Source: Chloroflexota bacterium | GTDB lineage: Bacteria; Chloroflexota; Dehalococcoidia; Dehalococcoidales; RBG-16-60-22 | DNA: 33,501 bases | Reading direction: 5' to 3' | Assembly: GCA_018829775.1 (NCBI GenBank) | Contig: JAHJTL010000115.1 | Location: 1-33,501, forward strand | Part shown: positions 1-33,501 of the stretch, one piece after another | How positions within the stretch are numbered: the first letter of the stretch is position 1 | How the letters are laid out: every line of letters begins with the position of its first letter | The notes under the pieces: model-generated | The model's input: the letters and a program-made list of their open reading frames with translations, nothing else | What the model was told of the DNA's origin: nothing | Database searches by the model: none | Made by a program: the position numbers and the translations under genes

Positions 1-450
1 CGTAAAGACGAACTGGTGCAAAACCTGCTGCTGCTGTATACCGGCGATATCCACCAAGCTAGCAGCATTCTACAGGAGCAGAAAGAGCAAACTCAGCAGC
101 CGGATAAAATGGCGAGCCTGAGGAAAATGCGTGATATGGCTGTTGATTTAAAAGAACAGCTCAACAGTAATGCTACCGCAAATGCTTTCGGCGAGATGCT
201 GCATAACGGATGGCAGTTGAAGAAGGAACTGGCCAGTGGCATCAGTAATGACAAGATCGATGACTGCTATGAAAAAGCACTGAACGCCGGAGCGATTGGT
301 GGCAAAGTGCTCGGTGCCGGGGGAGGGGGTTTTCTGCTGCTGTACTGCCCGCAATCGAAGCAGCCGCAGGTCAGAGAAGCGCTCAACGACCTGTCGGCTC
401 TGGAATTCTCCTTCGAACCGGAGGGGAGTAAAATAATCTATGTCATTTAA
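1..450 (+). CDS. hddA: D-glycero-D-manno-heptose 7-phosphate kinase, GHMP family (3' part only)
   Basis: The reading frame is open from base 1, so the start lies upstream of the window. What remains is about 149 C-terminal residues of a GHMP kinase. The sequence shows the pattern YTG..hxAS.IL, an FGE.LH..W.LKK stretch, and the glycine-rich GAxGGKxLGAGGGGFLLLY segment typical of heptose-7-phosphate and related sugar kinases. In that family the enzyme phosphorylates D-glycero-D-manno-heptose 7-phosphate at C1 in the cytosol. The gmhA and gmhB genes directly downstream support the heptose assignment over fucokinase or mevalonate-type relatives. The nucleotidyltransferase that would complete GDP-heptose synthesis (HddC) is not in this window and could lie upstream. 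Confidence 0.82.
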   Translation, partial: RKDELVQNLLLLYTGDIHQASSILQEQKEQTQQPDKMASLRKMRDMAVDLKEQLNSNATANAFGEMLHNGWQLKKELASGISNDKIDDCYEKALNAGAIGGKVLGAGGGGFLLLYCPQSKQPQVREALNDLSALEFSFEPEGSKIIYVI

Positions 451-471
451 TCATTGGATAGAGGTGATACG

Positions 472-1047
472 ATGAAATCTGAGCATGAGATAATCGGTGA
501 TTACCTGAAAGGATTGCGTTCCTGCCTTGAGGAGATTGCAGAAAAGGACGTAATTGAAATAGTTGACATAATTATGAAGGCCTGTTCGGATGGCAAGAAA
601 GTGGTATTTATGGGCAACGGCGGCAGCGCGACCACGGCATCCCACTTTGCCCGCGACATCAGTATAGGTACGGCGAAAGAAGGAAAACCGCGGGTTCGAG
701 CCATCAGCCTGGCGGATAGTATTGCCGCCATTACCTCACTGGCTAACGACGTAGGTTACAATTCGGTCTTTAAAGAGCAGCTAATTGGGCAGGTGGACAA
801 GGGAGACGTGGTTATCGGTATAAGCGCGTCGGGTAATTCGCCCAACGTGCTGGAGGCAATGGAATACGCTCGCAGCGCCGGGGCGATAACAGTGGGCTTT
901 ATCGGCTTCGGCGGTGGCAAGCTGAAGGGGTTATCGGATAAATCCATCGTGCTGTCAAGTCGGGACTACGGCCAGGTGGAGGACACTCATCTGGTTCTGG
1001 ACCATATCTTCACCTGTCTGGTTAAAGAGAGGATAGCTGGTGGCTAA
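472..1047 (+). CDS. gmhA: phosphoheptose isomerase (SIS domain)
   Basis: The 191-residue product has the single SIS domain of GmhA, which converts sedoheptulose 7-phosphate to D-glycero-D-manno-heptose 7-phosphate. Visible signatures are GNGGSA at residues 48-53 (sugar-phosphate loop), the serine-rich ISASGNSPN at 117-125, and a C-terminal QVEDTHLVLDH segment at 168-178 that supplies the Glu/His residues. I chose ATG 472 because AGAGGTGA lies just upstream. A frame-open TTG at 454 is less likely. The length matches the family (about 190-200 residues). It sits 21 bp after the kinase and its stop overlaps the gmhB start, so the three heptose genes are cotranscribed. Confidence 0.9.
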   Translation: MKSEHEIIGDYLKGLRSCLEEIAEKDVIEIVDIIMKACSDGKKVVFMGNGGSATTASHFARDISIGTAKEGKPRVRAISLADSIAAITSLANDVGYNSVFKEQLIGQVDKGDVVIGISASGNSPNVLEAMEYARSAGAITVGFIGFGGGKLKGLSDKSIVLSSRDYGQVEDTHLVLDHIFTCLVKERIAGG

Positions 1048-1573
1048 CCGCGCCGTCTTTCTCGACCGGGATGACACAATGGCGAGAGATGTATCGTATT
1101 GCAGTCGTCCCGAGGATTTTGAGCTTTTCCCAAATACCGCCAAAGCAATCAAGTTACTCAACGAGCATGGTTATAGCGTAATCGTGGTTACCAATCAGTC
1201 CGGCGTTGCCCGCGGCTATTTCACCGAGGATGTGCTCGACCAGATTCACCGCAAGATGCTGCGCCAACTAGCCGAAGGGGGCGCCCGGATTGACGGCATT
1301 TATTACTGCCCTCACCACCCTGATGATAACTGTGAATGTCGCAAGCCAAAGCCGCAAATGATTCTGCGGGCGGTGAACGAACATGATATCGACCTTAAAC
1401 GGTCCTTCGTGGTGGGTGACAAACCTCTGGATATTCGGCTTGGCCAAAATGTGGGCTGCCGTACCGTGTTGATTCCATCTGACCCCGGTGAGAATGATTC
1501 CAAATCGTCTTCGCCTGATTACACTGCGCCCGACCTTTACCAGGCTGCATTGTGGATTATCAATCAGAAATGA
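1040..1573 (+). CDS. gmhB: D-glycero-D-manno-heptose 1,7-bisphosphate 7-phosphatase (HAD)
   Basis: This 177-residue HAD phosphatase removes the C7 phosphate from heptose 1,7-bisphosphate. Motif I is FLDRDDT at residues 7-13 (the usual family form is DRDGT), with Asp9 and Asp11 as nucleophile and acid. Motif II is TNQSGVARGYF at 51-61. A zinc-binding loop with Cys90, His92, Cys98 and Cys100 is followed by RKPKP, and motif IV is VVGDKPLD at 124-131. The loop CPHHP...CxCRKP is diagnostic of GmhB over histidinol phosphatase. The start is GTG 1040, preceded by AGAGAGGA and overlapping the end of gmhA by 8 bp. The gene ends in an ATGA overlap with the next glycosyltransferase. Confidence 0.9.
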   Translation: MANRAVFLDRDDTMARDVSYCSRPEDFELFPNTAKAIKLLNEHGYSVIVVTNQSGVARGYFTEDVLDQIHRKMLRQLAEGGARIDGIYYCPHHPDDNCECRKPKPQMILRAVNEHDIDLKRSFVVGDKPLDIRLGQNVGCRTVLIPSDPGENDSKSSSPDYTAPDLYQAALWIINQK

Positions 1574-2703
1574 AAATCCTTGTGGTATCCGAATATTTTT
1601 TCCCCTATGGTGGTGCCGAATTATCGCTGTGGGAATTGTGTCGCACGCTGACCCGTAAAAGCCACCAGATTCACGTTATCACCGCCCGACGCAACGGAGA
1701 ACCTGATTACGAGGGCAAAGAAGGAATAGAAATATTCCGACCGTTTCCCACGGGAAATCTTGTACGCCGGTTTATCTTCGCTGTGAAGCTGCATTCATAT
1801 CTGAAAAAGTGGCTGCAGGAAAGGGAAATCGATATCATCTATAACCTGGGCTATGTCCCTACCATACCGGCAACACGGCTCGCCCGCAGATATGGCGTGC
1901 CGTCGATTACGCTGCTGGGTCATTTCTGCGGCCGTAAATGGTTCCGGCTGGCAAATCCGCTTTTGGCTTTGTTCAACTATATCACGGAAATATTGACCAT
2001 ACGGTTGGGTAAGCACAACACTCTGGTGGTGCAGTGTCCAGACACGGCGAATAAGGTATCCGCCAGTACAAAAGCAGAAATTGAGGTCATATGCAATACC
2101 CTGCTGGACCCGGCGGCAATTAAACGGACAAGAGAAGGGACAGATTTCAAAAAAGTACGCGAGGATTTAGGCATTGAAGAAGATGAGCTATTTCTCCTAC
2201 ATGTTGGGGCACTGATACGAACCAAAAACGTTTATAACTTGATAAAAGTCTTAGCCGGCTGGGAGCAGAAATTCAAACTGGTCCTTGTCGGGGATGGTCC
2301 GGAACGCGCCAGAGTTGAAAAACTAATCCAGCGGCTGAATCTGGCAGGAGAAGTTACCTTGCTTGGGAAAAGGCCACATGATGAAACACTGTCAATAATA
2401 AGGTCATGCGATGTCCTGCTCTTGTCCTCAATATGTGAACAGGTGCCCAATGTGGTGCTGGAAGCGCTGGCTCTGGGAAGGCCGGTTATCGCCACCAGGG
2501 TTGGAGGGGTACCGGAGATAAAATCGCCAAATCTGCATCTGGTAGATAGGCTTGAAGAAATCGGACAGGTTATCGACAGTGGCGTTGAAGCAGTGGAAGA
2601 AGATATAATTATGCAGGAATACTCGCTGGATAAGGTTAGCGAACAATATGAAGGGTTGTTCTTGCGCCTTGCTGGCTCTAAAATGAAGGATAATCAGGTG
2701 TAA
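1570..2703 (+). CDS. glycosyltransferase family 4
   Basis: This 377-residue protein has a GT-B fold. The N-terminal domain begins MKILVVSEYFFPYGGAE, where the GGAE loop faces the acceptor. The C-terminal nucleotide-sugar domain begins near HVGALIRTKNV and contains VLVGDGPER. The EX7E signature of retaining GT4 enzymes is present in EQVPNVVLEALALGRPVIA. ATG 1570 overlaps the gmhB stop as ATGA, which suggests translational coupling; a TTG at 1552 is in frame but less likely. It probably adds one sugar to the growing repeat unit at the cytoplasmic membrane face. Donor and acceptor cannot be read from sequence. Confidence 0.85.
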   Translation: MKILVVSEYFFPYGGAELSLWELCRTLTRKSHQIHVITARRNGEPDYEGKEGIEIFRPFPTGNLVRRFIFAVKLHSYLKKWLQEREIDIIYNLGYVPTIPATRLARRYGVPSITLLGHFCGRKWFRLANPLLALFNYITEILTIRLGKHNTLVVQCPDTANKVSASTKAEIEVICNTLLDPAAIKRTREGTDFKKVREDLGIEEDELFLLHVGALIRTKNVYNLIKVLAGWEQKFKLVLVGDGPERARVEKLIQRLNLAGEVTLLGKRPHDETLSIIRSCDVLLLSSICEQVPNVVLEALALGRPVIATRVGGVPEIKSPNLHLVDRLEEIGQVIDSGVEAVEEDIIMQEYSLDKVSEQYEGLFLRLAGSKMKDNQV

Positions 2704-2704
2704 C

Positions 2705-4039
2705 ATGGCACTGAAAGAGAAACTGCTGAGCGGTGAGAAAACCATCGGTATCTGGGGAATCGGCTACATCGGTTACTCATCAATGGCCCATTTCGCCAAC
2801 CGGGGTGTCAGGTGCCTGGGAACGGACGTTGATACCGGCAAAGTCGACCAGATAAACCAGGGTGTGCTGCCAATACGCAATATCGAATACTGGCTTGGCT
2901 TTGACACCAAACCGCTGGTCATCTCCGGCATGATGAAGGCAACCGGCGAATGGCAGCAGCTTATCAGCGAAGATATACCGGTACATTTGGTATGCATCCC
3001 CACAGAAAAAGATGATGTGCCCTATGATGGAATTCTTATCGATGTGGTGGAGAAGCTATCCGGTTTCAATAAAAAGAGTATAAAATCGCCACCGCTCATC
3101 ATTATTGAGTCAACGCTAACCCCTAACGCAACCGAGCAGATAATCATACCTGCCTTCGATAAGAAGGGGATGAAGGTGGGCAAAGATATACTGGTTGGTG
3201 TGGCACCGCGCCGCGATTGGTTTATAAGTCCGGAGAAAAGTCTGAAGAACCTGCCGAGGGTGGTGGGAGGTACTACATCTGAGACTACAGCACTGATGAA
3301 AGAAGTCCTGAGCATAGTCTGCGACACCATACTGCCGGCTAAAGACCATCGACACGCCGAACTGGTCAAGAGCATCGAGAATGCCTACCGGCATGTGGAA
3401 ATCACGCTGGCAAATCAATTATCGCTGGCCTATCCCGATATCGATATGCGCGAAGTTCTGGCGCTGGTGGGCACCAAATGGAATATTGGCACCTACCATC
3501 CCAGCTTTGGCACCGGAGGCTACTGCATCCCCTTATCAAGCCAGTACGTTCTCTCCGGTACCAAAAGTGCCGATAAACTCAGTATTTTGAACTCGGCAAT
3601 TGAAACCGACCGCAATCTACCTTTTATGGTTGCGGAGACTGTCGTTAAAAAAGGTGCCCGGAAAGTGGGCATTCTCGGGCTAGCTTATAAAGGAGACCTC
3701 AAGGTTCATACTCTAAGCCCGACTTTGCGCATCGTGGCCTATCTGAAAGAGAAGGGCATTGCGGTGAAGGTACACGACCCGTACTACACGGCAGAAGAGG
3801 TCAAGCAGATATGTGACGCCGAAACGTTCCGTTTTCCCGATGACCTCGGCCAGTTTGATACCATATTGATTGTCGCTGACCACAGGGATTACCAGGCAAT
3901 ACCCCGAAATCGGATTTTAAGCAATCTTAAAACATGCAAACTGATTCTGGATAACGTGGGCATATGGAACGAATTCAATCTTGGCGAAATGGGGATCGAA
4001 TATCATGTCGCAGGCACCGAGCACTGGCTGGGCAAGTAA
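2705..4039 (+). CDS. nucleotide-sugar dehydrogenase (UDP-Glc/GDP-Man dehydrogenase superfamily)
   Basis: The 444-residue protein oxidises the C6 hydroxyl of an NDP-sugar to the uronic acid using two NAD+. An N-terminal Rossmann motif GIWGIGYIGYS lies near residue 16. The catalytic cysteine is in the segment FGTGGYCIPLSSQY, and the C-terminal NAD/UDP-binding domain starts near KVGILGLAYKGDLKVHTLSPT. This TGGYCIP form and the divergent N-terminus set it apart from the Ugd at 21953-23242. UDP-ManNAc or GDP-mannose type substrates are possible and I cannot choose between them. It starts 1 bp after the preceding gene and its end is overlapped by the SDR gene. Confidence 0.8.
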   Translation: MALKEKLLSGEKTIGIWGIGYIGYSSMAHFANRGVRCLGTDVDTGKVDQINQGVLPIRNIEYWLGFDTKPLVISGMMKATGEWQQLISEDIPVHLVCIPTEKDDVPYDGILIDVVEKLSGFNKKSIKSPPLIIIESTLTPNATEQIIIPAFDKKGMKVGKDILVGVAPRRDWFISPEKSLKNLPRVVGGTTSETTALMKEVLSIVCDTILPAKDHRHAELVKSIENAYRHVEITLANQLSLAYPDIDMREVLALVGTKWNIGTYHPSFGTGGYCIPLSSQYVLSGTKSADKLSILNSAIETDRNLPFMVAETVVKKGARKVGILGLAYKGDLKVHTLSPTLRIVAYLKEKGIAVKVHDPYYTAEEVKQICDAETFRFPDDLGQFDTILIVADHRDYQAIPRNRILSNLKTCKLILDNVGIWNEFNLGEMGIEYHVAGTEHWLGK

Positions 4040-4952
4040 AAAAGGACGTGGTAATCAGAAGCGCAAAGTGTTGATTACCGGTGGCAGCGGATTTCTGGGC
4101 AGGCATCTGGTGAAAAAGCTGCTGGACAAATATGAAGACCTGGAAGTCAGCGCGATTGCCCGGAGCGGTGAAGGCATCATCAGACTGCTTTCCGTATGTC
4201 CCAGCGACAGGTTTGAACCCATTATCGGAGACGTCAGGGACGAGGAAATATTACAGTTTGCCCTGAAAGATATAGATACCGTGGTACATCTGGCAGCGAT
4301 GAAATACATCAATCTCTGCGAGTTATCCCCGTCTGAAGCCATCTCGATTAACGTCCACGCCACGACAAGCCTGCTCAAATTGTTCAAAGGTAATACCTTT
4401 ATCAGTATGTCTACCGATAAGGCTGTGGAGTCCTCCAGCTGCTATGGCGCCACCAAGTTAATTGTGGAAAAGATGACGCTGGCTGAGGCTGATAAAAATA
4501 CCAACAAACGATTTATGGTAGTCAGGTCAGGGAATATTTTCGGCTCTACAGGCAGTGTTATTGAAAATTGGCATCGGCAGATAAAGCGGAACAATGAAAT
4601 CACGGTATCTAATCCGGAGATGACACGCTTTTTCATTAATGTGGATGAACTCGCTGAATACATTATCACCATCCTGGAGAATGGGGAAAGCGGCAAGATA
4701 TATATACCGCCACAGAGAGTTATTCAGATAGGGGATTTGGCGCAGGCCTTTATCGAGTTGTACGGAAATAAGACAACGATGATGAAAGTAGTCGGCCAGT
4801 TTCAGGGTGAAAAAATGCACGAGAAGCTTTTCATGCCTGGAGAAGACGTGGTTACAGATATGATGCACCGTACCTCCGAGCAGGGGAAGAAACTCAGCCT
4901 TGATGAAATTAAGACATGGCTGCAAAGGCACGCCGCTGATAAAGACTTCTAA
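4005..4952 (+). CDS. NAD(P)-dependent SDR, CapD/PseB-like polysaccharide synthesis protein
   Basis: This 315-residue extended SDR has the cofactor loop KVLITGGSGFLGRH near residue 23. It also has a Polysacc_synt_2-like signature: SMSTDKAVESSSCYGATKL, where Tyr and Lys form the YxxxK pair, followed by EMTRFFINVDE. PseB and FlaA1-type UDP-GlcNAc 4,6-dehydratases carry STDKA...GATK and MTRFWI at these places, so an NDP-HexNAc 4,6-dehydratase or 5-epimerase role is likely. ATG 4005 is the last usable start before the Rossmann motif and overlaps the dehydrogenase gene by 35 bp. An in-frame TTG at 3981 is the alternative. Confidence 0.75.
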   Translation: MSQAPSTGWASKKGRGNQKRKVLITGGSGFLGRHLVKKLLDKYEDLEVSAIARSGEGIIRLLSVCPSDRFEPIIGDVRDEEILQFALKDIDTVVHLAAMKYINLCELSPSEAISINVHATTSLLKLFKGNTFISMSTDKAVESSSCYGATKLIVEKMTLAEADKNTNKRFMVVRSGNIFGSTGSVIENWHRQIKRNNEITVSNPEMTRFFINVDELAEYIITILENGESGKIYIPPQRVIQIGDLAQAFIELYGNKTTMMKVVGQFQGEKMHEKLFMPGEDVVTDMMHRTSEQGKKLSLDEIKTWLQRHAADKDF

Positions 4953-4968
4953 TCGCCGGGGCTCGCAG

Positions 4969-6039
4969 ATGCTGGTTGAGAAACTGAGCAATGAGGAAGA
5001 ATGGGAACAGTTCATTGTCAATGCTGCTGGAGGAACTTTCTACCACGCCCTCCAATGGAAAAGAGTTCTCGAAGAATCGTTCTCCTTTGACACTGAATAT
5101 CTGGTAATACGCGATGAATCTGGCCATCTGGTTGGCGTATGCCCTTTTGCCCTGACGAAAAAACTGGGGTTCTTCAGAATTCTGGACTCATTGCCCGAAT
5201 CAGATTTTGGCGGCCCGCTGGTCGAAGCTTCAAAGGCACCGGCGGCGCTTAAAGCACTCAACGATTACATTCAAGAATTCTACCCCAAACAGGGTGTAAC
5301 CTACGTTAAAATCAGGTGCCCGGATGAAACCACAGCCAGCCATTTCAATACTAAAGGTATGACCGTTGACACCTCAAGTGGGTCAATGAACCTGGACTTA
5401 GCACAAAGCCCTTCGGATTTTATCTGGAACGAGGTCTTTACTCAGAAGAGCGGGCAGCGAACCTATATTCGTCGCTTTGAGAAAGACGGCTTCCAAAATA
5501 TTCCAGCACGGGACTTATCCGATCTGGAAGCCTTTTATGAACTGTATTATAGCAACATGAAGTACATCGGCGGGGCACCGCATCCATACTCCTTTTTTCG
5601 ACTGCTCTGGGACAAGCTTTACCCCGAATATTTCAACATCATCCTGACCGCAGGTGATGGGAAGTATATTGGCGGTGAAGGCTTTTTCCTTTTTCCGCCG
5701 AAAAAAACCGTCTATCAGACTTACATTGGTCTTGACCGGAAGGTTGAAACCCAGTATCGAACTTATTTCTATTTGAGTTGGGGATTAATCAAATGGTGTG
5801 AACAGAACGGGTACAAGGTAGTCAGCTTTGGAGGGACCCCGTCTGACCCCACGTCCACCAACTATGCACAGAAGAGCAAATTTGGAGGTCAATTTAATCA
5901 GGACTATGTTATCTGCTTACCGTTTGACCGAAACCGGTTCTTGGTCAGGGAAGCAGCGTTGAAACTGGGCAGATTCATCCACAAAAGGCTGCCATCTGCC
6001 CTAAAAAGTAGAGTGCAAAAGGCAGGCTTTGGCATATGA
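4969..6039 (+). CDS. FemAB-like / GNAT acyltransferase (BioF2-like)
   Basis: The 356-residue soluble protein resembles FemAB/FemX and BioF2-type (Acetyltransf_6) proteins, which carry paired GNAT-like domains. Supporting segments are GTFYHALQWKRVLEESF in the N-terminal half, and in the second half TYIRRFEKDGF, GGEGFFLF, the YLSWGLIKWC helix and a closing KSKFGGQFNQDY stretch. Such proteins often occur in exopolysaccharide clusters beside deacetylases, where they are presumed to transfer an aminoacyl or acyl group. The start ATG 4969 was chosen because the protein begins cleanly there; the ribosome site is weak. Its stop overlaps the deacetylase start as ATGA. The substrate is unknown. Confidence 0.7.
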   Translation: MLVEKLSNEEEWEQFIVNAAGGTFYHALQWKRVLEESFSFDTEYLVIRDESGHLVGVCPFALTKKLGFFRILDSLPESDFGGPLVEASKAPAALKALNDYIQEFYPKQGVTYVKIRCPDETTASHFNTKGMTVDTSSGSMNLDLAQSPSDFIWNEVFTQKSGQRTYIRRFEKDGFQNIPARDLSDLEAFYELYYSNMKYIGGAPHPYSFFRLLWDKLYPEYFNIILTAGDGKYIGGEGFFLFPPKKTVYQTYIGLDRKVETQYRTYFYLSWGLIKWCEQNGYKVVSFGGTPSDPTSTNYAQKSKFGGQFNQDYVICLPFDRNRFLVREAALKLGRFIHKRLPSALKSRVQKAGFGI

Positions 6040-7013
6040 TTTCTCCAGCCCGCCTTTCCGACCTGTTATCCGACCCGCGAATGCCCTATTTTATTCCCTA
6101 CGTGAAGCTAAAGCAGCGGAGTAAAAGGTTATCTAATGTGGATATACCCGACAAATCTCCATTATTGATTGCCTTGACCTTTGATGTTGAATATGATTTT
6201 GGCTCCTCAGCAAGAGAAGTATCTTTCGATGCGATTGGGCCATTTCTGCAGCAGTTGCCGGCGTTAGCTGAGGAATGGCAAGCTGCTTTCACCTTGTTTG
6301 TGCAGGGTGATATAGTCGAGAGATATGCCCAATTGCTTCTCAATTTACAGCCCAGACATGAGATTGGCTTACACGGCTATGCGCACGAGCTATGGGGTAA
6401 AGCGAAATGGTTTCTGCCTCAAAAACCGATTTCCTACGATACCAGGAAAATGTTGCTAGAAGAAGGCTTAAAAGCTTTTTCAACTAGTCATTTAGCGGCG
6501 CCAGTTTCTTTTAGAGCACCCGATTTGGTGGCTGATACTGATACGCTGCAACTTTTAGAAGAACAAGGTTTTTTGGTCGACTCTTCAGCACCATCATACT
6601 ACGGAATACCACCGCTGCCAGCCAGACCTTTAGGCTCAGCCAGTACCCTCTTGAGTATTCCGATTACGGCTGCTCCAGACCCACGCATTCGAACCAGGTA
6701 TTTATTACCTTTTGTTGCTTATGAGGTATTCAATATGGCATGGCTTGCCATAACCAATGACCACCACCTGCTTGGTTACGTTGATGAAGTCATGTCTTTT
6801 CAGATAAATGCTGGAACAAAACCTCATCTGGTGTTTCTGGCACACCCCTGGGAATTCAGGGAATGGACTGAGAAAAAAGGGTATGATTACTGCTCCAAAG
6901 ATAACTATGAATTGTTGCGTCGTAAACTACAGTTGCTCAAGGAAAGATACCAATTGAGATATGTTTGCCTGAAGGAATTAGCGCAGTTACTGGACAGCAA
7001 GCAAGATGGTTAG
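6036..7013 (+). CDS. polysaccharide deacetylase family protein (NodB-like)
   Basis: The 325-residue protein carries NodB-homology motifs. These are ALTFDVEYDFG near residue 46 (metal Asp), EIGLHGYAHELW near 110 (the HxxxH metal pair), and SFRAPD near 165 (the Arg motif). A late segment, LVFLAHPWEF, supplies the usual His/Leu motif. The family removes N- or O-acetyl groups from polysaccharides. No signal peptide is obvious, so it may act on lipid-linked or nucleotide-sugar intermediates in the cytosol, which is an inference. It overlaps the FemAB-like gene by 4 bp and the next gene by 8 bp, in one translation-coupled series. Confidence 0.75.
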   Translation: MISPARLSDLLSDPRMPYFIPYVKLKQRSKRLSNVDIPDKSPLLIALTFDVEYDFGSSAREVSFDAIGPFLQQLPALAEEWQAAFTLFVQGDIVERYAQLLLNLQPRHEIGLHGYAHELWGKAKWFLPQKPISYDTRKMLLEEGLKAFSTSHLAAPVSFRAPDLVADTDTLQLLEEQGFLVDSSAPSYYGIPPLPARPLGSASTLLSIPITAAPDPRIRTRYLLPFVAYEVFNMAWLAITNDHHLLGYVDEVMSFQINAGTKPHLVFLAHPWEFREWTEKKGYDYCSKDNYELLRRKLQLLKERYQLRYVCLKELAQLLDSKQDG

Positions 7014-8178
7014 TTACGGTAGCTACGATATCGTTAACCGGGTTTCTCCAGGGACACTCTGCCGTGCGGTATTCAATTGTGTCAAGGGGCAGAATGATAC
7101 CTATGTCAGCCGATATCTCTGTGATTCTGAAATTATAGATAAGGGGAAAAACCTTGCCTTTTTCAATTACGGTCGCAATGCCCTATATCTCCTATTTCAA
7201 CAAAAATTTGCCGGAAAGGAAATCATCTTTCCTGGCTTTATCTGCCCAACGGTTATTCTGGCTGCCATCAAGGCCGGCGTGAAACCTAACTTGATGGATG
7301 TGAATCTCGAAGATTTCAATTTAGATATAAACAGTATCCCTGAAGAAGAACTGGCCAGAGCTGACGCGTTGTTTGTTAATCATACTTTTGGGGTACCAGC
7401 CAATATGGATGAGATACTGAAGAGAACGCGACAGCACCCCATCTACCTCATTGAGGACGTGGCCCAGGCTCTATTTGCCCGGTATAAGAATAAATATGTC
7501 GGCCGTTTCGGTGATGCGGTTTTAATTAGCATGTATAAACAAGTACCAAACATTAATGGTGCTATCCTGATATCAGACCTCAATATTGAGAAACTCGGTC
7601 ACTCCATCATAAGCTGTAATGAACTTGCCCGTTTATTCTGGCTGACCTCAGGACCTCAACAGTATGGGCTAAATTTGATACGTCAGCGGAGGTATCCTTC
7701 ACTGGAATCAGCGGAATTCCAGCGATTACCGAGATTACGCCGGCCGTCTTCCTTATCATTATCTCTCTTTGCTACCATGCTCCCGGCTCTTCGAGAATCG
7801 GTGGAACGAAAAAGAGTTATCTTGGGGCACTACCAGAAGCGAGCCAGCGTAAGCAAGTACGTTATTCCTCAACGAATTGATGTTGCCAATGAACCATCGG
7901 GTTTCAATTTCAGCGTCAGGCTCCGCCCCGAAATCGCCCACATTCGCGATGGCCTTCTAACCGCCCTTCGACGGCAAGGTATTTTTATGGACCGTCTCTG
8001 GCACGACGCCCCGGTGTCCTTACCCTTTTTCCGTGACTATTTTAAGCATGACTGCCGTAATGCGCAACTTTTGGCGAAGTCGGTAATAAATATGCCGGTT
8101 AAAGAGGGCTATCAGGAAAGCGATGTTAATGCTTTATTTGACACATTAGAGGGAGCAATCGAGAGGCTCATCTCATGA
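7006..8178 (+). CDS. DegT/DnrJ/EryC1-type PLP-dependent enzyme
   Basis: The 390-residue product resembles sugar aminotransferases of the DegT family. The sequence shows NYGRNALYLLF (cofactor phosphate region), IIFPGFICPTVILAAIKAG, YLIEDVAQALFA (the Asp that contacts the PLP ring) and ISMYKQVPN, whose Lys is the likely Schiff-base residue. Family members usually have SFxxxK followed by a glycine-rich GG, whereas here the segment after the lysine is NINGAIL. The protein would transaminate a keto-sugar nucleotide such as the product of the CapD/PseB-like SDR upstream. ATG 7006 overlaps the deacetylase stop and the gene ends in ATGA with the next methyltransferase. The exact sugar is unknown. Confidence 0.75.
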   Translation: MVSYGSYDIVNRVSPGTLCRAVFNCVKGQNDTYVSRYLCDSEIIDKGKNLAFFNYGRNALYLLFQQKFAGKEIIFPGFICPTVILAAIKAGVKPNLMDVNLEDFNLDINSIPEEELARADALFVNHTFGVPANMDEILKRTRQHPIYLIEDVAQALFARYKNKYVGRFGDAVLISMYKQVPNINGAILISDLNIEKLGHSIISCNELARLFWLTSGPQQYGLNLIRQRRYPSLESAEFQRLPRLRRPSSLSLSLFATMLPALRESVERKRVILGHYQKRASVSKYVIPQRIDVANEPSGFNFSVRLRPEIAHIRDGLLTALRRQGIFMDRLWHDAPVSLPFFRDYFKHDCRNAQLLAKSVINMPVKEGYQESDVNALFDTLEGAIERLIS

Positions 8179-8804
8179 ATGCGAAGGTCAGTATAGAAAA
8201 ATGGGGACATTACTGGAGAACATTCCGCTCTTCCCTGACACACCAGGTATACCTTGAATCGGTAGCGGAAATAATCGCAACAAGGATTAAGCGCTCCTTC
8301 CCTGGAGAGAAAAAACCGCTTCTGCTGGACATTGGCTGCGGCCAGGGCCAACTGGATGTCTGTCTCGCTGAAAAAACGGGATGTCAGATTGTGGCCGTGG
8401 ACATCATTGAGGAAGCGCTCGGTGTCGGCAAGCGGTTACTTGAGGAGAGAAAACTGCATGGTCAGGTGAGTTTAATCCTGGCCAGCGTCTACCAGCTGCC
8501 ATTCCCTGACAATTCCTTTGATATAGCTGTTAGTACCGGGAGCGAAAGTGCAGCGGCCTACTACGGTGCTACAGAGGAAGCCAGCCGTGTTGTTGCTGGA
8601 GACGGGCACTTATTCATTGACTTTATAAGGATGCCCAACCTGTACCAACCTCTGCGTTCCGTTAGAAGTTATTTCCAGTATAGAAAAGCCAGCCAGAAAC
8701 GAAGCAGAGGAGAAGAGACCAAGTATTTCCACTATGGTAAACTGGGTCTGAAAAAGAGGTTTGAAAACGAGCTGGGACTGAAAATTCAAAAAGTATGCGA
8801 ATGA
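8175..8804 (+). CDS. class I SAM-dependent methyltransferase (type 11), probably frameshifted at its 3' end
   Basis: The 209-residue reading frame has the class I SAM motif LLLDIGCGQGQLDVCLAE, a motif II acid in VAVDIIEEAL, and LPFPDNSFDIAVSTGS at the motif IV position. It stops abruptly after KIQKVCE, just where this family normally runs on for another 40-60 residues. The overlapping 49-codon frame at 8801-8950 looks like that missing tail, so a one-base deletion near 8800 is suspected. The start ATG 8175 overlaps the previous stop as ATGA. The likely role is methylation of a sugar or glycan intermediate. Whether the shortened protein is active cannot be told. Confidence 0.72.
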   Translation: MNAKVSIEKWGHYWRTFRSSLTHQVYLESVAEIIATRIKRSFPGEKKPLLLDIGCGQGQLDVCLAEKTGCQIVAVDIIEEALGVGKRLLEERKLHGQVSLILASVYQLPFPDNSFDIAVSTGSESAAAYYGATEEASRVVAGDGHLFIDFIRMPNLYQPLRSVRSYFQYRKASQKRSRGEETKYFHYGKLGLKKRFENELGLKIQKVCE

Positions 8805-8950
8805 ACAATGCGCCACCTTTTGGTAATAGAATAACCCGTTTACGATTTGAGAAAACACTGGGCAGATTGCTGAGCCCTTTATTGGCCAGAACAATACTGG
8901 TTGAATTCATAAATAAAAAACAAAAGTATATCTCTCACTGTATCCTGTGA
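8801..8950 (+). pseudogene. 49-codon frame, likely displaced C-terminal tail of the preceding methyltransferase
   Basis: An ATG at 8801 overlaps the stop of the upstream methyltransferase (ATGA) and opens 49 codons ending at TGA 8948-8950. The peptide contains PPFGNRITRLRFEKTLGRLL followed by an ALART-like amphipathic stretch and then VEFINKKQK. It has no recognisable domain of its own. Adding one base near 8800 would fuse it to the methyltransferase, giving a product of about 258 residues, an ordinary length for type 11 methyltransferases. The alternative is a genuine small coupled protein, since ATGA couplings are common in this operon. I favour the frameshift reading, with moderate confidence. 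Confidence 0.45.
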
Positions 8951-8991
8951 AGCAGTGAAAAAATAATGGGCTGGCAGAGGGACATAATATT

Positions 8992-9699
8992 TTGATTGAT
9001 TTGATAAAGAGATATCTACAGCGCATCTCGGGAGGAACTTCTCGTATGAATAGAGAGTCCCTTGCAGATCTAATTGAGCCATGTGAAAAGGCAAGAGTGT
9101 TGGACATTGGTTGTGCAGAGGGAAAGCTCATAAGAAAGCTCGCCAGTAAAATAAGAGTTGGTGAAATATACGGAATTGAAATATCTCCTAAATACGCTGA
9201 AGAAGCGCATAAAAATAGCGTAAATATAATTATAGGTGATGTCGACATAGGTCTTCCTTTCAAAGATGCTAGTTTCGACATTGTCATCTCAAATCAGGTT
9301 ATTGAGCATGTAAATAGCACGGATAACTTCATAAAAGAGTGCTACCGGGTTTTGAAAAATAGGGGCACATGTATTGCCTCAACTCCGAATCTAGCGACTC
9401 CGCATAATATATTCTCGCTCATCTTGGGCTATCAACCACCCGCTACCGCCGTTAGTGATGAAATAATATGTGGAAATCCGCTGGACCCATGTAATGGTCA
9501 GCAGATTGCTTCATATCGAAGGCATCGGAGAATCTTTACCACACTGTCTTTACAAAGGTTATTTCAATTCCACGGCTTTAAAGTTGAGGTAGAGAAAGGG
9601 GTTGGTTTACAACCCTTACCTTTATTTCTGTCGAAGCATTTCACGTGGGCCAGGTACTCTCAATTCTTGACCATAAAGGTAAGAAAGCCGGAAAGTTAA
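8992..9699 (+). CDS. class I SAM-dependent methyltransferase
   Basis: The product has SAM motif I VLDIGCAEGKLIRKLA, motif II IYGIEISPKYAEEA, an IIGDVDIG acidic segment, and LPFKDASFDIVISNQVIEHV, the common type 11 signature. It is 235 residues if TTG 8992 is used, with AGAGG upstream. An in-frame ATG at 9046 has a better ribosome site (GGGAGGA at 9030-9036) and would give 217 residues, so the true start is open. It probably methylates a sugar or lipid-linked glycan. Base composition is visibly more AT-rich than the genes at 1-8000, possibly a sign of separate acquisition. Confidence 0.78.
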   Translation: MIDLIKRYLQRISGGTSRMNRESLADLIEPCEKARVLDIGCAEGKLIRKLASKIRVGEIYGIEISPKYAEEAHKNSVNIIIGDVDIGLPFKDASFDIVISNQVIEHVNSTDNFIKECYRVLKNRGTCIASTPNLATPHNIFSLILGYQPPATAVSDEIICGNPLDPCNGQQIASYRRHRRIFTTLSLQRLFQFHGFKVEVEKGVGLQPLPLFLSKHFTWARYSQFLTIKVRKPES

Positions 9700-9761
9700 G
9701 CATTATAGTTGTGAACTAAGAACTAACATAATCTAGTATTAGAGAAATGGCACCTAGAGCT

Positions 9762-10931
9762 ATGAAAATACTGATGCAACAGGGGGCTTATTTCCCGTGG
9801 ATTGGCGGCGCCGAGATATTCATGCAGAAGCTGGCGGAATATCTGGTTGCCAAAGGGAATCAGGTTGATATTGTCACCGGAATCTGGCGCAAGCCCGATT
9901 TGTATACGGAAAACTGGAATAAAGAGTTTGAGGTAATCAATGGGGTCAATGTATATCGGGTCAAAACAGCAAAGGTAAAAAACATCGATGTAATGGCTTG
10001 CATATGGCGCATGATATGGAAAACCATACAACTTGATAGAACGCATAACTATGATATTATCCACAGCCATATCTTCCCGGCTATGGTCTGCGGTGCAGCC
10101 ACCAAAAGGGACAAGAAATTGCTGGTCACACTTCAAGGGGGTGATATCGGCGAGTACAAGGAATCAAACTTAATCATCCGGATGCTGGAAATGCCGTTTA
10201 TTACCTGGTCCTTGAGAAAGGCCGATTTGGTGCATACAGTCAGCACCCATATTGCTAATGCGGCAAGAAAGTTTGGCGCTGAAAAGGTATGTGTCGTCCC
10301 CAATGGAGTTGACACGCGCATCTTCCTCCCCCAGGACAGGAGCCAGATGAGGAAGAAATTAGGGTACAGGCTTGACGAGAAAATCATCGTCAGTTCATCC
10401 AGATTGACCCCCAAGAATGGACTGGATTATCTGATTAGGGCAGTAGCCAATGTGCCGGGTTTAAAGCTAATTATCATTGGAGACGGTGAACAGCGCAAAT
10501 CTCTGGAAAGCCTCATCAACACTCTGAAACTTGGAGATAGAGTATCACTGCTTGGTTATCTGGAGCACAGTAAGTTGCCTGATTATCTCAGTGCCGCAGA
10601 TGCTTTCTGTCGACCATCGATAAATGAAGGTTTTGGTATCTCCTTTATTGAATCAATGGCCTGCCGAATTCCAACGATAGGAACCAGAGTTGGTGGTATT
10701 ACCGATATAATTATCAATGGAAAGAATGGATTGCTTGTACCACCGAAAGATGTTGGAACGTTGACCGGGGCAATACGGAAAGTGATTCAAGACAAAAATT
10801 TCGGTCGTGTCATTGCGGAGCAAGGGCTGAAAACGGTAAAAGAAAAGTTTACCTGGGGAGTAGTGCTCAAGCAAATGGCAAACGTATACGAGGAAATAAT
10901 GGGTGTGAACAGGGACGGAGATGGGCAATGA
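9762..10931 (+). CDS. glycosyltransferase family 4
   Basis: The 389-residue GT-B enzyme starts MKILMQQGAYFPWIGGAE and has the acceptor-side GGAE loop. Its C-terminal half shows VPNGVDTRIF, VSSSRLTPKNGLDYLIRA, IIGDGEQRKSL and the EX7E motif in EGFGISFIESMACRIP, followed by GTRVGGITDIIINGKNGLLV. These are all classical retaining GT4 features. An in-frame ATG at 9747 would add five residues; neither start has a clear ribosome site, and I chose 9762 because the family typically begins at the MKI strand. It ends in an ATGA overlap with the next glycosyltransferase. Donor sugar is unknown. Confidence 0.85.
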   Translation: MKILMQQGAYFPWIGGAEIFMQKLAEYLVAKGNQVDIVTGIWRKPDLYTENWNKEFEVINGVNVYRVKTAKVKNIDVMACIWRMIWKTIQLDRTHNYDIIHSHIFPAMVCGAATKRDKKLLVTLQGGDIGEYKESNLIIRMLEMPFITWSLRKADLVHTVSTHIANAARKFGAEKVCVVPNGVDTRIFLPQDRSQMRKKLGYRLDEKIIVSSSRLTPKNGLDYLIRAVANVPGLKLIIIGDGEQRKSLESLINTLKLGDRVSLLGYLEHSKLPDYLSAADAFCRPSINEGFGISFIESMACRIPTIGTRVGGITDIIINGKNGLLVPPKDVGTLTGAIRKVIQDKNFGRVIAEQGLKTVKEKFTWGVVLKQMANVYEEIMGVNRDGDGQ

Positions 10932-12079
10932 AGATACTATTGGCCACGCCAATATTCCCCCCCGAAATAGGTGGTCCGGCAACTTATTCTTATGAAGTAT
11001 CAAGGCGACTTGTGGAAAAAGGTCACGACGTGCGCATAGTGACCTTTACCGACGCAAAACCCAAAGTCGAAAATGTTGAAGTTATTCCGGTACGCTTGAA
11101 TTACGGGTTTCTCGGCACCCTGAGAAGACAATTACGGCTGTTCTTCACCCTCCTGCGTGCTGCCAGGGGAATGGACCTGCTCTACGCACAGGGGGCAGTG
11201 GTGGTTGGCTTCTGCTCTCTCATTGTTGGAAAGCTGCTAAAGAAGCCGGTGGTAGTTAAATTCGTCGGCGATGTTGCCTGGGAACAGGCGGTTAATACTG
11301 GGAAAACAAACAAGTTACTGGAGGAATTTTTGATTCAACCAGATGGTGGGCTTTACATTAAGCTGATAATGCGGATACAGCGATTCGTCTTTCACCAGGC
11401 TGCCAGAGTAATTACCCCCTCATATTATCTGAAAAATCTATTGGTAGAGTTTTATCAGGTGCCAAGTTCAAAAATCGAGGTTGTATACAACGCGGTTGAA
11501 TTGGTCGAAGTCAAAGCTGCCAAAGAGAAATATGGACAGCCGATGGCGATTACCATCGGCAGACTTGTGGCGTGGAAGGGAATCGATGAGTTGATAACAT
11601 TAGTGCCCGCACTGACTGAGAAGTATCATAATTTCAAGCTGCTGGTCGTTGGGGATGGGCCAGAGCGTGATAGACTGAAACAGCACCGCCTCGAGACCGG
11701 AGTTGAGCCATATGTTATCTTTACTGGTATAGTGAACCACGAGCAGACACTCGCTCTATTGAAGCGTGCGGATGTATTTATCCTGAACTCTAAGTACGAA
11801 GGTTTGCCGCACACGGTCATTGAAGCAATGGCGTGCCGATGCCCGGTAATTGCCACCGGCCTTGAAGGTACGAGGGAGGTCATTGAAGACGGTCGAAATG
11901 GGATAACTATTGAACCGGGTAATACACAGCAGCTCCAGGAAAAGCTGGTTTTTCTCCTTGAAAATGAGCCGTTAAGGCAGAAAATGATAGCAGAAGCCTA
12001 CGAAACGGTGGTGAAAAAATTCACCTGGGGAAGCACGTTGGGCGAGCTGGAGCAAATCTTAAGCCTGACCGCGAGATAA
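10928..12079 (+). CDS. glycosyltransferase family 4
   Basis: This 383-residue GT-B protein begins MKILLATPIFPPEIGGPATY. It carries VYNAVELVEV, ITIGRLVAWKGIDELI, LLVVGDGPERDRLKQH and the EX7E motif in YEGLPHTVIEAMACRCPVIA, then EGTREVIEDGRNG. The GGPATY loop and the WKGIDELI segment are common in mannosyl- or glucosyl-type GT4 enzymes of capsule clusters, but the donor is not determinable. The start overlaps the previous gene as ATGA and the next start is 4 bp after its stop. It therefore probably works in sequence with its two neighbours on the same repeat unit. Confidence 0.86.
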   Translation: MKILLATPIFPPEIGGPATYSYEVSRRLVEKGHDVRIVTFTDAKPKVENVEVIPVRLNYGFLGTLRRQLRLFFTLLRAARGMDLLYAQGAVVVGFCSLIVGKLLKKPVVVKFVGDVAWEQAVNTGKTNKLLEEFLIQPDGGLYIKLIMRIQRFVFHQAARVITPSYYLKNLLVEFYQVPSSKIEVVYNAVELVEVKAAKEKYGQPMAITIGRLVAWKGIDELITLVPALTEKYHNFKLLVVGDGPERDRLKQHRLETGVEPYVIFTGIVNHEQTLALLKRADVFILNSKYEGLPHTVIEAMACRCPVIATGLEGTREVIEDGRNGITIEPGNTQQLQEKLVFLLENEPLRQKMIAEAYETVVKKFTWGSTLGELEQILSLTAR

Positions 12080-12083
12080 TCAG

Positions 12084-13250
12084 ATGCATATCCTCATGTT
12101 CAGTTACGACAGGACACTGGTTGAAGGGAAGCAGGTTGGTGATACCCTGCTTCGGCACAAGTGTTACGCTGATTATCTGGATAAGCTGGACATTGTGGTG
12201 CCGGCACCGTCCAGAACACGGCAGGCTGAGATAAAGGTGAGCGAAAAATTAACTATATTCCCGAGCCATGGTCCCAGAGTGCTTTCGTGGCTGAGGGCTT
12301 ATTTGAAAGCGAGGAATATTTGTAAGCAAAGCAAGGTGGATATCATTGCGACTCAAGATGCGCTCCTTGGCTTTCTGGGCGTTATGCTGCGAAAAAAGTT
12401 CGGGTGTCGATTACAGATAAACGCCTTTGGTCTTGAAATATTCAATGATTGGTGGCTACGGCAAAGATGGCTCAATCGAGGATATGCTTTTATCATGCGC
12501 TGGACACTGCATCGCGCAGACCTGATAAGAACAGACGCAACGCGAAACCAGAAAATTCTGATTGAAAAGATGCGGCTAAAGCCAGAAAAAGTAGTCGTGA
12601 TACCGGCGCTTCCCACTCAGGAAAGCATCGACCAATTCAGAGGCGCTGCTGGAGAGACAGTAAAGTCCAGCCTTAGAGGGAACAGGTATGATGGGATAGT
12701 GCTCTTTGTTGGAGCACTGGAGAGGGTTAAGAATATCCCGAACCTATTAAGGGCGGCCAAGCTGGTACTCGCTGCCTGCCCGCGGACTTTGTTTGCCATC
12801 ATCGGCAACGGGCCGGAAAAAGAAAACCTCGAGAAGCTATGCCAGGAACTGGACATTTCACAAAGCATCCGGTTCCTGGGAATCATTCCGTATGACGAAC
12901 TCCCAGCTTACTATGCAGCCTGTGACCTGGTAGTTCTGCCTTCGTGGAGCGAAGGGTTTGCCCGCATTCTGATGGAAGCCTCGTTGGCCGCTAAGCCAAT
13001 CGTCGCCACCGATGTTGGCGGGGTGACTGATATCGTTATCGATGGCGAGACCGGGTATATCGTTCCCGTCAATGATTCCCAGCAATTAGCCGGGAGGATG
13101 AAGGAATTGCTGCAGGATAAACAAAAAGCTACTCAGATGGGAGATAAAGGATATAAGCGGGCGGTAAGCCTCTTTGATTTTGAGGCCAATACCAAAAAAT
13201 TGATAACCGCCTGGGAAACAATGATTAAACCTCGCGGGGATAAAGGATAA
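12084..13250 (+). CDS. glycosyltransferase family 4
   Basis: The 388-residue product has an N-terminal domain starting MHILMFSYDRTLVEGKQVGD, somewhat unlike its neighbours. Its C-terminal GT4 domain is typical: VLFVGALERVKNIPNLLRAA, AIIGNGPEKENLEKL, VVLPSWSEGFARILMEASLA (containing EX7E) and VATDVGGVTDIVIDGETGYIV. The retaining mechanism is established for the family, while the specificity here is unknown. The stop shares bases with the next start (TAATG), so translation is coupled to the deacetylase-like gene. Confidence 0.84.
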   Translation: MHILMFSYDRTLVEGKQVGDTLLRHKCYADYLDKLDIVVPAPSRTRQAEIKVSEKLTIFPSHGPRVLSWLRAYLKARNICKQSKVDIIATQDALLGFLGVMLRKKFGCRLQINAFGLEIFNDWWLRQRWLNRGYAFIMRWTLHRADLIRTDATRNQKILIEKMRLKPEKVVVIPALPTQESIDQFRGAAGETVKSSLRGNRYDGIVLFVGALERVKNIPNLLRAAKLVLAACPRTLFAIIGNGPEKENLEKLCQELDISQSIRFLGIIPYDELPAYYAACDLVVLPSWSEGFARILMEASLAAKPIVATDVGGVTDIVIDGETGYIVPVNDSQQLAGRMKELLQDKQKATQMGDKGYKRAVSLFDFEANTKKLITAWETMIKPRGDKG

Positions 13251-14188
13251 TGCTCTGGCTAGTCACCGATGTCGATACCGAGTTTGATAGCGTCCGCTTT
13301 TACGGTAAGCCAAAGTACTCGGCTGATGTAGGGCTTACCGAGGGCGTTCCGCATTTGCTGGAATTCTTCGCCAAGTATAACATCAGAGCCACCTTTCATA
13401 TTCAGGAGCAGCGTGACCCGGAACAGAGCATCCTGTTACGCTATCCCGAAGTCTATGAACAGGTGAGCGAATACGGCCAGGAGGTCTCGGTCCACGTCCA
13501 TATCAAGCAGGCCGATTATGCCGCGCGTAAATCGGAAATAACGGCGGCAGTAACTAGATTGAGGGAGAACGGATATAACATCTCGTCCTTTAAAGCGGAC
13601 TGGTATTTCAGCAACGAGAACACTATCAGAGCCCTCGAGGAACTAAATATAGCCTATGACTGTTCGCCGTTGAAAAACTCAGTGGTGGGTTCGATGCGAT
13701 GGTATGATATGCCGGACTCACCTTACCACCCCAGTTATGATGATATCACCAAAACAGGCGATGCCAGGCTCCTGATGATTCCCATCACCGATACCAGGCT
13801 TGGCATAACCATCCACGAGAATAAAAGCCATGAACTGGAATTGATGAAGCGGGGTGCGGAAACCCTGGCGGCTGTGGCTGAGGAAATGTCGGAACCGGTC
13901 ATCCTTTACTTCAGCACGCACTCCTGGAAACCGATAGAAGTTGACGGGTCGGGATTCAGAGATTGGGAAGTCAGGCGGCGCAATGAGTTCTTCAGTTTCC
14001 TGTCTCAGTATAAATTTAAATCGCTTACCGTCAGTGAGGCCGGTCAGCTCTGGCAAGAAGGTGGCTACAGACCGTATTTCCTGAATCTGCCTGATTTACT
14101 TGGCAACTACCGCTCTCTCTTCAATCCTCTGCGGCACTTCTGGCTGGTCAAGAATGTGCTTTCTCGCGTGTATATGTTAAAATATTGA
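13250..14188 (+). CDS. divergent polysaccharide deacetylase-like protein
   Basis: The 312-residue protein shows a NodB-like beginning, WLVTDVDTEFD (metal Asp), then GVPHLLEFFAKYNIRATFHI, the region where deacetylases have ATFF. The usual HxxxH metal motif appears altered to SVHVHIKQ (HxH). The Arg motif is replaced by SSFKADWYFSN, and a late ILYFSTHSWKP supplies a His. It belongs to the deacetylase superfamily but the metal site departs from the canonical pattern, so activity is uncertain. It differs clearly from the deacetylase at 6036-7013 and is not a recent copy. The start is coupled to the preceding glycosyltransferase (TAATG). Confidence 0.62.
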   Translation: MLWLVTDVDTEFDSVRFYGKPKYSADVGLTEGVPHLLEFFAKYNIRATFHIQEQRDPEQSILLRYPEVYEQVSEYGQEVSVHVHIKQADYAARKSEITAAVTRLRENGYNISSFKADWYFSNENTIRALEELNIAYDCSPLKNSVVGSMRWYDMPDSPYHPSYDDITKTGDARLLMIPITDTRLGITIHENKSHELELMKRGAETLAAVAEEMSEPVILYFSTHSWKPIEVDGSGFRDWEVRRRNEFFSFLSQYKFKSLTVSEAGQLWQEGGYRPYFLNLPDLLGNYRSLFNPLRHFWLVKNVLSRVYMLKY

Positions 14189-14241
14189 GTCGGCTAAAAG
14201 AAAAGTAAGCTATAACAAATAGAAAGTAACAGGTGATTGCA

Positions 14242-14464
14242 GTGTGCGGTATCGCTGGCATACTGGGGCGAGGTTATCTGAAACCAATGATTGAAGACTA
14301 TCTCTCTGTTTCGTACCTAAAGAGGGACGGGTTTTTTTAATGCCGACATTGTACATAAAATGCTGCAAGATCACCTTACGCAGAAGGAATATAATTTAGG
14401 ATTGCTCTGGGCCATTTTTACCTTTCAGGTCTGGTGCGAGCAATTTATCAAGAGGTCGATTTGA
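14242..14464 (+). pseudogene. asnB: remnant of asparagine synthase (glutamine-hydrolysing), internally deleted and frameshifted
   Basis: GTG 14242, preceded by AGGTG, begins with CGIAGILGRG, the N-terminus of class II glutamine amidotransferases with the nucleophilic cysteine. After about ten codons the sequence jumps straight to what looks like the extreme C-terminus of AsnB-type proteins (a LKRDGFF segment, then NADIVHKMLQDH and LLWAIFTFQVWCEQF). Some 500 internal codons are therefore missing. In addition, a run of seven T (14332-14338) throws the frame and gives TAA at 14338-14340; with six T the frame would continue to TGA 14462-14464. Such asparagine synthase homologues are common in polysaccharide clusters. 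The TGATG overlap with the next glycosyltransferase is preserved. Confidence 0.8.
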
Positions 14465-15531
14465 TGAAAGCATTAATGATGACCCCGACCGTTGACCCGT
14501 TTGATCCGGTACATGGCTTCGCTTATGCTTGGATGAAGCGAATTGCCGGGCAGGTGGATAAGCTCTCCATCATAACCTTGGTCCAACGAAATACAGAGCC
14601 AGATAGGGATTTTGAGGTATACTCCTTGGACACGAAAGGAAATCGTCTCTCAAAGTGGCTCTATTTGAATCGTCTCTTACTTACATTAGTCCCTCGGGTG
14701 GATTTGGTTTTCACTCACATGTATCCTGCCTTTCCTGTTTTGGCCTGGCCGTTTAGCCGTCTCTTTGCTAAACCTCTAGTTATGTGGTTCTGCCATGGCC
14801 ATATCAGCCTGATGACCAGATTAGGTCATGCTTTGGTGAACCGGGTTGTTACCGCGTCGGAAGAGAGTTTCCGGATCAGGAGCCGGAAAGTGAAAATTAT
14901 CGGGCATGGCATTGATATTGAGCGATTTTCCACTTCGAACACGCCCGCTTCTAAAGGCGGCGCAACCATTCTATCTGTGGGGAGGATATCCCCGGTAAAA
15001 GACTATACAACATTGATCGAGGCTGCTGCGATAATGGGCAGCGAATACGGTATGAAGGATATCAGAATCGTGATAGTCGGTGGTCCAGCCTCAGTATCGG
15101 AAGAGAGATACCTGGAGATGGTCAAGAATTTAACGAGAGACAGAGGAATAGAGAAAAGGGTGGAATTTGTTGGCCCTGTTCCCTATAATCAAGTGGCCGA
15201 GTATTATCGCCGGGCAGACTTATTTGTCAGTACCAGTCAAACAGGAAGCATCGACAAAGCAGTTCTGGAGGCTATGGCCAGTGGTATTCCAATCGTTACT
15301 TGCAACGAAGCTTTCTACCCATTCCTAGGTAGCTACCGTTCCATGCTCACTTTTCAGAAAAATGATCCGCACGATTTGGCGAAAAAAATTGCTGCCCTTT
15401 ACTCACTGTCGGAAGAGGACAGAGAGAAAATGCGTTTCTTTCTCAAAGGTATAGTTGAAACTGAACATAGCCTTGATGTCTGGCTACCGAGGTTGATTTC
15501 AGTATTTCGAGAAGTATTGAAAAGGAACTGA
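14464..15531 (+). CDS. glycosyltransferase family 4 (variant active-site motif)
   Basis: The 355-residue protein begins MKALMMTPTVDPFDPVHGFA. Its GT4 C-terminal domain shows ILSVGRISPVKDYTTLIEAA, VEFVGPVPYNQVAEYYRRAD, and SQTGSIDKAVLEAMASGIPI. In that last motif the first glutamate of EX7E is replaced by glycine while the second is kept. Some GT4 subgroups tolerate this. ATG 14464 is chosen because it overlaps the asparagine synthase remnant's stop (TGATG) and follows AAGAGG. An in-frame GTG at 14434 would lie inside that remnant. Translation was presumably once coupled to the intact asnB-like gene. Confidence 0.8.
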   Translation: MKALMMTPTVDPFDPVHGFAYAWMKRIAGQVDKLSIITLVQRNTEPDRDFEVYSLDTKGNRLSKWLYLNRLLLTLVPRVDLVFTHMYPAFPVLAWPFSRLFAKPLVMWFCHGHISLMTRLGHALVNRVVTASEESFRIRSRKVKIIGHGIDIERFSTSNTPASKGGATILSVGRISPVKDYTTLIEAAAIMGSEYGMKDIRIVIVGGPASVSEERYLEMVKNLTRDRGIEKRVEFVGPVPYNQVAEYYRRADLFVSTSQTGSIDKAVLEAMASGIPIVTCNEAFYPFLGSYRSMLTFQKNDPHDLAKKIAALYSLSEEDREKMRFFLKGIVETEHSLDVWLPRLISVFREVLKRN

Positions 15532-15550
15532 CTAGCTCTGACTAAAAGAG

Positions 15551-16768
15551 ATGAAAAAACAACTTCTGTACATTGCCAATGCCAGAATTCCCACGGAAAA
15601 GGCTCATGGCTTGCAGATAATGAAGATGTGTCACGAGTTTGCCAAAAAACTACGTGTTGAATTAATTGTACCATGGCGAATTCAGACCAAGTTAATGAGG
15701 CAGGTGGCCGATGCTCACAAGTACTATGCCGTGGCAAAAACCTTTCATATCAGACGATTATTCAGCATGAATCTAACTCCACCCTTGGATAGCCGCCTTT
15801 CCCACTGGACTCGTACACTGCAGAGTATGTTGCATTGGCCGCATAGCTTGTACTTCGGTCTGATAAGTGCCGTCTACGCTCTTGTTCAGTCAGCGAAGCT
15901 GGTTTATTCCCGCGATTTCTTCTCCTGCCTTTTTCTTTATCTCTTCAAGCCCTTACACCGTAAGAGCGTTTTTTATGAAGCCCATGATTTCCCACTCACT
16001 AAGTTAGGGCGCAAATTAAGAAGCTGGGCAGTGCGTCATGTTGATGGACTCGTTGTGATCAGCCAGAAACTGGGAGAGCTTTACCAGAGCCAGGGTATTC
16101 CATCGGAAAAAATATTGGTCGCGCCGGATGGAGTTGATTTATCTCTTTTTTCAGTGAATCTCCAGAAAGAAAAAGCCCGAGAGGAATTTAAGATTCCCTC
16201 AGATAAGAAAATAGTCTGCTATACGGGCCACCTGTATCGCTGGAAGGGCACCCATATTTTAGCTCAAGCCATGAAAGAACTGGCTGACGAATGTCTTCTC
16301 TATGTCGTTGGTGGCACACCAAGAGATATCGAGGAATTTAAAAGGTTTATCAGCTCAAATCATATTCCAAACATAGTAGTTGTCGGTTATGTGCCACCCA
16401 CACAAATTCCTAAATATTTAGCCGCCGCCGATATCCTAGTCCTACCCAATACTTCCGAAGAAGCGATATCCAGGCTTTATACCTCCCCGCTGAAATTGTT
16501 TGAATATATGGCAGCACGGAGGCCTATCGTCGCCAGTGACTTACCTTCGATAAGGGAAATCCTGAATGAGGAAAACGCCTTGCTGGTGAAACCAGACGAT
16601 CCAACTGCATTAGCTAACGGCATGAGAAGGGTAATCAGAGACGATGAGATGAGTCAGAAACTAGCTGGAAATGCCTTCCGGGACGTTCAGTTTTACACCT
16701 GGGAGAGGAGGGCGGCTGGAATATTAGAGTTTATGGATAAAAATGCAGAAGTGGGAAAAGTTCCTTGA
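15551..16768 (+). CDS. glycosyltransferase family 4
   Basis: The 405-residue GT-B protein starts MKKQLLYIANARIPTEKAHG, an N-terminus shared by a recognisable group of capsule glycosyltransferases (IANARIPTEKAHGLQI). The C-terminal domain has VAPDGVDLSLF, VCYTGHLYRWKGTHILAQAM, YVVGGTPRDIEEF and TSPLKLFEYMAARRPIVASDL. The SPLKLFEYMA form is typical of this group, in which the first Glu of EX7E is not conserved. It begins 19 bp after the previous stop and overlaps the following methyltransferase by 26 bp. Its donor sugar is unknown. Confidence 0.83.
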   Translation: MKKQLLYIANARIPTEKAHGLQIMKMCHEFAKKLRVELIVPWRIQTKLMRQVADAHKYYAVAKTFHIRRLFSMNLTPPLDSRLSHWTRTLQSMLHWPHSLYFGLISAVYALVQSAKLVYSRDFFSCLFLYLFKPLHRKSVFYEAHDFPLTKLGRKLRSWAVRHVDGLVVISQKLGELYQSQGIPSEKILVAPDGVDLSLFSVNLQKEKAREEFKIPSDKKIVCYTGHLYRWKGTHILAQAMKELADECLLYVVGGTPRDIEEFKRFISSNHIPNIVVVGYVPPTQIPKYLAAADILVLPNTSEEAISRLYTSPLKLFEYMAARRPIVASDLPSIREILNEENALLVKPDDPTALANGMRRVIRDDEMSQKLAGNAFRDVQFYTWERRAAGILEFMDKNAEVGKVP

Positions 16769-17312
16769 TGAATGCATCAGGGAAATAGCAAAGGAGAACA
16801 AAATTCTGGATATTGGCAGCGGTTCTCCCTTTCAGAAAGAGATGAGGGAGTATAAGGACTGCTTTTCTACTTCAAAGTATTACGCATTAGATTATGACTA
16901 CAGTTATCACCCTGACATTGTTGGTGATATTCACAATTTACCTTTTAAGGATGGGTCAGTGGATGCGGTAATCTGCAAGGCTGTGCTTGAGCATGTCCCC
17001 GAGCCACAAACAGCGGTTGGAGAATGCCATCGGGTGCTGAGGAAGGGTGGAAAGATATTTGCTTATGTCCCATTCCTCCACGGCTACCACGGTGCTAAGA
17101 ACTATAAAGATTATTACCGATTTACTAAAGACGGAGTGATGTATATGTTTCGCCATTTCAATGTGGTTAGAATTGTGGAGGTCAGGGGATATTTCAGTAC
17201 CCTTTGCCTGTTTATTCCTATGAACAATTGGCTTATGCCGTTAACAAACTGGTTGGACCGCTTTATTGGCTATGGCGTTACTTCTGGCTATAATATATTT
17301 GCGAGGAAGTAG
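16743..17312 (+). CDS. class I SAM-dependent methyltransferase
   Basis: This short (189-residue) methyltransferase has SAM motif I ILDIGSGSPFQKEM, motif II YYALDYDYSYHPDIVGD and the signature NLPFKDGSVDAVICKAVLEHV. It then continues with HRVLRKGGKIFAYVPFLHGY and YRFTKDGVMYMF. The last segment is closely echoed in the next gene, indicating paralogy. ATG 16743 lies within the end of the glycosyltransferase gene (26 bp overlap) and no strong ribosome site is visible. The small size leaves little room beyond the catalytic fold. It probably methylates a glycan or lipid-linked sugar in the cytosol. Confidence 0.75.
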   Translation: MQKWEKFLDECIREIAKENKILDIGSGSPFQKEMREYKDCFSTSKYYALDYDYSYHPDIVGDIHNLPFKDGSVDAVICKAVLEHVPEPQTAVGECHRVLRKGGKIFAYVPFLHGYHGAKNYKDYYRFTKDGVMYMFRHFNVVRIVEVRGYFSTLCLFIPMNNWLMPLTNWLDRFIGYGVTSGYNIFARK

Positions 17313-17317
17313 TAGAG

Positions 17318-17965
17318 TTGAAGCAGCTACTAACTAATAAGATAACCAGAGGTGAGTTGAACAAGTTTCTAAAGACCCATAGTGGCGCTGGAAAAACACT
17401 GAACATAGGAAGCGGTGGTTTACAAAGTAGTAACTATTTCCCAAATGTCATTGGCTTAGATATTAGTAAAGCAGCAACGCCGGACATTTTAGGTGATTCA
17501 CATTATCTTCCGTTTAAGGAGGAGAGTTTCGATGTTATTTTGTGCACCGAGGTGCTTGAGCACCTGAAGCAACCCCAGAAAGCAATAGATGAAATGAGGA
17601 GAGTCGTGAAAAGGGGGGGGGAACTGCTTCTAACCACTCGATTTATCTTTCCCTTGCATGACACCCCATGTGACTATTTCCGGTACACTAAATACGGTCT
17701 AAGGTATCTACTAAGGGATTGGAACGTGGTTCAGATTACCGAAGAAACGGATACTATCGGGACCCTAGCTGTTTTGCTCCAAAGAATAGCTTATCAGTGT
17801 GAGGTTCTGCGTTTCAAACCGTTCAAAGGGCTTTTCCACTTGTGGGCACACTTAACAAAACGACTTGGATTCATAGTCACCAAAGAGTATGGTGTCTTCT
17901 ATGATCGCATTCTTGAGCAGAAAATAATGACCTCGGGCTACTATGTTGTCGCCATCAAAATGTAG
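17318..17965 (+). CDS. class I SAM-dependent methyltransferase with a poly-G tract
   Basis: The 215-residue protein starts at TTG 17318 with GAGGAAG upstream. It shows a motif I variant, TLNIGSGGLQSSNYF, then VIGLDISKAATPDILGD, LPFKEESFDVILCTEVLEHL and the paralogous YFRYTKYGLRYLLRDWN segment. Nine consecutive G at 17613-17621 encode Arg-Gly-Gly-Glu in the loop after the motif IV helix. A one-base slip there would frameshift the protein. It lies 5 bp after its paralogue and 10 bp before a third methyltransferase. Substrate unknown. Confidence 0.75.
   Translation: MKQLLTNKITRGELNKFLKTHSGAGKTLNIGSGGLQSSNYFPNVIGLDISKAATPDILGDSHYLPFKEESFDVILCTEVLEHLKQPQKAIDEMRRVVKRGGELLLTTRFIFPLHDTPCDYFRYTKYGLRYLLRDWNVVQITEETDTIGTLAVLLQRIAYQCEVLRFKPFKGLFHLWAHLTKRLGFIVTKEYGVFYDRILEQKIMTSGYYVVAIKM
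17613..17621 (+). repeat. homopolymer G9 tract inside a methyltransferase gene
   Basis: Nine consecutive G occur in frame as AGG GGG GGG GAA. Tracts of this length are known slippage sites that can switch genes on and off in surface-polysaccharide loci of some bacteria. Here the reading frame is intact at nine G. Phase variation is an inference only; a sequencing-length error is also possible. Confidence 0.6.
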
Positions 17966-17975
17966 TAGGTGAGTT

Positions 17976-18695
17976 ATGACAAAGGGGAAGTACATCCGAG
18001 GCGAATATGAACTCCGTGGCGAGTATCATAAGCAGCTGGACCCGGACTGGCCTTATTATCCTACATACTTGGCAAAGATGAAATTCATCAGAAGTTATCT
18101 ATGTAAGATTCCTCTAACTTATAAGATTCTTGACTTAGGTTGTGGGGAAGGTATTCTGTTAGAAGAATTCAAAAATCTTGGTTACAATATCATTGGTTTA
18201 GATCAGAATTATTCCTCTGAGTTTGTCATAAGAGGTGACATAAAAGAAACACCGTTTCCTGATCATGATTTTGATGTGATACTCTGTCTGGACGTTATTG
18301 AGCATTTGGATTATGAAAGTCAAAGGTCAGCAATAGCTGAAATAAAAAGACTATTAAAAGACAAGGGTATAGCCATTCTTACCATTCCTAATCTAGCCCA
18401 TTGTTACTCAAGGCTAAGGTTTCTATTAATTGGACAGCTTGACAGAACAGCTCGGATTGAGAAGCATCCTGGAGACAGACCAATTGCAGAGCACCTACAA
18501 CTTTTAAGACAAGAAGGCTTTAAAGTTATCCAGCGCAAAGGGCTGTTTCCTACCCTGCCTGTAATTTATCAGCTAATCCAAAGGTGGCCATCTAAAACTC
18601 TATGGCTTTATAACCTACTTAATAGATTGCTCCCCTTGGCTAACTATTGCTTTTTGAATATCCTTGTAGTCCAGAAAAAAGCCAGCAAGATTTAA
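17976..18695 (+). CDS. class I SAM-dependent methyltransferase
   Basis: The 239-residue product has a charged N-terminus, then SAM motif I KILDLGCGEGILLEEF, motif II IIGLDQNYSSEF, and TPFPDHDFDVILCLDVIEHL. The downstream IKRLLKDKGIAILTIPNLAHCYSR resembles type 11 methyltransferases that modify glycan termini. It starts at ATG 17976, preceded by AGGTGAG, 10 bp after the previous gene, and is the last gene on this strand before the convergent flippase gene. The coding sequence is noticeably AT-rich compared with the heptose and UDP-sugar genes. Confidence 0.78.
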   Translation: MTKGKYIRGEYELRGEYHKQLDPDWPYYPTYLAKMKFIRSYLCKIPLTYKILDLGCGEGILLEEFKNLGYNIIGLDQNYSSEFVIRGDIKETPFPDHDFDVILCLDVIEHLDYESQRSAIAEIKRLLKDKGIAILTIPNLAHCYSRLRFLLIGQLDRTARIEKHPGDRPIAEHLQLLRQEGFKVIQRKGLFPTLPVIYQLIQRWPSKTLWLYNLLNRLLPLANYCFLNILVVQKKASKI

Positions 18696-18789
18696 GTAAC
18701 TAGTAAAATGCCCAGAATATTCGCCACAATCAGATAAAAAAGATTAGGCAAAGGATGAAGAAAATTAAGTAATTTGGAGGAATACAATT

Positions 18790-20022
18790 CTATCTAGTTA
18801 GTTTCCAGGAATAAGCAGAATCAAATGCCCGAGCCAGGGCTTTAGCCGCTACAATGCCGAGGATACCAAATTGTACCGCAAAGAGTACCAATAACACCAG
18901 CTCAAATATGGCAACAGCTACGTTGAGTTTGAACAGCTCTCTCGTTTTTCTCTGGGCTTGAAGTGCACCCCGACGCAATACGGTGGCCAGGGTTCCGAGA
19001 ATCACAGGAATAAAAAGAAGTTGTGTATAAAGAACCGAATCCAGATACTTACTAGAATACAACCAGGGTATTATATAAGGGCATAACAGGGCACCAATGC
19101 CACAGATTATGACCATACCCACTAACAGCCATGGTAACCTTCTTTTGACTTCATCGTATGCAACCTTTTCGTCCATAGTCGCAGTTTTGGGAAAGACCGT
19201 CTGGCTTATTGATGCAAGTAGCACAGTCGGTAGGTTGGCAATCATCACTGCGATGGAATAGATTGCCAAACCAGCGTAACCGAGCGCTACACCGATGATT
19301 AACTTATCAAAATGGAGCACAGCGATACTGATTGCCTGTATGCCGGTAAGTTGTTTACCGTAGGTTATTGCAGTTTTGTCCTCACGGCAACTCAAGTTGC
19401 CGGTTTTAACGGTGTTAAATAGAAAGACAATATGCAGTATGGTTGATGTGGCCAGGTAGGCGGCGACCACCCACAGTAAGTTTCTGGTGAAATATACGGC
19501 GAGTATTACGGCCAGCGTTAAAAAGACCCAATAGATAGACCGATATCTGGAAGACAGATCAAACTGCTGTCTGCCGTTCAGAAATGGATAGTAACTATCA
19601 AAGGACACGTGAAACGGAAAGAAAAGTGAGCTCAACAGGAAGCATTTACCCAGCAATGTTTCTCCACTGGAATAATAGTAGATTCCGATTAGAAGACATA
19701 CCGCAGCACCAATGAGGCTCCATTTGAATCTTGTTTTGGTGCCCTTAATAAATACTTGATCACGACCATTGGCTACCGCCTGCATAATAGCGGCGCCCAT
19801 GCCAGGTAGAGCCGATATCGCCAATATGCCTATAATGGAAAAAAAGTAGTTATACTGGCCATAATCTTCTTTGGATAATAGCCTCGTCAGTACGACTGAA
19901 GTTGCTAGGCCACTAAGAAGAATGACGCCCTGCGCAATTAGTAGATAGGCATTATTTTTTATATAATACTCTAGGTCTATCCCGAGCCACTTTCCGATTG
20001 TGTTGATAACGAAATTTTTCAT
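18790..20022 (-). CDS. Wzx-type oligosaccharide flippase (polysaccharide biosynthesis protein)
   Basis: The 410-residue, strongly hydrophobic protein begins with a short amphipathic stretch. The first membrane segment, AYLLIAQGVILLSGLATSVV, is followed by LTRLLSKEDYGQYNY, the hallmark start of Wzx/RfbX flippases of the MOP superfamily. About a dozen hydrophobic segments follow, with a late LGTLATVLRRGALQAQRKTRELFKL loop typical of the family. It would flip undecaprenyl-linked repeat units to the outer membrane face. It is the last gene of the minus-strand operon, 60 bp after the epimerase gene. Its length is slightly short for the family, but the C-terminal membrane segment looks complete. 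Confidence 0.82.
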   Translation of the reverse strand: MKNFVINTIGKWLGIDLEYYIKNNAYLLIAQGVILLSGLATSVVLTRLLSKEDYGQYNYFFSIIGILAISALPGMGAAIMQAVANGRDQVFIKGTKTRFKWSLIGAAVCLLIGIYYYSSGETLLGKCFLLSSLFFPFHVSFDSYYPFLNGRQQFDLSSRYRSIYWVFLTLAVILAVYFTRNLLWVVAAYLATSTILHIVFLFNTVKTGNLSCREDKTAITYGKQLTGIQAISIAVLHFDKLIIGVALGYAGLAIYSIAVMIANLPTVLLASISQTVFPKTATMDEKVAYDEVKRRLPWLLVGMVIICGIGALLCPYIIPWLYSSKYLDSVLYTQLLFIPVILGTLATVLRRGALQAQRKTRELFKLNVAVAIFELVLLVLFAVQFGILGIVAAKALARAFDSAYSWKLTR

Positions 20023-20082
20023 AGTTTGTTATCATCGCTGTGGAAAAAGCTACTCTTCACTGGAGAGTTTGCGTAAAAAGGC

Positions 20083-21009
20083 TTAATGTATATGTACAAC
20101 TGAGTCAATGTACCTGCGAAGACCCTCAGTGATTTCTACCTGTGGCTGCCATCCCAGCTCTTTTTTAGTTAGTTCAATATCTGCCCAGGTATTTTTTACA
20201 TCACCTTTTTGTTCTTCAACGTACGTTGCTTTTACTTCCTTATTCAGTAGGTTGCTGATTAGTTTGACTAGGTCATTGACACTAATCCGGCTGCCTCCCC
20301 CGATATTAAACACCTTGCCTTGAATCTCGCTTCTTGCCGCCAGAATATTCGCTTCAGTAACGTCATCTATGTACGTAAAGTCCCTCGTCTGATTTCCGTC
20401 GCCAAAAATGACAAACTCTTCACCATTCAATATCGCGGAGACCATCTTGTGAATGGCCATATCTGGTCTCTGTCCTGGTCCGTAAACAGTGAAATATCGG
20501 AGCGAGATTACCGGCGTTCCGTAGCTTTTATGATAAAGGTAACACAAATTTTCACCGGCCAGCTTGGTAACGCCATAGGGTGAGATAGGTCTTGGCGCAG
20601 CGGTTTCTTTCAATGGAAGTTCCGCATCACCATAAATGGAAGAGGAAGAGGCATAGATGAATTTTGTTAACTTTTCGCCTTTGTAGAATTCAAGCAACTT
20701 TTGCGTCGCCAAGATATTGTTCCGGACATAGATTTCAAATTTATCACCCCAGGAACCTCTTACCCCGGGCTGGGCGGCTTCGTGAAAAACACAATCGACC
20801 CGGGGGAATTCTTTCATGGCAAGGACATCGGCTTCAATAAACTCAAAATGCTTCTGCTTTAAGATACCGGCGATGTTTTCCCCCTTGATTTCTCTGGGGT
20901 AATAAGGGGCAAAGCAATCGATTCCCACCACCTCATAGCCCTCTTCCAGCAATCTCCCGGCAAGGTGAGAGCCGATAAATCCGGCGCAACCAGTGACCAA
21001 TGCCTTCAC
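20083..21009 (-). CDS. NAD-dependent nucleotide-sugar epimerase (extended SDR)
   Basis: The 308-residue SDR starts [20 protein letters not shown] (cofactor loop) at a GTG that overlaps the upstream gene's stop as GTGA. The catalytic region is [15 protein letters not shown] and [11 protein letters not shown], where Tyr and Lys are the catalytic pair. [21 protein letters not shown] is the GalE/UDP-glucuronate 4-epimerase type substrate segment. The RPDMAI sequence is common among UDP-glucuronate or UDP-glucose 4-epimerases. With a UDP-glucuronate producer next door, a UDP-GlcA or UDP-pentose epimerase role is plausible, but specificity is not certain. Confidence 0.78.
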
Positions 21010-21956
21010 GCTGTTATCTCCCGGTCCAAATTTACGCCTTTAAACCACTCGATTGTTCTCTTTAATCCGTCATGGAGTGAGATGCTCGGTTGCCACTGGA
21101 GCAGCTCCTGCGCCTTACTTATATCCGGCTGCCTTATCTTCGGCTCACCCTCAGGCAAGGAGCGGTTCTGTATATCACTCTCGCTGCCGGTAAGCTCCAG
21201 GATTTGGCGTGCCAGTGCCAGGATGGTTATTTCATCTGGATTCCCCAGGTTTATCGGCGTATTTATCTCTGATAGGGCAAGTTTGTAGATGCCTTCCACT
21301 AAATCCGAGATGTAGCAGAAACTTCTCGTCTGTGTACCGTCGCCAAATACGGTGAGCGGTTTCCCTTGAAGCGCCTGCGTGATGAAGGTTGGAACAGCCC
21401 GGCCGTCTTCTTTCTTCATCCGTGGACCATAAGTGTTAAAGATTCGGGCGATTTTGGTGTCGAGATGGAATTGGCGATGATAGGTCATGGTCAGCGCTTC
21501 AGCGAACCTTTTTGACTCATCGTACATCGAGCGAGGCCCGACCGGGTTGACATTTCCCCAGTACTCCTCTTTTTGTGGGTGTTCCAGTGGGTCTCCATAG
21601 ACTTCCGATGTTGAAGCCAGCAGGAATTTGGCTTGCTTTTCCTTCGCCATCTCCAAAACATTTAGGGTGCCCAACGAACTGGCTTTCATGGTTTCTAACG
21701 GCAGTCTCTGATACTCCGGTGGGCTGGCGGGACTGGCCAGATGAAAGACGTAGTCGATATCGGATTTTATAGCTGAAACATCGGTGATATCCTGCGATAT
21801 GAAGGCAAAGCCTTTATTCGGTATCAGGTGCTGTATATTACTCATCTCGCCGGTAAGCAGGTTATCCAGGCAAATTACTGAACATTGCCGGGCAAGCAGG
21901 AAATCGCAGAGATGAGAGCCGATGAATCCAGCGCCGCCGGTGACCAGTGCCTTCAC
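21006..21956 (-). CDS. UDP-glucuronate decarboxylase-like SDR (UDP-xylose synthase type)
   Basis: The 316-residue protein carries strong Uxs-type signatures: [43 protein letters not shown] and [20 protein letters not shown], with Tyr and Lys of the YxxxK pair in the last one. [11 protein letters not shown] follows. Enzymes of this group decarboxylate UDP-glucuronic acid to UDP-xylose, consistent with the UDP-glucose dehydrogenase encoded immediately upstream on the same strand. Family members usually have RSCYDE; here it is RSMYDE. The start is GTG at 21954-21956 and overlaps the dehydrogenase stop (GTGA). Soluble, with no membrane segment seen. Confidence 0.85.
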
Positions 21957-23242
21957 CGCCCCACCCCCTGGTATATGAAACCCAATCGTTTCATTTCATC
22001 GGGGTCGAACATATTTCGGCCGTCAATAATGACCGGCTGATTAAGAAGCTCTTTAATTTTCTTGAGGTCCATTTCTTTAAATTCGTCCCACTCAGTCACC
22101 ATAACCAGCGCATCACTGCCCTCCGCTACCTGATAGAGGTTCTGGCACAGCTCTATATCCGGGAAAATCTGCCTGATATTTTCCATCGCTTTTGGGTCAT
22201 AGGCTTTTATTTTCACGCCTTCCTGTTGCAGCTGCCTGATTATTTTTATCGCGGGCGCCTCTCGAATATCATCGGTGTCTGGTTTAAAAGCCAGACCCAG
22301 TATCCCGATGGTTTTGCCGTTTAGATTCCACAGCAGCTCCTTTGCCTTTTTAGCTACCTGGCGGCATTGGTGTTCGTTTATTTTGTCCACTGCTCGCAGC
22401 AGTTCAAAATCATAACCGGCTTCTTCCGCTATCTTGATAAAGGCAAGCACATCCTTGGGCAGACAGTATCCACCATAGCCTATTCCAGCGTCAAGAAAAG
22501 CACGACCTATCCTCTTATCAAGGCCCATCCCTTCAGCGACTTTAGTTACATCGGCTCCCACCGCTTCGCAGATATTGGCCAGGGCATTGATGTAGGATAT
22601 TTTCAGGGCTAAAAAGGCATTGGAAGCATGCTTGATTAGTTCGGCGGTCTCAATGTTGGTTATAATCATCGGCGCATCCAGCGGTTTGTAGAGCTCCCTC
22701 ATTAAATCGACCGCCCGTTCGCTCTCCACGCCGATGACAATTCTATCCGGGTGCATGAAGTCATGAACCGCTTTACCTTCACGCAGAAATTCCGGATTGG
22801 AAATCACGTCAAAGTCATGTTGATGGCGATTGCTAAGTTGCACCGTCCTTTTCACCCAGCCGCCGGTTTTCACCGGTACAGTGCTTTTATCCACGATGGC
22901 CTTATAGCTATCCATTGATTCTGCAATACGTTTGGTGGCCTTTTCCACGAATGATAAATCGGCGGCGCCATCCGGCCCCTGAGGGGTACCAACGCAGATA
23001 AAGACTACGTTTGCCTTTCCCACCCCATCCTCAACGCTGGTGGTGAACGAAAGCCTGCCTTCACCTACGTTTCGGTGCACCATCTGCTCCAAGTCCGGCT
23101 CGTAGAATGGGATCTGGCCCTTCTGCAGAAGGTCTATCTTTCCCGTATCGTCATCCACGCAGATTACTTTATTCCCCAAGTCAGCCAGGCAGGCACCAGT
23201 TACCAGGCCGACATGTCCGGAGCCAACGATGCAAACATTCAT
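21953..23242 (-). CDS. ugd: UDP-glucose 6-dehydrogenase
   Basis: The 429-residue protein has the complete UDP-glucose dehydrogenase layout. It runs from N-terminal [20 protein letters not shown] through [20 protein letters not shown] and the STVPVKTG loop to [14 protein letters not shown]. The catalytic cysteine is in [17 protein letters not shown] and the C-terminal domain has [22 protein letters not shown]. It oxidises UDP-glucose to UDP-glucuronate with two NAD+. The active-site motif is usually GGSCFPKD; here GGYCLPKD still retains Cys, Pro, Lys and Asp. The start ATG has AGAGAGGT upstream. It feeds the Uxs-like enzyme encoded next. Confidence 0.9.
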
Positions 23243-23256
23243 TATCGTACCTCTCT

Positions 23257-24204
23257 TCAGCTGCTAAGCTTACTTGTCTTTAAATAATAGGCGATAGTTT
23301 CGGCAAGACCGTCTTGAATTGACCACTGCGGTTCGTAGCCAAACGCTCTGGCTTTGTTAATATCAGCGAGACTTTGTGTTACTTCTCCAGGCCTTGATTC
23401 TTTATACACCAGTTCCAGGTCTTTTCCCATTAACTGCAGAATTTTCCGCGCAAGCTCGTTAATGGTGATGCTTTGACCGCTGCCGATATTATACGTGCTT
23501 TCAGCATCACTCTGTGCGGCTAAAATGTTAGCGTTCACCACATCCTTGACATAAATGAAGTCACGACTCTGATTACCGTCACCTAATACAACCGGGGGCT
23601 GGTTATCGGCTATCCTCTGGATAAAAGCTGGAACAACCGCGGAGTATTGAGATTGAATACCCTGCCTCGGTCCATATATATTAAAGTACCTCAGACATAC
23701 TGTGGAAAGCCCGTACAACTGGCGAAATATGCTGCAGTAGTACTCGCAGGCTAGCTTGGTGAGTGCGTACGGTGATATGGGGTCTGGTGGCAGTGCTTCA
23801 TTTTGCGGGATTGAGGTTACGTTACTGTACACCGATGAGGAGGAGGCAACAATAACCTTTTTAACGCCGTTATCCCGGGCCGCCAACAGTACTTTCAGTG
23901 TTCCGGTAATATTTACTTCGTTAACCAGTAAAGGGTTTTCAATGCTACTGTTTATGCTGGCTATAGCTGCCTGATGAAACACATATTCGGTTCCTTTAAA
24001 CAGCGTCTGCAGCAGCGCAAGGTCGGTCACGTTTCCCTGAACGAATTCCACAGAGTTCTTTTTCAGAAAATGGCCTATGTTCTCTCTCTTACCTGTGGAA
24101 AGGTCGTCAAGGACGATTACGTAGTAGCCGCGATTTTGCAGCTCTTCTGCCAGATGAGAGCCGATAAATCCGGCGCCACCGGTAACAACGACTTTCTTCG
24201 CCAT
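23257..24204 (-). CDS. NAD-dependent nucleotide-sugar epimerase (UDP-Glc/GlcNAc 4-epimerase type)
   Basis: The 315-residue extended SDR begins [20 protein letters not shown]. It shows FHQAAIASINSSIENP, the catalytic serine region ASSSSVYSNVTSIP, SPYALTKLACEYY with the YxxxK pair, and CLRYFNIYGPRQGIQSQYSA. The IASINSSIENP and GPRQ segments resemble WbpP-type UDP-GlcNAc(A) 4-epimerases, though UDP-glucose 4-epimerase is equally possible. It starts 2 bp after the nucleotidyltransferase stop. It is therefore the second gene of the operon, placed between sugar activation and Ugd. Confidence 0.78.
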   Translation of the reverse strand: MAKKVVVTGGAGFIGSHLAEELQNRGYYVIVLDDLSTGKRENIGHFLKKNSVEFVQGNVTDLALLQTLFKGTEYVFHQAAIASINSSIENPLLVNEVNITGTLKVLLAARDNGVKKVIVASSSSVYSNVTSIPQNEALPPDPISPYALTKLACEYYCSIFRQLYGLSTVCLRYFNIYGPRQGIQSQYSAVVPAFIQRIADNQPPVVLGDGNQSRDFIYVKDVVNANILAAQSDAESTYNIGSGQSITINELARKILQLMGKDLELVYKESRPGEVTQSLADINKARAFGYEPQWSIQDGLAETIAYYLKTSKLSS

Positions 24205-24206
24205 TT

Positions 24207-25085
24207 TTACGTTTTCTTTGAGGCAACGAATATATTCGTCTGGATTAACTGTTCCAGTGTCCCCACGTCAAACCAGGCATCAAGTTCCAGCAGATAGGCG
24301 GCAAGCATCGGGTTTTCTTCTCCGGCCAGCCGCTCTGTAAGGTTTCGCTCCAGGCTCGTGTCCGGTTTCCTGGGAAGATACGCGTCAATACGAGGAAGAA
24401 GGAAGTGGCTGTCAATAATACTGATGCCGGCATTCACCGCCGGTGCTTCGGGGACCTGGGTGATATCCGGCTTCTCGATGAAACCACGAACGATTTTACA
24501 TCCTTTCATTTCCTCAAACTGTCCGACGCCGAATCTGACAGCTTCTTCCCGCGGTACGGTTACAAACGCCACCGTCATTACCGTGCCCAGGGTTTCTTTG
24601 CAATGGTTGTGGTAAGTGATGATATCAGACAGGTTCATCTGCGGGGAAATACTGCCATCGGACAATGTCCTGTTGATGATATAATCGGTGTAACAGACCA
24701 GGAAATCATCTCCCAGTGCAGCTTTATCGCGCATGTGGTCGATGGCACTTCTCAAGTCGCCGCCTGTTCCCCATCCTGGAGCTACCAGGACATCGATTTT
24801 GAAATCCGGATTGGTATATTCGACTCTGAATCCAAGGGCATGAAACAGGTCAAGAATTTTATCAAGATGCTGCCTTCTTTTGTCAAGATAATTATCGAGC
24901 GTGGCAGCTATGGCTTTATTGCGCACCGCAATATAAAGCTCTTTAATCTCCGGTGCTCCGCCAAACCAGGAGAGCATATATTCCACAAGAGGTATGCCGC
25001 CAATTTGCTGAAATATTTTGGGGGTAAGATAGGTGAACGGGTAACATCGAGTGCCAGCACCGGCTGCCAGCAATATCGCTTTCAA
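24207..25085 (-). CDS. sugar-phosphate nucleotidyltransferase (NTP_transferase family)
   Basis: The 292-residue protein starts KAILLAAGAGTRCYPFTYLT, the GxGTR nucleotide-binding signature of glucose-1-phosphate uridylyl/thymidylyltransferases, followed by PKIFQQIGGIPLVEYML. A VCYTDYIINR segment sits where family members have the metal-binding LGD, and RGFIEKPD is the usual EKP motif. It would make an NDP-glucose from sugar 1-phosphate and feed the downstream epimerases and Ugd. The start TTG 25083-25085 is fixed by a perfect GGAGG six bases upstream; a longer frame to 25124 runs over the promoter and ribosome site. It is the first gene of the minus-strand operon. Confidence 0.8.
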   Translation of the reverse strand: MKAILLAAGAGTRCYPFTYLTPKIFQQIGGIPLVEYMLSWFGGAPEIKELYIAVRNKAIAATLDNYLDKRRQHLDKILDLFHALGFRVEYTNPDFKIDVLVAPGWGTGGDLRSAIDHMRDKAALGDDFLVCYTDYIINRTLSDGSISPQMNLSDIITYHNHCKETLGTVMTVAFVTVPREEAVRFGVGQFEEMKGCKIVRGFIEKPDITQVPEAPAVNAGISIIDSHFLLPRIDAYLPRKPDTSLERNLTERLAGEENPMLAAYLLELDAWFDVGTLEQLIQTNIFVASKKT

Positions 25086-25091
25086 TCGGAA

Positions 25092-25096
25092 CCTCC
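25092..25096 (-). promoter_or_regulatory. ribosome binding site GGAGG fixing a TTG start
   Basis: On the minus strand GGAGG is followed by a six-base spacer and TTG, which begins the KAILLAAGAGTR N-terminus. It decides the nucleotidyltransferase start against a longer upstream frame. Confidence 0.8.
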
Positions 25097-25112
25097 AACG
25101 TAATCGACGATA

Positions 25113-25141
25113 ATTATAACCCACTGAACTCGCATAAGCAA
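25113..25141 (-). promoter_or_regulatory. sigma-70-like promoter of the minus-strand sugar operon
   Basis: Read on the minus strand, TTGCTT (25141-25136) is followed after 17 bases by TATAAT (25118-25113). The -10 element matches consensus fully, while the -35 keeps only TTG. It sits just upstream of the nucleotidyltransferase ribosome site and back to back with the plus-strand promoter, leaving nine bases between the two -35 boxes. Transcription would run through all six minus-strand genes to the flippase. Confidence 0.6.
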
Positions 25142-25150
25142 GATAAAGTA

Positions 25151-25180
25151 TTGACAGGGGGCGGAACGAAAGGCTATAAT
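25151..25180 (+). promoter_or_regulatory. near-consensus sigma-70-like promoter of the RHH/CysDN cassette
   Basis: TTGACA at 25151-25156 and TATAAT at 25175-25180 are both perfect consensus hexamers, separated by 18 bases. Transcription would begin near 25187, only about 14 bases before the first ATG at 25201. That leaves a very short leader with no strong ribosome site. The inverted arms AGTATT (25147-25152) and AATACT (25181-25186) bracket the promoter and could be operator half-sites for the RHH proteins encoded downstream, which is speculative. Confidence 0.7.
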
Positions 25181-25200
25181 AATACTACAATTAGAGTGTT

Positions 25201-25425
25201 ATGGAAAATAAAGTTACCATCAAAATACCGCGAGAACTTTATCGGAAGCTGAAAGTTATGATACGCGATACCGGGTTTTCCAGCGTATCTGAGTTTATCA
25301 TTTTCGTTATGCGGAGCATCGCTTCCGGCGGTGAAATCGGCGGTGAAGATACGTTAACGGCGGACGAGATACGCGCGGTAAGAGAAAGACTGAAGAAACT
25401 GGGTTACTTGCAGGAGGAACGATGA
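25201..25425 (+). CDS. ribbon-helix-helix (CopG/Arc-like) small protein with LGY tail, copy 1
   Basis: The 74-residue protein has a short N-terminal strand, KVTIKIP (residues 4-10), a helix ELYRKLKVMIRDTG, and a second helix SVSEFIIFVMRSI. This is the pattern of ribbon-helix-helix DNA-binding dimers. A linker of about 15 residues leads to a second charged helix ending RLKKLGYL (63-70). No toxin partner is adjacent, so a transcription regulator is more likely than an antitoxin. It is the first gene after a strong promoter and is ideally placed to regulate itself and the divergent sugar operon, but that is inference. Its stop overlaps copy 2 (ATGA). Confidence 0.72.
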   Translation: MENKVTIKIPRELYRKLKVMIRDTGFSSVSEFIIFVMRSIASGGEIGGEDTLTADEIRAVRERLKKLGYLQEER

Positions 25426-25646
25426 AGCAGGAATATGAAAGCGGAGCAGTTAACTTACCGGCAGAGCTCTACAGGCGAGTAAAGGATAGGACTGCAGCCA
25501 CTAATTTTGAGTCTGTCGATGAGTACGTCATTTTTGTGTTGTCTGAAGTGCTCAAAGAAGAAGGTGAGAGTGAAAAATTGGCCGTTGATAGTGAGCAGGA
25601 GAAAGAGGTTAAGAAAAGGTTGAAGGCACTTGGGTATCTGGACTGA
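25422..25646 (+). CDS. ribbon-helix-helix (CopG/Arc-like) small protein with LGY tail, copy 2
   Basis: This 74-residue protein is a diverged paralogue of the preceding one. VNLPAELYRRVKDRTAATNF aligns with the copy 1 strand and first helix, SVDEYVIFVLSEV aligns with its second helix, and the end EVKKRLKALGYLD matches the copy 1 tail. Its N-terminus is a few residues longer and its linker differs. Two coupled, unequal copies suggest a heterodimer or two distinct operators. The start ATG 25422 overlaps the stop of copy 1, with AGGAGGA a few bases upstream. The permease gene begins 18 bp downstream. Confidence 0.7.
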   Translation: MKQEYESGAVNLPAELYRRVKDRTAATNFESVDEYVIFVLSEVLKEEGESEKLAVDSEQEKEVKKRLKALGYLD

Positions 25647-25664
25647 CATTTTCACTGGCGCGAT

Positions 25665-26486
25665 ATGGAAATAACACCGGCATTATTTACGGGAATTGCT
25701 TTCCTGTCGCTTTTTTGCGAATACCTTACCGCCTCTATTGGAATGGGATATGGTACCACACTGACCCCGCTATTGCTTGTCTTTGGTCTGTCACCATTGC
25801 AGGTGGTGCCGGCAGTTCTACTGGGGTAGTTTGTCGGTGGCGTGGTTGGTGGCCTTGCCCATCACTGGCTGGGTAATATCAGGTTAGATTTCAGGCAGGA
25901 TGAGCAATTAATCAAAAAAAGACTGAGAGGACTGGGGTACTTACCCAAATCGCTGGATGCTAAAGTCGTTTTCATCCTCGCCGGGTTCGGGATTATCGGA
26001 GCACTGGTGGGTGTTTTTACCGCCGTAAATATCCCCACCATGGCGCTGATGACCTATATCGGCATCGTTGTCCTGGGCACCGGGGCCATCATTCTGCTAC
26101 GGAGGAACTACCGAGGCCCCATTTCATGGAAGGGTTTAGCTGGGATTGGGCTATTAAGTTCATTTAATAAAGGAATCAGTGGCGGAGGGTATGGTCCGCT
26201 GGTTACCGGCGGGCAGATAATAAGCGGGCGGGAAACGAGAAGCTCGGTGGGGAGCACGACGGTAGCTGAAACTGCGGTCTGTTTCGTGGGCTTTTTGGGT
26301 TATATGCTGATAAAAGGCGATATTTTCTGGAGTCTAGCCGCTGCTACCAGCATTGGCTCAATTATTGCCAGTCCATTTGCCGCGTTAACCGTTCGTAAAA
26401 TAAACTCGGCGAAGCTGAAAATAATCATCGGTTTTTCCACTGTAGCGCTTGGCACCTATATTTTACTAAAGACTTTCGTCTTTTGA
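25665..26486 (+). pseudogene. TauE/SafE-family anion permease interrupted by an in-frame TAG
   Basis: From ATG 25665 the frame encodes a membrane protein with the TauE/SafE layout. It has a first segment LTASIGMGYGTTLTPLLLVF and, after codon 54, TAG at 25827-25829. The same frame then continues with GGVVGGLAHHWLGNI and on to the second-half repeat SSFNKGISGGGYGPLVTGGQ. The total length of about 273 codons is normal for the family, so the TAG most simply replaces a sense codon such as CAG (Gln). TauE/SafE proteins move sulfite, sulfonates or other anions. A restart at GTG 25842 would give 214 residues lacking the first two membrane segments. The first cytoplasmic loop carries RLRGLGYL, the element also found in both RHH proteins. 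Confidence 0.78.
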
Positions 26487-26497
26487 AGGAGGATTTT

Positions 26498-27298
26498 ATG
26501 CTGGACTTAAAAGACCTTGAGAACCGAAGCATTTACGTTGTCAGAGAGGCCTATGCTGAATTTAAGAAGCCGGCAGTTCTCTGGAGCATGGGAAAGGACA
26601 GCACCACCATGCTCTGGCTATGCCGCAAGGCTTTCTTTGGTAAAATTCCCTTCCCGGTGATTCACATTGACACCAATTATAAGTTCAAGCAGATGTACCA
26701 GTTCCGCGACAACCTTGCTCGGGAATGGGGATTTGAATTAGTGGTGGCGAAAAATGAGAAAGCACTCAAAGATGGGTGCTCACCCGAGCAGGGTAAATTT
26801 GAGTGTTGCACCAGATTGAAAACAGAAGCCCTGAAAAATTGTCTGGAAGAGTACGGCTTCGATGCACTCATTCTGGCGATTCGTCGGGATGAACACGGGA
26901 TACGAGCCAAAGAGAGGTACTTCTCACCTCGAGATGAACAATTCAAATGGGACTACAAAGACCAGCCGCTGGAGATGTGGGACCAGTTCCAGGGACTTCT
27001 CAGCGCCGGCACTCACATGCGAATCCATCCCATATTGCACTGGCGTGAGCTTGATGTATGGGAATATACAAAGCAGGAAGAGATGCCGGTGAACCAGATG
27101 TACTTTGCCAAGAACGGACAACGATATCGCAGTCTGGGATGTGAACCCTGTACTCTGTCTATTGAGTCGAGCGCGGCCACCATAGATGAGGTTGTTGAAG
27201 AACTGAGGACAACCAGGGTCGCCGAGCGAGCGGGCCGGGCACAGGATAAGGAAAAGACGTTTACCATGCAGAAGCTTCGTGCGCTGGGCTATATGTAA
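26498..27298 (+). CDS. cysD: CysD-like ATP sulfurylase small subunit with APS-reductase-type cysteines
   Basis: The 266-residue protein belongs to the PP-loop family of CysD and PAPS reductases. It has the ATP loop WSMGKDSTTMLW (29-40), IHIDTNYKF, a KTEALK region, ILAIRRDEHGIRAKER (125-140) with the following FSPRD, and the CysD-type ending RVAERAGRAQDKE. Unusually it also has Cys103-Cys104 (FECCTRLKTEAL) and Cys215-x-x-Cys218 (LGCEPCT), the layout of the [4Fe-4S] cysteines of APS reductases. The reductase's C-terminal catalytic cysteine is absent, and it ends KLRALGYM. It would adenylylate sulfate with the GTPase encoded next. The start ATG 26498 has AAGGAGGA upstream. It is shorter than E. 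coli CysD (about 300). Confidence 0.82.
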   Translation: MLDLKDLENRSIYVVREAYAEFKKPAVLWSMGKDSTTMLWLCRKAFFGKIPFPVIHIDTNYKFKQMYQFRDNLAREWGFELVVAKNEKALKDGCSPEQGKFECCTRLKTEALKNCLEEYGFDALILAIRRDEHGIRAKERYFSPRDEQFKWDYKDQPLEMWDQFQGLLSAGTHMRIHPILHWRELDVWEYTKQEEMPVNQMYFAKNGQRYRSLGCEPCTLSIESSAATIDEVVEELRTTRVAERAGRAQDKEKTFTMQKLRALGYM

Positions 27299-27337
27299 CC
27301 AGTAAAATCGCGAAGATGTAGCTATACGGAGGACAAC

Positions 27338-28552
27338 GTGAATTTAAATGCGGTTATCGTCGGGCATGTGGACCATGGCAAGTCAACTCTTATCGGCAGA
27401 CTGCTCTATGATTCGGAGACATTGCCAGAAGACAGGCTTGCTGAAATCCAGAGACTTCTTGAAGAGTACAAAAAGAGGTTTGAGTTCGCCTATTTCCTCG
27501 ACTCCTTCGAGGAGGAATTAAAAGAAGAACGGACCATCGATACCACCAGGGTATTGTTCAGAGGAAAAGGAGGAAATTACTATACTATCGTCGATGTGCC
27601 CGGGCATAAGGAGTTTATCAAAAACATGCTCACCGGTGCCTGCCACGCTCAGGTTGCCGTTCTGGTCGTCTCAGCACCGGAAGGCGTACAAGAGCAGACC
27701 AGACGGCATGCGTTTCTCGTCCACATGCTCGGGGTAAAGAACATCATCGTTGTGGTCAATAAGATGGACCTCGAAACATACCAGCAGGCCGCCTTTGAGC
27801 GGGTGAAAACGGAGACATCCGCTCTTCTGTCCTCTCTCGGCTATTCACAGAACATATTTATCCCGATTTCAGCTATGGAGGGCGATAACGTTTATCTATC
27901 GTCAGAGCGCATGCCCTGGTATCAAGGGCCGTCACTGATTCAGGTACTCGATAGCACAGAACCTGAAGAAACCGGGGAAAAGCCACTCCGGTTCGTGGTT
28001 CAGGACGTCTATGGTGCGGATTCAGAAAGGGTTACCGTGGGGCGAGTAGAATCAGGCGCCTTGAAAACGGGAGATGAACTCGTCTTTCAGCCTTCCAATC
28101 TCAGAGGGAGAGTAAATAAGATAGTAATATTTCCGAAGGAAGTGGCTAAGGCAACATCCGGTGACAGTATTGGCATTCATGTGGACTGTGTACCGTCAAG
28201 AGGAGATGTTGCCGGACTGTACAGTAATCAGCCTGCAGCGGTCACCAGTTTTCTGGGCGAGGTGGCTTTGCTTGAGGGCACCCTCAATAAAGGCGACAAA
28301 CTGGAAATGAAATGCGGGACAAAACGGGCCAGCTGCGAAGTTGCTGAGATACACCAGAGAATAAACTCCGAAACGGGCGAGGTAATCGGCAGGGATATAG
28401 ACCGTATCGGGGAAAATGAGGCGGCAACCATTGTCTTCCGGAGCGAGCCGGTGGTGGTTGAACCGTTTTCTGAAATCCCAGAACTGGGCCGGTTTATAAT
28501 TACCCGAGGGAAAAAGAACATCGGTGCCGGGGTCATTTTGGAGAACGGGTAA
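27338..28552 (+). CDS. cysN: CysN/EF-1A-like GTPase, putative ATP sulfurylase large subunit
   Basis: The 404-residue GTPase has the P-loop GHVDHGKS (9-16), DVPGH (86-90), NKMD (141-144) and an [10 protein letters not shown]5 region. Two beta-barrel domains follow, starting near [10 protein letters not shown]. In CysDN the large subunit uses GTP hydrolysis to drive APS formation by CysD, and its position 39 bp after the cysD-like gene supports that role. Departures from CysN are an EF-1A-type P-loop (CysN usually has SVDDGKS) and a switch I region reading EERTIDTT, which lacks the Gly-Ile of the usual GITID. It is also shorter than CysN (about 470). The start is GTG 27338 with GGAGG upstream. 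Confidence 0.75.
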
Positions 28553-28553
28553 C

Positions 28554-29348
28554 GTGATTTTCGTTTTGGGTATAGATGCCGCGACCTGGACAGTTATCAG
28601 ACCAAACCTGAGTCAACTGCCTACATTCAAGAAACTAACCGAGCTGGGTCAGGCTAGGGAAATAGTTATAGAAGAGGAGGAGAAACTAGAATCGCAGTCT
28701 CTGTGGTGTGGTATGTTTTCCGGGAAGACGCTGGAAGAGCACCGCCATGACAGCTGGGTCGTTGGAGACAGACTGGCCAGAAGAGAGGATATAAAAGTAG
28801 ATTTTATCTGGGACATTCTGGAGCGAGAGGGAAAGAAAGTCAGAGTACTGAACGTACCCTTCATTGTACCGCCTTATTCCTTTCGAGTTGACTTCAAGCC
28901 AGTAGGGTTCGGCCTGCCCACCAACGAAAAGGAATGGCAGGAAGAGTTAGAGAGAGTAAGCGAAAAAACCAGAGAGATGCTCGTCGAAAAGCCAGACCTG
29001 TTAATTGCGGTCTATACTCTTCTCGACCGCATCCAGCACTTTCACTGGGGTGAAGATTGTGTCCCTGCCTGGTACCGGAAGCTGGACGCGAAAATGGACG
29101 AGATTCTTTTTGACACCGGTTTCCTGGATAACAGGCAAAACAAACTTATTATTGTTTCTGACCATGGCATGTGTTCATTTGGGGAAGCCCGCATCCAGAC
29201 CCTGCCGAAGAAGACAGAGTGGGGGGAATTGAAAGGCGACCACCATGAAAATGCCGTACTTATTACGGTGAACGTTGATTACCCAATCAAAAGCCCCCAG
29301 GACATATTCCGGGCAGTGAGAAAGGAATTTAAAGCTTCCAGCAGTTAA
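28554..29348 (+). CDS. alkaline phosphatase superfamily phosphodiesterase/nucleotide pyrophosphatase-like protein
   Basis: This 264-residue protein has a compact alkaline-phosphatase-superfamily metal site: Asp8 in FVLGIDAATW, a Ser-rich ESQSLWCGMFSGKT segment at the nucleophile position, Asp158 and His162 in LLDRIQHFHW, Asp203-His204 in IIVSDHGM, and His230 in KGDHHENAVLI. Family members hydrolyse phosphate or sulfate esters or nucleotide pyrophosphates. It is short for the family (often 400 or more) and ends soon after the last metal motif. No signal peptide is visible, so it is probably cytosolic. Starting 1 bp after the GTPase stop, it may act on APS or a related nucleotide, which is inference. 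GTG 28554 is chosen because GGAGA lies upstream. Confidence 0.72.
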   Translation: MIFVLGIDAATWTVIRPNLSQLPTFKKLTELGQAREIVIEEEEKLESQSLWCGMFSGKTLEEHRHDSWVVGDRLARREDIKVDFIWDILEREGKKVRVLNVPFIVPPYSFRVDFKPVGFGLPTNEKEWQEELERVSEKTREMLVEKPDLLIAVYTLLDRIQHFHWGEDCVPAWYRKLDAKMDEILFDTGFLDNRQNKLIIVSDHGMCSFGEARIQTLPKKTEWGELKGDHHENAVLITVNVDYPIKSPQDIFRAVRKEFKASSS

Positions 29349-30622
29349 CTTCGCAAACCTACTTCTATCGCTATCTCTAATGTAACTGTGTCCCTGATAA
29401 CCTTGAGTGTCGTTGGCTCTCCAGGACTTAAGTGGTCTCCCAGATATGATGTCAGAGCCGCCACATTTTTGATTTCTGCGCCATCAATGGCGATGATGAT
29501 ATCATCATCCTGAACGTCAGCTACCTCAGCCGGACTATCGGGCACTATCTGGCTGACCAGCACCCCGTTGATGGATTCCAGGCCCATATCTTGCACCTGT
29601 TGCGGCGTTAAATCAGAAATACTGACGCCCAGCCACGGGTAATCAAAGTAGCCCCGGGTAATAATGGAATCGGCGACACGTCTTACCTTGTTCGAGGAAA
29701 CAGCATAGTAAATACCGTCACCTTCTTCAGGCCCAACACGAGCAATGACCAGCCCAATAACATCTCCGACGGAGTCGAACAACGGCCCACCGGAATTACC
29801 GAAATTAACCGCAGCGTCAAACTGTATCAGATTTGACACCCAGCGACTTTGATTGTCGTATTCTATTTCGGTATACCGGTTCACCTGACTGACAATACCT
29901 GTGCTCAATGAGTCAGCCAGGTCAAAGGGACTCCCAATGGCAGCAACAGGGTCGCCAATTTTTATCTGGCTGGAATCGGACATCGCGGGCGGTGCAACAC
30001 CGGGCGCACCATCAAGCTTTAAAACCGCCACATCGCTGAAAACGTTGGAGCCAACAAGGCTGGCGGCAAATACTCTCCCGTCTGAAATAATGACATATAT
30101 TTCCTCCAGATCACCTATCACGTGATGCGCGGTCAGTACATGTCCTTCAGAGTCGTAGATAAAGCCGGAACCCACCGTTCTCTCTCCATTGCTGATTCTG
30201 ATGACGGCCTGACTCACTTTCCGATACACGTCAGGAGCGTCTATAACGAACCCGGCCATCTCAGTCGCTTTGGTCAGTTCTCGTCCTATAGTATCAATCC
30301 TGTCCAGGTTTTCGCTCACTTCTTCTCCAAGAGCATCAATCAAAGCCAGATTATCTTCAACCTTACCTTCCAGGTCAGTTGCGTGAGCGATACTTTTATC
30401 TATATCAGCCCCCAGACTATCCAGCTCGGTTTGAAGCTCATTACTTAGCGAGGCTATTTCACCACTTATTGCTTCCGTCTGTGCTGCCTGAGCAGTCTGG
30501 AATGTGCTCAGCTCTTCTCTCATCAGATTCATCTGTTGATAGGACGTATAGGCGTAATAGCCGAATCCACCGGCAAGAATGAGCAGGAAAATCAATAGCC
30601 CGATAGTTATTTTGTTTGCCAT
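29345..30622 (-). CDS. membrane-anchored HtrA/Deg-type serine protease (S1C)
   Basis: The 425-residue protein has one N-terminal membrane segment (residues 7-25) and a predicted coiled coil from about 30 to 120 rich in heptad-like Leu/Ile/Asp/Glu. The trypsin-like domain follows, with the catalytic triad His167 (LTAHHVIGD), Asp197 (FSDVAVLKL) and Ser277 (GNSGGPLF). A C-terminal PDZ domain (about 325-415) contains VLVSQIVPDSPAEVADVQDDD. HtrA proteases degrade or refold damaged envelope proteins under stress. Coiled-coil linkers of this length before the protease domain are uncommon in HtrA. The gene starts inside the CoA-binding gene (16 bp overlap) and its stop shares TTAA with the convergent hydrolase stop. 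Confidence 0.88.
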   Translation of the reverse strand: MANKITIGLLIFLLILAGGFGYYAYTSYQQMNLMREELSTFQTAQAAQTEAISGEIASLSNELQTELDSLGADIDKSIAHATDLEGKVEDNLALIDALGEEVSENLDRIDTIGRELTKATEMAGFVIDAPDVYRKVSQAVIRISNGERTVGSGFIYDSEGHVLTAHHVIGDLEEIYVIISDGRVFAASLVGSNVFSDVAVLKLDGAPGVAPPAMSDSSQIKIGDPVAAIGSPFDLADSLSTGIVSQVNRYTEIEYDNQSRWVSNLIQFDAAVNFGNSGGPLFDSVGDVIGLVIARVGPEEGDGIYYAVSSNKVRRVADSIITRGYFDYPWLGVSISDLTPQQVQDMGLESINGVLVSQIVPDSPAEVADVQDDDIIIAIDGAEIKNVAALTSYLGDHLSPGEPTTLKVIRDTVTLEIAIEVGLRS

Positions 30623-31050
30623 CTAGACATGCCTCCTTGTTCCTGAGTCATGCGCTGGTGCTCTTTGAACATGCATTTATTCATCACGACGAGCAATCCC
30701 GCATCTCTGGCCTTAGCTGCAGCCTCTTCATTCACAATTCCTTCCTGCATCCACACCGCCCTGGCCCCGATTTTAATGGCCTCCTCAACAATGGGCATAA
30801 CGTCTTCGGAGCGACGGAATATCTCCACCACATCCACTTTCTCCGGTATAGAACTCAGGTCAGGATAGCTTGTTCTGCCCAGTATCTCCTGGGCATTCGG
30901 GTTGACCGGAATGATATTGTAGCCCTGTTCTGCGAGGTATTTTGCTATCCCGTAGCTGGGCTTCTCTGGGTCGGAAGATAGCCCGACCACAGCTACGTTA
31001 CGAAATTCCTTGAGTATTTTTTCTTCGATACGTATCCTAATCTTCTCCAT
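30607..31050 (-). CDS. CoA-binding domain protein (YccU-like)
   Basis: The 147-residue protein is a single CoA_binding_2 Rossmann domain. The sequence reads NVAVVGLSSDPEKPSYGIAK, then YNIIPVNPNAQEILG, the central VDVVEIFRRSEDV and ARAVWMQEGIVNEEAAAKA, ending with VVMNKCMFKEHQRM. These are the conserved stretches of YccU/YneT-like proteins, which are homologous to the CoA-binding part of succinyl-CoA synthetase. The family's cellular role is poorly known. A conserved Cys in NKCMFKEH is typical. It overlaps the upstream ferritin-like gene by 14 bp and the downstream protease gene by 16 bp, so it belongs to the stress operon. Confidence 0.85.
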   Translation of the reverse strand: MEKIRIRIEEKILKEFRNVAVVGLSSDPEKPSYGIAKYLAEQGYNIIPVNPNAQEILGRTSYPDLSSIPEKVDVVEIFRRSEDVMPIVEEAIKIGARAVWMQEGIVNEEAAAKARDAGLLVVMNKCMFKEHQRMTQEQGGMSRWQTK

Positions 31051-31489
31051 AGAATAGCTGGTCGTAGAGGGTCTCCAGGCGTTTTTTATGCTTCAGCTCT
31101 TCATTTGTCAGATTGGCGCAAAGCTTTTTGGCCGCCTCTTCCCGCATCATGCCCATCATTTTGCGGTAGAAGTCCACCGATTCTTCCTCGCGTTTCATGG
31201 CAAAAATGAGCGTGTCCTGCAGGCCGGCGCCCTCTAGGGTATCACCGCCGGTCAGGTAATTGCTTATTTTGAGGTCGGCTATTTCATCCTGGTGCCACTG
31301 TTTTACCAGGCCTTTTTGCCTTAAGTCCTTCAGTTTATCGGCGTGCTTGGCTTCCTGCCGGGCAAGGTCTTTGAGGAGTTCTTTAGCGCCCGGGTCGTCG
31401 GTCTTTCGCTGCGCGGCCTCATACATGGCCTGTGAGGCGATCTCCTTATAGATGGCAGTATCCAGCACCTCGCTCAGTTCGTCAGGCAT
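31037..31489 (-). CDS. rubrerythrin-like ferritin-superfamily protein (no rubredoxin domain)
   Basis: This 150-residue four-helix protein has the two diiron half-motifs of the rubrerythrin/ferritin fold: Glu16 (YKEIASQAMYE) with Glu46-x-x-His49 (RQEAKHADKL), and Glu101/102 (KREEESVDFY) with Glu131-x-x-His134 (NEELKHKKRL). No rubredoxin CxxC knuckles are present at either end, so it would need a separate electron donor. Rubrerythrins reduce hydrogen peroxide in anaerobes. A ribosome site, AAGGTGGGTGAAG, precedes the start. The gene lies between the tandem ferritin-like gene (39 bp gap) and the CoA-binding gene. Confidence 0.8.
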   Translation of the reverse strand: MPDELSEVLDTAIYKEIASQAMYEAAQRKTDDPGAKELLKDLARQEAKHADKLKDLRQKGLVKQWHQDEIADLKISNYLTGGDTLEGAGLQDTLIFAMKREEESVDFYRKMMGMMREEAAKKLCANLTNEELKHKKRLETLYDQLFYGED

Positions 31490-31528
31490 TCTTCACCCAC
31501 CTTTTACAGAAGAGATAATAGCAAGCGA

Positions 31529-32368
31529 TTATTTACTTTCTTCTTCCAGCAGGTCGTTGAACACGTCAATGTGGTAGAGTTCATTATCGCGGATGCGGAA
31601 GAGCAGTTTTTTCAGGTCGGCATCGTCGGTTTCTTTGCCCGCCTTATCATACGCCTCGGCTACTTCTTTTTCGATTTTGATATCGGCCTTGAGCATATCC
31701 GTCGGTCTGGTTGACTGGTCTACCTCGGTATGTTCAATTACAGGATTGCCGCCACCGCTTGTCAGTTCCTCCGCCAACCAGCCGAGGTGCTGCATTTCAT
31801 TAATCGCCTGGTCCTGCAATTGCTCCTGCGCCTCCTCACTCTTGTTCATATAGGAGTGCAGGAGATACTGGAGGATAACCGTATATTCATGCTCGATGCC
31901 CCAGTTCAACGTTTTGGCGGTCTTATCCTGACGGTCGCCCCTGATATCCTCAGTTCCCCCACGCTTCGCTTTGTCCACGAAGTGGGCAAAGTTACCGTGA
32001 TGTGCCTGTTCGTCGGAAAGGATACGCTGCAGCAGGCGCTTTATCTTTGGGTCGTCGATAAGACTGATATGTTCTTTATACTGCTTTACAGCTCCTTCTT
32101 CCAGGCTCACGTCGTTCTGCATCCAATCGGAAACCTGTGCGCCGCCCATGCGCATGGTACCTCTCTCCAGACTGGGCACACCGCCAAGCTCAACGATTAC
32201 CTCCGCCAGCCAGTCGAGGTGACGCATCTCATCCCGGGAAATGGCCTCAATCTCGCAGGCCATCGCGCCTTCGCCTATGCCATAGGCGTGGTTCAGGTAC
32301 TGTATGATGGCGCCGTGTTCATCCTGAAGGTCTTTGTTCAGCAGCTCAATGATTTTGCTTCTGTCCAT
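31529..32368 (-). CDS. tandem-duplicated ferritin-like (bacterioferritin/Dps-type) protein
   Basis: The 279-residue protein contains two ferritin-like four-helix domains fused head to tail. The first half has Glu17-His18 (DEHGAIIQY), Glu47-x-x-His50 (DEMRHLDWLAE), Glu90 and Glu120-x-x-His123 (DEQAHH). The second repeats these as Glu159-His160 (EHEYTVILQY), Glu191-x-x-His194 (NEMQHLGWLAE), Glu233 and Glu263-x-x-His266 (NELYHI). Both diiron sites therefore appear complete. Ferritin-like proteins store iron or remove peroxide. The start ATG 32368 follows a strong TAGGAGGG ribosome site. It lies 20 bp after the fprA stop, so it is likely co-expressed with the oxygen reductase. Confidence 0.8.
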   Translation of the reverse strand: MDRSKIIELLNKDLQDEHGAIIQYLNHAYGIGEGAMACEIEAISRDEMRHLDWLAEVIVELGGVPSLERGTMRMGGAQVSDWMQNDVSLEEGAVKQYKEHISLIDDPKIKRLLQRILSDEQAHHGNFAHFVDKAKRGGTEDIRGDRQDKTAKTLNWGIEHEYTVILQYLLHSYMNKSEEAQEQLQDQAINEMQHLGWLAEELTSGGGNPVIEHTEVDQSTRPTDMLKADIKIEKEVAEAYDKAGKETDDADLKKLLFRIRDNELYHIDVFNDLLEEESK

Positions 32369-32388
32369 AGCAGCCCTCCTAACAAAGA

Positions 32389-33501
32389 TTAAATGTAGTT
32401 ATTTGCCTTGTGTTTGGCGGCAATGGCGTCCGCCAGGTTGTCCAGTGCCTTGAGGTCGGACTCTCTTGGAAACCCTTTGCACATTACCGGTTCCAGTACT
32501 TCAACTTTAAGATTTGGAATCATGGCGCTCAGCTGCTCCACTGCCCGGCTTCCCCAGCCGTAGGAGCCAATGATGGATATAAATTTGATATTGGGCCGGA
32601 GGGCGTTGGCCAGAAAAGCGGCGTAGGCGACCTTAGGATGGGGACCGACGAGCGCGGTAGGCGTGCCAATGACCACGGTGGCAGCGTCAACCAGTGACAT
32701 GGCCAGTTTACCTACGTCGGTGTCGCTCAAATCAAATTGCTTTACCGTAACCCCGCGCTGCACGAGTGCATCAACGAAGTGTGCAACCATTGTGCGGGTG
32801 CTGCCGTGCATGGAGATGTAAGGTAGAACAACAATGTTTTTCGGGTCATCAAACGCCCAGCTATGATATGCCCTGGTTATGAATTCAGGTCGGTTATGAA
32901 GAGGGCCGTGGCTGGGGGCAATGATGTCAACAGCATAGTTCTTCACCGTATCCAGGTTTTTCTGTAAACTGGTGCGGAACGGCATCATTATCTCGGCATA
33001 GTAACGTTTGGCCGCTTCATACAGTTGACCTTCATCAGTAACAAAAAGGTCGCTGGTCGCCAGGTGAGAGCCGAAGAAATCACAGGGGAACAGTATCTTT
33101 TCCTCTCTCAAATAGGTAAGCATGGTCTCCGGCCAGTGGACCCATGGGGCATGGATGAATTCCAGCGTCCTGTTGCCCAGGGATATCGTTTCCCTGTCCT
33201 CGACAGCTATGATTTGCTCCTCTGGAGCCAGCATCAAATCTACGAGCATACCCTGGCACTTAGGAGTACAAACAACCTTTGCTTCCGGATATCTAGTTAG
33301 CACTGCGGGCAGGGCACCGGAATGGTCCTGCTCAGCATGGTTGGTGATGATATAATCGATTCGGTCAATTCCAAGATGCTCCAGGTTATCCAGAAGAATA
33401 TCCGGCATGGCAGCATCCACGGTATCGACCAAAGCCGTTTTCTCACTGCCTTTGATGAGATATGAGTTGTAGCTTGTCCCGTCGGGAAGAGGTATCAGAG
33501 C
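32389..33501 (-). CDS. fprA: FprA-family flavodiiron protein (5' end outside window)
   Basis: The frame stays open to the last base of the window, so the true start lies beyond 33501. About 371 residues are present, beginning inside the conserved DGTSYNSYLIKG region. The beta-lactamase-like diiron domain shows NHAEQDHSG (HxExDH ligands), WVHWPETMLTYL, FPCDFFGSH and SHGPLHNRP. The C-terminal flavodoxin domain starts at IVVLPYISMHGSTRTMV with the FMN phosphate loop, followed by IGTPTALVGPHP and IIGSYGWGSRAV. Flavodiiron proteins reduce oxygen or nitric oxide to protect anaerobes. It is the first visible gene of the minus-strand stress operon, and its promoter would be outside the window. Confidence 0.9.
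   Translation of the reverse strand, partial: ALIPLPDGTSYNSYLIKGSEKTALVDTVDAAMPDILLDNLEHLGIDRIDYIITNHAEQDHSGALPAVLTRYPEAKVVCTPKCQGMLVDLMLAPEEQIIAVEDRETISLGNRTLEFIHAPWVHWPETMLTYLREEKILFPCDFFGSHLATSDLFVTDEGQLYEAAKRYYAEIMMPFRTSLQKNLDTVKNYAVDIIAPSHGPLHNRPEFITRAYHSWAFDDPKNIVVLPYISMHGSTRTMVAHFVDALVQRGVTVKQFDLSDTDVGKLAMSLVDAATVVIGTPTALVGPHPKVAYAAFLANALRPNIKFISIIGSYGWGSRAVEQLSAMIPNLKVEVLEPVMCKGFPRESDLKALDNLADAIAAKHKANNYI

Follow-up and report, generated by a model that had tools for sequence, protein, structure and literature searches.

A CysD-type ATP sulfurylase subunit with a putative iron-sulfur site of the APS-reductase type

The cysD locus and the class of its protein

The window, that is, the whole 33,501-nucleotide stretch of DNA that was analysed, carries a cysD-like gene preceded by a permease gene and followed by genes for a CysN-like GTPase and a phosphodiesterase (Table 1). 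The cysD reading frame, which opens with ATG behind a GGAGG ribosome-binding site with a 5-base spacer and runs to its stop codon, agrees to the base with the one delimited in an earlier sequence-only reading of this DNA. The GTPase scores below the cut-offs of both the CysN model (281.7 of 336.1 bits) and the EF-1A model (331.3 of 540.1), so its assignment as CysN rests on homology and adjacency; of the 83 loci examined, the window included, 58 have a member of this gene cluster close to cysD. The window also contains a large surface-polysaccharide locus.

Table 1. Coordinates of the cysD locus, its motifs and its surroundings within the window
Feature	Position	Strand	Description	Basis
cysD-like ORF	26498..27298	+	Short-form CysD-like catalytic subunit of heterodimeric ATP sulfurylase, 266 aa	PRK05253
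PP-loop ATP-binding motif SMGKDS	26585..26602	+	Residues 30-35	
Codons of Cys103-Cys104	26804..26809	+	First putative ligand pair (ECCTRLKTE)	Profile alignment
Codons of Cys215-x-x-Cys218	27140..27151	+	Second putative ligand pair (SLGCEPCT)	Profile alignment
CysN-like GTPase	27338..28552	+	EF-Tu/EF-1A-type, 404 aa, without a fused APS kinase; presumably the regulatory partner	Homology and adjacency
Type I phosphodiesterase (PF01663)	28554..29348	+	Alkaline-phosphatase superfamily, core residues intact; recurs near short-CysN loci	
TauE/SafE-family anion permease	25842..26486	+	Recurrent neighbour, 11 bases upstream of the cysD start	
Surface-polysaccharide locus	454..18695 and 18790..25124		GT4 glycosyltransferases, UDP-sugar dehydrogenases, epimerases, flippase, methyltransferases, SIS and HAD enzymes	
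Rubrerythrin, ferritin-like protein, ODP-beta-lactamase/flavodoxin (flavodiiron-type) protein	31037..33432	-	Three genes in a row	

The CysD-like protein contains a single Pfam domain, PAPS_reduct. It scores above the cut-off of the NCBIfam CysD-subfamily model PRK05253 (341.9 bits against 195), below that of TIGR02039, the model of standard long-form CysD (267.5 against 396.6), and far below those of the reductase models, with 64.4 against 235.3 for TIGR02055. By sequence its nearest solved structure is the P. syringae CysD, 1zun_A, with 45% identity over 192 aligned residues, and it shares with the CysD of the P. syringae and E. coli CysDN complexes the PP-loop, the RRDE..RAKER region, the C-terminal ERxGRxxD and the adjacent CysN. 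In contrast to 1zun, however, it lacks the insert of about 28 residues that standard CysD carries before the GC motif, at a point corresponding to the interval between Phe203 and Arg209. The absence of this insert and the score below the TIGR02039 cut-off place the protein among CysDs outside the long-form subfamily.

An AlphaFold model based on 81 sequences (pLDDT 88, pTM 0.87) matches 1zun_A best (Z 25.1, 1.7 Å over 192 residues), followed by sulfonucleotide reductases, among them 2goy_B (Z 21.3, 2.3 Å over 201 residues). TtuA-, NcsA- and LarE-type sulfurtransferases share the PP-loop ATPase fold, and some of them carry a [4Fe-4S] cluster, but they are weaker structural matches (Z about 11-12), have no CysN and act on tRNA or cofactor precursors rather than on sulfate.

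Comparisons across the family drew on 209 CysDs from bacteria and archaea, for which whole genomes were sampled from the window's phylum and from the phyla of Magnetospirillum, a planctomycete, Sporomusa and an ANME-1 archaeon. Ten residues (S30, G32, K33, D34, S35, R129, E132, R136, K138 and E139 in the window protein) are invariant in all 209, and the catalytic residues are unchanged in CysDs with and without the four cysteines considered below.

Four cysteines at the position of the APS-reductase cluster ligands

When a profile of 81 relatives was searched against all PDB sequences, Cys103-Cys104 fell on the CC of the APS reductases 2goy (gECCgirKiePLK) and 7lhr (hECCrlrKvvPL), and Cys215 and Cys218 on their GCePCT and GCaPCT, in agreement with the positions proposed in the sequence-only reading; the same columns in 1zun hold HT and GCYPL (C..L) in place of CC and GCxPC. 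The statement in that reading that E. coli CysD lacks these cysteines is accurate for three of the four, with HT for CC and GCWPL for GCxPC, and fails for the equivalent of Cys215, which is present. In the model, a confidently predicted helix (residues 100-119) begins shortly before Cys103 and Cys104, residues 211-220 are likewise confident, and both pairs fall inside the range superposed on the cluster-containing APS reductase 2goy. Lys108, at CC+4, occupies the position of the Lys beside CC in both reductases and is kept in all 157 of the four-cysteine CysDs in the set. In the P. aeruginosa APS reductase this Lys, Lys144, touches both the cluster and the substrate.

In its fold, its four aligned ligand cysteines and its Lys at CC+4, the protein resembles the assimilatory APS reductases CysH (P. 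aeruginosa 2goy, M. tuberculosis 7lhr). It differs from them in its CysD-type motifs, its CysN partner, its membership of a separate clade (100/100) and the absence of the C-terminal catalytic Cys; as had been noticed earlier, no cysteine follows residue 218. A further point of comparison is DndC, an APS-reductase-like protein of DNA phosphorothioation, whose [4Fe-4S] cluster sits in a region that corresponds to the one in 2GOY (PMC12193691); APS reductase itself binds its iron-sulfur cluster at the same superfamily site (PMC3125206). Unlike the window protein, DndC comprises 540 aa, has three ligands in common with APS reductase, and is partnered by DndA/IscS, DndD and DndE rather than by CysN.

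Retention, joint loss and ancestry of the cysteine site

In a wide scan with one genome per species, the best 80 of hundreds of relatives, which show 55-82% overall identity and come from distant phyla, retain Cys103 in 80, Cys104 in 79, Cys215 in 80 and Cys218 in 77 cases, a near-complete retention that is not due to chance. Their hosts include ANME-1, Methanosarcinales, Bathyarchaeota, DPANN archaea, Chloroflexota, Omnitrophota, Nitrospinota, Planctomycetota, Acidobacteriota, Magnetospirillum, Geomonas and Sporomusa, among others. Co-conservation, the check that the sequence-only reading had put forward, is thereby found in close homologues, including those beside CysN, and far beyond them.

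Among the 209 CysDs, both pairs occur in 157, neither in 47, CC only in 2 and CxxC only in 3, and by length and cysteine content there are 110 short and 47 long four-cysteine forms, 44 long forms without the full set and 8 short ones without it, counts that differ from natural frequencies in that the sampling leans towards relatives of the window protein. The 157/2/3/47 table gives a Fisher p of 1e-40 with relatedness ignored. For the four C103/C104-C215/C218 pairs, mutual information with average-product correction over 72 dereplicated sequences gives ranks 35-61 among 33,930 long-range column pairs.

The exceptions vary in kind. Three of the 44 long forms without the full set (L153, L161 and L162, Planctomycetota), which are the three counted above as CxxC only, replace the C-C ahead of the KT helix by C-x-x-C-S (CAYC, CAHC or CSYC), so that one cluster ligand has apparently been relocated and the cysteine count stays at four. 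The eight short forms include members of a small clade (L041, L042, L062 and L148) in which the fourth cysteine is replaced by Ile (GCMPI, or CxxI), with CS at the first pair in one member and VC in another; judged by these replacements, this clade represents decay of the site, and its existence indicates that the site is dispensable.

A maximum-likelihood tree, built without the four cysteine columns and with CysH as outgroup, separates CysH from CysD at 100/100 and places the window protein inside CysD. With a score above the PRK05253 cut-off and every checked CysD catalytic residue in place, this position supports the proposal that the protein is a CysD-type adenylylating enzyme, and speaks against the two further suggestions of the same reading, namely that it stands midway between the CysD and CysH families or is an enzyme of a separate kind.

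Within CysD, a short clade without the cysteines (L115-L119) stands beside a four-cysteine sequence (100/98), and a long SRN/GDxxC clade (100/100) is nested in long four-cysteine sequences (97/97). From these two nested clades, both well supported, the phylogeny indicates at least two joint losses of the whole site, both pairs together; a third change, of uncertain direction, is marked by the E. coli-type HT/CL group. Since the CysH outgroup carries the same four cysteines, a cluster-bearing ancestor followed by loss is the simpler reading, although the root branch is long. The cluster site was probably present in the common ancestor of CysD and CysH, and several CysD lineages, those of E. coli and P. 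syringae among them, probably lost it whole, so that the well-studied CysDs are best read as derived losers. A phylogenetically corrected test, of low power, could use only four independent pairs where the branches have support; CxxC followed CC in two to three of them, the reverse never occurred, and the result is not significant (p 0.25-0.5).

Several side observations concern individual lineages. In Chloroflexota, CysH proteins encoded near SRN-type CysDs (L008, L015, L018, L021 and L024) keep CC and have GCAPTT, in which the last APS-reductase cluster Cys is absent. In Planctomycetota and Bacillota, a group of short four-cysteine CysDs (L172 and L187-L196) carries a separate insertion, about 20 aa long, in the interval from residue 111 to residue 125, and the CC is preceded by three additional residues. 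The genome of Sporomusa silvacetica (G340) encodes both a short four-cysteine CysD (L177) and a long one of the cysteine-free type with YT/CL (L197), a good pair for a test of division of labour.

A predicted cluster in sulfate activation and its significance

Altogether, we consider it probable, at roughly 0.78, that the window protein is the CysD of a GTP-dependent ATP sulfurylase carrying a [4Fe-4S] cluster on Cys103, Cys104, Cys215 and Cys218 at the APS-reductase site, with a structural and electrostatic role, a probable sensitivity to oxidants, and an origin ancestral to CysD and CysH. That a cluster would be bound is strongly supported by the aligned, co-conserved cysteines, which lend weight to the earlier proposal of an APS-reductase-type site in a CysD-type enzyme. 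In the accessible portion of the open-licence literature, no description of a CysD cluster or of these cysteines was found.

In the proposed mechanism, CysD would adenylylate sulfate, forming APS and PPi from ATP and sulfate, and the adjacent CysN would drive the reaction by GTP hydrolysis. The cluster, held by the two cysteine pairs, would not act as a reductant, given that the catalytic Cys is absent; it would most likely link the CC helix to the C-terminal GCxPC loop, set Lys108 and the local charge for binding of sulfate or APS, and render the enzyme sensitive to oxidants and iron supply, as a by-product or as a form of control. Because the catalytic residues stay the same whether or not the cysteines are present, the cluster would tune or stabilise the enzyme rather than define its chemistry, and the most economical account gives it a structural and electrostatic function at the sulfate pocket.

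Three other readings have to be weighed. In an otherwise ordinary CysD, the four cysteines could be a structural or thiol-switch site, with zinc bound to them or as a redox-active disulfide pair: their number leaves the metal unfixed, as a zinc site or a disulfide pair also needs four, and the CxxI clade, which has Ile as its last ligand and in two members has lost a CC cysteine as well, indicates that the site can decay. This reading is nevertheless rather unlikely, in that the adjacent Cys-Cys at the helix start, the GCxPC and the Lys at CC+4 reproduce the APS-reductase arrangement in every column, at a site where the superfamily members APS reductase and DndC bind an iron-sulfur cluster (PMC3125206; PMC12193691). 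The cysteines might also be a vestige, kept by descent in a protein that once bound a cluster and is now a plain ATP sulfurylase, as the lineages that dropped them with catalytic residues unchanged could suggest; near-invariance across distant phyla at 55-82% identity, among the best 80 of hundreds of relatives, and a relocated ligand that holds the count at four in three planctomycete proteins argue that the cysteines are not neutral and make a vestige very improbable.

Equally hard to sustain is the view that the protein is a reductase or sulfur-transfer enzyme, CysH- or DndC-like, that resembles CysD. Its fold and cluster site are those of APS reductase, the [4Fe-4S] cluster of DndC occupies a region that corresponds to the reductase's (PMC12193691), and no other PF01507 protein was found in the window genome. 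Against this stand the missing C-terminal catalytic Cys, the TIGR02055 score of 64 of 235 bits, the position in the CysD clade beside CysN, and the relatives in sulfate-assimilation loci, where CysH has a gene of its own nearby and fusions of CysNC length are present.

Two gene contexts of CysD were distinguished. In the assimilation context, CysD is accompanied by sulfite reductase, CysH and a CysN of 600 or more aa, the length of CysNC (GTPase with fused APS kinase). In the window-type context, CysN is short, and a TauE permease is often present together with a type I phosphodiesterase of the alkaline-phosphatase superfamily, which occurs within 4 kb in 21 of 33 short-CysN loci and in none of the 16 long-CysN loci or the 27 loci with CysH or sulfite reductase. 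The model of the phosphodiesterase is poor (pLDDT 65), and its fold match to the ENPP/NPP family supports the superfamily only. As a recurrent module, short CysD, short CysN and a PF01663 protein with an intact metal/nucleophile core are found mostly in archaea and Chloroflexota, near polysaccharide genes (the window and L032, L033, L035, L037, L038, L041, L043, L044, L045, L046, L048, L050, L053, L055, L058 and L062).

Neighbouring genes are rich in glycosyltransferases, sugar-nucleotide enzymes and flippases. In the window genome (G000, C115; 95.6% complete), searches found no match to APS kinase (PF01583), though CysDN is encoded, no second PF01507 protein, and no match to Sulfotransfer_3 (PF13469), the sulfotransferase family covered; a second PF01507 protein was likewise not found in 11 of 18 genomes with loci of the short-CysN/phosphodiesterase type. 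The polysaccharide neighbours and the phosphodiesterase, together with the lack of a detected second PF01507 protein or APS kinase, suggest that CysDN of the window lineage serves surface-glycan sulfation rather than cysteine synthesis. A speculative and rather doubtful extension is that, in this lineage and in many archaea, an iron-sulfur CysDN supplies a sulfation route with APS as the direct donor. The phosphodiesterase would then transfer (or hydrolyse) the sulfuryl group for a surface polysaccharide, and APS kinase, PAPS and a classical sulfotransferase would play no part. A few genes away from the CysDN operon, the rubrerythrin, ferritin-like and flavodiiron-type genes make up an oxidative-stress set typical of an anaerobe, as would fit a cell where a labile cluster might survive.

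Bacteria activate sulfate to a large part through CysDN, whose biochemistry is known from CysDs that have no cluster. The four-cysteine form is widespread, and many sulfate-activating enzymes may thus be unrecognised iron-sulfur proteins, a possibility that might explain poorly behaved recombinant CysDN produced in air. Joint loss of both pairs around a fixed active site amounts to a natural experiment, through which the role of the APS-reductase cluster could be tested in a non-redox enzyme. If the prediction is true for many lineages, sulfate activation would depend on iron and oxygen, as APS reduction does.
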